Origin: Labilithrix sp.
Lineage (GTDB): Bacteria; Myxococcota_A; Polyangia; Polyangiales; Polyangiaceae
Direction of reading: 5' to 3'
Assembly (NCBI GenBank): GCA_019637155.1
Contig: JAHBWE010000004.1
Location: 1-64,000, forward strand
Length of the DNA: 64,000 nt
Shown: piece after piece, positions 1 through 64,000 of the stretch
How positions within the stretch are numbered: the stretch's first letter is position 1
How the letters are laid out: each line of letters starts with the position of its first letter
Position numbers and translations under genes: made by a program
Notes under the pieces: generated by a model
Told to the model about the DNA's origin: nothing
Seen by the model: the letters and a program-made list of their open reading frames with translations, nothing else
Databases searched by the model: none

Positions 1-50
1 CGCGTGCTCACGACCACAGCTCACGATTTCCAGCACATACGCGCGAAGAC

Positions 51-87
51 CCCTGGCAGTGCCAGGCCAGGGCCAGGCCAGGGGCCA
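51..87. repeat. GC-rich hairpin-forming repeat, copy A
   Basis: A run built from GGCCAGG/CCTGGC words includes the small inverted repeat CCTGGC-AGT-GCCAGG. It resembles the two better hairpins at 731-764 and 30434-30470 but is less symmetrical. It lies downstream of the minus-strand gene that ends at 160. Apart from it I see no gene in the first 159 bases of the window. Confidence 0.5.
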
Positions 88-159
88 CCCCAAAGCTCGT
101 CTTCGTGGCTCGTGACCACGCCGATCACGAAGCCCGATGTCGGGGCGCTCGCGGTGTCT

Positions 160-690
160 TCACGGCGGCGTATGGCGTCGGCGGCGTACGAACGCGGCTG
201 CGCCGAGGGCCGCGAGCGTGAGCCCGGCGTAGCTCGCGTCGGGGCCGTTGGGGGCGCCGGCGGCGCGGCAGCCGCAGGACGACTTCTTCGGTTCGGGGGA
301 CGGTGTCGCCGAGCTCGAAGGAGTGGCGCCGGGGAGCTTGTTCATGCGCTCTGCGGTGGCGCGCTGGAGGCATCGCTTCAGGTCGCTGCATGTTTGGTTC
401 TGTGGGCACGTGCCCTCCGCGCACATCTGGCGGGCGATGAGGCGGCTGCCGCCGTCGGGCGCGCCGGGCTTCGAGAGGACGCCGACCTCCATGCAGAGCG
501 GCATCTGCACGCAGACGTAGCCCGGGTTGCACTGCGAGTCGTTGAGGCAGACCGACGGCTCGCACCACGTGAAGCCGTCCTCGGTCTTGTCGACCGAACC
601 GGGAGGGCAGTCGTCCTGCGCCGCGAGCACGACGCGCGTGCTCAGGACGGTGACGACGAACAACGCGCTCCCGAATCGGACTCTCATCAT
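160..690 (-). CDS. secreted Cys-rich protein with MYXO-CTERM-type sorting tail
   Basis: A 176-residue protein starting at the ATG-ATG pair at 690/687; the same frame is open further upstream, but a clear signal peptide begins here (MMRVRFGSALFVVTVLSTR). The exported part has regularly spaced cysteines (CPPGS, WCEPSVC, CNPGYVC, CAEGTC), as in small disulfide-rich myxobacterial surface proteins. A Ser/Pro-rich linker leads to a C-terminus with SSCGC, a hydrophobic stretch (LTLAALGAAAF) and an RRRR cluster, the layout of a MYXO-CTERM sorting signal. Probably cell-surface attached; the function is unknown. It is divergent from the Uma2 gene that follows. Confidence 0.75.
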   Translation of the reverse strand: MMRVRFGSALFVVTVLSTRVVLAAQDDCPPGSVDKTEDGFTWCEPSVCLNDSQCNPGYVCVQMPLCMEVGVLSKPGAPDGGSRLIARQMCAEGTCPQNQTCSDLKRCLQRATAERMNKLPGATPSSSATPSPEPKKSSCGCRAAGAPNGPDASYAGLTLAALGAAAFVRRRRHTPP

Positions 691-730
691 TCGTCCGGCG
701 TACCACGGAACGGTGACCGACCTCCAACTG

Positions 731-764
731 GCCCCTGGCCTGGCCCTGTTCGGCCCGGGCCAGG
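731..764. repeat. GC-rich hairpin repeat, copy B (upstream of Uma2)
   Basis: Imperfect inverted repeat with arms CCTGGCCTGGCCC and GGCCCGGGCCAGG around a short loop. Almost the same element occurs at 30434-30470. Both copies end about 100 bases before a Uma2-family start codon, so the hairpin and gene look like a duplicated unit. Possible roles include an attenuator, a terminator for upstream transcription or a REP-like element; the sequence does not decide between them. Confidence 0.7.
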
Positions 765-865
765 CCTTCGCGCGTGCAACGTAGCGAGAGGATTGACGCC
801 GATCGCGGGTACGCGTCGTGCGAGGGCACGCGTCGTGACGACCCATCGCGCCGGAGGTACGATCG

Positions 866-1642
866 ATGATCATGTCGCAGGGCTCTCGACGAACGCCGCA
901 CGCGCCGGACACGAGCCACCTCATCACGGACGACGGCGCGCCCGTGGATAGCTGGCTCGCCGAAAAGCAGATGCGCCTGCTCACCGGGCCGCTCTACGCG
1001 GGCTGGAGACCCGGGCGCCCATTCGTCGTGGCGGCGAACGTCGGCGTCTTTGCGATCCCGAAGAACCCGGCCCTCGTCCCCGACGTGTTCGTCAGCGTCG
1101 ACGTGAGCGCGCCGCAGCTCAGCGGCCCGGATCGGCTCAATTCGTACTTCGTCTGGGAGTTCGGCAAGCCGCCGGACGTCGTCATCGAGATTGTGTCCGA
1201 TACGCCCGGCGGTGAGCTGAGCGACAAGCTGCGCGACTACGAGCGAATGCGCGTGCCGTACTATGCGGTCTACGATCCGCTGCGGAGGCTCCGCACCGAG
1301 GAGCTCTTGACGTTCTCGCTCGACGGCGGTGCCTACGCCCTCCGCGATGAACCGCGCTTCGACACGGTGGGGCTCAGCCTCCGCTTCTGGGAAGGTGTCT
1401 TCGAGGGCATTCGCTTCCGCTGGCTTCGATGGGCAGACCTCGACGGTCACCTCATTCCGATCGCCGAGGAGGACCGCGCGCAGGCGGAAGAGGCGAAGGC
1501 GCAAGTGGAAGAGGCGAAGGCGCAAGTGGAAGAGGCGAAGGCGCAAGTGGAAGAGGCGAAGGCGCGAGTGACGGCGGCCGAAGAACGCAACCGCGCGCTC
1601 GAGGCGCGTCTTCGCGCGTTGGGGATCGAACCTGAAGGTTGA
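866..1642 (+). CDS. Uma2-family PD-(D/E)XK endonuclease with heptad-repeat tail
   Basis: A 258-residue member of the Uma2 (DUF820) family, whose core is a restriction-endonuclease fold. The likely catalytic residues are visible: Asp73 in VPDVF, Glu108 in VIEIVSD and Lys121 followed by Tyr125. The C-terminus carries four copies of a 7-residue unit EEAKAQV, predicted to form a coiled coil. GGAGG at 853-857 sits 8 nt before the ATG at 866. A second in-frame ATG at 872 lies 8 nt after a TACGAT hexamer and could be a leaderless start. A paralogue is at 30572. Cellular role and target of the family are not established. Confidence 0.85.
   Translation: MIMSQGSRRTPHAPDTSHLITDDGAPVDSWLAEKQMRLLTGPLYAGWRPGRPFVVAANVGVFAIPKNPALVPDVFVSVDVSAPQLSGPDRLNSYFVWEFGKPPDVVIEIVSDTPGGELSDKLRDYERMRVPYYAVYDPLRRLRTEELLTFSLDGGAYALRDEPRFDTVGLSLRFWEGVFEGIRFRWLRWADLDGHLIPIAEEDRAQAEEAKAQVEEAKAQVEEAKAQVEEAKARVTAAEERNRALEARLRALGIEPEG
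1487..1570 (+). repeat. four 21-bp tandem repeats in the Uma2 gene
   Basis: Three nearly exact copies and one slightly divergent copy of a 21-bp unit encode EEAKAQV. The unit is a whole number of codons, so copy-number change alters coiled-coil length without a frameshift. Confidence 0.9.
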
Positions 1643-1651
1643 GCGACTCGA

Positions 1652-2506
1652 TCAGAGCACGAACGTGCGGCGGCCTTCGACGATGACGCGGCGGTCGAGG
1701 TGTGCGCGGACGGCGCGGGCGAGGACGACGCGTTCGACGTCGCGGCCGACGCGGACGAGCTCGTCGGGGCCCATCGCGTGGGTGATGCGCTGCACGTCTT
1801 GCTCGATGATGGGGCCCTCGTCGAGGTCCTTCGTCGCGTAGTGCGCCGTCGCGCCGATGAGCTTCACGCCGCGTGCGTGCGCCTGGTGGTACGGCTTCGC
1901 GCCCTGGAACGCGGGGAGGAAGCCGTGATGGATGTTGATGACCGGCGGCGACTTGGTGAGGAAATCGTCGCTGAGGACTTGCATGTATCGTGCAAGGACC
2001 ACGAGGTCGACGTCGTGGCGCTTGAGGAGGTCGAGCACCTGCGCCTCCTGCTCTGGCTTCGTCTCCTTCGTGATCGGAAGGGCGTAGAAGGGGAGGCGGA
2101 AGGATTGCGCGGCGCCCTCGAGCGCGGCGTGGTTCGAGATGACGAGCGCGATCTCGCACGGGAGCTCGCCTTGCTTCTGGCGCAGCGCGAGGTCGTAGAG
2201 GCAGGTCGGGTCCTTCGTCACCATCACCGCGACCCGCGCGACGCGGTCGTCGTAGCCGATGGACCACTCGCCGCCGAACGGCGTCGCGATATGAGTCTGG
2301 AAGGAGGCCTCCATCGTCGCGCGCGTCGTCGCCGCGCCGAGGTCGACGACGAGCCGCATGTAGAACCGCGCTCCGCCCTCGCGATGGAGATCGGTGTAGT
2401 TGCTCGCCTCGAGGATGTTGAGCCCCTGATCGGCGAAGAACCCGGAGACGCGAGCGACGAGCCCGGATCGGTCGGGCGCCGCGAAGAGGATGGTCGCGCG
2501 ATTCAT
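1652..2506 (-). CDS. purU: formyltetrahydrofolate deformylase
   Basis: Hydrolyses 10-formyltetrahydrofolate to formate and tetrahydrofolate in the cytoplasm, balancing one-carbon pools and supplying formate for purine synthesis. The 284 residues match the family length. Residues about 5-85 form an ACT regulatory domain and about 90-275 a formyltransferase-type catalytic domain. The hydrolase signature NIHHGFLPAF places Asn191 and His193, and DLDEGP places Asp229, the expected catalytic trio. The hexamer TACGCT lies 8 nt upstream of the ATG and no Shine-Dalgarno sequence is evident. It converges on the Uma2 gene with a 9-base gap. Confidence 0.93.
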   Translation of the reverse strand: MNRATILFAAPDRSGLVARVSGFFADQGLNILEASNYTDLHREGGARFYMRLVVDLGAATTRATMEASFQTHIATPFGGEWSIGYDDRVARVAVMVTKDPTCLYDLALRQKQGELPCEIALVISNHAALEGAAQSFRLPFYALPITKETKPEQEAQVLDLLKRHDVDLVVLARYMQVLSDDFLTKSPPVINIHHGFLPAFQGAKPYHQAHARGVKLIGATAHYATKDLDEGPIIEQDVQRITHAMGPDELVRVGRDVERVVLARAVRAHLDRRVIVEGRRTFVL

Positions 2507-2576
2507 GGCCGCCGAGCGTAGCTCAGTCCGCCGCTGCTACGCTGCTTCGAGGTCTTGCCGGGTTCCCGCACCTGCG

Positions 2577-3470
2577 TCAGCCGAGCGCTTGCCACGCGGC
2601 GGCGGTGCGTTGGGTGCGTGCTTGCTCGGCGACCATGAGGAGGCCGAGGTCGCGGCGCCAGCGGGCGAGCTCGTCGGGTGGGGCCTTCGCGAACGATGCG
2701 TCGTGCTCCGTGACGAGGCGGCGGAGCTGCGTGAAGAGGCCCGCGAGCGCGACGTGCTTCGCCGCCTCGCTCGGCGGCGCGAGCGCGACCTCGCGGACGC
2801 CGAGGACGAGCGCGGCGGCGCCCTCCATGAACGCGTGGTCGAAGCCGCTGCGGCGCGCGAGGCCGAGGAGGTAGCCGAGCGTCGCGCCGAGGACGTGCGC
2901 GTCCTCGATCGTGCGGAACGGCTTCAGGTACTCGACGTACGCGTCGCCGGCGAGGACGTCGAAGGACGTGCTCGGCACGGCGTCGAGGGTGACCTTCGCG
3001 TGCGGGATCTCCGGCGCGAACGGCGTCGGCGCGCGCGGCGCGATCGTGACGCGCTCGGCCGGGAGCGGCAAACGCGCGAGGACGAGCTGGTTCTTGCCGT
3101 CTGCGCCGGTACCTTTGCTCGCCACGACGAGGAGCTCCTCCGCGTGCGTCGCGAGCGTCGCGAACGTCTTCTCGCCGCGGAGCACGCCGTCCTCGAGCCG
3201 CGTCTGGATCGCGCGCGGGTGCGCGCCGCCGGACTCGGTCGCCGCGAGCGAGCGCCGCTTGCCGTCGCGGAGGCCGAGGAGCCGCTCGAGCGCCGCCTGA
3301 TAGCCGCCGACGAACGCGTAGCCGAGGCGATCGGCCTCGAAGCCGGCCCAGAGCGCGCGATCGATCGGCTGCGCGTACGGCGCATCTGCGATCCGCGCAA
3401 ACCACACGTCGAGGTTCGCGATCGGGCCCGCGGGCGCTGACCGCAAGAGATGCTCGAGGACGTCCATCAT
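2577..3470 (-). CDS. acyl-CoA dehydrogenase-like protein, probably non-canonical
   Basis: A 297-residue protein that reads like a shortened acyl-CoA dehydrogenase. It has an N-terminal helical region, a middle part (SLAATESGGAHPRAI, then a beta-rich stretch) like the flavin-binding domain, and a C-terminal helical part. It is about 80 residues shorter than the family norm, and the C-terminal YEGT segment that carries the usual catalytic glutamate is missing. Catalysis by the usual mechanism is therefore doubtful. TACGCT ends 6 nt before the ATG at 3470, suggesting a leaderless start; a second ATG follows immediately. The assignment rests on overall pattern. Confidence 0.55.
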   Translation of the reverse strand: MMDVLEHLLRSAPAGPIANLDVWFARIADAPYAQPIDRALWAGFEADRLGYAFVGGYQAALERLLGLRDGKRRSLAATESGGAHPRAIQTRLEDGVLRGEKTFATLATHAEELLVVASKGTGADGKNQLVLARLPLPAERVTIAPRAPTPFAPEIPHAKVTLDAVPSTSFDVLAGDAYVEYLKPFRTIEDAHVLGATLGYLLGLARRSGFDHAFMEGAAALVLGVREVALAPPSEAAKHVALAGLFTQLRRLVTEHDASFAKAPPDELARWRRDLGLLMVAEQARTQRTAAAWQALG

Positions 3471-3485
3471 CGAGCGAGCGTAGCG

Positions 3486-5597
3486 TCAGCGCGGGCGGGC
3501 CCGGCGGCGGCGGGCGAGGAGCGCCGTCGCGAGGAGGGACGCGAGCGGCAGGAGCGATCCCGAGGCTGCATGCGGAGCGGCGGAGCAGCCGCCCTCGCGA
3601 ACGACCACGACCGTCGGCTGCGCCGCGCCCGCGTCGGTGTCGGCCACGACCGGTGGCTTCCTGCGGCGCGGCGGCGGCGCCGTGTCCTCGGGATCCGGCG
3701 CGTCCGGCTTCGAGCCGTCCGCGTCTTCGGGCTTCGAGACATCGCCGTCGCTGCCGCCCGAGCCCGTACCGGTTCCAGTTCCCGAGCCCGAGCCGGTGCC
3801 CGAGCCCGTGCCGGTCCCAGTGCCGGTGCCAGTTCCCGAGCCCGTGCCAGTCCCAGTGCCCGAGCCCGTGCCGGTTCCGGTGCCCGTGCCGGTTCCGGTG
3901 CCCGTGCCGGTTCCCGTGCCGTCGCCGAGTGACGGGGGCCTGTTTCCGCCGAGGGTGAGCGCGCGAGCCTGGATCTCGCTCCACGCGGGGCTGAGCGCGG
4001 GGAGCTTCGGGCCGATCACGTAGTTGTGTCGCTTCGCTTCGCGCCAGAGGTTGTAGACGCGGTAGCAACCATCGTGGTGCGCGTCCGAGAGCGAGCCGAG
4101 CGGCACGTACACCGGACGCGTCACGCCGTCCGCTCCCTTCTCGGTGAAGCCGTTCGCGAGCCATCGCTTGCACGTCGCCATCGGCACCTCGTCGTCCGCT
4201 CGGACGACGCCGGCCTGGCGATAGACGGTCTCGAGCTGCTCGTAGGTGCGCACGTTGCCGTCGATGACCTCGGCGGGAGAGAAGCCCGCGCGCGTCGCGA
4301 GCTCGAGGCTCAGGTCGTCGGCCTCCTGCTCGTCGGTGTACCAGCCGAACTGCCCCGTCTTCATGTGCTCGACGAGCGCGGTCTCGTTGCGATCGACCTG
4401 GTCGAGCGTCGCGGTGAGCTTCACGAGCGCGGCGTCCAACGTCGCGCCCTCGATCCCCCAGCGGATGCGCGCGTCTTCGAGGAGCGTCCGAAGCGTGTCG
4501 TAGCTCGCCTGGTCGGCGAGGCTGACCTGCCGGCCGCACGTGGCGATGACGCGCTCGTAGTCGACGTAGGCGCTCGTGTTGGCGGGCGTTATCTGACCGG
4601 ACAGGATCGTCTGCCGATACATGTCGGAGATCTGCGCGTTGGGGCAGAGCGAATGAAGCCCGAGCACCACCGGCGCGAGGCGCTTGTTGTAGATGGTCTG
4701 CGCCTTCAGCCGCGCCGGCTTCCCGGAGGCGTGGATCGCGTCGATGATCTGCTCGTAGCGATCGCTCTCCGCGTGCTCGACCGGGCGATCGGGGCCGTTC
4801 GGATCGTCGCGGTAGAAGAAGTCGATGTGCTTCTTCACGACCGGGTTCGAGTGCGCGCGATAGTAGTGACCGAGCTCGTGCGCGAGCGTCTCCGCGACGC
4901 GCGCCTCTTCACCCCACGTGATCGCGTCGAGCGTGACGCCGATCGTGCTCGACACGGCGTAGGTCGCGAGCTGCGCGGTGTTGCCGTAGACGTAGCAACT
5001 CGTCACCCCGAGCTCGCCGTCGGCGTACAGACCCATCTCGCAGTCGTGGGCCTGGCTGTTCCAGTACGAGGCGAAGGCGCCTCGATCGAACCAGTTCTGC
5101 GGCTGCACGCAGCGCGCGGAGACATCCATCGCCCACGCGCCCTCTCCCGTCACGAAGAGATGAGGGCCCGCCGGCCCGTTCGGGGAGGTGGGGCGCACGG
5201 CCCAGCGCGGACACGCGAGCGCGGCCGACACCCACGCGTTCGGGCCCCACACCTTGAAGAGCGCGGCGGACGGCTTCGGCGCGGTGAGGACCTCGCCGCG
5301 CTGGCGGAGCACGTCGCCGACGATGACGTGATAGCGATCGAGCCACTGCTGGAGACGCAGCGTCGTCGGATCGTTCCGCTCGACCATCTGCGCGGGGTTG
5401 CCGCCCGGCCCCGTCATCCCTTTGCCGAGCTCCGCCGCCGAGATCTCCGCCCACGCGTACGGGTTGTTCAGCGTGACGAGATCGCCGAGCCGATGCTCCT
5501 CCTCCAACGAGCCCGTGCTCTGCGCGGCGGTGGTGCACGCCGCTCCGGCGGCGAGGAAAAAGAAGCCGACGAGCGCGGTGCGAGAAGCGAAGTGCAT
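3486..5597 (-). CDS. M48-type zinc metalloprotease with (Gly-Thr)n linker and MYXO-CTERM-like tail
   Basis: A 703-residue exported protein. The N-terminus (residues 1-21) is a signal peptide ending in GAACTT, possibly but not ideally a lipobox. The zinc site is HELGH at 240-244, and DEQEADD near residue 425 supplies the downstream acidic ligand, as in peptidase family M48. After the catalytic region comes a long Gly-Thr/Gly-Ser dipeptide repeat, then an acidic/proline segment, and finally a hydrophobic stretch plus RRRRARPR, a likely surface-sorting tail. It probably acts outside the inner membrane; the substrate is unknown. It lies 15 bases upstream of the acyl-CoA dehydrogenase-like gene on the same strand. 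Confidence 0.85.
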   Translation of the reverse strand: MHFASRTALVGFFFLAAGAACTTAAQSTGSLEEEHRLGDLVTLNNPYAWAEISAAELGKGMTGPGGNPAQMVERNDPTTLRLQQWLDRYHVIVGDVLRQRGEVLTAPKPSAALFKVWGPNAWVSAALACPRWAVRPTSPNGPAGPHLFVTGEGAWAMDVSARCVQPQNWFDRGAFASYWNSQAHDCEMGLYADGELGVTSCYVYGNTAQLATYAVSSTIGVTLDAITWGEEARVAETLAHELGHYYRAHSNPVVKKHIDFFYRDDPNGPDRPVEHAESDRYEQIIDAIHASGKPARLKAQTIYNKRLAPVVLGLHSLCPNAQISDMYRQTILSGQITPANTSAYVDYERVIATCGRQVSLADQASYDTLRTLLEDARIRWGIEGATLDAALVKLTATLDQVDRNETALVEHMKTGQFGWYTDEQEADDLSLELATRAGFSPAEVIDGNVRTYEQLETVYRQAGVVRADDEVPMATCKRWLANGFTEKGADGVTRPVYVPLGSLSDAHHDGCYRVYNLWREAKRHNYVIGPKLPALSPAWSEIQARALTLGGNRPPSLGDGTGTGTGTGTGTGTGTGTGSGTGTGTGSGTGTGTGTGTGSGTGSGSGTGTGTGSGGSDGDVSKPEDADGSKPDAPDPEDTAPPPRRRKPPVVADTDAGAAQPTVVVVREGGCSAAPHAASGSLLPLASLLATALLARRRRARPR
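3758..3926. repeat. simple-sequence array encoding a (Gly-Thr/Ser)n linker
   Basis: On the minus strand alternating glycine and threonine/serine codons run for about 56 residues within the M48 protease gene. The DNA is an imperfect 6-bp repeat on the CCGGTN/CCCGTN theme. Such an array can change length by slippage in units of two residues. Confidence 0.9.
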
Positions 5598-5760
5598 TGG
5601 CTACATTTGCCTACAGCAAGACGTATTCCCCGGGGAAAGCTGGGAGATGATCCAGGATTGCGGTGACTTACCCGCAGCTGCGGGATGCGCAGAGCGTGGT
5701 TGGTCATCGATCCATGGGTGGGCATCGGCCCATCTACTCGTGTGCTAGAGCCGCGCACGA

Positions 5761-7026
5761 ATGAACGCGATCGAAGAAGCCCGCACGCTCCCCGCGCGCT
5801 CGCTCGATTTCTGGTTCGACTACACGTGCCCGTACGCGTACCTCGGCTCGACGCGGGCGCAGGCGGTCGCCGATCGAATGGGCGTGAAGCTCACCTGGCA
5901 GCCGCTCCTCCTCGGCGGCGTGCTGAAGGCGAACGGCCAGCCGCAGAACCTCTTCGCGACGCGAAGCGCGGCGCGGGTCGCGTACGACGCGGAGGACATG
6001 AAGCGCTGGGCGAAGCGGCTCGGTGTGGAGCTCTCGATGCCGGCGGGCCATCCGCTCCGCTCGGTCGAGGCGCTCCGCGCGACGATCGCGACGAACGTCG
6101 ATCCCGCCGTCGTCGCCGCCTTCTATCGCGCGTACTGGATCGAGGGGCGCGCGATCTCCTCGCCCGACGTGATCGCCGACGTCGTCACGAAGGCCGGCTA
6201 CGACGCGGAGGCGATCCTCGCCGCGATAGCGACCGATTCGATCAAGGACGACCTCCGCGCGCGCACCGATCGCGCGATCGCGCTCGGCGTCTTCGGCGTG
6301 CCGGCGTGGATCGTCGACGGCGAGCACCTCTACTGGGGTCAGGACCGCATCGAGCAGGTCGAGGGCGTGCGCCGCGCATCGACGCCCGCCGCCGACGCGC
6401 CGAAGACGGGCAAGGTCCTCGAGGTGTTCTGGGACTTCTCCTCGCCGTTCGCGTACCTCGGCACGACGCAGGTCGACGCGCTCGCGAAGCGGACCGGCGC
6501 GACGGTGGTGTGGCACCCGATGCTGCTCGGCGGGCTCTTCAAATCGCTCGGCGGCCCCGACGTCCCGATCGCCACGTTCTCCGAGGCGAAGCAGCGCTGG
6601 CTCCTCTCGGACCTCGAGCGCTGGGCGCGCGTGTGGGGGGTGCCGTACAAGTGGCCGTCGCGCTTCCCGACCAACTCGCTCAAGGCGCTCCGCCTCTACT
6701 TCGCGCTGCCGGCGGAGCATCGCGATCGCTACCGCGCCGCGACGTTCCGCGCGATGTGGGCCGACGACGAGGACATCACCGACGACGCCGTCCTCGCGCG
6801 CTGCGTCGGCGACGAGCGCGTCGCGAAGGCGGCCTTCGCGACGATCGGCGACGACGAGGTGAAGGCCGCGCTCCGCGAGTCGACGAACGAGGCGCACGCG
6901 CGCGGCGTCTTCGGCGCGCCGACCTTCATCGTCGGCGACGATCTCTACTGGGGTCAGGACCGCCTCGACCTCGTCGAGGATGCGTTGGTCGAGACGCGCT
7001 CGGATGACCGAGCGCTTCGGGCCTGA
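5761..7026 (+). CDS. tandem two-domain DsbA/2-hydroxychromene-2-carboxylate isomerase-like protein
   Basis: The 421 residues consist of two copies of a thioredoxin-fold domain of the DsbA/HCCA isomerase (kappa-GST-like) type. Copy 1 (about 10-205) has FDYTCPYAYLG and ends with VFGVPAWIVDG and YWGQDR. Copy 2 (about 218-415) has WDFSSPFAYLG and ends with VFGAPTFIVGD and YWGQDR. In this family the Ser of the SP motif contacts glutathione; copy 1 has Cys there and copy 2 Ser. Single-domain members are about 200 residues, so this is an internal duplication. A glutathione-dependent isomerase or dehalogenation-type reaction is inferred. Its end overlaps the methyltransferase start. Confidence 0.8.
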   Translation: MNAIEEARTLPARSLDFWFDYTCPYAYLGSTRAQAVADRMGVKLTWQPLLLGGVLKANGQPQNLFATRSAARVAYDAEDMKRWAKRLGVELSMPAGHPLRSVEALRATIATNVDPAVVAAFYRAYWIEGRAISSPDVIADVVTKAGYDAEAILAAIATDSIKDDLRARTDRAIALGVFGVPAWIVDGEHLYWGQDRIEQVEGVRRASTPAADAPKTGKVLEVFWDFSSPFAYLGTTQVDALAKRTGATVVWHPMLLGGLFKSLGGPDVPIATFSEAKQRWLLSDLERWARVWGVPYKWPSRFPTNSLKALRLYFALPAEHRDRYRAATFRAMWADDEDITDDAVLARCVGDERVAKAAFATIGDDEVKAALRESTNEAHARGVFGAPTFIVGDDLYWGQDRLDLVEDALVETRSDDRALRA

Positions 7027-7612
7027 TCTCTACGCGTGGCTCGCCGCGATCGCGCCGGCGGAGCGCGACGCCGCGATCGAGCGCGAGCTCGGGATCGACG
7101 CGCTGGTGTCGACCGCGCCGCCGGGGGAGCACCTCGTCGGCCATCACATGACCGGCATAGCCGCGCTCGTGCGCGCGCTGCACGAGATCCCGGTCCGTCC
7201 CGACGATCGCGTGCTCGACGTCGGCGCGGGGCTCGGGAAGGTTGCACTCCTCACGCATCTCTTCACCGGCGCGGCGGTCCGCGGGATCGAGGTGCAGCGC
7301 GAGCTCGCCCTGCGCGCGCCCTCGTGCCCCGGCGTCCGCATCGAGCACGGCGACGCGCGTACGGCCTCGCTCGAAGACGCGAGCGTCATCCTCCTCTACT
7401 GTCCGTTCGAGGGACCCGTCCTCGAAGAGATGTCACGGCGCTTCGACGCGCTCGAGGACGTCGTCGTCTGCGCGCTCGGCGTCGACCTCCGCTGCCGCCG
7501 CCTCCGCGCGCGCCCGAGCGACTCGTTCTGGTCGACGATCTGGGACGCCGGCCCTCCGCGAGCCCCGCTCACGCTCGCGGGCGACGCGCGCCGAATCGCC
7601 CTCGAAATCTGA
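7004..7612 (+). CDS. class I SAM-dependent methyltransferase-like protein
   Basis: About 202 residues from the ATG at 7004; an in-frame ATG at 6980 also exists. The motif VLDVGAGLGKVALL is the glycine-rich SAM-binding loop, followed by GIEVQ (motif with acidic ribose contact) and HGDART. The start lies 23 bases inside the preceding gene, so translation is probably coupled and the two may form one operon. The substrate cannot be told from the sequence. Confidence 0.75.
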   Translation: MTERFGPDLYAWLAAIAPAERDAAIERELGIDALVSTAPPGEHLVGHHMTGIAALVRALHEIPVRPDDRVLDVGAGLGKVALLTHLFTGAAVRGIEVQRELALRAPSCPGVRIEHGDARTASLEDASVILLYCPFEGPVLEEMSRRFDALEDVVVCALGVDLRCRRLRARPSDSFWSTIWDAGPPRAPLTLAGDARRIALEI

Positions 7613-7758
7613 ATTGCGCAATCGCTCGCGCACGATCGAACCGTTCACCGGAGAGGCCTCGATCCACGAAACCGAGGTCCGTTGACCGCAACGGCGCCCC
7701 GTAAGTCGCGAGAAAGAGGCAATGTAGGTAAGGGTACGCAAATTGCTGGCGGCGCAGC

Positions 7759-8859
7759 ATGTCTTCCCTTGTTCGCCTTCTGCCGATCGCGCTGCTCGCC
7801 GTCGCTTGCACCGCGCCCCCGGCCGACGAGCCCGCGAGCTCCTCCGAGGCGAACCTGGGAGAAGGCGACACGATCCCCACCGGTCCGCTCACGCTCGACG
7901 CCACGTTCGCGACCGGGGGTACGCTGGCGCTCGAAGGGGAGGGGGCCGCGATCGCGCTCTCGCGCCGCGCCGACGGAACGATCGCGGTGCTCCGGAACCG
8001 CACGGTCGCCGAGACGAACGACGTGGTCCTCACGCTCGTGAAGGCCGACGGCAGCGCGAGCGCCGACGTCGTGCTCCCCGGCGTCGAGTCGCTCGCGAAG
8101 GCGCGCGTCCTCCCGCAAGCCGACGGCCTCGTCGTCGTCGGTGGCGGCGCTCGCTACTACGCCGCGCGCGTCGGCGCCGACGGCGCGCTCGATCCCACGT
8201 TCATGCCCGATCCGCTCGATCTCACCGCCGCCGACGTCGCGCTCGACGCGTCCGGTCGCATCATCGTGAGCGGCGCGCTCGCCGGCGGCAAGGCGGCGGT
8301 GGTCCGCCTCACCGCGAACGGCGGGATCGACACGACCTTCGCGGAGGGAACGGGCGCGTGGATCGACGCGACGGAGTCCCCCTCCGCCGCGAGCTTCCTC
8401 GCGCTCTCCGACGGCGCGATCAGCTTCGCGACCGTGACCGACGGCACGCCCGCGGTGCTCCGGCTCGACGCGGACGGCGCGCTCGATGCGTCGTTCGGCG
8501 ATGGCGGCCGCGTGCTGCTCCCGAAGGGCGCGCCGGCCGGGCTCGTCGCCGGCGCGGGCGGAGCGCTCACGTATTTCGGCCCCACCGCGGAGTCGCCCGA
8601 CGTCCACACCTTCGCGATCGCGAAGAAGGGCACCTTCACCGCCGGCGCGAAGGTCGCCGGCGCGCTGCTCGATCCGACGAGCCAGGTCTCCGCCGTGAGC
8701 GAGGATGATACGTGCATTTTGCATGTATCGACCGCGACGACGGAGCTCACCGCCGCGGAGTGCGCCGCGGGCGTCCCTTACGTCGCGCTCGGCGAGGGGC
8801 GCCGCGCGATCGCGGTCACGACGGGCGGCGCCGTCAGCGTGCGCGTCTTTGGGCCCTGA
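7759..8859 (+). CDS. lipoprotein with delta-60 repeats
   Basis: A 366-residue protein with a lipoprotein signal peptide (LLPIALLAVACT, modified Cys near residue 17). The body carries several delta-60 type repeats, recognised by segments such as LDPTFMPDP, LDASGRIIVSGA and LDASFGDGGRV, each followed by a short beta-rich block. These repeats are common in myxobacterial and other deltaproteobacterial surface proteins and probably form a beta-propeller-like fold. Anchored in the inner or outer membrane; the role is unknown. Confidence 0.8.
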   Translation: MSSLVRLLPIALLAVACTAPPADEPASSSEANLGEGDTIPTGPLTLDATFATGGTLALEGEGAAIALSRRADGTIAVLRNRTVAETNDVVLTLVKADGSASADVVLPGVESLAKARVLPQADGLVVVGGGARYYAARVGADGALDPTFMPDPLDLTAADVALDASGRIIVSGALAGGKAAVVRLTANGGIDTTFAEGTGAWIDATESPSAASFLALSDGAISFATVTDGTPAVLRLDADGALDASFGDGGRVLLPKGAPAGLVAGAGGALTYFGPTAESPDVHTFAIAKKGTFTAGAKVAGALLDPTSQVSAVSEDDTCILHVSTATTELTAAECAAGVPYVALGEGRRAIAVTTGGAVSVRVFGP

Positions 8860-8868
8860 GCTCCCGCG

Positions 8869-9765
8869 CTACTTCGTGCACGTGAGCGTGTAGCCGTTGC
8901 AGCGGCCTTCTTCGGGCAGCCACACGACGCCGTTGCCGGTCATCGCGCGGCCGCCGGGATCGACCTTGAGGATGCCGCCGGTGGCGTCGAAGCCGGAGAA
9001 GCGGTAGCGGACCTCGTTGCCCTTCACGATGCCCTCCCAGGTCGTGCTGCGATCGGCGCCGGTGATCGTCGCCGTGATCTTCCCGTCCGCGAGCTGAATG
9101 AGCTTCACGAAGTTCGTTCCGCTCGCGCCGCCGCCCATGACGCACGTCCACTGGCCGTCGAGCTTCATCTTGCCGGCGGCGGGGTGCTCGAACGTGGGCG
9201 CGACGAACTTCTTGCAGCGGTCGTAGTCGGCCTCGCGCGCGGCCTTCGCGTGGGCGGCGTGCTCCTGCGACTTGCGCCGAGAGTCCTCGGTGAAGGAGAG
9301 GACCACGATCTGATGCACGCCGGCGCGCGGCGGGACGTCCTTCGGCGGATCCTGGTCGTAGATGACGATCTCGGTCGAGCCGGTGACGTCGAGCTTGTAG
9401 TCGAAGAGATGGCTCAGCATGCCTTTGCCGCCGCGCACCGTGATCGTGTACGAGCCGGCCTTGAAGCCGAACTTGGCGGAGCCGCCCGGCGGGATCGCCG
9501 GCGCGGTGTCGGTGTGGCCGTAGCCCGTTGCGATGAGGAACTCCTCGTCGCGTCGCCTGTCCGAATGGAACTCGGCCTCGATCACGCTGATGGCGCTCAG
9601 CTCGTCCTTCGTCCGGTTGACGAACGAGAGCTCGAGGGGACCGTCGAAGACGCGCTTAGCCTTCTTCGTGTCCGCGCCGGCCGCGCCTTTGTCCTTCGGC
9701 GGCAAGCAGCCGATGAGCAAGGCGAGCACCGTCATCACCGAAAGGACCACCCCATGACGCAACAT
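8869..9765 (-). CDS. predicted lipoprotein of unknown function
   Basis: Starting at the ATG at 9765 gives 298 residues with a lipoprotein signal (VMTVLALLIGC). The frame is open 12 codons upstream, but that start would place the signal peptide internally. After a Lys/Ala-rich linker comes a beta-rich region (LELSFVNRTKDELSAI), then a Cys-containing C-terminal part (YDRCKKF, GQWTCVMGG, GRCNGYTLTCTK) that may form disulfides. I do not recognise the family. It is convergent with the delta-60 lipoprotein with a 9-base gap. Confidence 0.7.
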   Translation of the reverse strand: MLRHGVVLSVMTVLALLIGCLPPKDKGAAGADTKKAKRVFDGPLELSFVNRTKDELSAISVIEAEFHSDRRRDEEFLIATGYGHTDTAPAIPPGGSAKFGFKAGSYTITVRGGKGMLSHLFDYKLDVTGSTEIVIYDQDPPKDVPPRAGVHQIVVLSFTEDSRRKSQEHAAHAKAAREADYDRCKKFVAPTFEHPAAGKMKLDGQWTCVMGGGASGTNFVKLIQLADGKITATITGADRSTTWEGIVKGNEVRYRFSGFDATGGILKVDPGGRAMTGNGVVWLPEEGRCNGYTLTCTK

Positions 9766-9802
9766 GGGGCGATCCTCGCAGAGCGGCGATCGATACGTCA
9801 AC

Positions 9803-11515
9803 CTATGCGGATAGCCTCTCGACCTCGCGCTGCAGGATCCGCCGCATGATCGCGATCGCGCACGCGTACGTCGCGTCGACGCCGAAGAAGCTGAGGCTCT
9901 TCGAGAGGAGCGACTGGCGCCGCGAGTAGGGCGTGTCCGAGGCGTAGTGGAGGATGCCGACGTCGAAGCTCGTGTGCGCGGAGAGGTGCACGATCTCGTT
10001 CTGCGGGAAGCGGCGCGGGTTCACGAGCTCGTAGACGCCGGCGAGGAACGGCCCCGCCTCCATCTCGAGCACGGTGTAGCCGGAGCGATAGAACGCGTCC
10101 ATGTACTCCTTGCTCTGGAGGAACGCGCTCCGCACCGTGACCGCCTTCTGGTTGTCGAAGACGCTGCCGTGCCGGAGCCACGGCGCGATGTCCCGCGCCG
10201 TGAACGCGTTGCGGAGGAGGAAGCTGTTCCGCGAGTGCTCGTCGTACACCGCGCCGCTCAGCATCACGTCGCCGACGCGGCCGTTCAGCGTCGCCGCTTT
10301 GCCCATCACGTAGAAGCCGCGCAGCTCGCCGACGCCCTGTCCCACGCGCGAGAGCAGGTGGTACGCCGCCATCCCGAGCGGGTAGTCGATGTTGAGGAGC
10401 ACCGCGTCGCTCTGGGCGAGCTTCTCGATGCCGTCGATCTGGAGGCGCGGATCGAGGAGCTTCGGGTCGAGCTCGCAGAGCTTCGCGATCTGCGCGTCGA
10501 CGTCGATGTGCCCCGGCTCCGAGAGGTGGACGAGGCCGTGCGCCGCCTCGAAGGCGCGCACCTCGTTCATCTTCTTCGAGCCCGCGGCCGAGTGGATGTA
10601 GCCGCGGAGGAGGTAATAGAGGAGCGGCGCGAGGTCGGTCGGGTTGCCGGACGCCTCCGCGCGCGCGACCTCCTCGCCGAGGCCCTCCGGATCGGTGCGC
10701 TTCGCCCAGCCGACGATCTCGTCGGCGTGCTTCTGCGCGTAGCCGCCGACGAGGTTCGCGATCGCGTGCGTGTTCGACGACACGAAGTACACCGGCGGCC
10801 GCCGCGGCTCCTCCTTGCGGAGGTAGGAAGGCTCGATCCCGCCCCACCATCGCTGCGCCGCGCGCTGGTACTGCGAGTGCGACGCCGCGAGCATGCGGAG
10901 GCGGAGGTCGAGCCGCTTCTCGTAGAGCATCTTCCAGCCGCTCTCGAGCTGCTTCGGTCCGAGCGCGTCGAGCAGCTTCTGCGCCTCGTGCGCCTCCACC
11001 CCGAGCGCCTGCGCGATCGCGTTCGGGTCCTTCGCGATCTCGGCGAGCTGCTCCAAGGACGACGACGCGCGGCGGAGGCGCTCGTGCATCTTGTTCCACT
11101 CGATCTGGTAGGCGGTGAGGATCGGGACGAGGTCGTCGATGTCGCTCGCGCTCGCGATGAACACGCCGAGCGTCTTGTGCCCGTCGAAGCGGAGGGGCCG
11201 GCGGCGGCCGCGCGTCTTCGCGATCGCCCACTCGCGGACGCGGAAGCCGGCCGCCTCGAAGAGCTCGTGCGACTGCCCGAGCACGACGAGGTCGACGCCG
11301 ATCATGCAGTCGGGGAGGCGCGCCGCGGCGTAGGCGAAGGCGGAGAGATCGGGGACGTCCGAGAGCGCGCCGAGGTGCAGGCTCGACCCGCTGAACGCGT
11401 GCGCCTCCTCGAAGGCGCGGACCTTCACCTCGCCGGTGGAGCGGAGGAGCGAGTAGTACGTCGTGACGTAGAGGCTGATCTCCTCCGACTCGGGTTCGGG
11501 CGGCCTGCGATCCAT
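9803..11515 (-). CDS. large conserved-looking cytoplasmic protein, nucleoside-phosphorylase-like C-terminal half
   Basis: About 570 residues from the ATG at 11515; an ATG at 11530 in the same frame is alternative and overlaps a TATGCT hexamer. No signal peptide or membrane segment is seen. The C-terminal third has VGELRGFYVMGKAATLNGRVGDVMLS, described here by its Gly-rich core at about 400-425, and EMEAGPFLAGVYE. Both resemble the phosphate/base-binding loop and the MEA purine-site motif of the nucleoside phosphorylase superfamily. The similarity is suggestive only; the N-terminal half is unrecognised. Confidence 0.65.
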   Translation of the reverse strand: MDRRPPEPESEEISLYVTTYYSLLRSTGEVKVRAFEEAHAFSGSSLHLGALSDVPDLSAFAYAAARLPDCMIGVDLVVLGQSHELFEAAGFRVREWAIAKTRGRRRPLRFDGHKTLGVFIASASDIDDLVPILTAYQIEWNKMHERLRRASSSLEQLAEIAKDPNAIAQALGVEAHEAQKLLDALGPKQLESGWKMLYEKRLDLRLRMLAASHSQYQRAAQRWWGGIEPSYLRKEEPRRPPVYFVSSNTHAIANLVGGYAQKHADEIVGWAKRTDPEGLGEEVARAEASGNPTDLAPLLYYLLRGYIHSAAGSKKMNEVRAFEAAHGLVHLSEPGHIDVDAQIAKLCELDPKLLDPRLQIDGIEKLAQSDAVLLNIDYPLGMAAYHLLSRVGQGVGELRGFYVMGKAATLNGRVGDVMLSGAVYDEHSRNSFLLRNAFTARDIAPWLRHGSVFDNQKAVTVRSAFLQSKEYMDAFYRSGYTVLEMEAGPFLAGVYELVNPRRFPQNEIVHLSAHTSFDVGILHYASDTPYSRRQSLLSKSLSFFGVDATYACAIAIMRRILQREVERLSA

Positions 11516-11542
11516 GGGAGATCGCAGCATAGTTCAGTCACC

Positions 11543-12298
11543 TCACGACGACACGATTCCGTCGAGCGCGCGATCGTCGACCTCGCCGCCGCTCGCGACG
11601 TCCTCGAGCAGCGCGCTCAGGCTCGGCTCCACCGTCGTCGCGCCGATGCGCCGGAAGCGCTCCCGCGTCGCGAGGTCCGGGGTCGAGGCGGAGAGCGCGA
11701 CCACCGCGCCGGCGCGGATCTCGGCCGCGATGCCGGGGTTCTCCGCGATCGCCCAGAGTCGATCGGTCGAGAACGTCGAGCGGCGGTAGCTGCCCGGGCT
11801 CCCGAGCTCGCGCAGCGCGGCGAGCCACGCGGTGGTGCTGCGGCCCGAGCGCGCGAGGGTCTCGCGTTCGAGCCCGCGCGATCCTTCCTCCGCGCCGGAG
11901 GCGATCGCCTTCCAGAGCCGCTCGAGGACGTCGCGCGGCATCGCCGCGTCGAGGTAGCCGGTCGAGAGCTCGATCGTCTCCCCGTTCGTCGTCGTGAGGA
12001 CGACACGTTTCTTCCCCTCCGGCGCCGCGCGGCGCACGTCGGCGAAGCGGAGCGTGCGTCGATGGAAGACCCAGCGGATGCGGATCGCCTCGGCGCCGAC
12101 CTCGGCGCGGCGGCGCCGCCACGCGAGGAACACGATCAGGACGCCGACGAGCAAGAGGGCGCCGACGAACGCGCGCTGCGCGGGCGTGCCGGCGTGCCCC
12201 AAGAGCCCGATCACCCAGAAGACGCCGAGCGCGTACGCGAACGGCACCCACGCCGGCACGAGCGAGCGCGCCCAGAGGACCGGCTTGTCGTCGCTCAC
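11543..12298 (-). CDS. membrane-anchored protein of unknown function
   Basis: A 251-residue protein starting at a GTG that overlaps the stop of the upstream gene (GTGA), so translation is very probably coupled. Two hydrophobic helices (about residues 12-32 and 40-56) are followed by RRRR, then a beta-rich segment (IRIRWVFHRRTLRFADV, VVLTTTNGETIEL) resembling PH-like domains of bacterial membrane proteins. The C-terminal 150 residues are helical. It probably works with the protein encoded just upstream. Confidence 0.7.
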   Translation of the reverse strand: MSDDKPVLWARSLVPAWVPFAYALGVFWVIGLLGHAGTPAQRAFVGALLLVGVLIVFLAWRRRRAEVGAEAIRIRWVFHRRTLRFADVRRAAPEGKKRVVLTTTNGETIELSTGYLDAAMPRDVLERLWKAIASGAEEGSRGLERETLARSGRSTTAWLAALRELGSPGSYRRSTFSTDRLWAIAENPGIAAEIRAGAVVALSASTPDLATRERFRRIGATTVEPSLSALLEDVASGGEVDDRALDGIVSS

Positions 12299-13230
12299 GA
12301 CTCGGAGAGCGCCTCGTCGACGAGCGCCTTCGCCTCGGCGATGCGGCGGCGTTCTTCGTCGGAGAGCGTGCGCCGCTTCAGCTGCGCGGGATCGAGCTCG
12401 TCGGCCTTCTTCGACGCGAAGAGGCGCGAGAGGAAGCCCTTCTTCGCCTCGAAGTCGAAGACGCCGTCGGTGAGCGTCTCCGGCTGGGTGGCGAGCTTCT
12501 TCACGAGCGTCGGCTGCGTGTCGACCCACGCGAGCGCCTCGTCGAACGCCTCGCGCTGGGTGACCTCGAGGTGCTTCCGCACGCGCGAGGGCGCCGCGTC
12601 GGTCACGCGCACGAAGAGCGCGGTCGCGAGCGCGATCTCCTCGAGCGACATGAACGTCGCCTGGTGGCGCTTCATGCCTCCGCATCCCTTCTTGTAGACG
12701 CACGCGCCGTTCAGCACGATGACGCCGAGGCCGGCCGCGATCGCGGTGAGCTCGCTCGCCGCTCCCTCGTCGCGCGCGTCGACGTCGACGTCGGCCTCGA
12801 AGAGGACGATGCGCCCGACCGAGCGCGCGAGCGAGGTGGTGAGGATGGTGGGATCGCCCGCGTCCTGGACGTGGAGGAGCGCGGCGTAGCCGTCCTCGGT
12901 CTCGACCGCGCCGCCGCGCGCGATCTCCTTCAGCCCGCCGGTCCCGCACGCGCCGGAGCCGCAGCCTCCGCCCGACACCTCGCCGTCGGGCTGGATGAAG
13001 CCGAGCCCGATCTCGAGGTCGTCCGAGACCGGGGCGTAGCCGAGCATGCGCCGGAGGACGCGCTCGATGCCTTCGGGATCGAGCGTGAACTCGTCGGGGA
13101 AGTAGTGGCCGTTCGGCTCGACGAGCTCCGGCGCGGCGAACGCGTCGCCGTGCTCGGCGCGCAGCGCCGCGAGGTGCGCGACGAGCGCGCGGATCTTCTC
13201 TTCGCCGACTTCGAGCGGGAGCCCATCCAT
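12295..13230 (-). CDS. unrecognised protein with a CX4C motif and a second Cys pair
   Basis: 311 residues, with no signal peptide and no membrane helix. A glycine-rich segment holds Cys90 and Cys95 (GGGCGSGACG), and a later segment NGACVYKKGCGG holds two more cysteines. Together these could bind a metal or Fe-S cluster. The C-terminal 90 residues are charged and helical. TATCCT ends 7 nt before the ATG, pointing to a leaderless transcript. Its stop overlaps the start of the membrane protein downstream by four bases, and it is divergent from the EEP nuclease gene. I do not recognise the family. Confidence 0.65.
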   Translation of the reverse strand: MDGLPLEVGEEKIRALVAHLAALRAEHGDAFAAPELVEPNGHYFPDEFTLDPEGIERVLRRMLGYAPVSDDLEIGLGFIQPDGEVSGGGCGSGACGTGGLKEIARGGAVETEDGYAALLHVQDAGDPTILTTSLARSVGRIVLFEADVDVDARDEGAASELTAIAAGLGVIVLNGACVYKKGCGGMKRHQATFMSLEEIALATALFVRVTDAAPSRVRKHLEVTQREAFDEALAWVDTQPTLVKKLATQPETLTDGVFDFEAKKGFLSRLFASKKADELDPAQLKRRTLSDEERRRIAEAKALVDEALSES

Positions 13231-13237
13231 GAAAGAC

Positions 13238-13247
13238 AGGATAGCAT
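13238..13247. promoter_or_regulatory. overlapping divergent -10 hexamers
   Basis: Only 26 bases separate the divergent starts at 13230 (minus) and 13257 (plus). The minus-strand hexamer TATCCT (13243-13238) ends 7 nt before its ATG. The plus-strand hexamer TAGCAT (13242-13247) ends 9 nt before its ATG. They share two bases, so polymerases could not occupy both at once. Confidence 0.5.
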
Positions 13248-13256
13248 CGTGAGCCG

Positions 13257-14177
13257 ATGGCGCTTCGCATCGCGACGTTCAACCTGAAGGACTTTTTTCT
13301 GCCGCGGAACGCGACCGAGCAGGCGGTCGGCGTCCAGAAGATCGCGAACGTCGCGGCGTCCTTGCGCCGGGCGAACGCGGACGTCGTCGCGCTGCAGGAG
13401 GTCGGCGGCGCCGAGATCCTCGATCGGCTCGTCGCCGAAGTGAAGGACCTCTCCTACGGCCCGCCGGTGCTGGGGACGGAGGACAAGCGGGGCATCCGCA
13501 ACGCGATCCTCTCGCGCCTGCCGGTCCAGTGGTCGCAGGTCCACACCGCGAAGTCGCTCCCGTTCCCGCCGCTCGTGGAGGGCGATCCCGATCCGTACGC
13601 CGGCCGCATCCCGCTCCGCCGCGGCATCGTCCACGTGCGCGTCGACGCGGGCGCGCTCGGCGAGGTCGACGTCCTCACCGCGCACTTCAAGTCGAACCTG
13701 CCCGCGCTCCTGAAGGGCGCCGCCGGCAAGGAGGTCCCCGACACGAACGTGCACATGGCCGGCCAGTCGGCGATCCGCAGCCTCGTCCAGCGCGCGGCGG
13801 AGGCGCTCTTCGTGCGCGGCCTCGTCGACGAGGTCTTCGCGAAGTCGCCCGACCACGCCATCTGCGTGCTCGGCGATCTCAACGACACGCCGACCTCGCT
13901 GCCGGTCCGGCTCGTGCGCGGCCTCGACGCGACGCATCGTCACCACCTCCGCGCCGCGGGCGAAGACATGCCGGCGGAGCGGCGCTTCTCGTCCTTCCAC
14001 GGCGGCGCGCCGATCCTGATCGATCACATCCTCTGTAGCGACCGCCTCCATCGCGCGCTCACGTCGTTCGAGATCCACAACGAGGCGCTCCGCTACCACG
14101 GGCCCTACGTCGAGGGTGAGGTCGAGCTCACGGTCGACAGCGACCACGCGCTCAACGTCGCCGAGTTCGCGGGCTGA
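13257..14177 (+). CDS. endonuclease/exonuclease/phosphatase (EEP) family protein
   Basis: 306 residues covering the whole EEP fold. The metal- and phosphate-binding motifs appear in order: TFNLKDF near the N-terminus, VALQEVGG (metal-binding Glu), LTAHFKSN, VLGDLNDTP (Asp and Asn of the active site), LIDHILCS and DSDHALN (catalytic His near the C-terminus). No signal peptide is present, so it is probably a cytoplasmic phosphodiesterase or nuclease. The exact substrate is not determined. Confidence 0.85.
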   Translation: MALRIATFNLKDFFLPRNATEQAVGVQKIANVAASLRRANADVVALQEVGGAEILDRLVAEVKDLSYGPPVLGTEDKRGIRNAILSRLPVQWSQVHTAKSLPFPPLVEGDPDPYAGRIPLRRGIVHVRVDAGALGEVDVLTAHFKSNLPALLKGAAGKEVPDTNVHMAGQSAIRSLVQRAAEALFVRGLVDEVFAKSPDHAICVLGDLNDTPTSLPVRLVRGLDATHRHHLRAAGEDMPAERRFSSFHGGAPILIDHILCSDRLHRALTSFEIHNEALRYHGPYVEGEVELTVDSDHALNVAEFAG

Positions 14178-14183
14178 GCCCAG

Positions 14184-15043
14184 ATGGAGCCGATGCTCCC
14201 GACGACGTCTCGACCGCAGCTCGAGGCGTCGGCGCTCGAGCTCCTGCGCGAATCGGCGAGCGCGCGGGGAACCTCCGTCGCGCGACGCGTGAAGCTCTCG
14301 CCGACCTCCTGAGCGACGACTTCCTGTGCTGGCTGCACCGCCGCTTCTACGCGCGCCTGCCGGACGAGCTCCGGCGAGCCACCGCTCACGACGGCGAGGT
14401 GCATGTCGTTGCGCCAGGAGAGCTTCGGCCACGTTGCGCCGGCTTGGGAGACGCTCGGCGACTTCATGCGTCGCTTCCGCGAGGCGTACTCGCTACGTCG
14501 TATGACGCCGATGGAGCAGGTGATCGCCGCCGCGGCGTCGCATCATCGCCTCGCCTGGATCCACCCGTTCCTCGACGGCAACGGTCGCGTGGTGCGGTTG
14601 TTCACGCACGCGTGGCTGAAGCGTCTTCTCCTCGACGGACACGGGCTCTGGTCCATCTCCCGCGGCCTCGCGCGGAGGAGGAGCGAGTACTTCCGCTACC
14701 TCCAGGAAGCCGACGAGCCGCGCCGTGGCGCGCTCGACGGTCGTGGCGCTCTCACCGACGCAGGCTCTCGGTCGCGCGACGTGAGCTGCCGAAGACGGCG
14801 GGCTACCTGCTGCGCGCGGTGCTCCTCCGCGGTGAGATCGCCCGCGGAGAAGCGGCGCGCATCACGGGGCAACAGGAGCGGTCCGCGCGGTCCGTCGTGG
14901 CAGCGCTGCTGAAGCGCGATCTCCTCGAGTCACCGTCCGAGAAGGGCCCCCTCCGCCTCGGCTTCCCCACCCACGTGGTCCCGTACTACATCCCGCGCCT
15001 CTATCCGTCGTCGCTCGAGGACGAGATGCGACGCGATGAGTGA
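14184..15043 (+). pseudogene. decayed Fic-domain (AMP transferase) gene
   Basis: Pieces of a Fic protein occur in changing frames. An N-terminal scrap (14184-14307) ends at a stop. The adjacent frame reads LCWLHRRFYARLPDELRR and VHVVAPGE (14249-14410). The frame then shifts to GHVAPAWETLGDFM, the Fic motif HPFLDGNGR and YLQEADEPRRGALDGRG (14412-14760). It shifts back to a winged-helix tail TAGYLLRAVLLRGE and EKGPLRLGFP (14790-15043). The stretch normally between DGRG and the tail is also missing. Several frame changes plus a deletion argue for real decay and not one sequencing error. Confidence 0.75.
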
Positions 15044-15055
15044 GGGAGCGCGCGG

Positions 15056-16417
15056 TCAGTCGCAGGCGCCGGTGCTCTCCTTCGAGGTGGGGTCGATGCA
15101 GGGGGCGCAGACGTGGTCGCCGTCGCACGTCGACTGATCGAGGAACACGCCCTTGATGCCGAGGTCGGTGCAGCGGCTCACGCACGCGCCGACGTAGGTG
15201 GTGCCGAGGACCTTCAGCTTGCCGTTGCAGCTCGGGCGCTTCGTCGTGCGGTTGATGTCCTCCTCCGGCGCGCAGAGCTCCGCGCCCTCCTCGCAGCCGT
15301 CGGAGCCGAGTCGCTCCTTCTGCTTCGGGTTCGAGATCGCCGCTTCGGGCACGCAGCGTCCCTTGCCCTTGCAGCACTGCGGGAACTGCTTCGCCGGCTC
15401 CTTCGGCGCGTCGCACGACACCGACCTGCACGCGCCGGTGTCGCTGCCGTCGGCCGGGTTGAAGCACGGCGCGCAGAGCTCGCCCGCGTCGCACGTGCTC
15501 TGCGGGAGGAAGCCCTTCTTCGCCGCGACGTCCTTGATCACGGTGGAGAGGCAGCGGCCCTCCGCGCCGGCGACGGACACGCACGTCGGCGGGAGGTACT
15601 GGCCCGCGTTCGCGACCTGCTTCTCCGGCGCGCAGAGGCCGCCGCCGCACGCGTCGAGTCGAGCGCGCTGTCCCTCCGACACCGCGGTGGCGGGGACGCA
15701 TCGCCCGCCCGCGCCGCAGGCCGGGAACTTCGACGTGTCGATCGGCGCGCCCTTGTACGGACACTGCGCGGCGTCGCCGTCGTTCGAAGGCTCCGCGGGC
15801 TCGCTCGGTGTGCTCGTCTTCTTCTTCTTGCCGCACTTCTTGCCGGAGGAGCCGCTCGACTTGCCGATCTCGCAGACGCCGGTCGGCTCGTTGCCCTCGA
15901 GCGGGTTCAGGCACGGGACGCAGAGCTCGTCTGCGTCGCACGCGTCGCCCTCGCCGCGGTCCAGCACGCCCTTCTTCTCCGCGACGGCGGGGACGCACAG
16001 GCTCATGCAGCGGCCGTCGCCGACGATCGACTTGCACTGCTTCGGCGCCGCGCCGCCGCTCTTCACGAGCTTGTCGGGGACGCACACGCCGTCGTCGCAC
16101 GCGCCGAGCTGCTTCGCGAAGCTCGCCGGGATCGCGCTCGATGGGACGCAGCGCGCCGCGCCGCCGGTCTTGCACTCGCACTTCTCGAGCGTCGCCGGAT
16201 CGGCCGCCGTCAAGCCACCGCCACCACCGCCTCCGCCGGCCGAGTCGTCTTCGTCGCAGTCGTCGTCGTCCTCGTTGTCGTCGTCGGACGTGACGTCGGA
16301 GCTGGACGACCTCGGATCGGTCTTGTCCTTCTCGGTCTTCGTGGTCTCCGCCGCGGGCGTGCAGGCGACGATGAAGAGGACCGAGCACACGAGGGTGGCG
16401 GAGATTCGCTTGAGCAT
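15056..16417 (-). CDS. Cys-rich repeat lipoprotein
   Basis: 453 residues with a lipoprotein signal (VCSVLFIVAC) and an Asp/Glu/Gly-rich linker at about 35-70. Then come about three degenerate copies of a roughly 110-residue Cys-rich module: GGxRCVP, LGxCxxGxCxPD, CxSxxGxxGRCxS, then ELCxPCxNPxxGxxTGxC. More than 40 cysteines imply a heavily disulfide-bonded extracytoplasmic domain. The function is not known; such modules are frequent in Polyangiales surface proteins. Confidence 0.75.
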   Translation of the reverse strand: MLKRISATLVCSVLFIVACTPAAETTKTEKDKTDPRSSSSDVTSDDDNEDDDDCDEDDSAGGGGGGGGLTAADPATLEKCECKTGGAARCVPSSAIPASFAKQLGACDDGVCVPDKLVKSGGAAPKQCKSIVGDGRCMSLCVPAVAEKKGVLDRGEGDACDADELCVPCLNPLEGNEPTGVCEIGKSSGSSGKKCGKKKKTSTPSEPAEPSNDGDAAQCPYKGAPIDTSKFPACGAGGRCVPATAVSEGQRARLDACGGGLCAPEKQVANAGQYLPPTCVSVAGAEGRCLSTVIKDVAAKKGFLPQSTCDAGELCAPCFNPADGSDTGACRSVSCDAPKEPAKQFPQCCKGKGRCVPEAAISNPKQKERLGSDGCEEGAELCAPEEDINRTTKRPSCNGKLKVLGTTYVGACVSRCTDLGIKGVFLDQSTCDGDHVCAPCIDPTSKESTGACD

Positions 16418-16593
16418 GGAGAGCCCTACTTCAAGCGACGCGCCACCTCGTCTCCGCTCGTCTCCGCGGGCGTGATTTCGCGCAACAGCCTTGTTTTCTC
16501 GTGCGCGCGGAGGCTTGTTTTCCAGGCACTTACATCGTCACTGAGCGAACAGGCGCTCACCCGACTGTCGCCCGTCGATGACACGGGCCGCGA

Positions 16594-18258
16594 TCAGAAG
16601 AAGGGCGCTGGCTCGTCGTTGATGCGCGCGAGCTCGGCCTCGAGCTCCGGATCGCGCGCCGGCGTCTTCCGTTGCGGCGTGACCGGGTTCTCCCAGAGAT
16701 CGCGGGTGCCGAACCACCGCTCCGCCGCGTCCGCCATGTTGCTGCCGAAGTCGTGCGGGACGATGCGGCTCGCGCAGGACGTGTCGAGCGGGCGCGTCGG
16801 CGCGGTCACGAACTGACGGAACAGCTCCAAGCCGCACTGCTTGCCGTCGGTGGTGGGTGAGCCGCGGAGCGTGCCGTGCACCGCGCGCGGCAGCGACACG
16901 AAGGTCTGGTGCGGACGCGTGTAATGTGCAGCGACCTCCTCGGCGAACTCGATCGGGGTCGCCGCGTCGAGGGTGCCGTTGAGGAGCAGGACGGGGACGT
17001 CGGTCGTGGGGTAGCGGCCGACGTATTCGTCGTGGTCGTACTTCGGCCAGGCGTCGAACATGTCGTGCATCGCGGGGCTGTATTGCGCGAACACGCTCTC
17101 GCTCATCAGCGCCTCGAGCTCGGGGCGGGTGATGGCGGGCGTCTCCATCATCTCGGAGAACGCGATGTTGTACGAGAGCGCTTGCGAGAACGGCCGCGGC
17201 GGCTCGGTCGAGGCGGGCGGCGCGGTGGGGCTCGTCATCGGCGGCGCGGTGGGCGGAGTGAGCACGATCGCGGCGAAGTTCTGCAGCGCGACGACGTCCC
17301 CCGCGTCGCAGCGGAGGATGCGGTACGCGAGCGGCGGCACGAAGGTGCGGTAGCCGAACATGCGCGAGAAGGTGACCATCAGCGCGCGGACCTGGTTGCC
17401 CGTGACGCCGGCGAGGCCCGCGCACGTGCCGGCGTCGGCGATCGCGAGCGCCTCTTTCATGCGCGCGTTCGGATCCGGGCCGAGCTTCGCGCCGCACACC
17501 TCGTCGGCGGCGCACTCGCGCATGAACTGCTGCGCGACGTGGTCGGTCCAGTACGCGTACTTCAGCAAGCTGCACAGGCCGGCCTGGCAGACGCCGTCGA
17601 GCGTCACGGAGGTCGGCTGGCGCGGAAAGACCTGGAGGTATCGCTGCGCGAGGTATGTGCCGTAGGACACGCCATAGACGTGGACCTCCTGGCCCGGCTC
17701 GCGCGTGCGCGCGATGACGCTGCCCACGTCGCGCGCGGCGGAGGTCGTCGAGAACGCGGCGAGGCCGTCGCTGCCCCAGGTGCGGAGCAGGTCGTCGCGG
17801 CAGGCGTTCACGTCGATCGGCGGCGACGAGAGCCCGGCGCACCGGAGGAGCGACGAGCGCCCGGTGCCGCGATGGTCGGGGATGTAGAGATCGAAGGAGG
17901 GATCGATCCCGGCGAACAAGGGGGCATCGAAGTCGAAGGCCTGGCCGGATCCGCCAGGGCCGCCCTGGAGGAGCCAGAGCTGCTTGTGAGGTCCGGGCGC
18001 GCTCCCGCGGATGCGCTTCACGAAGAAGTTGATGCGGCGTCCGCCGGGGCTCGACCAGTCGAGCGGCACGTCGATGTTCGCGCACTCGGCCGCGAGAGGT
18101 GGCGCGCCCGGCGGCATCCCGCAAGGCTCGAAGACGATCGGCGCGCTCTCGGCGGCGAGGACCGCGTCTTCGGAGATGGCGGGAGCATCGCTCTCGGTCG
18201 CGCACGCCGCGACGAGACACGGCACGAGCGCCGCGAGGCAAAGGTAAGGACGACCCAT
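16594..18258 (-). CDS. exported S33-type peptidase (alpha/beta hydrolase, tripeptidyl-aminopeptidase-like)
   Basis: 554 residues with a lipoprotein-type signal (LVPCLVAAC). The oxyanion segment QGGPGGSG near 98-104, DHRGTGRS near 128, nucleophile Ser198 in GVSYGT, the Asp in NGTLDAATP and the His in AVHGT give a complete alpha/beta-hydrolase triad. The C-terminal CG(L)EL segment resembles the TAP-like domain of secreted tripeptidyl aminopeptidases and proline iminopeptidase relatives. It probably trims peptides outside the cytoplasmic membrane. Confidence 0.85.
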   Translation of the reverse strand: MGRPYLCLAALVPCLVAACATESDAPAISEDAVLAAESAPIVFEPCGMPPGAPPLAAECANIDVPLDWSSPGGRRINFFVKRIRGSAPGPHKQLWLLQGGPGGSGQAFDFDAPLFAGIDPSFDLYIPDHRGTGRSSLLRCAGLSSPPIDVNACRDDLLRTWGSDGLAAFSTTSAARDVGSVIARTREPGQEVHVYGVSYGTYLAQRYLQVFPRQPTSVTLDGVCQAGLCSLLKYAYWTDHVAQQFMRECAADEVCGAKLGPDPNARMKEALAIADAGTCAGLAGVTGNQVRALMVTFSRMFGYRTFVPPLAYRILRCDAGDVVALQNFAAIVLTPPTAPPMTSPTAPPASTEPPRPFSQALSYNIAFSEMMETPAITRPELEALMSESVFAQYSPAMHDMFDAWPKYDHDEYVGRYPTTDVPVLLLNGTLDAATPIEFAEEVAAHYTRPHQTFVSLPRAVHGTLRGSPTTDGKQCGLELFRQFVTAPTRPLDTSCASRIVPHDFGSNMADAAERWFGTRDLWENPVTPQRKTPARDPELEAELARINDEPAPFF

Positions 18259-18389
18259 ATGCCGGCGGCGTAGCGCGCGAAGCGGGGACGTGCCACCGCT
18301 TTCGCTCCCGCTGTCGGGTTGCAGCCTGCCTCCCCAAGCGCAGCCGACTGGGTCGGGCGGCGTCGCGGCGTCGAGCGGTGCGCCGGCGT

Positions 18390-19175
18390 TTACGGTGCGA
18401 CGGTCACGGTCGCCCTCGCGAACTCAGGGCCCTGCGGGTCGCACGGCGCTGGAGTGCTGCCGACGACGGTCTCGAACCTGTACGTGTACGTGCCCGCCGA
18501 CACAGGGTTGCGAAACCGTGCGACGGCCCAGCCGGGACATCCGGCGCCGACGGTCGCGCACGCCCGTCGTGATCCTTCCCCGTAGCATTCGCCGTTCCGG
18601 AGGAGGTCGAGCGGCGGGATCGAGCTTGCCCTGCTGATGACGAAGATGTCGAACTCCTCAGACGCCTTCGGTGCTGCCGGGATCGTGAAGATGTGTCTCC
18701 CATCGGGATAGGTTCCGCCGTCGGGCGTCTTGCAGAGGTCGGCGCCACTGCATGCGCAGCCGTCGTCGATGACGCCGTTGCAGTCGTCGTCGACGCCGTT
18801 GAGGCAGGTCTCGGTCGCTGCTGGCTGCGTCGCTCCCTCACACGCTGTCCAGAATCGTTCGCCGTCCTCTTCGATGCACGTTTGCTTGCCCTGCGTGCAC
18901 GCGCTCGCGTCGTTGACGACGCCATGCGAGCAGAAGGCGAGATCGTTGAGCGTCGTGCACGTGCACCCTGCGTTGTCCAGGAGACCTGCTTCGCATGGTA
19001 CGTGCTTCGGGACGGTCGCTTCCTCGCTTGCGTCGATGGATGAGGCAGGCACGTTGTCGACCGTCGCCGCATCAGCGGGAGCCGCGGTCGGCTCCTCGGT
19101 CTCGTAGTCGCTGCACGCCGCGAAGGCGGTCGCGCCGCCGAGCCCGAGAACGAACAACGCCCGCACCGGCCTCAT
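18390..19175 (-). CDS. MopE-like lipoprotein, copy 2 of a tandem pair
   Basis: 261 residues with a lipoprotein signal (LGGATAFAACS). A Cys-rich region contains CLNGVDDDCNGVIDDGC, the Asp/Asn/Cys motif typical of MopE-type metal-binding proteins. A C-terminal beta-rich domain follows (YPDGRHIFTIPAAP, GTYTYRFETVVGS). It is strongly similar to the gene upstream, and its ATG overlaps that gene's TGA (ATGA), so the two are co-translated. Probably a surface-exposed calcium- or copper-binding lipoprotein; the ligand is not shown. Confidence 0.8.
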   Translation of the reverse strand: MRPVRALFVLGLGGATAFAACSDYETEEPTAAPADAATVDNVPASSIDASEEATVPKHVPCEAGLLDNAGCTCTTLNDLAFCSHGVVNDASACTQGKQTCIEEDGERFWTACEGATQPAATETCLNGVDDDCNGVIDDGCACSGADLCKTPDGGTYPDGRHIFTIPAAPKASEEFDIFVISRASSIPPLDLLRNGECYGEGSRRACATVGAGCPGWAVARFRNPVSAGTYTYRFETVVGSTPAPCDPQGPEFARATVTVAP

Positions 19176-19990
19176 GGAGCGACGGTCACAGTAGCCGTTG
19201 CGAACTCAGAGCCCTGCGGGTCGCATGGTGCTGAAGTGCTGCCGACGACGGTCTCGAACCTGTACGTGTACGTGCCCGCTGGAGCGGGGTCGCGATACCG
19301 TGCGACGGCCCAGCCGGGACACCCGGCGCCGGCGGTCGCGCACGTCCGTCGTTGTCCCTCCCCGAAGCATTCGCCGTTACGGAGGAGGTCGAGCGGTGGG
19401 ATCGAGGCTGCCTTGCTGATGATGAAGATGTCGAAGCCCTCAGACGCCTTTGGCGCCGCCGGGACCGTGAAGACGTGCCTCCCATCGGGATAGGTCCCGC
19501 CGTCGGGCATCTTGCAGAGGTCGATGTCAGCGCATGGACAGCCGTCGTCGGCGATGCCGTTGCAGTCGTCGTCGATGGAGTTGAAACACTCTTCCTTCAT
19601 GGCGGGTCGCTCCGCGTTCGCGCATTGCTCCCACCGGAGACCAGTGTTGGTCTGGACGCACCGCTGCGTCCCCTGCGTGCACGCCGTGGCACCTCCGTCC
19701 GCTTTGGTCAGGCCGTATGAGCACGGCAAGATCATCTGCGTATCCTGGCAGGGACAGTCGTTGGCGTTGAAGGGGCTCGTAAAGCACGCTCCGGGGGGAT
19801 TGCCGTCAGCTCCATCGACGACACCCGTGTCGCCATCGCCCGGTAGCGCGTCCGGGGTGTCTGGTGTGCTCGTCTCGACCGTTCCTCCGCCGTCGGCGGG
19901 CTCGTCGATGTCGAGCGGTTCGCCGCATGCGGCTGCGTAGGTCGCGGCGCCGAGGATGGAAACCACGAAGACCAGGCGGAGCCCCCTCAC
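19172..19990 (-). CDS. MopE-like lipoprotein, copy 1 of a tandem pair
   Basis: 272 residues, paralogous to the gene at 18390. The signal ends in ATYAAAC, the middle has CFNSIDDDCNGIADDGC, and the C-terminal domain (YPDGRHVFTVPAAP, GTYTYRFETVVGS) is nearly the same as the copy's. N-terminal parts differ much more than C-terminal parts, which suggests recent tandem duplication with a free-evolving linker. It is first in the two-gene operon. Confidence 0.8.
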   Translation of the reverse strand: MRGLRLVFVVSILGAATYAAACGEPLDIDEPADGGGTVETSTPDTPDALPGDGDTGVVDGADGNPPGACFTSPFNANDCPCQDTQMILPCSYGLTKADGGATACTQGTQRCVQTNTGLRWEQCANAERPAMKEECFNSIDDDCNGIADDGCPCADIDLCKMPDGGTYPDGRHVFTVPAAPKASEGFDIFIISKAASIPPLDLLRNGECFGEGQRRTCATAGAGCPGWAVARYRDPAPAGTYTYRFETVVGSTSAPCDPQGSEFATATVTVAP

Positions 19991-20003
19991 GGGCGCGATG
20001 ATA

Positions 20004-20040
20004 TCAGGCGACGAGCTCCTCGACGGGGTTCTTCGAGGGC
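20004..20040 (-). repeat. imperfect copy of the 3' end of the metallophosphoesterase gene
   Basis: Read on the minus strand just beyond the gene's stop, this stretch encodes SKNPVEELVA. It mirrors the gene's own last codons, which read PKNPVEKLFDW. The roughly 27 aligned bases differ at only a few positions, suggesting a short tandem duplication of the gene end. Confidence 0.5.
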
Positions 20041-20080
20041 GGCGGCCGCGGTTCCCTGAAGTCGCGGCCGGCGATCCGGC

Positions 20081-22594
20081 CTACCAGTCGAAGAGCTTCT
20101 CGACCGGGTTCTTCGGGTCGTGGGCGCCGATGGCCTCGGCGCGGTTGATTTCGATTTCGCCGACGACGTCGAAGCGGGACTGGCCGATGTTCGCGAAGAA
20201 CTTCGCGCGGTTGATCTGCGGGAGCGTCACGCCGCGCTTGTCGCTCTTCGTCTCGAGGGTCAGGACGGTGAAGCCCATCGACGACTTGCCGCCGGAGTAG
20301 GTCTGGTTCGCGAGGTCCGACGCCGACACGAGACGGAAGAACACGAGCTCGCGCGGGCCCAGCTTGCCCGAGGCCGTGTGGCGGCTCCAGCCGGCGACGG
20401 ACTTGTCGTACTGCTTGCCGAAGCTCTTCACGCTGTCCGCGATCGGGTTCATCGGGACCGCGTGGTTGTCGTAGTCCTCCGACGCGCCGTTCGTCGTCTG
20501 CGCCTGCGAGTAGCCGCGGACCGGGTTCAGCACCTCGAGCGTCGCGAACTTCTGCGTCGACGCCGCGTCGACCGGGAACTTGCCGGGGATCAGCTCGTCG
20601 CCCTCCTGGATGACCTCGAGCGAGTTGTAGTGCGTGTGGCCGAGGAGGACGGTGCGGACCTGCGGGCTCGACGCGAGGCGCTTGAGGAGCTCGACGCCGC
20701 TCGAGAACGGCTCGCCCTTCGCCGGGTCGCACGTGAAGTCGGCGCCGCGCTGATCCCAGTCGCAGTCGAACTCCGCGTCGGGGCGCATCCACTCCTGGAG
20801 GCCGTCGTGCGCGCAGGACTCCGTCTGCTCCGTCGAGAGCGCCCAGTCGGGGAGCGTGCAGACGAGCGGGTTCCAGACCTTGCCGACGAGGTAGTTCACC
20901 GCGCTCTGGAAGACCGAGCGGTACTCGAGCTGCTCGAAGTAGTAGCCGAAGTCCTTGCCCTTGTGGCCGCCGCGCGGGTCGTGGTGCGCGAGGATGATGA
21001 CGTCGCTGTTGTCCTGCTTCGCGCGGAGGAGCTCGCGGTCGAGCCAGTCCATCTGCACGTCGTTCATGCTGCCGCCGTAGTTGACGGTGTACATGCCCCA
21101 GCCGCTGCGGCGGTGCTGGCGAAGCTCGTAGCTGTTGAGCGAGACGTACGCGCTCTTGCCGAACTTGTGCGAGTAGAAGAGCGGGCCGTACGTCTTCTGC
21201 CACTGGTAGAAGCCGTCGTAGAGGATGTAGTTGCGGTCCGCGCGCGGGACCTCCTTCCAGCCCGCGAAGCCCTCCGCCTCCGCCTTCGCGTTGCGCGCGA
21301 AGCCGCCGGTGAAGATGTCGCGGTGCTCGCCGCCGAGCTTGTCGGAGGCGGCCGTCTTCGCGAGGTACGACTCGAAGGCCGACTGGTCGAAGTTGGGCCA
21401 CGGGTTGGGCGCGTTGTCCTTGATGACCTCCTTCAGCGACTCGATGACGAGCGTGTCGACCGCCTTCACCGCGGAGGGGACGTGGCCCGTCGCGACGTAG
21501 CCGTCGTGGTTACCGGTCGTGAGGAAGATCGGGATCGGGAGGTACTTGAGGAGGTCGACGATCGCCTTCGCCTCGTTCTGGTACGTCGTCGCGACGGGGC
21601 GCTGCCGGAGCGTGCCGGGCGAGCCGCCGTTGTGGAGGTCGCCGTTGAACGTGATGAACGAGGCGTTGAGGACGGCGGGGTCGTTCGTCGTGTTGAGGAA
21701 GTAGACGAGCTCGTCGAGCTTGTCCTTCGTCTTGTTGTTGTAGAGGTCGCCGACCGAGACCTGCGTGTCGGTGATGTTGATGACGGAGTGCTCGTCCTCG
21801 GCGTCGTCGAACACGCGGACCGCGTTGTACTGGTACTCGTAGACCGGCTGCGAGCCGACGGTGACGAGCTTGTTGTCCTTGCGGACCTCCATCCGGAGGT
21901 CGTAGAGGCCGGCGGGGACGCGCTGCATCGCGCCCTGCTTGAACACGAAGCGGAGCGTGTGGCGCTTCTTGAGGACGGCGGGCATGTCCGCCGGCTCCGC
22001 GTTCATGAGGACGTCGTTCGGGTAGACGCGGATCGCGTCGGTGCCCGTGCCGCTCGAGATCGCGACCTTCGACTCGGCCTGCTCGCGGCCCGCGCGCTTC
22101 ACGAGGAAGAAGGCGATGCCCGTCTTCGCGTCGTTCGGGAGCGTCACGCGCTTCAGCGAGGAGCCCGCGAGCGCCTCCGCCTCGAGGCCGCCGATCGCGT
22201 CGAGGGCGGCGTCCTCGATCCGGAGCACGCTGACGAATTCCTCGGTAGCGTCTTTTTTGACGTAGAGGTTCGGGTTCCCGAGCGTCGGGTAGATGAGGCG
22301 GTCGATCATGACGTGGCCGCCGATCGCGTACGGCATGATCTGCTCGTTCTGCGACGCGTCCGCGTAGAACACGTTCGGCACGTACGTCTCGCCCTTGTTC
22401 GAGACGACCTCCCAGGGCTTCTCCTCCAGCTTCTTCGCGATCTCGGCGGGGGAGAGCTCGCCGTCCGCCACCTCGTCCGCCGACATCGCCGGGGCCGACG
22501 GGTCCGTCGCGCTCCCGCCGTCACTGCCGTCCGAGCCGCAAGCAACGAGGAGTGCGCTGAGGGCTGCGCAAGCGAGGAGGGAGCGTCCGAGCAT
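20081..22594 (-). CDS. calcineurin-like metallophosphoesterase lipoprotein (TIGR-type large family)
   Basis: 837 residues from the ATG at 22594, which puts the lipobox (ALLVACG) close to the N-terminus; an ATG ten codons upstream is possible. The first 250 residues are beta-rich and unassigned. The phosphoesterase core follows: DTQVSVGD, FNGDLHNGG, LTTGNHDG, LAHHDPRGGH and LLGHTHYN, which give the expected metal-binding Asp, Asn and His series. A Cys-bearing insertion lies between the last two motifs. It probably hydrolyses phosphoesters in the periplasm or at the surface; the substrate is unknown. Confidence 0.85.
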   Translation of the reverse strand: MLGRSLLACAALSALLVACGSDGSDGGSATDPSAPAMSADEVADGELSPAEIAKKLEEKPWEVVSNKGETYVPNVFYADASQNEQIMPYAIGGHVMIDRLIYPTLGNPNLYVKKDATEEFVSVLRIEDAALDAIGGLEAEALAGSSLKRVTLPNDAKTGIAFFLVKRAGREQAESKVAISSGTGTDAIRVYPNDVLMNAEPADMPAVLKKRHTLRFVFKQGAMQRVPAGLYDLRMEVRKDNKLVTVGSQPVYEYQYNAVRVFDDAEDEHSVINITDTQVSVGDLYNNKTKDKLDELVYFLNTTNDPAVLNASFITFNGDLHNGGSPGTLRQRPVATTYQNEAKAIVDLLKYLPIPIFLTTGNHDGYVATGHVPSAVKAVDTLVIESLKEVIKDNAPNPWPNFDQSAFESYLAKTAASDKLGGEHRDIFTGGFARNAKAEAEGFAGWKEVPRADRNYILYDGFYQWQKTYGPLFYSHKFGKSAYVSLNSYELRQHRRSGWGMYTVNYGGSMNDVQMDWLDRELLRAKQDNSDVIILAHHDPRGGHKGKDFGYYFEQLEYRSVFQSAVNYLVGKVWNPLVCTLPDWALSTEQTESCAHDGLQEWMRPDAEFDCDWDQRGADFTCDPAKGEPFSSGVELLKRLASSPQVRTVLLGHTHYNSLEVIQEGDELIPGKFPVDAASTQKFATLEVLNPVRGYSQAQTTNGASEDYDNHAVPMNPIADSVKSFGKQYDKSVAGWSRHTASGKLGPRELVFFRLVSASDLANQTYSGGKSSMGFTVLTLETKSDKRGVTLPQINRAKFFANIGQSRFDVVGEIEINRAEAIGAHDPKNPVEKLFDW

Positions 22595-22793
22595 CGGAAC
22601 ACACTTACGCACACGGTGGGCCACAGGGCCGGCGCGGGCGCGTTCTGCCCGGGGCGCAGAATTCCACCGACGCTAGCCGGAGGAGCCTCCATCGAGCCGC
22701 CGATGCGCAACGCGCGTCGCGTCATGCAATGCCGATCGTGATCGGGATGGATAGAGAGCGGTCCATCGCGCGGATCCAGTACGCTCCCACCTC

Positions 22794-24968
22794 ATGGCTA
22801 CCGAGGAAAACCGGCTCTCCGAACCGCCGCCGTCGCTCGTACCGCCAAAGGACAGTCTTCCGCCGCCGCAGGACGAGACGGAGGGCGAGGGCGAGCCGCA
22901 TGAGCTCACCGTCCCGCCGCCGCCGCCGTCGGTGGGGCTCGATCCGGAGCGCGCCGCGGTGTCGCTCCGGCAGCCGTCGCGCCTCCCGCCGATGCCGGAG
23001 GTCGGGCCGATCCTCGAAGAGGCGGCGCAGTTCCGGCTCAAGAAGGAGTGGGACAACGAGCTCGACGCGTACAAGCGCGCGCTCTTCGTCCTCCCCGCGG
23101 ACGCGACCAGCGTGCAGGCGTCGATCTACGCGTGCGTCGCGGAGGTGAAGCGCGCGCAGGGGAAGCTGCCCGAGGCGGAGACGAACTACGAGAAGGCGCT
23201 CACCGTCAACCCGAAGCACGTGCGCTCGCTCGACGGCCTGATCCGCCTCGCGGCGAAGGGGAAGGACTGGCCGCGCCTCGCGACCGCGCGCCGGCGGAAG
23301 GCGGACGCGCTCGACGATCCCGACGACAAGGCGACCGAGCTCGCGATCGTCGCCGACGTCGAAGAGCGCCGCCTCAAGCGGCTCGACCTCGCCGCCGCGA
23401 CGCTCGAAGCGGCGGCGAAGCTCCGCCCCGACGACGTCGGGATCCTCCTCAAGCTGCGCGATCACTACACCGCGCTGAAGGCGTGGCCGCGGCTCGTCGA
23501 CGTGCTCGACGACCTCGTCCGGCTCTCGACGCAGGCGCGTCATCGCGGCTCGTTCCGCTTCGCGCAGGCCGACGTCGTCCTCGGCCGCCTCCGCGAAGAG
23601 CCGCGCGGCCTCGCGTTCCTCGAGATGGCGCTCGACGAAGACCCGCAGTGCGACCGCGCGCTCTCCGCCCTCGTCGCCGTGCGCACGCGGCGCGAGGAGT
23701 GGCCCGAGCTCGCCGCGGTGTACGAGCGGCTCATCGATCGCTACGCCGGCCTCGGCGATCGCGATCGCGCGTGGGAGGTGTGCCGCAAGCTCGGCATCCT
23801 CCGCCGCGATCGACTGCTCGACGGCCCGGGCGCGCTCGAGGCGATGGCGGGCGCGGTGCAGCTCCGCCCCGACGACGCGGAGACGCGCGCCGCGCTCGCG
23901 GAGCTCTACGCCGCGAAGGGTGAGCGCGCGAAGGCGACGCGCGAGCTCGAGCTCGCCGCCCACCACGCGCCGCTCCGCGCGCAGACGTACCGCCGTCTCT
24001 ACGAGCTGCACCAACGCGCGCAGCGCCCCGATCGCGCGTGGCTCGCCGCGACGTGCCTCGAGGAGCTCGGCGCGAGCGACGTCGCGCAGGAGCTCGTCAT
24101 CGAGCAGTTCCGGCCCGAGGGACCGATCCGCCCGACGACGGGCGTGGCGGCGAAGTGGTGGAACGAGCTCCTCGCCGCCGACGGCGCCGATCCGCTCGTC
24201 GACGAGATCATGCTCACGATCGGCGCGCCCGCGATCGCGCTCCGGATCGAGGAGCTCGAGGCGAAGCAGAAGCTCGTGTCGCTCGACGCGGCGAAGCGGC
24301 TCGACAAGACGAGCACGGCGTCGGTCGTCCGCACGTTCGTGTGGTCGGCGCGCGCGCTCGGCATCACGCTGCCGGAGCTCTACGCGCTCGGCGACGTGCC
24401 GAACGGCCTCGCGGCGGTGCCCTCGGTGAAGCGCGCGACCGCGCTCGGCACGGTCGTGACGTCGGGGCGCTCGGTGCAGGAGCTCGCGTTCCTCGCCGGC
24501 CGTCACCTCACGTACTACCGGCCCGAGCACTATCCGCTCGTGTTCTTCCCCACGCTCGCGGAGCTCTCGTCGCTCGTGCTGAACGCGCTCCGCCTCGTCA
24601 TCCCCGGCATCTCGGTCCCGCCGCCGAGCGACGGGAGCAAGGTGAACGCGGAGCTCGGCGCGAAGCTCTCCGCCGACGAGAAGAAGAGGCTCTCCGAGAT
24701 CGTCGAGCGCCTCGACGCGCGCGGCGGCAAGCTCGATCTCTTCGCGTGGATCCGCAGCGTGGAGCTCACCGCCGCGCGCGCGGGCCTGCTCCTCGCGGGC
24801 GACCTCCGCGTCGCGATGCGCCAGCTGAAGGACGAGAAGCGCGCGATCGCGGAGCTCAGCGCCGACGAGAAGCGCGGCGACCTCCTCGCGTACTGCGCCT
24901 CCGAGCGCTACGCGCTCCTGCGCGAGCGGATGGGCGTGTCGATCCACGTCGCCGCGGACGACGGCTGA
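22794..24968 (+). CDS. large TPR-repeat protein
   Basis: 724 residues. A Pro/Glu-rich N-terminal 75 residues precede about ten helical repeats with the TPR spacing (for example KEWDNELDAYKRALFVLPAD and LPEAETNYEKALTVNPKH, each given only in part). The C-terminal 300 residues are helical but no longer TPR-like (RHLTYYRPEHYPLVFFPT). No signal peptide. Similar proteins with proline-rich heads are common in myxobacteria; it is probably a scaffold for protein assemblies. TACGCT ends 8 nt before the ATG. Confidence 0.75.
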   Translation: MATEENRLSEPPPSLVPPKDSLPPPQDETEGEGEPHELTVPPPPPSVGLDPERAAVSLRQPSRLPPMPEVGPILEEAAQFRLKKEWDNELDAYKRALFVLPADATSVQASIYACVAEVKRAQGKLPEAETNYEKALTVNPKHVRSLDGLIRLAAKGKDWPRLATARRRKADALDDPDDKATELAIVADVEERRLKRLDLAAATLEAAAKLRPDDVGILLKLRDHYTALKAWPRLVDVLDDLVRLSTQARHRGSFRFAQADVVLGRLREEPRGLAFLEMALDEDPQCDRALSALVAVRTRREEWPELAAVYERLIDRYAGLGDRDRAWEVCRKLGILRRDRLLDGPGALEAMAGAVQLRPDDAETRAALAELYAAKGERAKATRELELAAHHAPLRAQTYRRLYELHQRAQRPDRAWLAATCLEELGASDVAQELVIEQFRPEGPIRPTTGVAAKWWNELLAADGADPLVDEIMLTIGAPAIALRIEELEAKQKLVSLDAAKRLDKTSTASVVRTFVWSARALGITLPELYALGDVPNGLAAVPSVKRATALGTVVTSGRSVQELAFLAGRHLTYYRPEHYPLVFFPTLAELSSLVLNALRLVIPGISVPPPSDGSKVNAELGAKLSADEKKRLSEIVERLDARGGKLDLFAWIRSVELTAARAGLLLAGDLRVAMRQLKDEKRAIAELSADEKRGDLLAYCASERYALLRERMGVSIHVAADDG

Positions 24969-24997
24969 GGCGTTGGGGCGCGTGCTATACCTGCGTC

Positions 24998-25732
24998 ATG
25001 CAGCCGTCTCGCGCCGTGTCGGCGGCGATCGAACGATATCGTGAGCGGCTGCGCGCCCGCTTCGGCGGACGCGTGAGGGAGGTCGTGCTCTTCGGGTCCC
25101 ACGCGAGGGGAGAAGCACACGAAGACAGCGACGCCGACGTGTTCGTCGTCGTGGACGCCATCACCGCCGCGGAGCGGTCCGAAGCGATCGACGACGCCTT
25201 CGTCGCAGACGCAGCGACGAGCTTCCCCGTCGGTCTCGCGCCGCTCGTCTATTCGGAGGTGGAGGCGGCGCGCGCGCGTGCGGGGGGCCGTCGTCTCCTT
25301 CGGGACATCGACAATCGAGAGCGTGGATCCATGAACGACGACGAGAGACGGGCCGCCATCGCCGCCGAGGTATCACGTGGTGAGACGTCGCTCGCCGCCG
25401 GCGAGAAGCTCCTCGACGGCTTCCCCGCCGACGCGGTGAGCCGCGCCTACTACGCCGCGTTTCATCATGCGCGCGCCCTCCTCGTGTCGGTCGGTCTCGA
25501 ACCGACGACGCATGCCGGGCTCACGAGGCTCTTTCAGCGCGACTTCGTGCGGACGGGCCGGTTCGACCCGAAGCTCGCGTCGGCGCTCGACCATCTCCTC
25601 GCGGCGCGACAGGGGGCGGACTACACCGCCGAGGTCGTCATCACCGACGAAATGGCGAAGGACGAGATCGAGAGCGCGCGCAGGTTCGTCGCCGCCTGCC
25701 GCGCCTGCCTCGTCGCCGACGGCTGGCTCTGA
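24998..25732 (+). CDS. fused MNT nucleotidyltransferase-HEPN protein
   Basis: A single 244-residue frame joins the two halves of a MNT/HEPN toxin-antitoxin pair. Residues 1-100 carry the minimal nucleotidyltransferase motif GSHARG at 33-38 with Asp45 and Asp47. Residues 112-244 form a HEPN domain with Arg149-X6-His156 (RAYYAAFH), the arrangement of the HEPN ribonuclease motif. In the usual systems these are separate adjacent genes, the transferase AMPylating the HEPN RNase. An internal ATG at 25331 (residue 112) could still give a free HEPN protein. TATACCT lies just upstream of the first ATG. Confidence 0.8.
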   Translation: MQPSRAVSAAIERYRERLRARFGGRVREVVLFGSHARGEAHEDSDADVFVVVDAITAAERSEAIDDAFVADAATSFPVGLAPLVYSEVEAARARAGGRRLLRDIDNRERGSMNDDERRAAIAAEVSRGETSLAAGEKLLDGFPADAVSRAYYAAFHHARALLVSVGLEPTTHAGLTRLFQRDFVRTGRFDPKLASALDHLLAARQGADYTAEVVITDEMAKDEIESARRFVAACRACLVADGWL

Positions 25733-25792
25733 GCGACGAAAACTGAAATCCGGTCGACACCCCACCGGGCGGCGCTAGACCGAGCGCGTCCG

Positions 25793-26680
25793 ATGATGCC
25801 CGCGAGCCACACCCTGCGCGTTCGCCCCGAGCCGACTGTGCGGATGCGTCCGCCGCCGCCGGCGATGACGGTGCGCCAGCACGTGGCGGTGACGATGAGC
25901 CCGCCCGCGCCCGCGACGCCGGCCTGCCTCAACTGCGAGCTCCCGCTCATCGGCAAGTTCTGTCACGCCTGCGGTCAGGCCGCGAAGACGCCCGCCCGCA
26001 TCACGCTCGGCGCGATCCTCCACGAGCTCCCGCACGCGATCCTGCACCTCGAGCACGCGCTCCCGCACACGATCGTCGCGCTCTTGCGGCGGCCGGGCCA
26101 CACGATGCGGGAGTATCTCGGCGGGAAGCGCGTCCACACGTACTCGCCCTTCACGCTGCTCTTCCTCACCGCCGGGCTGCTGGGGCTCGTGATGGTCACG
26201 CTGAAGCTGCAGGGACCGGTCGTCGTCCAAGCGGACAACGACGTCGGGCCGAGGTTGACGGCGGCGATCTTCAAGTACAACGCGTGGTTCCGGCTCGCGC
26301 TGCTGCCGCTCCACGCGATCGGCCCCGCGATCGTCCTCCGCCGCCGCACCGGCCTCCACTACGGCGAGCAGGTCGTCGCCGCGGCGATGGTCACGGCCGG
26401 GAGCGTGATGCTGAGCCTCGCCGCGCTCCCGCTGCGCTGGCTCGCGTACAAATGGTCGGCGGGCGCAGGTGCTCTCGTCACGGGCGGCGCCGAGCTGAGC
26501 ACGACGCTGTACGTGCTCTGGGCGTACGCGCAGCTCCAGGACGACGGCAAGAAGCGAGACGCGGTGATGCGCTGGCTTCGATCGATCGCGTCGCTCTTCG
26601 CCGCCGGCGTCGTGTACATGGTCGTCATGATCGCCGCCGTCGTGCTCCTGCTCGTCGGCAAGAAGCTCCATCTGATCTAG
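25793..26680 (+). CDS. DUF3667-type membrane protein with N-terminal zinc ribbon
   Basis: 295 residues. Residues about 44-62 hold CLNCELPLIG and FCHACGQ, two Cys pairs of a zinc ribbon. Then come RITLGAILHELPHAI and RPGHTMREYLGGKRVHTYSPF, the conserved pre-membrane signature of DUF3667. Four or five hydrophobic helices follow (about 125-145, 165-190, 200-225, 270-292). Inner-membrane location; the function of the family is not known. Confidence 0.8.
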   Translation: MMPASHTLRVRPEPTVRMRPPPPAMTVRQHVAVTMSPPAPATPACLNCELPLIGKFCHACGQAAKTPARITLGAILHELPHAILHLEHALPHTIVALLRRPGHTMREYLGGKRVHTYSPFTLLFLTAGLLGLVMVTLKLQGPVVVQADNDVGPRLTAAIFKYNAWFRLALLPLHAIGPAIVLRRRTGLHYGEQVVAAAMVTAGSVMLSLAALPLRWLAYKWSAGAGALVTGGAELSTTLYVLWAYAQLQDDGKKRDAVMRWLRSIASLFAAGVVYMVVMIAAVVLLLVGKKLHLI

Positions 26681-26689
26681 TCTGCGCCG

Positions 26690-27154
26690 ATGAGCGCTGC
26701 GGTCATCGAGGCCTTCTACGACGCGTTTTCGAAGCGTGACGCGGAGGGCATGGTCAAGCACTACGCCGACGACGTTCGCTTCTCGGATCCGGTGTTCCAG
26801 GACCTGAAGGGCGACGACGCGAAGAACATGTGGCGGATGCTCTGCGAGCGCGGCAAGGACCTCGAGGTCGTCGCGAGCGACGTCACGGAGAACAGCGCGC
26901 ACTGGGACGCGACCTACACGTTCGCCCTCACGCGGCGGAAGGTGCTGAACCGCATCGACGCGAAGTTCACGTTCGAGGGCGACAAGATCAAGACGCACAC
27001 CGACGCGTTCGATCTCTACGCGTGGACGCGGATGGCGTTCGGGGTGACCGGTGTCCTCTTGGGATGGACCGGCTTCTTCCAGAGCACGCTCCGGAAAAAG
27101 GCCCTCGCCGGCCTCGTCGCCTTCGAACGGGAAAATCGTCACGATCGGGCTTAA
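26690..27154 (+). CDS. NTF2-like (SnoaL-type) protein
   Basis: 154 residues with the fold signature of small ligand-binding/cyclase proteins: an N-terminal helix (AVIEAFYDAFSKRDAEGM), HYADDVRFSDPVF, and later WDATYTF and KFTFEGDKI strands. No signal peptide. TAGTCT, whose TAG is also the stop of the upstream DUF3667 gene, ends 6 nt before the ATG. The gene may therefore have its own leaderless transcript even though it is so close. The substrate is unknown. Confidence 0.75.
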   Translation: MSAAVIEAFYDAFSKRDAEGMVKHYADDVRFSDPVFQDLKGDDAKNMWRMLCERGKDLEVVASDVTENSAHWDATYTFALTRRKVLNRIDAKFTFEGDKIKTHTDAFDLYAWTRMAFGVTGVLLGWTGFFQSTLRKKALAGLVAFERENRHDRA

Positions 27155-27185
27155 GCTGCGCCGGTCGCGGTCGTTTGGGTAGGGC

Positions 27186-27473
27186 ATGCGATTCGGTTGG
27201 TTCGTGGTGGCGGCGGCGGCGATGGCTCAGGTGGCGTGTACGGTCGGGGCTCCGGCGATGAACGACGCGGAGGTCAGCTCGGAGATCGTGGAGCGGGTGT
27301 CGGTCGCGCGTCGCGAGAGCCTCCCCGAGTGCACCGCCGCGCGCGAGTCGCTCCGCGCCTACGTCCGCGACGAGAGGCTCTCCGCCACCTGCGACGGTGA
27401 GACGTGGCGCGACGCCGACGGCGAGGAGATCGCTCCCGCCGTTCCCGCCGTCTCCGCCGTCGAAGCGGACTGA
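27186..27473 (+). CDS. small predicted lipoprotein
   Basis: 95 residues with a lipoprotein-type signal (FVVAAAAMAQVAC, Cys at about 18) and a short charged mature part containing two further cysteines (LPECTAA, SATCDGE) that could pair. No known family. The gene runs convergently into the gpsA-like gene with an 8-base gap. Confidence 0.6.
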   Translation: MRFGWFVVAAAAMAQVACTVGAPAMNDAEVSSEIVERVSVARRESLPECTAARESLRAYVRDERLSATCDGETWRDADGEEIAPAVPAVSAVEAD

Positions 27474-27481
27474 CGCGCCGC

Positions 27482-28447
27482 TCAGGCGCGGTGCTCGATC
27501 GGGAGCGTCATCAGCTCGTGCAGGATCGTGTTCGCGCTCTTGCCGCCGACGACGCCGTTCGCGAGCGCGTGGAAGATCGGTGAGCGGACGCCGGCCGCCT
27601 CCGTCCAGCGCGCGACGCGGGGGATGAGCTCCAGCGCTTCGACGCGGAGCTCCGCCGCCTTCGCCGCTTCGGCGGGGGCGAGGCCCTTGGCGAGCGCCTG
27701 ACCGACGATGATCTCGGGGCGATCGCCCTGCGCGATCGACGCGAGGAGATCGCCGTAGCCGGCGAGGCCGAGGAGCGTCTGCGCGTCGCCGCCGGCCGCG
27801 GCCGCGATGCGCGAGGCCTCGCCGACGGAGCGCGAGATGAGCGCGGCGACGAGGCCGGCGCTCGTGTTCATCGCCTGCGCGTAGCCGATCGCGATCGTGA
27901 GGCAGCCGACGAGCGCGCTCGCCCACTCGAGGCCCTTCAGGTCGTTCGTGGGATAGACGCGGAGGGTGGGGGAGCCGAGCGCGGCGGTCGCGGCCTCCGT
28001 CACCTCCGGGTAGCGCGAGCCGACGACGACGACGGACGGCCGCCCGGCGAGGAGGTCCTGCGCGAGCGCGGGGCCGCCGAGCGCGCCGGTGCGCCGGACG
28101 GGGGTCTCTTCGCGGAGCACGTCCGAGATCGTGTAGAGGTCCTCGTCGCTCTCGTCGCTGACGAGGCCGCGCACGCCGTGGACGACGTAGTGACTGCCGT
28201 CGATGTGCTCGCCGAGCTCGCGCGCCACGGCGCGGCTCACGCTCGAAGGGACCGCGAGGATGAGGAGCCGCGCGTGGCGCGCCGCCTCCTCGAGCGCCTT
28301 GACGACGCGCACGCCGGGGGCGTGATCGAGCGGGCGCCGCGAGACGAGGACGACGTCGCTCTCCGCGCGCGCCGCCGCCGCCGCGAGCGCGAGGCCCCAA
28401 GCGCCGCCGCCGACGACCGCGACCCTCCGCTGCCCTCCGTTCTCCAT
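27482..28447 (-). CDS. glycerol-3-phosphate dehydrogenase-like protein lacking the catalytic lysines
   Basis: 321 residues with the overall plan of GpsA. It has a Rossmann motif [12 protein letters not shown] at 11-22, [16 protein letters not shown], and GLAGYGDLL in the C-terminal helical domain. In active enzymes one lysine sits in the AKG motif and another in ALKN. Here those sites read GVRG (Arg93) and ALVG (Val180, Gly181). It may bind NAD(P) without catalysing the normal dihydroxyacetone-phosphate reduction, or act on another substrate. TACCTT ends 6 nt before the ATG. It is divergent from the radical SAM gene. The symbol gpsA is withheld because of the lost residues. Confidence 0.75.
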
Positions 28448-28453
28448 GGCCGC

Positions 28454-28483
28454 AAGGTAACACGAGCCCGCCCGCGCTATGCT
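28454..28483. promoter_or_regulatory. divergent leaderless promoter pair (gpsA-like / YgiQ-like)
   Basis: The minus-strand hexamer TACCTT (28459-28454) ends 6 nt before the ATG at 28447. The plus-strand hexamer TATGCT (28478-28483) ends 6 nt before the GTG at 28490. The whole intergenic space is 42 bases, so any -35 elements would overlap the opposite promoter. Confidence 0.5.
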
Positions 28484-28489
28484 CGCGCG

Positions 28490-30418
28490 GTGACGCAGAA
28501 CCTGGTCCAGCTGGGCAAGAAGGGCGCGCAGCGCGGAGGCGAGCCGCGGCGCCGCTTCTTGCCGACGACGCGCGCGGAGATGCAGGCGCGCGGCTGGGAC
28601 GAGCTCGACGTCCTGATCGTCACCGGCGACGCGTACGTCGATCACCCCGCCTTCGGGCCGATCCTCATCGCGCGTTTCCTCGAGGGGCGCGGCTACCGCG
28701 TCGGCGTCATCGCGCAGCCGCGTTGGGACTCGCCGGCCGACATCGCGCGGATGGGCCGCCCGCGGCTCTTCGTCGGCGTCTCGGCGGGCAACCTCGACTC
28801 GATGCTCAACAAGCTGACCGCGCAGAAGAAGACGCGGTCGGAGGATCAGTACTCGCCGGGCGGCCGCCCCGATCAGCGGCCGAACCGCGCGACGATTGTA
28901 TATTCCAACCTTTGCCGGCAGGCGTTCCCCGGCGTGCCGGTCGTGATCGGCGGGATCGAGGCGTCGCTCCGGCGCATCGCGCACTACGACTACTGGTCCG
29001 ATCAGGTCCGCCGCTCGATCCTCCTCGACTCGAAGGCCGACCTCCTCGTGTTCGGGATGGGCGAGCGTCCGGCGTGGGAGATCGCGCGTCGCCTCGCGGC
29101 GGGGGAGAAGGTCACCGAGCTCACCGACGTCCGCGGCACCGCGCACGTGAAGAAGAACCGCCGCGCGTGGGAGCCGCTCCTCGCGGACGCCTCGAAGTTC
29201 ACGACCGACAAGAAGGTCGTCGTCCTCCCTTCGTACGAGGAGGTGACGAAGGACAAGCAGGCCTTCGCGCGCATGAGCCGCGCGTTCCAGTACGAGACGA
29301 ACCCGCACAACGGCCGCCCGATCCTGCAGCCGCACGGCGACGAGGCGGTGTACTTCAACTCCCCCGCGCTGCCGCTCGCGGAGGAGGAGATGGACGGGCT
29401 CTATGATCTCCCGTTCGTGCGCGCGCCGCACCCGTCCTACGCGAACGAGGGGATCCCCGCGTTCGAGACGGTGAAGCACTCGATCGTCACGATGCGCGGC
29501 TGCTTCGGCGGCTGCACGTTCTGCTCCATCACCGAGCACGAGGGCCGCGTCATCCAGAGCCGGAGCGAGGCGAGCGTGCTCCGCGAGGTGCGTGAGCTCT
29601 CCCGCACCGCGGGCTTCTCCGGCGTGCTGACCGACCTCGGCGGCCCGACCGCGAACATGTACAAGATGACGTGCAAGGACCCGAAGATCGAGAGCGCGTG
29701 CCGCCGCCTCTCGTGCGTCCATCCCGGCATCTGCGAGAACCTCGTGACCGATCACGGTCCGCTCGTCCAGTTGATGAAGGCGGTGCGCTCGGCGGAGGGG
29801 ATCAAGCGCGTGTTCATCGCGAGCGGCGTCCGCTACGACCTCGCGGACCGGAGCCCGGAGTTCGTCGCGGAGCTCGCGCGGCACCACACCGGCGGGCAGC
29901 TCTCGGTCGCGCCGGAGCACAACTCGCCGGCGGTGCTCGACAAGATGAAGAAGCCGCCGATCGACACGTACGAGCGCTTCGCGCAGGCGTTCTGTCAGGC
30001 GAGCGAGAAGGCGGGGAAGGAGCAGTACCTGGTCCCGTACTTCATCACCGGCCACCCCGGCTCGACGTTGAAGGACACGGTGGAGCTGGCGCTCTACTTG
30101 AAGCGGAACGGCATGCGCCCGCGGCAGGTGCAGGACTTCATCCCGACCCCGATGGCGGTCGCGACGACGATGTTCTACACCGGCGTCGACCCGCTCACGA
30201 ACGAGCCCGTCTACACGGCGCGCGAGCTCCGCGAGAAGCGGATGATGAAGGCGCTCGTCTTCTACTGGGACCCGCAGCACTGGCCGCTCGCCCGCGAGGC
30301 GCTCGCCGCCGCCGGCCGCCGCGACCTCATCGGCCGCCAGCCGCACCACCTCGTCCCGCCCGAAGGCGCGGCCGATCGGGTGCAGCGGAGCGCCGCGAAG
30401 CCTCGTCGCCGTCGCTGA
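28490..30418 (+). CDS. YgiQ-family radical SAM protein
   Basis: About 642 residues from the GTG at 28490. The radical SAM cluster motif is CFGGCTFCS (CX3CX2C), in [19 protein letters not shown]. The N-terminal third has the YgiQ-specific run ([34 protein letters not shown]). The C-terminal part has [19 protein letters not shown] and [10 protein letters not shown], all characteristic. The family binds a 4Fe-4S cluster and cleaves S-adenosylmethionine in the cytoplasm; its physiological reaction is not known. TATGCT ends 6 nt before the start codon. Confidence 0.9.
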
Positions 30419-30433
30419 CTCGCGCCCAGGTTG

Positions 30434-30470
30434 GCCCCTGGCCTGGCCCGATCTGGCCCGGGCCAGGGGC
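30434..30470. repeat. GC-rich hairpin repeat, copy C (upstream of second Uma2)
   Basis: Arms GCCCCTGGCCTGGCCC and GGCCCGGGCCAGGGGC pair at 14 of 16 positions around a 5-base loop. It lies 15 bases after the radical SAM gene's stop and about 100 bases before the Uma2 start. It could end transcription of the former, although no T-run follows. Confidence 0.75.
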
Positions 30471-30571
30471 GAGCGAAGGCAAAGGCGCGAAATCGTTGGA
30501 GCCGAATGCGGGCATGTGACCTGCTTCATCGCTGGCGATGGCAACGAGGCGAGCGATGGGAGGTACAATCG

Positions 30572-31387
30572 ATGGCGATGGCGCAGCACAGCTCTTCGAG
30601 CTCGATGGAGCCGGACGCGGATGGTCCGTGGCCCGCGCCGGACACTAGCCAGCTGATCACCGAGGACGGCAAGCCGGTGGACAGTGTGTTCGCAGAGAAG
30701 CAGATGCGTCTGCTCACAGAGGCGCTCTACAGCGGCTGGAGGCCCGGCCGCCGGTTCTTCGCTGCCGCCAACGTCGGCGTCTTCGCGATCGCGAAGAACC
30801 CGGCGCTCGTGCCCGACGCCTTCCTGAGCCTCGACGTCGAGCCGAAGCCGGTGACAGGTCCCGAACGGCGGCAGTCGTATTTCGTGTGGGAGTATGGGAA
30901 GCCTCCGGACGTCGTGATCGAGATCGTCTCCGACACCTATGGCGATGAGCTAAGCGGCAAGCTACGCGAGTACGAACGAATGCGGGTGACGCACTACGTG
31001 GTGTTCGATCCGCTCGACAAGACCGACGCCGACGAGGTGACGTCCTTCACGCTGATGGGTGGCGTCTACGTCCTCCAGCCCCAGCCGAGCTTCGCGTTGC
31101 TCGGCCTCCGCCTCGTCATCTGGGAGGGCGTGTTCGAGGACGTTCTCGAGCGGTGGCTACGCTGGGCAGACCTCGACGGCGTTGTGATCCCCACCGGCGA
31201 CGAGCGCGCGGCGACCGCCGAGACACGCGCGCTGACCGAGGCGGCGCGTGCGACGACCGAGGCGGCGCGTGCGACGACCGCGGAAGCGCGTGCGACGACC
31301 GCGGAAGCGCGTGCGACGACCGCGGAAGCGCGTGCCGCGATGCTCGAGGCTCGACTGCGAGAGCTCGGCATCGAGCCTGGCGACTGA
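30572..31387 (+). CDS. Uma2-family PD-(D/E)XK endonuclease, second copy
   Basis: 271 residues, clearly paralogous to the gene at 866. It shares DTSQLITEDGKPVDS, AANVGVFAIAKNPALVPD, VIEIVSDT and the Lys in GKLREYERM, so the nuclease residues are intact. The C-terminal repeat is different: units of TEAARAT and TAEARAT instead of EEAKAQV. GGGAGG at 30558-30563 precedes the ATG at 30572. TACAAT lies 2 nt before this ATG and 8 nt before the in-frame ATG at 30578, mirroring the other copy. The frame is open back to 30431, but that would include the hairpin. Confidence 0.85.
   Translation: MAMAQHSSSSSMEPDADGPWPAPDTSQLITEDGKPVDSVFAEKQMRLLTEALYSGWRPGRRFFAAANVGVFAIAKNPALVPDAFLSLDVEPKPVTGPERRQSYFVWEYGKPPDVVIEIVSDTYGDELSGKLREYERMRVTHYVVFDPLDKTDADEVTSFTLMGGVYVLQPQPSFALLGLRLVIWEGVFEDVLERWLRWADLDGVVIPTGDERAATAETRALTEAARATTEAARATTAEARATTAEARATTAEARAAMLEARLRELGIEPGD
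31234..31338 (+). repeat. 21-bp tandem repeats in the second Uma2 gene
   Basis: About five copies of a 21-bp unit encode (T/A)EARATT-type heptads, again a multiple of three bases. The repeat sequence is unrelated to that in the first Uma2 gene, so the coiled-coil tails arose or diverged independently. Confidence 0.8.
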
Positions 31388-31474
31388 CGTACTCCACGAC
31401 GTGGGAGCCGGACGCGCGCATTCTCGACCTGTCGAGCACCAAGAAGTACCCCCGCGTAGGGTAGACTGAGCCCG

Positions 31475-32740
31475 ATGTCGGCCTTCGAGACGATCGCAGC
31501 GCTCTTGAGCGTCGCCGCGGTGTTCGCGTACGTGAACCACCGGTGGATTCGACGACCCGCGTCGATCGCGCTGATGGCGATGTCGCTCGCCGTCTCGCTC
31601 GTCCTCCTCGCGCTCGATCACCTCGATCTCGTTCGCCTCCATGGCACGGCGAGTCGTGTCGTCGAGGGCATGAACTTCAACGAGACGCTCCTCCACGGCA
31701 TGCTCGGGGCGCTCCTCTTCGCGGGGGCGCTGCACATCGACCTGGACGACCTCCGCCAGGAGACGCTCGCCGTCTCCGCTCTGGCGTTCGCGTCGACGCT
31801 CCTCTCCACGTTCATCGTGGCCGCGCTCGCGTACGGGGTGCTTCGTGTCCTCGGCTTGTCCCTCGGCTTCGGGTACTGCCTGCTCTTCGGAGCGCTGATC
31901 TCGCCGACCGATCCGATCGCCGTGCTCGGCATCGTCAAGGAGGCGCGCGTCCCGAAGAGCATGGAGATCCAGATCGCGGGGGAGTCGTTGTTCAACGACG
32001 GCGTGGGGGTCGTCCTCTTCGCGACCCTCCTCGGCGTCGTGACGCGCGGCACCGACGCGAGCGTCGGAGAGGTGGTCGCGCTCTTCGCGCGCGAAGCCCT
32101 CGGAGGGATCGGCTTCGGGCTCGTGACCGGCTACGTGACCTTTCGACTCCTTCGGAGCATCGACCACTACCAGACGGAGCTGCTCCTGACGCTCGCGCTC
32201 GTGCTCGGTGGATACGCCCTCGCCGAGCGCCTGCACATCTCGGCGCCGATCGCCGCGGTGACGGCGGGGCTCCTCATCGGCAACTACGGTCGCGCGCACG
32301 GCATGTCCGACGTGACGCGCGATCATATCGACAAGTTCTGGTCGCTGATCGACGAGATCCTGAACTCCGTCCTCTTCGTGCTCGTCGGGCTCGAGATCAT
32401 CATCCTGACCCTGACGACCAAGGCCGTCGTCGCCGGATTGCTCCTGATCCCGGCGGTGCTGCTCGCGCGCTTGGTGAGCGTCGCGCTGCCGCTCCGCGCC
32501 CTCGCGCGCTTCATTCGGCCCAGCCGAGGCACAGCCGCCGTGCTGACGTGGGGCGGTCTGCGGGGAGGGATCTCGGTCGCGCTCGCGCTCTCCATGCAGC
32601 CCGGCGGCGAGCGCGATCTCATCGTCACGATGACGTATTTCATCGTCGTGTTCTCGATCTTGGTCCAAGGCCTGACGGTCGGACGACTGGCGCGGCGCTA
32701 CCGCTCTCCCGACGACGCGAGCGCTGCGGCTTCTGCCTGA
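31475..32740 (+). CDS. CPA1-family sodium/proton antiporter
   Basis: 421 residues with about 12 hydrophobic helices. The ion-site motifs are [14 protein letters not shown] (helix with the TDP element) and [15 protein letters not shown] (the ND motif), as in NhaP/NHE-type exchangers; [14 protein letters not shown] near residue 355 is the other conserved stretch. It exchanges Na+ or K+ for H+ across the inner membrane. No long regulatory tail is present. TAGACT ends 7 nt before the ATG. Confidence 0.9.
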
Positions 32741-32754
32741 CGGCTCCTCGAGCG

Positions 32755-32790
32755 CTCATCTCTCGCTCTGTGAGCGCTCGATCTGCTCGC
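32755..32790 (-). repeat. dispersed intergenic repeat, copy 1
   Basis: On the minus strand this spacer reads the 13-mer GAGCAGATCGAGC followed by GAGCGA-rich sequence. The exact 13-mer recurs at 34093, 44575 and 47756, with a diverged copy near 43081. It sits just after the antiporter gene. Confidence 0.65.
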
Positions 32791-32845
32791 GACGCGATAG
32801 ATCGCTTGCCGTCGCTTCCCAGTTCGCGAACGCTCCAGGTGGAAG

Positions 32846-33316
32846 ATGGACCACCGACCTAGCGGCTGGAAGGTGCTCGCGATCGCCGTGCCCGTCTTGG
32901 CGCTCGTGGGCTACCTGCTCTGGATGTCCTACGACGCGGGACGTCGTGCCGAGGTGCTCGCCGGGCAGGTGGTCGTCCCGTACCTCGAGGCGATCCGAGC
33001 GCGCGACTACCGTCGAGCGCTCGAGGCCTACGGGACGGAAGCACATCGAAAGAGGATCACCGAGCCCGACCTCGCGGCCGCGTACGCAGAGCTCGCGTCG
33101 CGGCATGGGCCCTTGACCTCCTTCGAGCTCGTGTCGGCTCAGAAGCAGGCTGTGATCGGCGGCGACTCGTGGGTGCACGCCCGATACCGCTTGACGTTCG
33201 CGCGGGGGATGCTCGCCGCCGCCTACGACGTCAAGGGTGAGGGCGACGCCGCGCGTATCGACGCTTCGTACGTCCAGGACGCAGCAGGCAAAGGCCTCAT
33301 CCCGGCGCCGCGCTGA
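32846..33316 (+). CDS. membrane-anchored protein, possible NTF2-like periplasmic domain
   Basis: 156 residues. An N-terminal helix (VLAIAVPVLALVGYLLWM, about 9-27) anchors a periplasmic domain containing VVPYLEAIRARDYRRALEAYG and VHARYRLTF, the pattern of small NTF2/DUF-type domains that follow a membrane anchor. The next gene starts in its stop codon (TGATG), so the two are coupled. No function is assigned. Confidence 0.65.
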   Translation: MDHRPSGWKVLAIAVPVLALVGYLLWMSYDAGRRAEVLAGQVVVPYLEAIRARDYRRALEAYGTEAHRKRITEPDLAAAYAELASRHGPLTSFELVSAQKQAVIGGDSWVHARYRLTFARGMLAAAYDVKGEGDAARIDASYVQDAAGKGLIPAPR

Positions 33317-34023
33317 TGTTCGCGCGACGCGGAACAGCGCTGCTCGTCGGCGTCGTGTCGGGCTTCGTGGGGACGGCCTGCGGAAGAGAAGACGCCGCGC
33401 GGCTCGACGCGAACATCGTCGTCGAGGCTTCGGCGGCCCCGAAGCTCACAGTTTCGTTCCCCACGGGCGGGATCGTCGCACCAGGCCGGCGGGTGCTCGG
33501 GAACGGCGAATCCCTGTCGGCGGAGTACGGAGGCGCGAGTGTCTCGCTCGTGGCGGTTGGCTCGGGTGCCAGCCATCACTACGAGGCCCTGCTGCCGTCG
33601 CTCGTTGGCGGCGGGATGGTGCGCGTTCGCCTCCGCGAGCGCACGGGGCGTGAGGCGATCGTTTCGCTGCAAGTTCCCGCGCCGTTTGCGATCACCGAAC
33701 CCAAACCGGCGACGCGCTGGTCGATGGACGAGCCGCTTCGCATCGTCCTGAACAAACCCGACACTCAGGCCGGCACGCGCCAGAGCGTGAGCGTGTCAGG
33801 AGACTGCGTGAGATCGTACTTTGCCGAACGCTCCGGGGGAGACGTCGAGTGGCTCGTACGATCGACGGAGCTCGTGGTCCAGAACCGCGCTTCGAACTCC
33901 TGCGCGAGCGGCCCGCTCCGGATCGAAGTCCGAAGGCGCTGGTCGGGCGCCCCGTCTACATCGAGCGGAGGTGCCCTCAACGCGACCGTGATCGAGCGCG
34001 TGTCGGTCGAAGCCGCACTCTGA
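33316..34023 (+). CDS. predicted exported protein or lipoprotein
   Basis: 235 residues with a signal peptide (TALLVGVVSGFVGTACG), where a Cys follows GTA, an imperfect lipobox. The mature part is beta-rich with one likely disulfide (GDCVRS with NSCASG) and a terminal Ser/Gly-rich segment. One-base overlap with the upstream gene indicates translational coupling. I do not recognise the family. Confidence 0.6.
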   Translation: MFARRGTALLVGVVSGFVGTACGREDAARLDANIVVEASAAPKLTVSFPTGGIVAPGRRVLGNGESLSAEYGGASVSLVAVGSGASHHYEALLPSLVGGGMVRVRLRERTGREAIVSLQVPAPFAITEPKPATRWSMDEPLRIVLNKPDTQAGTRQSVSVSGDCVRSYFAERSGGDVEWLVRSTELVVQNRASNSCASGPLRIEVRRRWSGAPSTSSGGALNATVIERVSVEAAL

Positions 34024-34092
34024 TGAGCGCCGTCCTCACTCTCAGCCTTGCGCGTGCGCACTGCTCGCTCGATGGTCGCTCGATTCGCTTGC

Positions 34093-34120
34093 GAGCAGAT
34101 CGAGCACCGAACGAGCGACT
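34093..34120 (+). repeat. dispersed intergenic repeat, copy 2
   Basis: Core GAGCAGATCGAGC followed by CGAACGAGCGACT. It aligns with copy 5 at 47756 over 28 bases with four differences. It lies in the 124-base spacer before the NRPS gene. Confidence 0.7.
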
Positions 34121-34147
34121 CGCGAGCGACTGGATGATGCGAGCGTC

Positions 34148-36985
34148 ATGGCTGAAGAGATGGCCAATCGACGGAAATGGTGCACGGTCGAGCTGCCCGG
34201 AGCTCGTGGTGGAGGAGCCCGACGGCCGTACGAACGTATCGAGCTCGCCGTTGGGGCGATGGAGAGGACGACGATCGCCGTCGCGTTCGGCGCGGTCGCG
34301 GGGCGTCTCTCGAGCCAGCCGAGCGTGGACCTCGCCGTGCTCTTCGCCGACGGGCTCGATCTCGTCGAGGTCGTGATCGGCGCAGGGCGTCGAGCATCGA
34401 CGCTCCGCGACGCCGTCGCGCGTGCGAAGGCGCGGCCGGCGCCGCCGCTCGACGAAGCGCCGGGGCTCCGCGTCGGCGTACGTGTCGAGCCCGCTCGTAG
34501 TCCGGACGACGAGGTTCGACCCGAGCTCGTGCTCGACCTCACCGGACCGTCGCCCGCGCTCCTCTTCGATCCGGGGCGCCTCTCCCCCGGCGCGGCTCGC
34601 CGCTTCGGGGAGTCGCTCGTCGCCGCGCTCGATCGGCTCGCGCGGGAGGACGTCCCGCTCGATGAGCTGCCGCTGCTCGACCCCGCAGGCGAACACGCGC
34701 TGCTCGGCGACGCCGGAGGCCCGCGCCTCGAGGTCGCGCACCTGCCCCAGGTGCACGAGAGGATCCTCGCTTGGGCGGAGCTCGAGGGAGGACGCGTCGC
34801 CGTCACGCAGGGCGACCGCGGGCTGACGTTCGCCGAGCTCGCGAGCGCGGCCCGTCGTATCGCCGGGCGCTTGATCTCCGCGGGGATCGAGCCGGGCGCA
34901 CGCGTCGGCGTCTGCGCGGCGCGGACGCCGGAGATGGTGGCGGCGCTGCTCGGCGTGTGGATCGCGGGGTGCGCCTACGTCCCGCTCGATCCTTCGCACC
35001 CGCGAGCGCGGCTCGCGTACGTCCTGAGCGACGCTGGCGCGTCCGTCCTCGTCACCGACGATCCAGCGTCGCTCGACGGCCTCTTCGCCGGCTCGACGAT
35101 CGTGCTGTCCGATGCGCTGACCTCGGAGGACGAGGTCGCTGCAAGGAGAGGCGCGCTGGCGTACGTGATGTACACCTCTGGATCGACCGGACAGCCGAAG
35201 GGCGTGCGGATCCCTCACCGCGCGCTCGTCAACTTCCTCGCGTCGATGATCGATCTCTTCGACCTCGGCGTGACCGATCGCGTCCTCGCCGTCACGACGA
35301 TCTCGTTCGACATCTCGCTCCTCGAGCTGTTCGCGCCGCTGTACGCGGGCGGCAGCATGACCCTCGCGACCTCCGCGGAGGCGATGGACGGGAGCGCGCT
35401 CCGCCGCCTCCTCGAGGTCGAGCCGGTGACGCTGCTCCAGGCGACGCCGACGACGTGGCGCCTGCTCCAGGGCGCGGGCTGGGATGGGACGCGCGGGCTG
35501 CGCGCGCTCTGCGGCGGCGAGCCGTTCCCGAAGGAGCTCGCGCGCGACCTCCTCCCCCGCGCCGCGGAGGTCTGGAACATGTACGGGCCGACGGAGACCA
35601 CCGTCTGGTCGACGGTCCACCGTGTCCGGCCGGAAGACGTCGCGGGAGAGCGCTCGATCCCGATCGGACGCCCGATCGCCAACACGCAAGTGTACGTGCT
35701 CGATCCGAAGCGCCGGCTCGTACCGCGCGGCGCGGTCGGCGAGCTGTACATCGGCGGCGACGGCTTGGCCGACGGCTACCACGAGCGCGTCGCCCTCACG
35801 GCGGGGGCCTTCGTCGAGAGCCCCTTCGTCGAGGACGCGCGCGTCTACCGCACCGGCGATCTCGTCGCGTGGCGCGAAGACGGAACGCTCGAGTGTCTGG
35901 GCCGCGCCGATCAGCAGGTCAAGCTCCGCGGCTATCGTATCGAGCTCGGCGAGATCGAGGCGGCGCTCGAGGCGCACGCCGCCGTCGCGCAGAGCGCGGC
36001 GCTCGTGACGACGCGCTCCGGCGGCGCGCAGGTGCTCGTCGCCTACCTCGTGCTCGCCGATCCCTCCCTCCGCACCGGAGCGCTGCGCGAGCACCTCGCG
36101 GCCCGCCTGCCTCTCTACATGGTGCCGGCGACCTGCTACGTGGTCGACGCGATCCCGCTCGGACCGAGCGGGAAGATCGATCGCAAGGCGCTCACGGCGC
36201 GTGACGCGCCGGCGCTCGGCGACGCCGACGAGCGCGTCGTCCCGCCGCGCACGGAGACGGAGCGATGGATCGCCGCGCGCTGGGCGCTCCTGCTCGGTCG
36301 CGATCGCGTCGGCGCGCACGCCGACTTCTTCGACCTCGGCGGCGACTCGCTCACCGCGATGCGGTTCTTGCTCGCCGTCCGCGACGAGCGCGCGAGCGAG
36401 CTCACGCTGCGCGAGCTGTTCACGCTCCGCACGGTCGACGCCCTCGCGCGCGCGATCGACGCCGGCGCGGCGCGCGCACACGCGCCCGTGCGGATCGAGC
36501 GGACCGACCGTCCCGCGTTGTCCGCGGCGCAGCAACGGCTCGCGCTCCTGGCGCAGCTCGATCCGAACGACACCGCGTACAACCTCGGCTACGACGTCGA
36601 CCTCGAAGGCGAGCTCGATCGAGCGGCGTTTGCGCTCGCGCTCGTCGATCTGACGACGCGCTGCGACGCGCTGCGAACCGGGCTGTCGAGCGACGGACTC
36701 TCGCCGCGGCTCTGGCCCGAAGGCGCGATCACTCCGCCCGCGGTGGAGGACCTCTCCTCGCTGCCCCCGGCGGAGCGCATCGACGCAGCGCGCCGGCGAG
36801 CCCAGTCGCTGCTCCGCCAACCCTTCGCGCTGGGACGGCGAGCCCCCCGCGCGCTGGGCGCTCCTCGCGCTCGGTCCGCGCCTTCACCGGTTGATCTTCG
36901 TCGTTCATCACATCGCCTTCGACGGACCCTCGCTCGCCGTCGCGCTCGGCGACCTCGCCGCGCTCTACCGTCATCGGTGTGGTGA
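34148..36985 (+). CDS. non-ribosomal peptide synthetase, first part (partial C, A-Gly, T, start of C)
   Basis: Residues 1-185 look like the C-terminal half of a condensation domain. An adenylation domain follows (about 200-700; YTSGSTGQPKG near 340, MYGPTETT, GKIDRK) and then a carrier domain with FFDLGGDSL near 726-734. Aligned by eye to GrsA, the pocket code reads DILQLGMVWK, the glycine type. A second condensation domain begins near 790 but the frame runs off course after PFAL at 36830. Its active-site half is in the next frame, so the true gene very probably continues to 41141. An ATG at 34259 is an alternative start. Confidence 0.85.
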   Translation: MAEEMANRRKWCTVELPGARGGGARRPYERIELAVGAMERTTIAVAFGAVAGRLSSQPSVDLAVLFADGLDLVEVVIGAGRRASTLRDAVARAKARPAPPLDEAPGLRVGVRVEPARSPDDEVRPELVLDLTGPSPALLFDPGRLSPGAARRFGESLVAALDRLAREDVPLDELPLLDPAGEHALLGDAGGPRLEVAHLPQVHERILAWAELEGGRVAVTQGDRGLTFAELASAARRIAGRLISAGIEPGARVGVCAARTPEMVAALLGVWIAGCAYVPLDPSHPRARLAYVLSDAGASVLVTDDPASLDGLFAGSTIVLSDALTSEDEVAARRGALAYVMYTSGSTGQPKGVRIPHRALVNFLASMIDLFDLGVTDRVLAVTTISFDISLLELFAPLYAGGSMTLATSAEAMDGSALRRLLEVEPVTLLQATPTTWRLLQGAGWDGTRGLRALCGGEPFPKELARDLLPRAAEVWNMYGPTETTVWSTVHRVRPEDVAGERSIPIGRPIANTQVYVLDPKRRLVPRGAVGELYIGGDGLADGYHERVALTAGAFVESPFVEDARVYRTGDLVAWREDGTLECLGRADQQVKLRGYRIELGEIEAALEAHAAVAQSAALVTTRSGGAQVLVAYLVLADPSLRTGALREHLAARLPLYMVPATCYVVDAIPLGPSGKIDRKALTARDAPALGDADERVVPPRTETERWIAARWALLLGRDRVGAHADFFDLGGDSLTAMRFLLAVRDERASELTLRELFTLRTVDALARAIDAGAARAHAPVRIERTDRPALSAAQQRLALLAQLDPNDTAYNLGYDVDLEGELDRAAFALALVDLTTRCDALRTGLSSDGLSPRLWPEGAITPPAVEDLSSLPPAERIDAARRRAQSLLRQPFALGRRAPRALGAPRARSAPSPVDLRRSSHRLRRTLARRRARRPRRALPSSVW
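36832..36834 (+). other. apparent +1 frameshift site in the NRPS gene
   Basis: Up to GCG-CTG the reading frame is that of the first part. If one G of the GGG at 36832-36834 is skipped, reading continues as DGEPPARWALLALG and then HHIAFDG, the condensation-domain active site. One extra base therefore explains the split. Confidence 0.75.
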
Positions 36986-39900
36986 CGGGCCGCTCCCTCC
37001 GGTGGTGCCGTGCCGCTTCGTCGACGCCGCCGCCTTCGAAGCCGCTTCGGCGAAGGCGAGCGCGGAGGCGCACCTCGCGGCGTGGGTCTCGAGGCTCGAA
37101 GACGCCGTCCCGCTCGAGCTACCGGCGGACCGACCGCGAACGCGCGCGCGATCGACGCGCGGCGGCTCCGTCGCGATCGAGCTCGACGCGGACCTCACCG
37201 CGCAGGTGCGCGGCGTCGCGCGGCGGCTCGGGACGACCGGCTTCATGGTCTTGCTCGCGGCGTTCGATCTGCTGCTCGCGCGCTCGTGCGGACAAGACGA
37301 CATCGTCGTCGGCACGCCGGTGTCGCTGCGCGCGCACCCCGACACGCTCGGCGTCGTCGGGTTCTTCGTGAACACCGTGCCGGTGCGTGTATCGCTCGGA
37401 GGCGCCGCCGACTTCGCCGCCCTCGTCGCGGCGGTCCAGACCGCCGTGCTCGACGCGTTCGCCCTCCGCGACGTTCCGATCGACGCGATCGCGGCCGCGC
37501 TGAGGACGGGAGACGCCGGCGCGCCGCCGTTCCGCGCGGCGTTCGCGCTCGGCGCCGACGCGTCGGAGGCGTGGACCGTGCCCGCGGTCCGCGCGCGCGT
37601 CCACGAGCATCCGTCGACCGGGGCGCGCGTCGAGCTCGGGCTCCTCCTCACCGAAGGTCGCGAGCGCGTCCACGGCTACCTCGAATACGACGCGGACCTC
37701 TTCGACGCCATCCGGATCGAGGCGATGGCGCGGCACTTCGTGGTCCTCCTGCGCGCAGCGCTCGCTGATCCGCGGGCCGATCTCTGGCGCCTCGACATGC
37801 GGACTCCGGAGGAGCGCGCGGCGCTCGACAGATGGAACGACACACGGCGCGCCGCGCTCGACGATCGACCCGCGCACGCGTTCTTCGAGGACCACGCCCG
37901 TTCGCGTCCTTCGGCGATCGCCCTCCGCTTCCGCGGGGCGAGCCTCCTCTACGGCGAGCTCGACGCGTGGGCGGAGCGCGTCGCCGCCGCGCTCCGCGCC
38001 GCCGGAGTCGGCCGCGGCCAGCGCGTCGGGCTCGCGATCGAGCGCGGGTTCGGGCTCGTCGCAGGGATCCTCGGCGCCTGGAAGGCGGGAGCGGCGTACG
38101 TCCCGCTCGATCCGGGATATCCGCCGGGACGGCTCCGGCTGTTCCTCGAGGACAGCGGGCTCCGACACGTCCTCGTCGAAGGTACGCTGCCCGCCGCGCT
38201 CGACGGCGCCGCGGCGCTCGAGACGGTGGACGTCGCCGCGGCGCGGAGCGCGGCGGACGTCGCGCCCCCCGCCGGTGAGCCGCCGGGTCCCGACGATCTC
38301 GCCTACGTCATCTACACCTCGGGCTCGACGGGTCGTCCAAAGGGCGTGGAGCTGGCCCACCGCGGCCTCTGCAACCTGATCGCGTCGCTGCGCGAGCTCT
38401 TCCGCGTGGGGGCCGCCGATCGCGTGCTCCAGTTCGCGTCCACCAACTTCGACGCGTCCGTCTGGGAGATCGCGATGGCGCTCATGGCCGCGGGAGGGAC
38501 GCTCGTCCTCGTGCCGCGGGAGAGCGTCGCGGATCCAGCCGCGCTGACGTCCCTCCTCGTCTCCGAGCGCGTCACGATCGCGACGCTCCCGCCGGTGATG
38601 CTCCACGAGCTCGATCCGGCCGCGTGTCCGGTGAAGACGATCATCTCCGCCGGCGAGGCCTGCACGATCGAGCTCGTGCGGCGCTGGGCGCCGGGTCGCC
38701 GCTTCGTCAACGCCTACGGGCCCACCGAGACGACCGTCTGCGCGACGCTGGAGATCGTCCGCGACGGGCTCGAGAGACCACCGCCGATCGGGCGGCCCCT
38801 CCCCAACATGCGCGCCTACGTCCTCGGCCGCGGTGACGTCGCTTCTCCGCCCGGGATCGTCGGCGAGCTGTGCATCGGGAGCGAGGTCGCGCTCGCGCGC
38901 GGCTACCTCGGCCAACCCGAGCTCACCGCCGCGCGGTTCGTCGACGATCCGTTCGTGGACGGCGCGCGGATGTACCGGACGGGAGACCTCGCGGCGTGGT
39001 CGCGCGGCGGCTCGCTCGAGTACGTCGGCCGGAGCGATCGTCAGGTCAAGCTCCGCGGGCACCGCATCGAGCTCGACGAGATCGAGCACGCGCTGGCGAG
39101 CCGGCCCGGCGCGCTGCGGAGCGCCGTCGTCGTCGCGCGCCGCCCGCCGAGGGACGAGGTCCTCCTCGGGTTCGTCGAGCCGGACGCGCGCGGGTTCGAC
39201 GCCGACGTCGCGCTCGCCGCGATGCGCGAGTCGCTCCTCGCCTATATGGTGCCGGCGCGCCTCGTGGTCGTCGACGCGATGCCGATCACGCCCAACGGCA
39301 AGATCGATCGCAAGGCGCTGGAGCGGTGGTCCCTCGAGGACGCGCCGATCGACGCGGCGGCCGCCGCCGCGCCCGCCGTCGATCCGCTTGAAGCGAGCGT
39401 CGCGCGGCTCTTCGCCGACGCCCTCGGTCTGCCGGCGTTCGGTCTCGACGACTCGTTCTTCGAGCACGGCGGGCACTCGCTCATGGCCGCGCGCCTCGGC
39501 GTCCGTCTCCACGAGGCCACCGGCGTGGCGGTGCCGCTCGCGAAGGTCTTCGAGCGGCCGACGGTCCGCGCGGTCGCCGCGTGCATCCGGGCGATCCGCG
39601 CGGGCGAGGTCTCCGGGCCGGAGGCGATCGATCTCTCCGCCGACGTGCACCTCGACCCGGCGATCATGCCTGCAGGCGACGCGACCTCGGAAGCGGCGTG
39701 GCGCGCGGTGCTCGTCACCGGCGCGACCGGCTTCCTCGGTGCGCACCTCGTCGAGCGCCTGCTGTCGGCGACGTCCGCCCTTGTGTGCTGCCTCGTCCGC
39801 GCCGCCCACGCCGGCGAGGCGCTCGCGCGCGTGCGGGACAACCTCGCGCGCTACGGCCTGTGGAGGCCCGAGCACGCCACGCGAGTCCACGTCGTCTGCG

Positions 39901-41141
39901 GCGATCTCGCCGCGCCGCGCCTCGGCCTCGACGACGCGACCTACGCCGAGCTCGCGGAGGAGATCGACGCCGTCCTGCACAACGGCGCCTACGTGAACCA
40001 CGTCCGCCCGTACGCCGCGCTCCGTCCGGTCAACGTGCTCGGCACCGTCGAGGCGCTGCGCTTCGCGTGCACCGGGCGCCCGAAGGCGTTCCACTACGTC
40101 TCGACGGTCGACGCCGTGACGCCGTCGGCGATCGAGGACGGCGTCGCGCAGGAGGCGCGCGGCGGCGCCGACGGTGACGTCCTCGCCACCGGCTACGCGC
40201 AGAGCAAATGGGTCGCGGAGGGCCTCGTCGAGCTCGCCGCCGAGCGCGGCCTGCGCGCCTCCATCTCGCGCCCCGCGGCCGTCTGCGGGCGCGCCGACGG
40301 CGGGCGCTGGAACGTCGGCGACTTCTTCACGCGGTTGCTCGAGACGTGCCTCGAGCTCGGCGCGGTCCCCGACTGGCGGCTCGAGATCAACGTCCTCGGC
40401 GTGGACGAGGTCGCGGCGTGGATCGTCGACATCTTCCGCGCGGCCCGGCCGGGGCGGGCGCGGCTCCATCACGTCACGCACCCCGACTCGCTCACGAGCG
40501 GCGACGTCACCGCCGCGATGATCGCGCGCGGCCACGCCGTCCGGCTCGTCCCGTTCGCGGAGTGGCGCGCGTCGCTGTTCGAGAGGGCGAGCCGGGGAGA
40601 GGATCATCCGCTCGTTCCCATGCTGAGCCTCTTCGACGAGCGGCGAGACTGGGACGTCTCCGTACGCTTCGCGAACGTCGAGGCGCGCAAGACGGCGCCG
40701 CGCGAGCGGTTCGCGAGCCCGCGCGAGTCGGTGACGGCGTTCTTGCGGCGACACGGCCCTGCGCCCGAGCTCGGGCTCTCCGAGCGCGTCGCTCCCTACT
40801 TCGAGGCGCTGCTCGCCGAGCCCGCGGAGGAGCCGGCGGCGCTGCGGCGCAAGCTCGCCGACTGGGTCGAGCCCGTCACGCGAGCCGCCGCGCGGTACCC
40901 TCGGCTGAACGTCTCGCTCGCGTGGCGCCTCCAGCGCGCGTCGCTCGATCTCCTCGACGCGGTCGAAGAGAGCACGCTCGGACCGGAGCGGCGCTGGGTC
41001 CAGGCGTCGATCGAGTACCTCGTCCGCGAAGGGGACGCGGTCCACGACTTCGAGCAGGCGGACGGGCTCCTCGACGATCTCGAGGTCCACAACGCCGTCG
41101 CCGCCGCCGTCGGCCGCGAAGAGCTCTGCGTCCGCCTGTAG
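36891..41141 (+). CDS. non-ribosomal peptide synthetase, second part (rest of C, A-Phe, T, terminal reductase)
   Basis: 1416 residues. Condensation continues from HHIAFDG at the N-terminus to about 330. Adenylation spans about 335-830 (YTSGSTGRPKG near 472, NAYGPTETT). The pocket code DAWTIAAVCK matches phenylalanine (GrsA type). The carrier domain has GGHSL with Ser863. From about 938 a short-chain-dehydrogenase-type thioester reductase begins (VLVTGATGFLGAHL, Tyr and Lys in GYAQSKW near 1101), which would release the peptide as an aldehyde or alcohol using NAD(P)H. With the first part the order is A-T-C-A-T-R, as in the aureusimine/phevalin synthetases. The first residues of the true frame lie upstream of 36891. 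Confidence 0.88.
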   Translation: MIFVVHHIAFDGPSLAVALGDLAALYRHRCGDGPLPPVVPCRFVDAAAFEAASAKASAEAHLAAWVSRLEDAVPLELPADRPRTRARSTRGGSVAIELDADLTAQVRGVARRLGTTGFMVLLAAFDLLLARSCGQDDIVVGTPVSLRAHPDTLGVVGFFVNTVPVRVSLGGAADFAALVAAVQTAVLDAFALRDVPIDAIAAALRTGDAGAPPFRAAFALGADASEAWTVPAVRARVHEHPSTGARVELGLLLTEGRERVHGYLEYDADLFDAIRIEAMARHFVVLLRAALADPRADLWRLDMRTPEERAALDRWNDTRRAALDDRPAHAFFEDHARSRPSAIALRFRGASLLYGELDAWAERVAAALRAAGVGRGQRVGLAIERGFGLVAGILGAWKAGAAYVPLDPGYPPGRLRLFLEDSGLRHVLVEGTLPAALDGAAALETVDVAAARSAADVAPPAGEPPGPDDLAYVIYTSGSTGRPKGVELAHRGLCNLIASLRELFRVGAADRVLQFASTNFDASVWEIAMALMAAGGTLVLVPRESVADPAALTSLLVSERVTIATLPPVMLHELDPAACPVKTIISAGEACTIELVRRWAPGRRFVNAYGPTETTVCATLEIVRDGLERPPPIGRPLPNMRAYVLGRGDVASPPGIVGELCIGSEVALARGYLGQPELTAARFVDDPFVDGARMYRTGDLAAWSRGGSLEYVGRSDRQVKLRGHRIELDEIEHALASRPGALRSAVVVARRPPRDEVLLGFVEPDARGFDADVALAAMRESLLAYMVPARLVVVDAMPITPNGKIDRKALERWSLEDAPIDAAAAAAPAVDPLEASVARLFADALGLPAFGLDDSFFEHGGHSLMAARLGVRLHEATGVAVPLAKVFERPTVRAVAACIRAIRAGEVSGPEAIDLSADVHLDPAIMPAGDATSEAAWRAVLVTGATGFLGAHLVERLLSATSALVCCLVRAAHAGEALARVRDNLARYGLWRPEHATRVHVVCGDLAAPRLGLDDATYAELAEEIDAVLHNGAYVNHVRPYAALRPVNVLGTVEALRFACTGRPKAFHYVSTVDAVTPSAIEDGVAQEARGGADGDVLATGYAQSKWVAEGLVELAAERGLRASISRPAAVCGRADGGRWNVGDFFTRLLETCLELGAVPDWRLEINVLGVDEVAAWIVDIFRAARPGRARLHHVTHPDSLTSGDVTAAMIARGHAVRLVPFAEWRASLFERASRGEDHPLVPMLSLFDERRDWDVSVRFANVEARKTAPRERFASPRESVTAFLRRHGPAPELGLSERVAPYFEALLAEPAEEPAALRRKLADWVEPVTRAAARYPRLNVSLAWRLQRASLDLLDAVEESTLGPERRWVQASIEYLVREGDAVHDFEQADGLLDDLEVHNAVAAAVGREELCVRL

Positions 41142-41189
41142 CTGTCCGAGATGGTCACGACCTCGACCGAGCTGCCGGCGCCGGGGTGA

Positions 41190-41648
41190 TCACGACGTCC
41201 AGATCGCGCCCCGGCGGGCGGCGCACCGCGAGGCCAACCGGTGTCGCTCTGTCGGCCACGCTTGCGCGAACTGCCAGGTGTCGGGGTCGTCGTCGATCGA
41301 CGGATCGAAGCTGATCGCCGGCGGGCGCGGCGCTCGCAACGTAAACGCGAACGCATCGAGGGGGAGCGCGAGGCCGAGGCCGCGAGCCTTGATATACGCC
41401 TCTTTCAGCGTCCAGTAGTCGAAGAACACGCGCGCGCGTTCGGCCTCGTCCCGGCGCCGGAGATCCGCCACCTCTCGCGCGGCGAAGAACCGGTGCGCGA
41501 CACCGTGCGTGCGCTGCGGCTCCACCCGCTCCACGTCGACGCCGACGTCCAGTGTGCGGGTGAACGCGCACGCGATGACGTCATCGCTGTGCGAGACGTT
41601 GAAGCCGATCCGCACCGGCACGAACGACGCCAGCTCCGGGCGGGCCAT
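41190..41648 (-). CDS. Sfp-type 4'-phosphopantetheinyl transferase, C-terminal two thirds
   Basis: 152 residues with the family signatures FNVSHSDDVIACAF, VGVDVERV (metal-binding Asp and Glu) and WTLKEAYIKARGLGL. It transfers phosphopantetheine from CoA to the carrier-domain serine of NRPSs. The N-terminal third lies in another frame at 41641-41886. The ATG at 41648 is probably only a chance start after a frameshift. It converges on the NRPS with a 48-base gap; its natural partners are the two T domains next door. Confidence 0.8.
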   Translation of the reverse strand: MARPELASFVPVRIGFNVSHSDDVIACAFTRTLDVGVDVERVEPQRTHGVAHRFFAAREVADLRRRDEAERARVFFDYWTLKEAYIKARGLGLALPLDAFAFTLRAPRPPAISFDPSIDDDPDTWQFAQAWPTERHRLASRCAARRGAIWTS

Positions 41649-41886
41649 GGGCGTTCGTCACGAGCCGCCACGCGCGCGGATCGCCGCCGAGGAAACGCGA
41701 GAGCTGGAGGCGGACGAGCGCGCGACCGATGACGAACCGCTCCTTGTCGGCGTCGAGGTGGAGACGGACCTCTCGCGCCAGCTCGTCCTCGCTCAGCAGT
41801 CGCCGGTAGCGCGAGAGCTGGGAGCGCACCTCCGGATCGTCTCGCCGAGCGGTGAGCACGTGCACGACGCGCTCGAGGTGGGACAT
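41641..41886 (-). pseudogene. Sfp-type phosphopantetheinyl transferase, N-terminal fragment in the other frame
   Basis: The start at 41886 reads MSHLERVVHVLTARR, then a helical stretch with LLSEDELAREVRLHL, RFVIGRALVRLQLSRFLG and WRLVTNAHG, the expected N-terminal domain of Sfp enzymes. After NAHG the frame goes astray. Dropping one G from the plus-strand run GGGCGGGCC (41638-41646) would join NAHG to RPELASFVPVRIGFNVSHS. Either an authentic mutation or a homopolymer error. Confidence 0.7.
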
Positions 41887-41893
41887 CGCCCGC

Positions 41894-43033
41894 TCAGCCT
41901 TTGAGCTTGTACGTCGTGGTCAGCGACGCGATCGCTTCCTTCGCGCGCTTCTGGATCTCCTTGTTCGGATGGTTCTCGTACTTGCGCATCAGCTTCAACG
42001 TCTTCTCGTCGCGTCGCTGGTAGTAGATGTTGAAGAGGGCAGCGCTGCGCGTGGCGTCGTCGGCCCCGGCGTCATTGACCACCTTCTCGAGGAACGTGTA
42101 GACGCCCTCGCACTGCGCGTCGTCCGCCGCCCGCTTCGTCACGCCGGCGACGAGCTGGGCGCACGGCTCGCGCAGGACCATCGCGAAGGGGTTCTTGTAT
42201 TCCTTCTTCGCGAGGCGCGTCTCCGCCTCCGCGAGGAGGGCGTCGATGTGCTTGCCCTTGCAGAAGACCATCGCCTCGGCGGCCTTCGCCGCGACGCCGA
42301 GGTCGGCGCTCTTCAGATAGCCCTCGGCCCACGGGCACGCGGCCGACCTCTCCTCGTCGGTCGCGTTCGACATCCTCGGGACGGCGTCGAGCGCGGCGGA
42401 GGCGTGCGCCGGTGTCTTCTCGGCGACCTCCTTGAGCTTGGGGAGCCCCTTCGTGCGGCCGAACACGAGGAGGTGCCGGTAGACGTTGTCGCGCGCCTCC
42501 TTCGTGGGATGAGCGTCGGCGACGGCGTAGAGCGGATCGAACATCGCCGCGATGGTGGCGAGCTGCGCGATGGGGCCCGCCATGCGCGTCGCGCGGTTTC
42601 CGGACTCGTCCTTCAATGCCGCGAGCGCGGACGTGACCGCCTCCTTCGTCGCGTTCTTGCGTTTCCCTTCGTCGCCGAGGTTGTCGAACTGCTCGGCCAG
42701 GAGCGCCACCGCGACCGCCGAGGTCTTCGCGTCGTCCTTTTTCCGGACGAGCGCGATCATCGTCGACGCGAACGCCGCCGGCTTGCTCTCGCGTACGTGC
42801 TTCGACAGCGCGTCGACGACGCCGTCCTTGCACGAGAAGGCCTGGCCCTGCTCGACGTTCACGGTGCACTTGTCGACGTGCGCCTTCACGTGACCGGCGA
42901 GCGTGGCGTCGACCGCGGACTCGGCGGTGCTCGCCGACTCGGCGGCGGGCGGAGCGCCGTTGTCGCCGGCGCCGGCCTTCGAGCAAGCCGCGAGCGCGAC
43001 GAAGAGAACGAGGAGCGAGCGCGTCGTCTTCAT
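41894..43033 (-). CDS. helical-repeat lipoprotein of unknown function
   Basis: 379 residues with a clear lipobox (VLFVALAACS, Cys17), a short Ala/Ser-rich linker and then an almost wholly helical body with HEAT/ARM-like spacing (for example TSAVAVALLAEQF, AAKAAEAMVFC, RSAALFNIYYQ). A few scattered Cys (KCTVN, FSCKD, AACPW) may form disulfides. It starts 7 bases upstream of the transferase fragment on the same strand; no functional link is evident. Confidence 0.7.
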   Translation of the reverse strand: MKTTRSLLVLFVALAACSKAGAGDNGAPPAAESASTAESAVDATLAGHVKAHVDKCTVNVEQGQAFSCKDGVVDALSKHVRESKPAAFASTMIALVRKKDDAKTSAVAVALLAEQFDNLGDEGKRKNATKEAVTSALAALKDESGNRATRMAGPIAQLATIAAMFDPLYAVADAHPTKEARDNVYRHLLVFGRTKGLPKLKEVAEKTPAHASAALDAVPRMSNATDEERSAACPWAEGYLKSADLGVAAKAAEAMVFCKGKHIDALLAEAETRLAKKEYKNPFAMVLREPCAQLVAGVTKRAADDAQCEGVYTFLEKVVNDAGADDATRSAALFNIYYQRRDEKTLKLMRKYENHPNKEIQKRAKEAIASLTTTYKLKG

Positions 43034-43080
43034 GGCGTCTGACGTTCATCGATCTCGAGGCGCTCCGCCTGCTCCGTCCG

Positions 43081-43106
43081 CGCTCATTCGTTGCTCGATC
43101 CGCTCG
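43081..43106 (-). repeat. dispersed intergenic repeat, copy 3 (diverged)
   Basis: Read on the minus strand, this segment matches copy 5 at 47756 over 26 bases with three differences (core CGGATCGAGC instead of CAGATCGAGC). It lies between the divergent helical lipoprotein and HTTM genes. Confidence 0.6.
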
Positions 43107-43157
43107 CTCGGCCGGCGCTCCGCTCGTGGGCTGGTGTATCTCGACGTCGAAGAATGG

Positions 43158-44576
43158 GTGGACGTGAACCGCCAGGTGATACGCGCGGTCGCTACCCTCG
43201 ATCTGCGCTCGCTGGCGGCGATGCGCATCGGGATCGGCGCCCTCATGCTCGCGGACGTGCTCGAGCGGTCGAGCCGCCTCACGCTCGACTACACCGACGA
43301 GGGGCTCCTCCCGCGGTCGTGGCTCATCGAGGCCGGCCGCGACGCGCCGCTCCTGTTCGTGCACGGCGTCGACGGCGGCGCGCCGTTCGCGGCGGCGTGC
43401 ATGATCGCGTCCGCGGTCGTGGCGGCGCTCCTCCTCGCCGGCTGGCGCACGCGGATGATGTCGCTCCTCGCGTGGATCCTCTGGAGCTCGCTCCAGGCGC
43501 GCAACCCGATGATCGCGCACCACGGCGACACGATCCTTCGGTTCATCTTGTTCTGGGGCGCGCTCTTGCCGTGGGGCGCGCGCTGGTCGCTCGACGCGCG
43601 ACGACGCCCGCCGGCGCCCGACGCGTTCGTCGGCCCCGCCGCGGTGGGCTACCTGCTCCAGCTCGTCTTCGTCTACGCCTTCAGCGTCGCGTACAAGACA
43701 GGGCCGGCGTGGCGCGAGGACTTCGACGCGGTGGCGCTGGCTCTGCGCGTGCACGGCTACGCGACGCCGCTCGGCGAAGCGCTCCTCGGCTATCCGCGCG
43801 CGATCGTGGCGCTCACGATCTCCGTCCTCGCGCTGGAGGCGCTCGGCGCGTTCCTGGTCCTGTCGCCGTGGCGGACGGAGGCGGCGCGGCTCGTCGCGGC
43901 GGCGGCGTTCATCACGTTCCACGTCGGCCTCGGGCTCACGATGCGGCTCGGGCTCTTCGTGCCGCTCGCGATCGTCGCGTGGATCGGCGTCTTGCCCGCG
44001 CGCGTCTGGCGGCGAGGCCCGCCGACCATCGGCGAGAGCGTCGGCGGTCGCGCGGCGACGTGGATCACGGCGGCGGCGACGGCCTTCGCGCTCCTCGTCA
44101 ACGTCGACGCCCTCGCGTCGTTCCGCGCGCGCACCGACGTCGCGTCGCCCTTGCCGGCGCTGCCGGTGGTGGCGAAGATCGCCGCGCGCATGGGGCTCTC
44201 GCAGGAGTGGTCGATGTTCGCGCCCGAGCCGGCGTCGCTCAGCGGACGACTGCGCGCGACGATGACCCGCGCCGACGGGGAGACCGTGGACGTCCTGCGC
44301 GGCGAGGTCGTGGAGCCGAACGGTCCGTTACCGGACGGGCCGCGCGCGCCGCTTCGCGTTCGCCAGCAGGAGCTGCGCTGGGCGTACTGGATGTATCCCG
44401 AGGCCGTAGAGCGCTATGCGCGATACGCCTGCGCGAACGGCGTGTTCGGCGAGCCGCCCCCACCGCCGGGTCTGCTCACCGTCCGCGCCGGCCTCGCGTC
44501 GACGCGCGAGGTCGACCGGACGACGCCGCCGGAGTGGATCGAGCTCGTGTCGGTGCCGTGCGATCCCGCTCGTTGA
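43158..44576 (+). CDS. HTTM-domain membrane protein (gamma-carboxylase-like)
   Basis: About 472 residues from the GTG at 43158; a GTG at 43134 is also possible, while the frame further upstream is only open by chance. The N-terminal segment LRSLAAMRIGIGALMLADVL and YTDEGLLPRSWL, followed by at least eight hydrophobic helices and RNPMIAHHGDTILRFILFWG, identify the HTTM family. Its best-known member is vitamin K-dependent gamma-carboxylase. The C-terminal part after residue 330 is soluble (SQEWSMFAPEP is typical). The reaction in bacteria is not established. Confidence 0.8.
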   Translation: MDVNRQVIRAVATLDLRSLAAMRIGIGALMLADVLERSSRLTLDYTDEGLLPRSWLIEAGRDAPLLFVHGVDGGAPFAAACMIASAVVAALLLAGWRTRMMSLLAWILWSSLQARNPMIAHHGDTILRFILFWGALLPWGARWSLDARRRPPAPDAFVGPAAVGYLLQLVFVYAFSVAYKTGPAWREDFDAVALALRVHGYATPLGEALLGYPRAIVALTISVLALEALGAFLVLSPWRTEAARLVAAAAFITFHVGLGLTMRLGLFVPLAIVAWIGVLPARVWRRGPPTIGESVGGRAATWITAAATAFALLVNVDALASFRARTDVASPLPALPVVAKIAARMGLSQEWSMFAPEPASLSGRLRATMTRADGETVDVLRGEVVEPNGPLPDGPRAPLRVRQQELRWAYWMYPEAVERYARYACANGVFGEPPPPPGLLTVRAGLASTREVDRTTPPEWIELVSVPCDPAR

Positions 44577-44602
44577 GCAGATCGAGCAAGCGAGAGCACG
44601 AG
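44575..44602 (+). repeat. dispersed intergenic repeat, copy 4
   Basis: The exact 13-mer GAGCAGATCGAGC begins 2 bases before the end of the HTTM gene and is followed by AAGCGAGAGC and CGAGTGGAG, a looser version of the downstream half of the repeat. Confidence 0.65.
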
Positions 44603-44679
44603 TGGAGCGCACGGTGCCACACACTCCTTCGTCAACCCGGACTACCTCGCCGATCGGCGTCATGAACATGGGAGGAGCA

Positions 44680-45627
44680 ATGGGGACGAAGCGAAGCATC
44701 GGGGGACGAGCTTTGGTGTTGGGGCTCGGTATTTCGACGGCGTGGGTGCTCATCCCGTCCGCGCCGGCCGAAGCGCAGAGCGTCGCCGGCGGAGGACAGG
44801 CCTGCGGCGGGGCCCTTGGCAGCCAGGGCAACTGCCAGTCGGGGTACGTCTGCAGTATGGGGCCCTCGGGGACGGCGAGGTATTGCGCCATCAACGGCGG
44901 ATGCGGCTGGCCGGGCAGCAACGGGAAGGGCATCGGGGAGCGCGTCACGATCAACGGGCAGATGCGCTATTGCGCCGGGCCCGCGCAGGGCTTCCAGTCT
45001 CTCCGCGCAGCGGGGGAGAGCTGCTCGGTCGACCACGCCTGCACCTCCAACAACTGCGCCTACAGCGTCGGCATGAAGCGCTGCGCGCCCGCCGGCAAGA
45101 CCTGCGTGACGCCGCCGCTGCCGCAGGTCGCGGCGATGGGCATGGCCCAGGGCGATACGCGGCTCCACAACGGCAAGTACTACCGGTGTCAGGGTGGGGC
45201 GTACGGCTTGATAGAGGTGAGGGCGGCGGGTCAGTACTGCAACGCCCTCATCGAATGCGCGCAACAGATGTGCGAACCGCCGAGGACCACGCTCGGGGCG
45301 ACGCTCGTCGCATCGAACCCGACGAGCTATTGCCAGCAGGCCGGCCTGTGCATCTCGCCCAACAACGGCGGTGAGGCCGTGAGCGACGGGCTCAAGCGCG
45401 CGATCGGCGGCGTCGAGTATCGCTGCGTCGGCAGCCAGCGCCGGTGGTTGAAGCAGAAGGCGGCCGGGGAGACCTGCACCTCGAACGCCGAGTGTTCGTC
45501 GTTCAACTGCAACCTCACGAACACCTCGCAGACGGTGCGCAGGTGCCAGTCGACGGGGCCCGGCAACCCGTCGATCGGCGTCGCGTCGGTGCCCGCCGCG
45601 CCCCCGGAGCCCGGCACGACGGGCTGA
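44680..45627 (+). CDS. secreted Cys-rich protein
   Basis: 315 residues from the ATG at 44680, preceded by GGAGG at 44671-44675; ATGs at 44662 and 44668 are in frame. A classical signal peptide ends near PAEAQS, with no lipobox. The mature part has over 20 cysteines in repeated patterns such as GNCQSGYVC, SVDHACTSNNC and TSNAECSSFNC, followed by a short Pro-rich end. These Dickkopf-like Cys modules are common in myxobacterial exported proteins. Function unknown. Confidence 0.75.
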   Translation: MGTKRSIGGRALVLGLGISTAWVLIPSAPAEAQSVAGGGQACGGALGSQGNCQSGYVCSMGPSGTARYCAINGGCGWPGSNGKGIGERVTINGQMRYCAGPAQGFQSLRAAGESCSVDHACTSNNCAYSVGMKRCAPAGKTCVTPPLPQVAAMGMAQGDTRLHNGKYYRCQGGAYGLIEVRAAGQYCNALIECAQQMCEPPRTTLGATLVASNPTSYCQQAGLCISPNNGGEAVSDGLKRAIGGVEYRCVGSQRRWLKQKAAGETCTSNAECSSFNCNLTNTSQTVRRCQSTGPGNPSIGVASVPAAPPEPGTTG

Positions 45628-45643
45628 TCGATCGCGAGGAGCG

Positions 45644-47689
45644 TCAGCCGAGCTCCCCCGTCCGCTCCCTCGCCGCCGTTTCGATCGCGTCGATCTCGCG
45701 CGCCGCGTGCTCGACGGCGGCGACGAGGTGCCGACGGTACGTGCTGTACCCCATGCCGAGCGCCTTCGCGATCGCGAGCTGCTTGTCGCTCGCTCCACGC
45801 AAGAAGGTCGCGGTCAGGATCGCGGCGTCGTGCGGCGTCACGTGTCCTGCCGCCGTCGCGCCGCGACACACGTCGGAGAGCAGGTTCGCGAGCGCGCGCG
45901 CCGGCGGCTCTCCGTCGACGCATCGCTCTCGAACGGCAGCGCACGTCGCGAGCGCGCTGGTTTGGAGGGCCTCGCCGTGGATCCGCGGCAGCGCTCGCTT
46001 CACCTCGTCGCGCAACGCCGCGCCGAGGGCGACCCTCACCTCTGCCGGGCGAGACGCGCCGCGCACACGCGCGATCAACGTGCGGAGCTTCTTCTCGAGC
46101 GTGTGGCGCCGCCAGTCGATACCGACGATCGCCCAGGAGCGCCCGCTCAGATCGATCCGGCCGTAGACGTCGAGCCAGAGATCGGGTCGCGCGACGATCG
46201 CGTCGAAGTCGGCGTGGACGGCCATCGAAGCGACCACCGGTCGCCGGGGCCAGCAGAGCTCGACGAAGTTGAGGTCGTGGATCGCGTGGAGGGCGGGCGA
46301 CGGCGCTTGGTGGGAGACGGTCGACCCGAAGAAACGTGACACGACGGCGCGCGCGCTCGGGTCGAGCGCCCCGCCGCTCCGGTGGAGTCGCTCGAGCCAG
46401 CACGCGATGGTCGGATCGTCGACCGGCTGCGCAACCGCCGGGACGAGGTCGAGGAAGACCGCGTAGCCGACGAGGCGCTCCTCGTCGTCACGGACGACGT
46501 GGCCGAACGTCACGCCGGCGGCGCGCCAGGCTGACGCGAGCCGTCCGTGGACTTCGCCCTCGACGCGCGCGACCGCCGCGAGGACCTCGGGCCAGTCCGC
46601 GTCCGTCGCGACGCGATGATGAAGGCGCGGGCTCGAGGCGACGCCGGCGAGGATGTGAAGGCGCTCCGCGCTGAGGAGGCGCTGGAACGGGACGAGGAGA
46701 GAGAGCACCTCCGCGTACGTCGCGTGCGTGAGGCGTGCGACGAGCGCGTCCTCGAGTCGATGCCGGAGGACCCTCTCGTGATGCGGATCGAGGAACAGGT
46801 CCTCCCGCGACGCTGCTTCGATCACGAGCGGATGGAAGCGAAGGCCGACCGGCGTCGCCGTCGTGAACGGCTGCGCCTCGAGCCATCGCACCACGCGGCG
46901 CGCCGCGGCCGCGTCGATGTCGAGGGTGTCGGCGAGGAGCGATTCGGTCACCGGTACCGCCATGAGGCCCGCCCGCATGGCGTCGAGGTGAGCCCCGGTC
47001 GGGCAGCGATCGAGCAGCGCCGTGAGCGCCGCGCGCAGCGGCGCGGCGCCGGGCGACGGTTCGCCGGTGGAGCTCGACGTCCCATGCGTCTCTTCGTGCG
47101 CGACGAGCCAGAGCGTCAGCGGGTGCCCGCCGGCGAGCGCGACGACGCCCGCGATCCGTCGCTCACTCACGCCGAGGGAGCAGGCGAGCACGCGGGCGTC
47201 CTCGTCGCCGAGGGGGCCGATGGCGATCTCCTCCGCGATCGCGCTCCACGCGGGGTCCGTCCTCCATCGGGCGGGAATCGGCGCGCGGCTCGCGACGATG
47301 ACCGCGACGCGCGCGTCCAGCGAAGGCAGCAGCCGCTCGCGGAACCAGTTCCAGACGGGCTCGAGGTTCTCGAACCCGTCCACGACGAGGACGCCGGACG
47401 GCGCCACCCCGCGCGCCGTCAGGGCGAGCGCGTCGACGCCGAGCGAAGCGTCCTCGCCGTCGATCTGGACGACGCGTCGGCCTCGGGCCTCGAGGTCCCG
47501 AACGACGCGCGCGAGCAGCGTCGACTTGCCGATGCCCCCCGGACCGACGAGCCAGAAGACGCGCCGCTCGGAGGCCTCTCCGGCGTTCGACAGGAGGCGG
47601 AGCTCACGCTCACGTCCGACGAACGTTCGCGCGCGGACCTCGTTCATCGTGTCTCCGAGCCCGCGGACCAGCTCCCCCATACCGTGCAT
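45644..47689 (-). CDS. STAND-type ATPase with C-terminal HTH
   Basis: 681 residues. FVGRERELRLL precedes an NTPase domain with Walker A GPGGIGKS at 49-56, Walker B VLVVDGFENL with Asp104, and ASRAPIPARWR as sensor region. A long helical region follows, then a GNAT-like middle, and the C-terminus has DKQLAIAKALGMGYSTYRRHL, resembling the recognition part of a sigma-region-4/LuxR-type HTH. This is the plan of MalT-like regulators, which couple ATP binding and an inducer to transcription. ATGs at 47680 and 47647 are alternative starts. A truncated paralogue lies at 48461. Confidence 0.8.
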   Translation of the reverse strand: MHGMGELVRGLGDTMNEVRARTFVGRERELRLLSNAGEASERRVFWLVGPGGIGKSTLLARVVRDLEARGRRVVQIDGEDASLGVDALALTARGVAPSGVLVVDGFENLEPVWNWFRERLLPSLDARVAVIVASRAPIPARWRTDPAWSAIAEEIAIGPLGDEDARVLACSLGVSERRIAGVVALAGGHPLTLWLVAHEETHGTSSSTGEPSPGAAPLRAALTALLDRCPTGAHLDAMRAGLMAVPVTESLLADTLDIDAAAARRVVRWLEAQPFTTATPVGLRFHPLVIEAASREDLFLDPHHERVLRHRLEDALVARLTHATYAEVLSLLVPFQRLLSAERLHILAGVASSPRLHHRVATDADWPEVLAAVARVEGEVHGRLASAWRAAGVTFGHVVRDDEERLVGYAVFLDLVPAVAQPVDDPTIACWLERLHRSGGALDPSARAVVSRFFGSTVSHQAPSPALHAIHDLNFVELCWPRRPVVASMAVHADFDAIVARPDLWLDVYGRIDLSGRSWAIVGIDWRRHTLEKKLRTLIARVRGASRPAEVRVALGAALRDEVKRALPRIHGEALQTSALATCAAVRERCVDGEPPARALANLLSDVCRGATAAGHVTPHDAAILTATFLRGASDKQLAIAKALGMGYSTYRRHLVAAVEHAAREIDAIETAARERTGELG

Positions 47690-47755
47690 CGGCGTCGCAG
47701 CGTACTCGTGAGCGCCGCTCGCTCGCCAGCCGCTCGATTCGCTCGCGTGCGTATC

Positions 47756-47783
47756 GAGCAGATCGAGCGTCGAATGAGCGAGT
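47756..47783 (+). repeat. dispersed intergenic repeat, copy 5
   Basis: Core GAGCAGATCGAGC followed by CGAATGAGCGAGT, the best-conserved copy together with that at 34093. It is upstream of the STAND ATPase gene, within a spacer rich in GAGCGA/TCGCTC words. Confidence 0.7.
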
Positions 47784-47821
47784 GGAGAGCGAGTCGCTCA
47801 TCTGTCAGCGCCGGGGCGTGA

Positions 47822-48040
47822 TCACCATCGGTGGGAGCTCGTCATGCTGCGGAGCCGGTCTGCCAGATCATGATCTGGTCGATGGGGACGAGCTTTGCTC
47901 CGCTGCTCCCGGCCACCTGACACTGCGAACCCCAGCGTCGGAGTCGGGCCCGCGACGGCCCGAGGCGCCGCTAGGACGCACGCGAGCGCGAGGAGCGGGA
48001 GCGAGAATCGATGGATCGGATTCGAGCGTTGCTGTGACAT
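47822..48040 (-). pseudogene. possible remnant of a small secreted protein
   Basis: The frame starts with a good signal peptide (RFSLPLLALACVLAAPRAVAG) but then becomes Arg-rich. In a neighbouring frame the DNA just downstream reads QVAGSSGAKLVPIDQIMIWQ and then a stop, which looks more protein-like. This suggests a frameshifted small exported protein. In the rest of the 47690-48460 spacer I see only the dispersed repeat. Confidence 0.3.
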
Positions 48041-48460
48041 GCCCTCTTAGACGGCAAAATGGGTGAAGCCGACTGCTCAAGCGACGCCCCCTGCGTGCTC
48101 ATGTCATCACGACGCTGGGGAGAGCGAGATCAACGAAGAAGAGCGCCGGCGCTCATCGAGGGGTGAGCAACGCATGAGCATTCGCCGCGACCCGCACGTT
48201 CAGGAGCTTACGCGGCCGAGCTCGGAGCCCCTGACCGAGGAGCGGGCGGCGGCGGCTCCCAGATGAGCCGACGTTCACGGCGCGGTTCGGCATCGTGGGT
48301 GCATCGCCCCCACCTTCGCGACGCAAACGCGCCGGGCGGAGGAGACGAGTCTTCATGGCCTCATTGGACGTCGACGCTCCTGGCGCGGATGCTCAATCGT
48401 TGCTCTCGCGGTGCGCACTCGCCGCACGCCCCACACGACCTCGTGGTGTAGAGTCGTCAC

Positions 48461-49201
48461 ATGACGGTCGGCGGCTCATGCGACGAGCTCCAGACGTACG
48501 AGCGTGGGTTCGAGCGCACGTGCGCGGAGCTGGAGCCGTCGAGCGTGCTCTTCGTGGACGGCTTCGAGTGCCTCGAGCCGCTCTGGGCTTGGTTCCGTTG
48601 GCATCTCCTCCCTTCGCTCCCGACCTCGGTCCAGGTCGTCGTCGCGTCGAGAAAGCCGCTGCCGGCCAGGTGGCGCGCCGATCCTGCGTGGCAACGGACC
48701 GCGATCGAATTGACGCTCGCGCCCTTCTCCCAGGCCGAGGCGCTCGAGCTCTCGCTCGACCTCGGCGTTCCAGCTGCGAACGCCGAGCTCCTCGCGCGAG
48801 CCTCGGGCGGACATCCGCTCCTCCTCTGCATCCTCTGCCTCGTGGGTCGGAGCGGCCCGCTCGACGAGTGCCTCGCGCGCGGCGGGGTCGACGCGATCGT
48901 CGATGTGCTCGTCGATCGCATTGGCGACGCCACGCTCGTCTCCGCGCTGTACGTGGCCGCCCTCGCGCGCACGGTGGACGAAACGATGCTCGCCCGGGTC
49001 CTCGGCCTCGGGCTCACGCCGGCGCCAGCGGTCTTCGCTCGTGACGAGCTCGTGAGCCTCGTCAAGCGCGCCCTCAGGGATTATCACGCGGCCGATCGTC
49101 TGGAGAAGAACGCGCTCATCCACAGCGCGCTCGTCCGCCGCCATGGCGTCGAGGCGACCGACGAGGTCTCCGTTCGAGAGCAAGCGCGCTCGACGGCGTG
49201 A
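48461..49201 (+). CDS. truncated STAND-ATPase paralogue without Walker A
   Basis: 246 residues. From about residue 28 to 135 it follows the STAND ATPase at 45644 closely (FVDGFECLEPLWAWFR, LLPSLPTSVQVVVASRKPLPARWRADPAW given in part, ASGGHPLLL). The P-loop part that should precede it is missing, as is the long helical region. The end (VKRALRDYHAADRLEKNALI) resembles the tail of another ATPase family. It may be a decayed or regulatory leftover. TAGAGT ends 6 nt before its ATG, so it looks transcribed. Its TGA overlaps a GTG in the kdpD frame. Confidence 0.65.
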   Translation: MTVGGSCDELQTYERGFERTCAELEPSSVLFVDGFECLEPLWAWFRWHLLPSLPTSVQVVVASRKPLPARWRADPAWQRTAIELTLAPFSQAEALELSLDLGVPAANAELLARASGGHPLLLCILCLVGRSGPLDECLARGGVDAIVDVLVDRIGDATLVSALYVAALARTVDETMLARVLGLGLTPAPAVFARDELVSLVKRALRDYHAADRLEKNALIHSALVRRHGVEATDEVSVREQARSTA

Positions 49202-49218
49202 GAAATGCAGGAGCGCGG

Positions 49219-51903
49219 GTGAGCCGACTCCGTAAGGTGCACGCCGAAGAGCTGGGGAAGAAGCGCGGGCGACTCACACTCTTCTTCGGCGCTGCGCCCG
49301 GCGTGGGGAAGACCTTCGCGATGCTGCAGGAAGCAGGGTTCCTGCATGACGTGGAGCGTCGTGACGTCGTCGCCGGCGTCGTCGAGACGCATGGCCGATT
49401 CGAGACGACGACGCTGCTCGCCGGCTTCGAGATGCTTCCACGAGGGACGCTCGAGGAGCTCGACCTCGACGGCGCTCTCGCGCGAAAGCCGAGCCTCCTC
49501 CTCGTCGACGAGCTCGCTCACACGAACGCTCCCGGCTCGAGGCACGCGAAGCGATGGCAGGACGTCACCGAGCTCCTCGACGCCGGCATCGACGTCTACA
49601 CGACGCTCGACGTGCAGCACGTCGAGAGCCTCAACGACGTCGTGGCGCAGATCACCGGCGTCGTCGTGCGCGAGACGGTGCCGGACGCCGTGCTCGACGA
49701 GGCGGACGAGATCAAGCTCATCGACCTGCCGCCCGACGAGCTGCTCGAGCGCCTCCACGAGGGGAAGATCTACTTGCCGGCGCAAGCCGAGAAGGCCCGA
49801 GAGGGCTTCTTCCAGAAGGGGAACCTCCTCGCCCTCCGCGAGCTCGCGCTGCGCAAGACGGCCGAGCGTGTCGACGCCGAGATGCAGGCGTGGCGCCGAA
49901 CGCACGGGATCGAGAAGACGTGGGCCGCGACCGATCGGCTGCTCGTCTGCATCGGGGCGAGCCCCTACTCGGCGAACCTCCTGCGCGTCGGCCGGCGCAT
50001 GGCGGTGAGCCTGCGCGCGCGGTGGTACGCGGTGAACGTCGAGACGCCGGCCACGCTCCGGCTCGGCCCGTCGGATCGCGCCCGCGTCTCCAAGAACCTC
50101 CGCCTCGCCGAGCAGCTCGGCGCGGAGGTGGTGACCCTGACCGGCGAGCGTCGAGCCGAAGAGATCCTCCGCTTCGCGCGCGAACGCAACGTGACGAAGA
50201 TCGTGGTCGGCAAGCCGCGCGTGCTCCGGTTTCGAGACCGCTTCGGCACGTCCTTCGTCGACGAGCTGCTCCTCGGCAGCGGCGACATCGACGTCTACGC
50301 GACGGTCGGTGAGCCGGAGGAGGTCGAGGGCGAGATCGAGGGGAAGCCGTCGAGCTCGAGATCGAGCGATCGGACCGGATACGTCGCTGCGATCGCCGTC
50401 GTCGCCGCCGTCACGGCCCTCGCGCTGCTGATCTTCGGCCATGAGCATCCCGCCGACGTCGTGATGACGTACCTCCTCGGAGTCGTGCTCGTCGCGACGC
50501 GCTTCGGCTTCCGGCCGTCGGTCCTCGGCAGCGTCCTCTCCGTCGTCGCCTTCGACTTCGTCTTCAGCCCTCCGTTCTTCGCGTTCGCGGTCGCCGACTT
50601 CCATCACACTGTCACGTTCGCGGTCATGCTCGTCGTCGCCGTCGTCATCGCGAAGCTCACCCAGCGCGTGCGCGACCAGGTCGCGATGGCTCGCCGGAGC
50701 GAGCGGCGCACGGCGCTGCTCTTCGCGATGAGCCGCGAGCTGTCGCGGACGGAGGGGCTCTCCGCGCTGATCCGCGCGGCGGCGCGTCACGTCGAGCAGG
50801 TCTTCGAAGCCGGCGTCGCCGTCTCGAGGGTCGACCAAGGCGGTGAGATCCACGTGGACTACGTGACCGACGGCGCTGCGGCGGCGCTCCACGAAGACGA
50901 CGGAGTCGTTCGATGGGTTCACGGTCATCGAAGGCAGGCGGGGCTCGGGACCGGGACGCTCTCGGGGAGCCGAGGCTTCTACGTCCCGCTCGGCGCTTCG
51001 AGGCCCGGCGCCGGCGCGCTCGGCGTCCTCGGGATCTATCCCGACGATCGGCGGCGCTTCGAGGACCCCGAGCAGCAGCGGCTCGCCGATGCGTTCGCCA
51101 CGCTCATCGCGACGTCGATCGAGCGGGCACGACTCGCCGAGGAGACCGAGCACGCGCGGGTCCAGATCGAGACCGAGCAGCTCCGGAGCACGCTCCTCGG
51201 CTCGGTCTCGCACGATCTCAGGACGCCGCTCGCCGTCATGCGCGGAGCCGCGAGCACGCTCGTCGACGACGACCAGAAGCTCTCGCCCGGCGCGCGCAAG
51301 GAGCTCGCCTCGGCGCTCTTGGAGGAGACCGAACGGCTCGAGCGGCAGGTCCGAAACCTCCTCGACATGACCCGCCTCGAGTCCGGCGCGGTCCGGCTCA
51401 AGAAGGAGTGGCAGTCCGTGCAGGAGGTGATCGGCGCCGCGTGGAGCCGGGTGGAGCCGCTGCTCGTCGGGCGAACGGTAAAGGTGAGCGTGCCCGCCGA
51501 GCTCGCCGCGGCCTTCGACGGCGTGCTCGTCGAGCAGACGCTCGTGAACCTCCTCGAGAACGCGTCCAAGTACACGCCGGAGGGCAGCCCGATCGACGTT
51601 GCGGCCGCGAAGGGCGACGGCGAGATCCTCGTCGAGATCTCCGATCGCGGAGCGGGCGTCCCGCCGGACGAGAGGCCGCGCATCTTCGACAAGTTCCATC
51701 GGGGCGCGTCCGAACGGACGAAGGGCGGCGTCGGGCTCGGGCTCACGATCTGCCGCGCGATCGTCGCCGCGCACGGCGGTCGGATCTGGGTCGCGGAGCG
51801 GGCCGGCGGAGGCGCTTCGTTCACGTTTACGCTCCCGATCGAGGGAGAGCCGCCCGTCTCCGAGTTGCCCGAAATCGCAGATGGCGCGAGCGTCGTGTCA
51901 TGA
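49219..51903 (+). CDS. kdpD: KdpD-type sensor histidine kinase
   Basis: About 894 residues from the GTG at 49219, which has AGGAG at 49209-49213; a GTG at 49198 overlaps the preceding stop. Order of parts: KdpD N-terminal domain with FFGAAPGVGKT, Usp-like domain (RLLVCIGASPYS), four membrane helices at roughly 395-480, GAF-like region, HisKA with SVSHDLRTP (phosphorylated His about 665), then HATPase motifs NLLENASKYTP, DRGAGVPP and GVGLGLTI. It senses K+ limitation or turgor and phosphorylates KdpE. Overlaps kdpE (ATGA). No kdpFABC genes are in the window. Confidence 0.93.
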   Translation: MSRLRKVHAEELGKKRGRLTLFFGAAPGVGKTFAMLQEAGFLHDVERRDVVAGVVETHGRFETTTLLAGFEMLPRGTLEELDLDGALARKPSLLLVDELAHTNAPGSRHAKRWQDVTELLDAGIDVYTTLDVQHVESLNDVVAQITGVVVRETVPDAVLDEADEIKLIDLPPDELLERLHEGKIYLPAQAEKAREGFFQKGNLLALRELALRKTAERVDAEMQAWRRTHGIEKTWAATDRLLVCIGASPYSANLLRVGRRMAVSLRARWYAVNVETPATLRLGPSDRARVSKNLRLAEQLGAEVVTLTGERRAEEILRFARERNVTKIVVGKPRVLRFRDRFGTSFVDELLLGSGDIDVYATVGEPEEVEGEIEGKPSSSRSSDRTGYVAAIAVVAAVTALALLIFGHEHPADVVMTYLLGVVLVATRFGFRPSVLGSVLSVVAFDFVFSPPFFAFAVADFHHTVTFAVMLVVAVVIAKLTQRVRDQVAMARRSERRTALLFAMSRELSRTEGLSALIRAAARHVEQVFEAGVAVSRVDQGGEIHVDYVTDGAAAALHEDDGVVRWVHGHRRQAGLGTGTLSGSRGFYVPLGASRPGAGALGVLGIYPDDRRRFEDPEQQRLADAFATLIATSIERARLAEETEHARVQIETEQLRSTLLGSVSHDLRTPLAVMRGAASTLVDDDQKLSPGARKELASALLEETERLERQVRNLLDMTRLESGAVRLKKEWQSVQEVIGAAWSRVEPLLVGRTVKVSVPAELAAAFDGVLVEQTLVNLLENASKYTPEGSPIDVAAAKGDGEILVEISDRGAGVPPDERPRIFDKFHRGASERTKGGVGLGLTICRAIVAAHGGRIWVAERAGGGASFTFTLPIEGEPPVSELPEIADGASVVS

Positions 51904-52598
51904 CGACACAGGGTCCGCTCGTGCTCCTCATCGAGGACGAACCGCAGATGCTGCGGTTCTTGCGCGCGTCGCTCGGCGCCCACGGCTACCGCCTCGTCGA
52001 GGCGACGACCGCCGGCGACGCGCTCGCGCAGGCGACGGCGCGAGCTCCCGACGTGCTGCTCCTCGACTTGGGGCTCCCGGACCTCGACGGCATCGAGGTG
52101 ACGCGCCGTCTGCGCGAGTGGACGAGGAAGCCGATCATCGTGCTGTCCGCGCGCGGTCGCGACGAGGACAAGATCGACGCCCTCGACGCGGGCGCCGACG
52201 ACTACCTGACGAAGCCGTTCAGCGTCGGGGAGCTCCTCGCGCGCATCCGCGTCGCCCTCCGTCACACCGCCGAGGCCACGTCCGGGCGAGAGGAGGCGGT
52301 CTTCGTCCTCGATGACCTCCGCGTCGATCTCGGCGCGCGGCAGGTCTTCGTCGGCTCGTCCGAGGTTCACCTCACGCCGACGGAGTACCGGCTCCTCACG
52401 ACGCTCATCGAGCACGCAGGCAAGGTCGTGACCCATCGGCAGCTCCTCAAGGAGGTGTGGGGCCCTTCCTACGTGGAGCACACGCAATACCTCCGCGTCT
52501 TCATGGGCCAGCTCCGTCAGAAGCTCGAGCCCGAGCCGGCGAAGCCGCGGTACCTCGTCAACGAGCCGGGCGTCGGCTACCGGCTGAAGGTTCGATAG
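51900..52598 (+). CDS. kdpE: KdpE-type response regulator
   Basis: 232 residues. The receiver domain has the acidic pair in LLIEDEP, Asp56 in LLLDLGLPDLDG as phospho-acceptor and Lys in YLTKPFS. The C-terminal OmpR/PhoB winged helix includes LTPTEYRLLTTLIEHAGKV and VGYRLKV. It starts inside the kdpD stop (ATGA), so it is translationally coupled to its kinase. OmpR-family regulators bind direct repeats about 11 bp apart; such repeats lie just downstream at 52647-52694. Confidence 0.93.
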   Translation: MTTQGPLVLLIEDEPQMLRFLRASLGAHGYRLVEATTAGDALAQATARAPDVLLLDLGLPDLDGIEVTRRLREWTRKPIIVLSARGRDEDKIDALDAGADDYLTKPFSVGELLARIRVALRHTAEATSGREEAVFVLDDLRVDLGARQVFVGSSEVHLTPTEYRLLTTLIEHAGKVVTHRQLLKEVWGPSYVEHTQYLRVFMGQLRQKLEPEPAKPRYLVNEPGVGYRLKVR

Positions 52599-52646
52599 AC
52601 GACGGCGCGCACGCTTCAGCGCTTCATGTCTCTCGAGGAAAGTCGT

Positions 52647-52694
52647 CCTTACGGAATCCTTATGCAGGGGCGGTCATCCCTTACATCCTCCTTA
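52647..52694 (+). promoter_or_regulatory. phased CCTTA repeats, candidate KdpE operator
   Basis: Four CCTTA pentamers begin at 52647, 52658, 52679 and 52690. The spacings are 11, 21 and 11 bases, so all four face the same side of the helix. This is the arrangement bound by dimers of OmpR/PhoB-family regulators. The array lies between kdpE and the small membrane protein/kup genes, about 30 bases before the former. Confidence 0.6.
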
Positions 52695-52725
52695 GAGCGG
52701 GCTGGACACGATCGTCGCCGTCATC

Positions 52726-52983
52726 GTGTGCACGTCGCCCTACCGTTGCTCGTCTCCACCCGAAGCGTTCACGCCGGAGCTCGTGTTCGTCGCGACGCTC
52801 GGAGTGCTCTGGCTCCTGAGCATCGCTCACGTGTGGAGCGTCGTCGTCGTATCGATCGCGATCGCCACCGAGACGGTCGGGTCGGTCGCCTCGCTCTCGG
52901 CGCTCGTCGCCGTCGTCGCGCTCCCGTTCCTCGCGCATAAGGTGCTCTCCGTCGGAGAGCGAAGGACGAGATGTCCTCCGTAG
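52726..52983 (+). CDS. small two-helix membrane protein
   Basis: 85 residues from a GTG; another GTG at 52783 would give about 66. Two hydrophobic helices (LVFVATLGVLWLLSIA and a later stretch around VASLSALVAVVALPFLA) are separated by a short polar turn. It overlaps the kup start by 13 bases, implying coupling. Its position between kdpE and kup suggests a potassium-related role, by context only. Confidence 0.45.
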   Translation: MCTSPYRCSSPPEAFTPELVFVATLGVLWLLSIAHVWSVVVVSIAIATETVGSVASLSALVAVVALPFLAHKVLSVGERRTRCPP

Positions 52984-54881
52984 CAGGCGCTCCACACTCT
53001 CCGAAGATCGAGAGCAAGGCCGACCTCGCGAAGCTCTCCCTTGCCGCGCTCGGCGTGGTCTACGGGGACATCGGTACGTCGCCGCTCTACGCCATCCGCG
53101 AATGCTTCAAGGCGCCGCACGGCGTCGACGTCACGCGGGCGAACGTCCTCGGAGTCGAGTCGCTCTTCATCTGGGCGCTGACGCTCGTGATCGTCGTCAA
53201 GTACCTGACCTTCGTCATGAGGGCGGACAACCGGGGAGAGGGCGGGATCCTCGCGCTGCTCGCGCTCCTCAAGGAGAAGGCCGAGCCGGGCGGGCGGCGC
53301 GCGATGGCGGTGTACGTGGCGCTCGGGCTCTTCGGGACGGCGCTGCTCTACGGCGACGGCGTGATCACGCCCGCGATCTCCGTACTCGGGGCGACCGAGG
53401 GGTTGGCTTCGACGACGAGCTTCTTCACGCCGCCGATCATCGTGACTCTCGCGATCGTGATCATCGTCGCGCTCTTCACGTTCCAGCGGTTCGGTACGGC
53501 GAAGGTGGGGGCGGTGTTCGGGCCGGCCATCCTGCTGTGGTTCGTCGCCATCGGAGGCCTCGGTGTCCGGTGGATCTCGGAGCGGCCGGACGTGCTCCTC
53601 GCCCTCGATCCGCGTCACGCCGTCAGCTTCTTCCTCGAGCACGGAGTCCACGGGTTTCTCATCCTCGGGTTCGTGGTCCTCTGCGTGACCGGGGGCGAGG
53701 CGCTCTCGGCCGACATGGGGCACTTCGGCAAGACGCCCATTCGCGTCGCGTGGTTCGCGGTCGCGTTCCCTGCGCTCGTCGCGAACTACCTCGGCCAAGG
53801 CGCGCTGCTCCTGGCGAAGGGCCCGGTCGACAACTCGTTCTTCGAGCTGACCTCCGGCCCCGCGCGCTACGGGCTCGTCGCGATCGCCACCGTCGCCGCG
53901 ATCATCGCGTCGCAGGCGATGATCTCCGGGGCGTTCTCGGTCTCGCGGCAGGCCGTACAGCTCGGCTACTGGCCGCGCGTCACGATCAAGCACACGTCGG
54001 GGACGGCCGAGGGGCAGATCTACGTCCCGGAGGTGAACTCCGCGATGATGGTGGCGTGCGTCGCCCTCGTGCTCGCCTTCCAGGATTCGTCGCGCTTCGC
54101 GTCGGCGTACGGCATCGCCGTGACGGGGACGATGACGGCGACGAGCATCCTCTTTTACGGTGTCGCGCGTCGCCGATGGGGCTGGCACCCGCTCGTCGCC
54201 GGCGCGCTCGTCTGCGTGTTCCTCTCCATCGATCTGTCGTTCTTCGGGGCGAACGTCCACAAGATCGCGGACGGCGGATGGTTCCCGCTCGTCGTCGGCA
54301 TCGTGATCTTCACGCTCATGACGACCTGGCATCGCGGGCGAGAGCTGCTCGGACAGGCGTTTCGGAAGGACGCGCTCCCGCTCGACGTCTTCATGGCCGA
54401 TCTCGCGACGACGAAGCCACATCGCGTGGTCGGCACCGCGGTCTTCATGACGTCGAATCCCACCGGCGTCCCACCGGTCTTGCTCCACTTCTTCAAGCAC
54501 GCCAAGGTGCTCCACGAGCAGGTCGTGATCCTCTCGATCGGGACGCTCCACGTGCCCGAGATCGCGAGGAGCGAGGTCGTCGAGGAGATCAGGGACCTCG
54601 GGGGCGGCTTCACGCAAGTCCGCGCCCGGTATGGCTTCATGCAGACGCCCAACGTCCTCGAGTTGATGGATGTCTGCGCGGAGAAGGGCTTCGAGACCCG
54701 CACTACCGACACGAGCTACTTCCTCGGTCGCGAGACGCTCATCATGACGGAGAAGAAGGGCATGGTGACGTGGCGCAAGCTGCTCTTCGCGGTCATGAGC
54801 CGCAACGCCCGGCCCGCCAACGCCTTCTTCCAGATCCCACCCAACCGCGTCGTCGAGCTCGGCGCGCAGATCGAGCTCTGA
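52971..54881 (+). CDS. kup: Kup-family potassium uptake protein
   Basis: 636 residues with the diagnostic N-terminus LAALGVVYGDIGTSPLYA and about 12 membrane helices (for example ALGLFGTALLYGDGVITPAISVLGA in part). Conserved ADMGHFG and YWPRV are present, and a soluble C-terminal domain of about 150 residues follows. It imports K+ with H+ through the inner membrane. The position after kdpDE and downstream of a candidate operator suggests control by KdpDE in place of a Kdp ATPase. Confidence 0.93.
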   Translation: MSSVAGAPHSPKIESKADLAKLSLAALGVVYGDIGTSPLYAIRECFKAPHGVDVTRANVLGVESLFIWALTLVIVVKYLTFVMRADNRGEGGILALLALLKEKAEPGGRRAMAVYVALGLFGTALLYGDGVITPAISVLGATEGLASTTSFFTPPIIVTLAIVIIVALFTFQRFGTAKVGAVFGPAILLWFVAIGGLGVRWISERPDVLLALDPRHAVSFFLEHGVHGFLILGFVVLCVTGGEALSADMGHFGKTPIRVAWFAVAFPALVANYLGQGALLLAKGPVDNSFFELTSGPARYGLVAIATVAAIIASQAMISGAFSVSRQAVQLGYWPRVTIKHTSGTAEGQIYVPEVNSAMMVACVALVLAFQDSSRFASAYGIAVTGTMTATSILFYGVARRRWGWHPLVAGALVCVFLSIDLSFFGANVHKIADGGWFPLVVGIVIFTLMTTWHRGRELLGQAFRKDALPLDVFMADLATTKPHRVVGTAVFMTSNPTGVPPVLLHFFKHAKVLHEQVVILSIGTLHVPEIARSEVVEEIRDLGGGFTQVRARYGFMQTPNVLELMDVCAEKGFETRTTDTSYFLGRETLIMTEKKGMVTWRKLLFAVMSRNARPANAFFQIPPNRVVELGAQIEL

Positions 54882-54887
54882 GCGCCG

Positions 54888-55370
54888 TCATCGGACGTGC
54901 GTGTTCACGGGAGAATGGCTGGGGCTCATGAACAGCGGCATCGGAGTCCCTGCCACCGAGAACGCTACCAGCCGACCGTTCAGCGCCCCGCCGGCGATGG
55001 CTCCCGCAGAGAATGCGATGCTCATCCCGAGCGCAGCGAGGACGCACGAGGGCGCTCGCCGCATCTCGAACCTCACCGACCCCAGGTGGAAGAGCGCGAC
55101 GATGCAACCCACGTCATCGATGACGGCGAGGGCGTGGAGGAGCACGCGCAGCGCGTGTGGTACCCGTCTCGCGAGCGGTGCGAGGGCAGGCAGCTCGATG
55201 AGGTGGTGATGCGTGCCCGTCCACCACGAGGCCGCCACCATCACCGCGACCGACGCGACGAGGAGCCGCGCCGCGGACGGTGCGGAGAGATTACGCTCGA
55301 CATCGTGGCGAGAGCCCAACGAAGACCTCCCATGCAACGCGCGTTGCACAAGAAGACTGGCGGCCCGACC
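54888..55370 (-). pseudogene. remnant of a NhaA-type Na+/H+ antiporter
   Basis: On the minus strand the region reads VPHALRVLLHALAVIDDVGCIVALF, quoted here as its two parts ALAVIDDVG and CIVALF. These match the NhaA helix that carries the two essential aspartates. A further hydrophobic segment (GMSIAFSAGAIAGGALNG) follows. A full NhaA is about 400 residues; less than half is recognisable and no proper start is seen. The 54882-55498 spacer holds nothing else I can identify. Confidence 0.55.
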
Positions 55371-55498
55371 AACCTTGCTGACCTGCCGTGGACGATCGAT
55401 CCACGACACCCACGCATTCCGATAGACGATGCTCCTCGGACGTTCAAGCGCGATCCGGCTCGGCTGGAGCATCCGGCGGCCGCCGGCGGTCGCGGCGT

Positions 55499-56386
55499 TC
55501 AGCGGTCGCGGGAGGCGATCGCGCCCTCGATCGCGCGCACCAGCTCCACGGCGGCGGCGCGGGGGCGCGGGCGCATGAAGGCGAGGTAGTCGACGCGGGG
55601 GAGCTCCTCGAGCGGGCGCGCGACGAGCGTGCGCGGGAGGACGCAGGTCGCGTTGACGACGCCGGCGCCGACGCCGACCTCGACGAGGCGGAGCACGACG
55701 TCCCAACCGCGCGCGACCGCGGCGACGTGCACGCTCACGCGGCGCGCGGCGAACGCGGCGTCGAGGGCGGCGCGCTGCGGTCCGCCCTCCGGCGGCGCGA
55801 CGAGGCTCGCGCCTTCCAGGTCGGCGAGGCGGACGCGCCGCTTCCGCGCGAGCGGATCCGCGCGGCGCATGACGAGCACCTGCGCCGCGTGCGCGAGGCG
55901 CACCCACTCGAGGCCGTCCGGCGGTGCGTCGAGGACGCCGACGCCGACGTGCGCGACGCCGCGGCGCACGAGGTCGAGCGCCTGGCGCGCGTCGGCGGTG
56001 ACGACCTCGACGCGGGGGCGCGCCGCGGAGCGGGCGAACGCGCGGATCCCGTTCGCGACGAGGTGCACGAGCGCGCCCGGCCCGGCCGCGAGGACGACGG
56101 GGCGATCGTCGTTGTCGCCGCGCAGCCGCGCGACGAGCTCGTCGGAGCGCGCCTCGAGCTCGCGCGCGAACGCCGCAATCTCCGCGCCCTCGGCGGTGAG
56201 CGCGAGCCCGCGGCCGGAGCGCTGGTAGAGCGGCACCGGCCGGTCGCAGCGCGCGGCGAGCTCGTCGGCGAGCGCCTTGAGCTGCGCGTGCACGGCGGGC
56301 TGCGAGAGGCCGAGGCGTCGCGCGGTGCGCGAGAGGTTCGGGTCGTCGGCGAAGGCCGCGAACGTGCGGAGGCGGTCGGCGAGCAC
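55499..56386 (-). CDS. LysR-family transcriptional regulator
   Basis: 295 residues from a GTG at 56386. The N-terminal winged HTH is LRTFAAFADDPNLSRTARRLGLSQPAVHAQLKAL (recognised by LSRTARRLGLSQPAV), then LYQRSGRGLALTAEG. The C-terminal region has the two-lobe LysR substrate-binding pattern. It controls unknown targets. It is transcribed away from the HAD gene at 56471 with an AT-richer 84-base gap, a natural place for its operator. Confidence 0.85.
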   Translation of the reverse strand: MLADRLRTFAAFADDPNLSRTARRLGLSQPAVHAQLKALADELAARCDRPVPLYQRSGRGLALTAEGAEIAAFARELEARSDELVARLRGDNDDRPVVLAAGPGALVHLVANGIRAFARSAARPRVEVVTADARQALDLVRRGVAHVGVGVLDAPPDGLEWVRLAHAAQVLVMRRADPLARKRRVRLADLEGASLVAPPEGGPQRAALDAAFAARRVSVHVAAVARGWDVVLRLVEVGVGAGVVNATCVLPRTLVARPLEELPRVDYLAFMRPRPRAAAVELVRAIEGAIASRDR

Positions 56387-56470
56387 CGGTTCGAGCTATC
56401 AGAAAAACGGATAGGTTGAAACGAATGACGAATTCCCGTTGATGATCGCGATGCGCATGGTCCTCGCACC

Positions 56471-56986
56471 ATGAACCGCAAGAACCTCACCTCCGCGGCG
56501 CCGGTCCTCGGCGTCGACATCGGCCGCGTCATCATCGAAGGCGACGGCCCCGACACCAACTTCGTCGGCGGCAGCGAAGCCGACGCCATGCGCGCGCCCG
56601 CGGTCCCGGGCGCGATCGAGGCGCTGACGCGGCTCTGCCGTCGCTTCGAGGGTCGCGTCTGGCTCGTCTCGAAGTGCGGGTCGAAGGTCCAGCAGCGCAC
56701 GCGGCAGTGGCTCGACCGCACGCGCTTCTTCCAGACGACGGGCATTCCGTACGGCCACGTGCGCTTCTGCCGCGACCGCAAGGACAAGGCGCCGATCTGC
56801 GCCGAGCTCGGGATCGGCCTCTTCGTCGACGACCGCCTCGACGTCCTCCAGGCGATGAGCGGCGTCGTCCCGCACCGCTTCCAGTTCCTCGCGTCGGAGG
56901 CGCCGGAGGGCATCGTCCCGGTGAGGTCGTGGGTCGAGGCGGAGGCCGCGATCCTGGAGGACGCGCTCCTCGCCATTGCAGGGTGA
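56471..56986 (+). CDS. HAD-superfamily-like protein
   Basis: 171 residues. VLGVDIGRVI near the N-terminus is the DxG variant of the HAD nucleophile motif, VSKCG is the Ser/Thr motif, and FVDDRLDVL near residue 120 supplies the acidic motif. The second Asp expected two residues after the nucleophile is a Gly here, so phosphatase activity is uncertain. No signal peptide. Single gene between the LysR gene and vapB. Confidence 0.65.
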   Translation: MNRKNLTSAAPVLGVDIGRVIIEGDGPDTNFVGGSEADAMRAPAVPGAIEALTRLCRRFEGRVWLVSKCGSKVQQRTRQWLDRTRFFQTTGIPYGHVRFCRDRKDKAPICAELGIGLFVDDRLDVLQAMSGVVPHRFQFLASEAPEGIVPVRSWVEAEAAILEDALLAIAG

Positions 56987-57003
56987 TCTCGTGTGTGTAC
57001 AAT
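56976..57003 (+). promoter_or_regulatory. predicted leaderless promoter of the vapBC operon
   Basis: TTGCAG (56976-56981) and TACAAT (56998-57003) are separated by 16 bases. The -10 hexamer ends 6 nt before the vapB ATG at 57010, so the transcript would begin at or next to the start codon. Confidence 0.6.
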
Positions 57004-57009
57004 AGGCGT

Positions 57010-57264
57010 ATGCCGCGCATTCAGGTCTATCTGCCCGACGAGCTTCATCGTGAGCTCAAGCGCACCGGGCTCTCGCCGTCCGAGCTCCTCCAGGAGGCCG
57101 TGCGCTCCGAGCTACGCCGGCGGCAGCAGATCGCTCGGCTAGACGAGTACCTCGGCGAGCTGGAGCAGGAGGTCGGCAAGCCGGCCCGTGCAGACAAGGC
57201 GCGCGCGGACGCGATGGTCCGCCGGATGACCCGTCCCCGCCGCACGGCGCGGCGCGCGAGCTGA
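57010..57264 (+). CDS. ribbon-helix-helix antitoxin (VapB-like)
   Basis: 84 residues. MPRIQVYLPDELHRELKRTG followed by SPSELLQEAVRSEL has the strand-helix-helix pattern of a MetJ/CopG-type DNA-binding antitoxin. The basic, likely unstructured C-terminus (about 50-84) would wrap the toxin. It ends 8 bases before a PIN-domain gene. It probably represses its own promoter and neutralises the toxin. Confidence 0.8.
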   Translation: MPRIQVYLPDELHRELKRTGLSPSELLQEAVRSELRRRQQIARLDEYLGELEQEVGKPARADKARADAMVRRMTRPRRTARRAS

Positions 57265-57272
57265 CGCGCGAC

Positions 57273-57659
57273 ATGCCGATCCTCGTCCTCGACGCGGGTG
57301 GCCTAAGCCGCCTCGCGGAGCGCTCACTGCGGGCGAGCTCGCTCCTCACCGCTCTGCGTCGCGAGGAGCTTTGGCCTCCGCTCGTCCCTTCTTCGGTGCT
57401 CGTCGAGTGCCTCACCGGCCACCCCGGCCGCGACGCCAACGTGAACCGTCTCATCCGCACGTGCAACGTCGAGGAGCGCATCCCGGAGACGATCGTCCGG
57501 CGCGCGGCGGCCTTGCGCTTCGCTGCGCGCCGCGGCTCGGCGGTCGACGCGTTCGTCGTCGCGTCGGCGGAGCCGGACGGTGTCGTCCTGACCTCCGACG
57601 TCGGCGACCTTCGCGCACTCGCGGCCCACTCCCAAGGCGTGATCGTCGAGCGAGCTTGA
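57273..57659 (+). CDS. PIN-domain toxin (VapC-like)
   Basis: 128 residues. The PIN acidic residues appear as Asp7 in LVLDAGGLS, Glu in SVLVECLTG, Asp in SAVDAFVVASA and Asp in LTSDVGDL, the four-acid metal site of a VapC ribonuclease. It follows the RHH antitoxin, completing a type II toxin-antitoxin operon. The RNA target is unknown. Confidence 0.82.
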   Translation: MPILVLDAGGLSRLAERSLRASSLLTALRREELWPPLVPSSVLVECLTGHPGRDANVNRLIRTCNVEERIPETIVRRAAALRFAARRGSAVDAFVVASAEPDGVVLTSDVGDLRALAAHSQGVIVERA

Positions 57660-57673
57660 TCTGGGCCGTACGC

Positions 57674-58222
57674 TCAGTCTTCCGCGAGGAAGTCCGGCGG
57701 CACGTGCTCGGTGAGCCAGACGCCGTTCTCGCTCAGGTAGAACGTGTGCCCCGCGTCGTGCATCGCGCGGGCGTGGACGCGGAGGAGCACGATCGTGCCG
57801 GCGCGGCGGCGCGCGACCGTCTCGGCCGTCGCTTCGTCGACGGAGAGGTGGACGTGCGTCCGCGCGCGACGAAGGAGGCCCTCGCTTCGTATCGCCGCGA
57901 GGAAGCGGGTCACCGTTCCATGGAAGAGCACGTCGGGCGGCGCGCGCGCGGGGAGGTCGAGGTCGACCGCGATCGAGTGGCCCTGGTTCGCGCGGATGCG
58001 CGCGCCGTCCGGCGAGAGCGCGAACCGCTGCTTGTCGCTCGCGCGCACGAGCTCCTCGAGCGCGTCGGCGTCGAGCACGTACCCGCGCGCGGCGAGCCCC
58101 GCGACCACGCCGTCGACGGGCGCCCACCCGTGCGCGTCGAGCACGATCCCGAGCGCCGCGGGCTCGTGGCGCAGCGCGAGCGCGAGCAGCTTGGAGATGT
58201 GCACCCCTCTGTCGCGCGCCAC
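57674..58222 (-). CDS. kptA: RNA 2'-phosphotransferase (Tpt1/KptA)
   Basis: 182 residues from the GTG at 58222. Family signatures are ISKLLALALRHEP, RFALS, IRANQGHSI, VLFHGT, RTHVHLS and FYLSENGVWLTEHVP, with the conserved Arg, His and second Arg of the NAD+ site. It moves an internal RNA 2'-phosphate to NAD+. Bacterial copies are thought to act in RNA repair or on NAD-related substrates. TATCAT ends exactly 6 nt before the GTG, with no Shine-Dalgarno sequence. It converges on vapC with a 14-base gap. Confidence 0.9.
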   Translation of the reverse strand: MARDRGVHISKLLALALRHEPAALGIVLDAHGWAPVDGVVAGLAARGYVLDADALEELVRASDKQRFALSPDGARIRANQGHSIAVDLDLPARAPPDVLFHGTVTRFLAAIRSEGLLRRARTHVHLSVDEATAETVARRRAGTIVLLRVHARAMHDAGHTFYLSENGVWLTEHVPPDFLAED

Positions 58223-58228
58223 CGCACG

Positions 58229-58234
58229 ATGATA
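58229..58234 (-). promoter_or_regulatory. leaderless -10 hexamer of kptA
   Basis: TATCAT on the minus strand ends 6 nt before the GTG start, the same geometry as at vapB and several other genes here. Confidence 0.5.
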
Positions 58235-58298
58235 CTGCGCGCCGTCACGTCCGGGCCGCGCATGCGCGAGCGTGCGGGGTGGCGTAAGCTGGGGCGCG

Positions 58299-59072
58299 AT
58301 GCGGACGGCGACGGTCGGGGAGATCACGCGCGCGATCGACGAGGCGGCGGAGAAGGAGCCGGGCGGGGCGATCGCGTTCGACGGGGACGGGACGCTGTGG
58401 TCGGGCGACGTCGGGGAGGACTTCTTCGACGCCGCGCTGAAGCACGGACCGCGCGAAGTGACGCGCGCCGCGCTCGTGCGCGAGGCGGCGGAGGCGGGGA
58501 TCGAGGCGAAGGGGAGCGCGCGCGACGTCGCGCATGCGCTCCACGCCGCGTACCTCGGCGGCTCGTTCTCCGAGGAGCGCATCTGCGAGATCGTCGCGTG
58601 GATCGCGGCGGGGTGGACGCGCGCGGAGCTCGATCGCTTCTGCGCCGAGGCCGTCGTCGCCTGGGACCTCTCCGCGCGGCTGCACGGGGAGGCGATGCGC
58701 GTCGTCGAGCACGCGCGGAAGGTGGGGATCGAGGTCTTCCTCGTGAGCGCGTCGCCGCGCGGGATCGTCGAGGCGGCGGCGAAGGTCGTCGGGATCGAGG
58801 TCGCGAACGTGACCGCGGTGGAGGAGCGCGTGAGCGCGGACGGCGTCGTCGAGTGCGGCGTCCTCCGGCCGATCCCGTACGGAGAAGGCAAGGTCACGAA
58901 CCTCCGCGCCAAGCTCGGCCCTACGCGGAAGCTCTACGCCGCGTTCGGGGACAACGCGTTCGACGTGCCGCTGCTCTGCGCGGCGCAGCACGCGGTCGCG
59001 GTCCGCCCCAAGATGCGCTTGCTCGAGCGGCGCTCCGAAGTTCCTGGGCTTGTTGTCCTCGAGCAGGTCTGA
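58299..59072 (+). CDS. HAD-IB (SerB-like) phosphatase
   Basis: 257 residues from the ATG at 58299. IAFDGDGTLWSGD is the DxDGT nucleophile motif, FLVSASPRG motif II, GEGKV supplies the Lys and FGDNAFDVPLL motif IV. The cap helices between motifs I and II place it in HAD subclass IB with phosphoserine phosphatases. The substrate is probably a small phosphomonoester. TAAGCT ends 8 nt before the ATG. Confidence 0.8.
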   Translation: MRTATVGEITRAIDEAAEKEPGGAIAFDGDGTLWSGDVGEDFFDAALKHGPREVTRAALVREAAEAGIEAKGSARDVAHALHAAYLGGSFSEERICEIVAWIAAGWTRAELDRFCAEAVVAWDLSARLHGEAMRVVEHARKVGIEVFLVSASPRGIVEAAAKVVGIEVANVTAVEERVSADGVVECGVLRPIPYGEGKVTNLRAKLGPTRKLYAAFGDNAFDVPLLCAAQHAVAVRPKMRLLERRSEVPGLVVLEQV

Positions 59073-59090
59073 CGCGTTATCATTCGCGCC

Positions 59091-59633
59091 GTGGGAGCCG
59101 AGACGGAGCGCGAGCGCGAGCTCAAGGCGTTGCGCACGCAGGTCGCGAACCAGGCGGCGTCGCTGGCGGAGACCGTCAACGACGGGTTCGACGGCTACCA
59201 GCTCGGCGCCGCCGCTTACGCGGTGGAGCTCGCGGTCCCGGAGGGCCAGTCCACCGACGGCGGCAAGAACGCGCGGCAGAACATCCGCCTCGTCCCGCGG
59301 CGGCGCGGCTACCCGCCGGTCGTCGCCGGCACGGTCGACCCCGTCACGAGCACGGCCGAGGTGCGGACGTTCGAGCACGTCGCCATCCTCCACGAGGTGC
59401 GCTTCGGCAAGGCGCTCGAGATCAACGCCGAGGAGTACGCGGACTTCCTCTACAAGCTCGACGTCGTCCTGAACCTCGCGCGTATCCGGCCGGTGCGGTT
59501 TCCGCCGCCGCCGGACCTCCTCACTGCCGCAGCGCGCCGGACGCGGAAGACGCCCGCCTGGCTCTACGCCCTCTTCGCCGCGGTCCTCGTCGGCGCCGCG
59601 GTCGTGGTCTACCTGGTCCTCCACACGATTTGA
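59091..59633 (+). CDS. tail-anchored protein of unknown function, paralogue 1
   Basis: 180 residues from a GTG. The cytoplasmic part contains YAVELAVPEGQSTDGGKNARQNIRL, cited by its ends YAVELAVPEG and ARQNIRL, and HVAILHEVRFGKALEI. One C-terminal helix (WLYALFAAVLVGAAVVVYLVL) makes it a likely tail-anchored inner-membrane protein. The next gene is a paralogue with the same motifs. TATCAT ends 7 nt before the GTG. Family not recognised. Confidence 0.65.
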   Translation: MGAETERERELKALRTQVANQAASLAETVNDGFDGYQLGAAAYAVELAVPEGQSTDGGKNARQNIRLVPRRRGYPPVVAGTVDPVTSTAEVRTFEHVAILHEVRFGKALEINAEEYADFLYKLDVVLNLARIRPVRFPPPPDLLTAAARRTRKTPAWLYALFAAVLVGAAVVVYLVLHTI

Positions 59634-59682
59634 CCGAGAAAATCGGGCGCCGCGCCGGGCCATGATAGGCTCGTGGAGCGCC

Positions 59683-60579
59683 ATGTCCGGTACTCGGAAG
59701 ATGGAGAAGTTCGAGGTCGACGCGTACGTGAAGGCGCACGACGCCGCCGCCGATCCGGACGCCGACCTCCCCGCGCGGCCGTTCGAGCCGCGCACGCCGG
59801 ACCCGCCCGCGCCGCCGCCTCCCCCGGCCGACGCCAACACCCTCGAGCACGTCCTCGCCTCCGCCGCCGCCGAGGCCCGCGCCGCGAGCGAGTCGCTCGG
59901 CAGCGCCGCGGCGCGGCTGCAAGAAGAAGCGCCCGCGCCGGCGCCGGCGCCGCTCCGGCCCGATCAGCTCCCCACCCCCGTCGCGTCGTGGGTCCCGGCC
60001 GAGGCCTCGCTCCCGGAGGCGCCCGCGGACGCGAGCGCGGAGCAGACGCCCACGACGCCGGACGCGCTCCGCACGCGGCTCGCGCGGAAGTTCGTGTCCC
60101 TCGCCGACTCCGTGACGGAGGCCTTCAAGGACTTCGTCATCGGCGCGGGCATGTGGAGCATCGAGCTTACGGTGCCGCAAGGCATGTCCACCGGCGGCGG
60201 CAAGCAGGCGCTCCAGCACATCCGCCTCAACCCGAAGCGGCAGGGCTACAACGTCTTCGTCGCCGGCACCGTGAACCAGGTCGAGAAGCGCGCCGATCTG
60301 CGCGACTTCGATCACGTCGCGATCATGCACGAGGTCCGGCACCGGAGCGCGCTCGAGATCAGCCCGCAGGAGTGGGAGCAGTTCCTGCGGAAGGCGGAGG
60401 TCGTGCTGAACGGCGCCGGCATCCAGTCGATGCGCACGCCGCCGCCGCGCGAGCTCCTCGAGCAGCGCCGGAGCGCCCAGCGCGTCTCGAAGGGCGCGAT
60501 CGTCGCGCTCGTCGTCGTCGCGCTCCTCGCCCTCATCGTGATCTGGCGCGTCGTCCTCGCCCTCCGCACCGGCGTTTGA
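59683..60579 (+). CDS. tail-anchored protein of unknown function, paralogue 2 with Pro/Ala-rich extension
   Basis: About 298 residues from the ATG at 59683, 4 nt after GGAG; an ATG at 59662 is in frame. The first 130 residues are Pro/Ala/Glu-rich. The rest parallels the gene before it: WSIELTVPQGMSTGGGK, ALQHIRLNPKR, DHVAIMHEVRHRSALEI and a C-terminal membrane helix (IVALVVVALLALIVIW). The two probably arose by tandem duplication and may form one complex at the membrane. Confidence 0.65.
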   Translation: MSGTRKMEKFEVDAYVKAHDAAADPDADLPARPFEPRTPDPPAPPPPPADANTLEHVLASAAAEARAASESLGSAAARLQEEAPAPAPAPLRPDQLPTPVASWVPAEASLPEAPADASAEQTPTTPDALRTRLARKFVSLADSVTEAFKDFVIGAGMWSIELTVPQGMSTGGGKQALQHIRLNPKRQGYNVFVAGTVNQVEKRADLRDFDHVAIMHEVRHRSALEISPQEWEQFLRKAEVVLNGAGIQSMRTPPPRELLEQRRSAQRVSKGAIVALVVVALLALIVIWRVVLALRTGV

Positions 60580-60635
60580 CCTGGGCCTTCCTGGGCCTTG
60601 AGGCGCCGTCGCGGTCCGATTAGGACTGCCGGACG

Positions 60636-61790
60636 ATGGATTTCGATCTGACCGAAGAGCAGCGGCTCGTCCGCGACACGGCGCGAGACTTTGCGGCCCG
60701 CGAGGTCGCCCCCAAGGCAGCCGAGATCGACAAGAGCGGCCGCTGGCCCGCCGAGATCGTCGCGAAGATGGCGGAGCTCGGCTTCCTCGGCGTCGCGATC
60801 CCTTCCGAGTACGGCGGCTCCGGCCTCGACGCGCTCACGTACGCGCTCGTGATGGAGGAGATCAGCGCGGCGTGCGCCTCGTGCGGCGTCATCATGAGCG
60901 TGAACAACTCGCTCTTCTGCGACCCGCTCTACAAGTTCGGGTCCGACGCGCAGAAGAAGGAGATCCTCACGCCGGTCGCGTCGGGCAAGAAGCTCGGGTG
61001 CTTCGGCCTCACCGAGCCGATGAGCGGCTCCGACGCGCAGACGATGGTGACCACCGCCGAGAAGACGAGCGACGGCTGGGTCCTCAACGGCGCGAAGAAC
61101 TGGATCACCAACGGTCCCCACGCCGACTTCATCCTCGTGTTCGCGGTCACCGATCGGCAGGACACGCCGAAGGGACCGCGCGTGAAGCACACCGCGTTCG
61201 TGATCCCGAAGGGCACGCCCGGCTACACGCAGGCGCCGCCCGATCACAAGCTCGGCATCCACGGCGCGCACTCCTGCACCGTGTTCTTCGAGAGCTGCAA
61301 GGTGCCGGACACCGCCGTCGTCGGCCCCGTCGGCGAGGGCTTCAAGGTCGCGATGGCGACGCTCGACGGCGGGCGCATCGGCATCGCCTCGCAGGCGCTC
61401 GGCATCGCGAAGGCGGCGCTCGAGACGAGCGTGCGCTACTCGAAGGAGCGCAAGAGCTTCGGCGTCACGATCTCGAACCACCAGGCGATCCAGTTCATGC
61501 TCGCCGACATGGCGACGGAGCTCGACGCCGCGCGCCTCCTCACCTGGCGCGCCGCGACGATGAAGGACGCCGGCACGCGCCACACGATGCAGAGCTCCGA
61601 GGCGAAGCTCTACGCGAGCGAGCTCGCGACGCGGGTGGCGCACAAGGCGATCCAGATCCACGGCGGCTACGGCTACTCGACCGAGTTCCCGGTCGAGCGG
61701 CACTACCGCGACGCTCGCATCACCGAGATCTACGAAGGAACGAGCGAGATCCAGCGCATCGTCATCGCGGCGAGCCTGCTCAAAGCCTGA
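60636..61790 (+). CDS. acyl-CoA dehydrogenase
   Basis: 384 residues, normal family length. FDLTEEQRLVRDTARDFA opens the N-terminal helical domain, GCFGLTEPMSGSDA and WILN-like WVLNGAKNWITNG form the FAD region, and IYEGTSEIQR at 365-374 carries the catalytic Glu367. It removes hydrogens from C2 and C3 of acyl-CoAs, passing electrons to ETF. Similar to short/branched-chain enzymes. Its stop overlaps a possible ATG of the next gene (TGATG), indicating an operon. Confidence 0.92.
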   Translation: MDFDLTEEQRLVRDTARDFAAREVAPKAAEIDKSGRWPAEIVAKMAELGFLGVAIPSEYGGSGLDALTYALVMEEISAACASCGVIMSVNNSLFCDPLYKFGSDAQKKEILTPVASGKKLGCFGLTEPMSGSDAQTMVTTAEKTSDGWVLNGAKNWITNGPHADFILVFAVTDRQDTPKGPRVKHTAFVIPKGTPGYTQAPPDHKLGIHGAHSCTVFFESCKVPDTAVVGPVGEGFKVAMATLDGGRIGIASQALGIAKAALETSVRYSKERKSFGVTISNHQAIQFMLADMATELDAARLLTWRAATMKDAGTRHTMQSSEAKLYASELATRVAHKAIQIHGGYGYSTEFPVERHYRDARITEIYEGTSEIQRIVIAASLLKA

Positions 61791-61801
61791 TGGGGGATTC
61801 C

Positions 61802-62656
61802 ATGATCCGTACTGCATTCATCTCCGCGCTCCTCCTTTCCCTCCTCGCGTGCGGAGGAGAGCCGCCGCCGAAGTCCCCGAGCGACACGAACGACTCGTCC
61901 GAGACGTCGGAGTCCGGCGGCGGCGGCCGGAGGAGCGGCGGCGGCGCCGGCGGCCCCAGCATCGCGCAGGAGCTCGGCTCGATCGATCAGCGCGGCGTCG
62001 AGAAGATGACGAACGCGCTCCTGAACGGGAAGCTCGAGTCGGAGTGCCACCGGCAGGCGCGCGGCCGCCTCGAGTACATCACCGGCGACGTGAAGATGTT
62101 CTTCCGCATCGATCAGGCGGGGAAGGTGAAGTACTCGTACTTCGAGGACTCCACGCTCGGCGATCGCGAGACCGAAAAATGCATCCTCGATCTCTTCGCG
62201 AAGGCTGACTGGCCGAAGCCGATCGGCGGCGAGGCCGAGGTCCGCAACGGCTTCGGCTGGACCCCCGGCGACGAGCGCGCCCCCGCGCCGTGGACGCCGG
62301 ACAAGGTCCTCATGCCGCTCGAGAAGGACAAGGACGTGAAGGAGAACGTCGGCAAGTGCAAGGCCGGCGTCACCGGCGACTTCAAGGTCACCGCCTACGT
62401 CGAGCCGGGCGAGGTCGAGAAGCCCGCGCCCGAGCCGCCGCCGGAGCCGAAGAAGGGCGCGAAGCCCGACCCGAAGAAGGGCCCGAAGAAGCCCGCCGCC
62501 GACGAGCCGGAGCACGGCGGTCGCTTCAAGGCGATCGGCGTGTCGTCGCCGAACAAGGACGCGGCGGAGAAGGTCGACTGCCTCGTCGACGCGCTGAAGA
62601 TGCTCTCGCTGCCGAGCCCCGGCAGCTACGCCGCGAAGGTCACCTTCACGCTCTGA
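61802..62656 (+). CDS. lipoprotein with AgmX/PglI-type C-terminal domain
   Basis: 284 residues from the ATG at 61802, preceded by GGGGGA; an ATG at 61790 is in frame. Lipobox LLLSLLACG (Cys17), then a Gly/Ser-rich linker. Residues about 65-140 read as the AgmX/PglI domain: Cys in ESECHRQA, GDVKMFFRIDQAGKVKYS, STLGDRETEKCILDLF and WPKPIGGEAEV. A Lys/Pro-rich segment and a Cys-containing end follow. AgmX domains occur in gliding-motility-associated myxobacterial proteins; a motility role here is only a possibility. Confidence 0.75.
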   Translation: MIRTAFISALLLSLLACGGEPPPKSPSDTNDSSETSESGGGGRRSGGGAGGPSIAQELGSIDQRGVEKMTNALLNGKLESECHRQARGRLEYITGDVKMFFRIDQAGKVKYSYFEDSTLGDRETEKCILDLFAKADWPKPIGGEAEVRNGFGWTPGDERAPAPWTPDKVLMPLEKDKDVKENVGKCKAGVTGDFKVTAYVEPGEVEKPAPEPPPEPKKGAKPDPKKGPKKPAADEPEHGGRFKAIGVSSPNKDAAEKVDCLVDALKMLSLPSPGSYAAKVTFTL

Positions 62657-62674
62657 TTCTGAGCGAGCACACGA

Positions 62675-63823
62675 ATGAACCTCGAGCCGAACGAGACCCA
62701 CAGGGCGGTGCAGCAGGCGGCGCGCGACTACGCGAGCCGCGTGATCATGCCGGAGGCCGGCGCGATCGATCGCGAGGAGCGCTTCCCCTCCGCGATCCTG
62801 AAGGGGCTCGCCGATCTCGGGCTCATGGCGGTCAACGTCCCCGCCGCGCTCGGCGGCGCGGAGGCGGGCGCGGTCGCCTACGCGCTCGCGATGCAGGAGG
62901 TCGCGCGGGCGTGCGCGTCGACCGCGGTGACGATGGCGGTCACGAACATGGTCGGCGAGGTCATCGCCACGTTCGGGACCGACGCGCAGAAGAAGGCGTA
63001 CAACCCAAAGCTCGCGAGCGGCGAATACGCGGCGGGCGCGTTCGCGCTGTCGGAGCCGGAGGCGGGGAGCGATCCTGGCTCGATGCGCACCACCGCGACG
63101 AAGGACGGCGACGACTGGGTCCTCGACGGCCAGAAGCAATGGATCACGAGCGGCGCGCACGCCGGCGTGATGGTGGTGTGGGCGCGCACGGGCGATCGCG
63201 ACAAGCTCCCGGGCACGCGCGGCATCTCGTGTTTCCTCGTCGAGGGCGGCACCCCCGGCCTCAAGGTCGGCAAGGCGGAGGACAAGATGGGCCTCCGCGG
63301 CTCCAACACCGTGAGCCTCACGTTCGAGAATTGCCGCGTGCCCGCGTCGGCGCTCCTCGGCGAGCTCAACGGCGGCTTCAAGATCGCGATGATGGCGCTC
63401 GACGGCGGCCGGATCGGCATCTCGTGCCAGGCGATCGGCATCGCGCGCGCGGCGATCGAGGAGAGCGTTCGCTACGCGAAGGACCGCCGGCAGTTCGACA
63501 AGCCCATCGCCGACTTCCAGGCGATCCAGTGGAAGCTCGCCGACATGCAGACGGAGCTCGACGCCGCGCACCTCCTCGCGATGCGCGCGGCGTGGCTCAA
63601 GGAGCAGCGCCGCGTCTTCTCGCGTGAGGCGTCGATGGCGAAGGTCTTCGCGACGGAGTCCGCGAACCGCATCGCGAACGCGGCGGTGCAGATCCACGGC
63701 GGCTACGGCTACACACGCGAGTTCGCCGCCGAGCGCCACCTCCGCGACGTCCGCGTCACGACGATCTACGAAGGCACGAGCGAAGTGCAGCGCATCGTCA
63801 TCGGCCGAGGCCTGATCTCGTAG
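62675..63823 (+). CDS. acyl-CoA dehydrogenase, second copy
   Basis: 382 residues, related to but distinct from the gene at 60636. AFALSEPEAGSDPGSM and WVLDGQKQWITSGAH form the flavin region, and IYEGTSEVQR at 364-373 gives the catalytic Glu366. It probably acts on acyl-CoAs in beta-oxidation or branched-chain amino-acid breakdown. It follows the lipoprotein gene by 18 bases on the same strand, so the three genes are likely co-transcribed. Confidence 0.92.
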   Translation: MNLEPNETHRAVQQAARDYASRVIMPEAGAIDREERFPSAILKGLADLGLMAVNVPAALGGAEAGAVAYALAMQEVARACASTAVTMAVTNMVGEVIATFGTDAQKKAYNPKLASGEYAAGAFALSEPEAGSDPGSMRTTATKDGDDWVLDGQKQWITSGAHAGVMVVWARTGDRDKLPGTRGISCFLVEGGTPGLKVGKAEDKMGLRGSNTVSLTFENCRVPASALLGELNGGFKIAMMALDGGRIGISCQAIGIARAAIEESVRYAKDRRQFDKPIADFQAIQWKLADMQTELDAAHLLAMRAAWLKEQRRVFSREASMAKVFATESANRIANAAVQIHGGYGYTREFAAERHLRDVRVTTIYEGTSEVQRIVIGRGLIS

Positions 63824-63870
63824 GTCGACGCCCCCGCTGCGATTCACCGCGCGCGTGATACGCTCGTGTC

Positions 63871-64000
63871 GTGGGGAGGGCGTTGATTCTGGTCTTGCCG
63901 CTGGCTTCGACCGCGACGACGATCGCGGGCTGCAACGCGATCGTGAACTTCGGGGAGCTCCAGCGCGAGGTTGCGGCAGGACAGGGAGAGGCCGATGGCG
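63871..64000 (+). CDS. predicted lipoprotein, cut by the window end
   Basis: Only the first 43 codons are visible, from a GTG. LILVLPLASTATTIAGC ends in a perfect lipobox (IAGC). TACGCT at 63859-63864 ends 6 nt before the GTG. The remainder lies beyond position 64000, so the product cannot be identified. Confidence 0.6.
   Translation, partial: MGRALILVLPLASTATTIAGCNAIVNFGELQREVAAGQGEADG

Follow-up and report, generated by a model that had tools for sequence, protein, structure and literature searches.

The window, by which we mean the whole stretch of 64,000 nucleotides that was analysed, carries a nonribosomal peptide synthetase (NRPS) at 34148–41141. Pfam, NCBIfam, alignments and a fold comparison give the order half condensation (C) domain, adenylation domain A1 (predicted Gly), carrier domain T1, C domain, adenylation domain A2 (predicted Phe), carrier domain T2 and reductase (R). 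The NRPS is spread over two open frames, 34148–36985 and 36891–41141. In the first frame, Pfam finds AMP-binding, AMP-binding_C, PP-binding and positions 1–113 of Condensation. The second frame continues with Condensation positions 122–455, followed by AMP-binding, AMP-binding_C, PP-binding and NAD_binding_4. This domain match to an NRPS, with a C domain that is continuous save for one frame change, far exceeds chance. The order A-T-C-A-T-R lies in a single open frame in a second copy on contig C25 of the same genome, an assembly of 10.1 Mb in 46 contigs, and is split in the window copy. A third homologue, L016, is found in the Sandaracinaceae MAG ACE_MYX11 (JAHBWG010000110.1).

Domains of the synthetase

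The N-terminal fragment (34223..34699, + strand, residues 26–184) is assigned as the C-terminal lobe of a C domain, without the lobe that carries HHxxxDG. AF2 modelled the first 204 residues with low confidence (mean pLDDT 48.6). The best Foldseek matches of this model are C domains, and in VIA-align, where Z reaches 9.4, residues 26–184 superpose on their C-terminal lobe. All of the best 50 VIA-align entries are C domains or C-containing NRPSs. Thus, the modelled fragment is consistent with a C-domain fold restricted to the C-terminal lobe. Pfam gave no match to it at E 1, and hmmsearch against 39 C domains gave a weak match to the last 75 positions only. Likewise, hhalign against the family's own C domains and pairwise alignment against shuffles left the question undecided. 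Hence, it was the fold comparison that decided the assignment.

The fragment is common to the window copy, C25 and L016, and the HHxxxDG motif is absent from all three N-termini. It is the least conserved part of the protein, with 81% identity to C25 and 34% to L016, compared with 57–65% to L016 for the C domain and the tail. The original prediction had allowed for an acyl cap or a relic at this position. In other NRPSs, initiating C domains are capable of acylation, and the retention of the fragment in three homologues would fit a domain that takes an acyl or other donor and caps glycine. However, the catalytic HHxxxDG lobe is missing in all three members and the conservation of the remaining lobe is low, so we regard acylation here as very improbable. 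That all three homologues retain it at low conservation is more easily reconciled with a structural remnant than with an acylating domain, and the relic reading is preferred. As such a relic, the half C domain would be what domain loss has left behind, a platform packed against A1. The fragment itself was correctly predicted, and the search for a complete N-terminal C domain found only the C-terminal lobe. Its supposed difference from AusA, however, does not hold, because position 412 of the NCBIfam AusA model aligns with window residue 199, which leaves about 410 residues before A1 in that model.

A1 (34772..36175, + strand) was identified by Pfam. Its pocket reads D-I-L-Q-L-G-M-V-W by alignment with the structures of the nearest solved domains, AB3403 (4zxh) and a DhbF module-1 fragment (5u89). 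We take both AB3403 and DhbF module 1 to be Gly-activating domains. DILQLGMIWK, which is nearly identical to the A1 code, is a published Gly code (PMC12283262). A2 (37884..39302, + strand), also identified by Pfam, has GrsA and TycA as its nearest solved domains. Aligned to GrsA (1AMU), its pocket reads D-A-W-T-I-A-A-V-C, and a DAWTIAAV pocket has been tied to the Phe found in aeruginosins (PMC10744761). The pocket codes of the original prediction, DILQLGMVWK and DAWTIAAVCK, were thus re-derived by structure alignment, with the C-terminal lysine of both ten-letter codes assumed. The DILQLG-type pocket in A1 and the DAWTIAA-type pocket in A2 support a Gly-like A1 by comparison with AB3403 and DhbF and a Phe-like A2 by comparison with GrsA, and the use of these substrates is predicted from the aligned codes.

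The two carrier domains, T1 (36263..36457, + strand, GGDSL) and T2 (39399..39587, + strand, GGHSL), were both found as Pfam PP-binding. Between T1 and A2 lies the C domain (36515..37826, + strand) with the motif HHIAFDG, recognised by Pfam and by comparison with C25. Near 36.83 kb, a frame change of one base separates its halves at 36515–36832 and 36834–37826. Two carrier domains and one complete C domain after joining of the frameshift, as had been proposed, are borne out by Pfam.

The thioester reductase domain (39714..40646, + strand) is supported by Pfam NAD_binding_4, NCBIfam Thioester-redct, the alignment with MxaA (4u7w) and a motif check. The motifs GATGFLG, YVSTV and YAQSK are present in the reductases of the window copy, C25 and L016 (3/3). 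Both the NADPH motif and the S/T-Y-K residues are in place, and a loss of Ser-Tyr-Lys, which would have spoken against the prediction, was found in none of the three. The reductase had been expected to be terminal. It is present but is not the last element, as a conserved tail comes after it.

The tail (40785..41138, + strand) is a domain of about 118 residues that is 65% identical to its L016 counterpart. Its AF2 model is a helical bundle with a pLDDT of 87.5. Pfam DUF1232 (PF06803) gave no match at E 10. By eye, however, the tail shares the DUF1232 spacing Y-x5-D-x3-D-x5-G-x2-DD-x2-V. A self-made profile links the two weakly (E 0.001–0.006 at Z 1000), as does hhalign (E 6e-4, probability 29%). 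Foldseek found no match to the tail fold at E 0.001, and VIA-align returned unspecific helical bundles only, with a best Z of 8.3. Searched against other genomes of the order, the tail profile finds mostly small proteins of roughly 120–140 residues (L086, L087, L088, L089, L090, L092 and others). Three of these small relatives were scanned; one lies above the Pfam DUF1232 cut-off and two have no family above cut-off. Our guess is that the tail serves enzyme placement or interaction. A survey from 2010 listed no other domain flanking such reductases (PMC2835699), and the domain after the reductase departs from that survey.

Neighbouring genes, the C25 copy and the frame changes

Downstream of the NRPS lies a gene for an Sfp-type phosphopantetheinyl transferase (41155..41886, − strand), which has two frameshifts relative to the open C25 copy. 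It is followed by a lipoprotein-like gene (41894..43033, − strand), which is linked to the NRPS and intact on C25 too. An HTTM-like membrane protein gene (42903..44576, + strand), with an HTTM match below the Pfam cut-off, also occurs in the C25 cluster. The fourth neighbour (45644..47689, − strand) encodes a STAND-type ATPase and possible regulator; all its Pfam matches are below cut-off, and its C-terminus looks HTH-like by eye. A phosphopantetheinyl transferase gene stands beside the NRPS at both loci, as in ausA/ausB, and further transferase-family genes are found on contigs C8 and C14.

On C25, the NRPS homologue lies at about 14236–21219 in an open frame of 2441 codons. It is 88.6% identical to the window NRPS in DNA over the whole gene and 89% identical in protein over the second half. 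The C25 cluster (12.2–25.4 kb; L027, L028) contains the gene set of the window in a different order. On C25, the transferase and lipoprotein genes are upstream and divergent, and the STAND gene is directly downstream of the NRPS. Identities between the two loci are 87.6% for the transferase and lipoprotein genes, 74.3% for the STAND ATPase and 73.6% for the HTTM-like gene. C25 could be a mis-binned contig of a close relative. However, its composition matches that of the other contigs, and one 8-kb stretch of C25, the single stretch covered, has no near-duplicate elsewhere in the genome. Hence, we read C25 as a paralogous cluster and not as a second strain, and on the same grounds contamination was judged unlikely.

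Compared with C25, the window NRPS has one uncompensated single-base frame change; its other frame-disturbing gaps are compensated within a few bases. The transferase gene has two uncompensated frame changes, and its N-terminal part is in a different frame from the catalytic part, whereas the C25 counterpart is open. Programmed frameshifting was considered for the NRPS and dropped, as in C25 and L016 a single frame runs through the homologous site.

The dN/dS values between the copies are 0.29 and 0.21 for two pieces. With L016 as outgroup, 27+36 (63) amino-acid changes fall on the window branch and 18+37 (55) on the C25 branch. Both copies are evolving under constraint, with balanced changes on the two branches. 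As constraint is not relaxed on the window copy, any decay there is recent, or else the changes are errors. The second of these readings, that the copy is intact in the organism and that the frame changes of the NRPS and transferase genes come from assembly or sequencing, also fits the lack of in-frame stops beyond the frame changes. Against it stand three uncompensated single-base changes in two adjacent pathway genes, next to open lipoprotein and STAND genes, and a coarse coding-frame scan that covered about 256 kb from C25, C1 and C10 without a clear case; two junctions there were read as mis-segmentation. We hold such errors to be a real possibility, at somewhat under even odds. Within the window, the coarse scan gave one further good candidate besides the NRPS and transferase genes. 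This is a Fic/DOC gene (14403–15043, + strand) with an apparent frameshift near 14.74 kb, where the coding signal leaves the frame of the Fic domain and continues in another. Because the frame changes cluster in two pathway genes, decay is favoured, though only slightly. Hence, the window copy has probably either become a pseudogene recently or been misassembled locally; loss of function is what we infer from the computed duplication and frame changes. The C25 copy, with its open transferase gene, is likely the working one.

Release and product

Dipeptide aldehydes and pyrazinones are the products of dimodular synthetases that end in a reductase, and in several bacteria these compounds serve as signals or protease inhibitors. 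For the enzyme described here, the mechanism would start with phosphopantetheinylation. A1 would then load T1 with glycine and A2 would load T2 with L-phenylalanine. The one complete C domain would join them as Gly-Phe-S-T2, from which the reductase would release the product with NADPH. The A-domain codes and the reductase motifs support the dimodular Gly-Phe synthetase with reductive release that had been predicted.

Our first choice for the product is the route from the dipeptide aldehyde through the imine and its oxidation to 6-benzyl-pyrazin-2(1H)-one (C11H10N2O, calculated [M+H]+ 187.087). The route from reductase to pyrazinone is described in the literature (PMC12153313; PMC8210680; PMC10979478). 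A second choice is the linear amino alcohol glycyl-phenylalaninol (C11H16N2O2, calculated [M+H]+ 209.129), which would arise by full, four-electron reduction. It becomes a rival because the reductase is far nearer to MxaA (4u7w, 222 bits), the nearest solved reductase, than to the AusA reductase (62 bits). Among the NCBIfam models, MxcG matches the second half best (608 bits against a cut-off of 2300), and both the myxalamid and the myxochelin reductases were reported as four-electron and alcohol-forming in the 2010 survey (PMC2835699). However, how many reduction steps take place cannot be read from overall similarity, and since MxaA and the window NRPS are both myxobacterial, their likeness may reflect lineage. 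A free N-terminal glycine would also favour fast cyclisation of the aldehyde. For this last reason the pyrazinone is kept first, with the alcohol close behind; we consider the alcohol possible, at roughly one chance among three.

Of the predicted product, Gly-Phe and reductive release are thus supported, and the MxaA-like reductase makes the alcohol a close rival of the aldehyde. A pyrazinone is plausible. If the Gly-Phe version is true, the product would be a benzyl-pyrazinone unsubstituted at C3 or, with further reduction, glycyl-phenylalaninol. To our knowledge, neither compound is known as a myxobacterial product.

Known systems and the family

AusA/PznA, which makes aureusimine in Staphylococcus with the transferase AusB, resembles the window NRPS in its two modules, terminal thioester reductase and adjoining transferase gene. 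An aromatic residue in the second module and, according to the NCBIfam model, C-domain-sized material before A1 are further likenesses. In contrast, module 1 uses Val in AusA and is predicted to use Gly here. The window enzyme also has an N-terminal C domain cut to about half, a distant reductase and an extra C-terminal tail. The two halves score 373.7 and 565.2 bits and miss the NCBIfam AusA equivalog cut-off of 2500 bits. The myxobacterial MxaA/MxcG lines (myxalamid, myxochelin) provide the nearest solved reductase and the best NCBIfam match of the second half. They make polyene or catecholate products, whereas the window NRPS would use two amino acids only, and the MxcG cut-off is missed.

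The canonical order of pyrazinone synthetases is C-A-T-C-A-T-R (PMC10979478). CorA from Corallococcus builds the pyrazinone core of coralinone and is likewise a dimodular myxobacterial NRPS contained in one protein, but KS-AT-ACP-TE takes the place of a terminal reductase, and its amino acids are Leu/Ile/Val (PMC10979478).

In a scan of 84,980 species, which detects close relatives only, L016 was the sole close relative (62%) apart from the C25 paralogue. A search that took in 184 genomes from the order and 379 sampled across the phylum, two sets that overlap, otherwise yielded only reductases at 40–42%. L016 shares about 62% identity, the domain order, the half C domain and the tail with the window NRPS. 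What follows it differs. In place of the transferase, STAND and HTTM genes, the L016 NRPS is followed directly by a GST/FAD_binding_4 oxidoreductase (10312–12432) and then by an NRPS that starts with a formyltransferase (13549–16272). The oxidoreductase could oxidise the ring or the alcohol. By tblastn, the N-terminus plus A1 of the window NRPS weakly matches the formyltransferase-NRPS region (34%).

The window gene is a rare yet recognisable variant of a known enzyme type. We give a probability of about three in four to the whole account, in which it is a frameshifted duplicate of a dimodular Gly-Phe reductive-release NRPS and C25 is the likely working copy. A broader proposal is more tentative, and we would not yet bet on it: a rare Polyangiales-type myxobacterial family of Gly-Phe reductive-release enzymes that begin with a conserved half C domain and carry, after the reductase, a DUF1232-like helical tail acting in release or placement, with the pathway duplicated in this genome, its neighbours rearranged and one copy decaying.

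Dimodular NRPSs with reductive release are known already. Beyond the original prediction, the analysis adds the tail, the frameshifted transferase gene, the duplicated cluster and the intact C25 copy, and it is with this copy and not the window copy that chemists should work. The half C domain is a natural setting in which to ask if an initiating A domain can be supported by a C-terminal lobe on its own.
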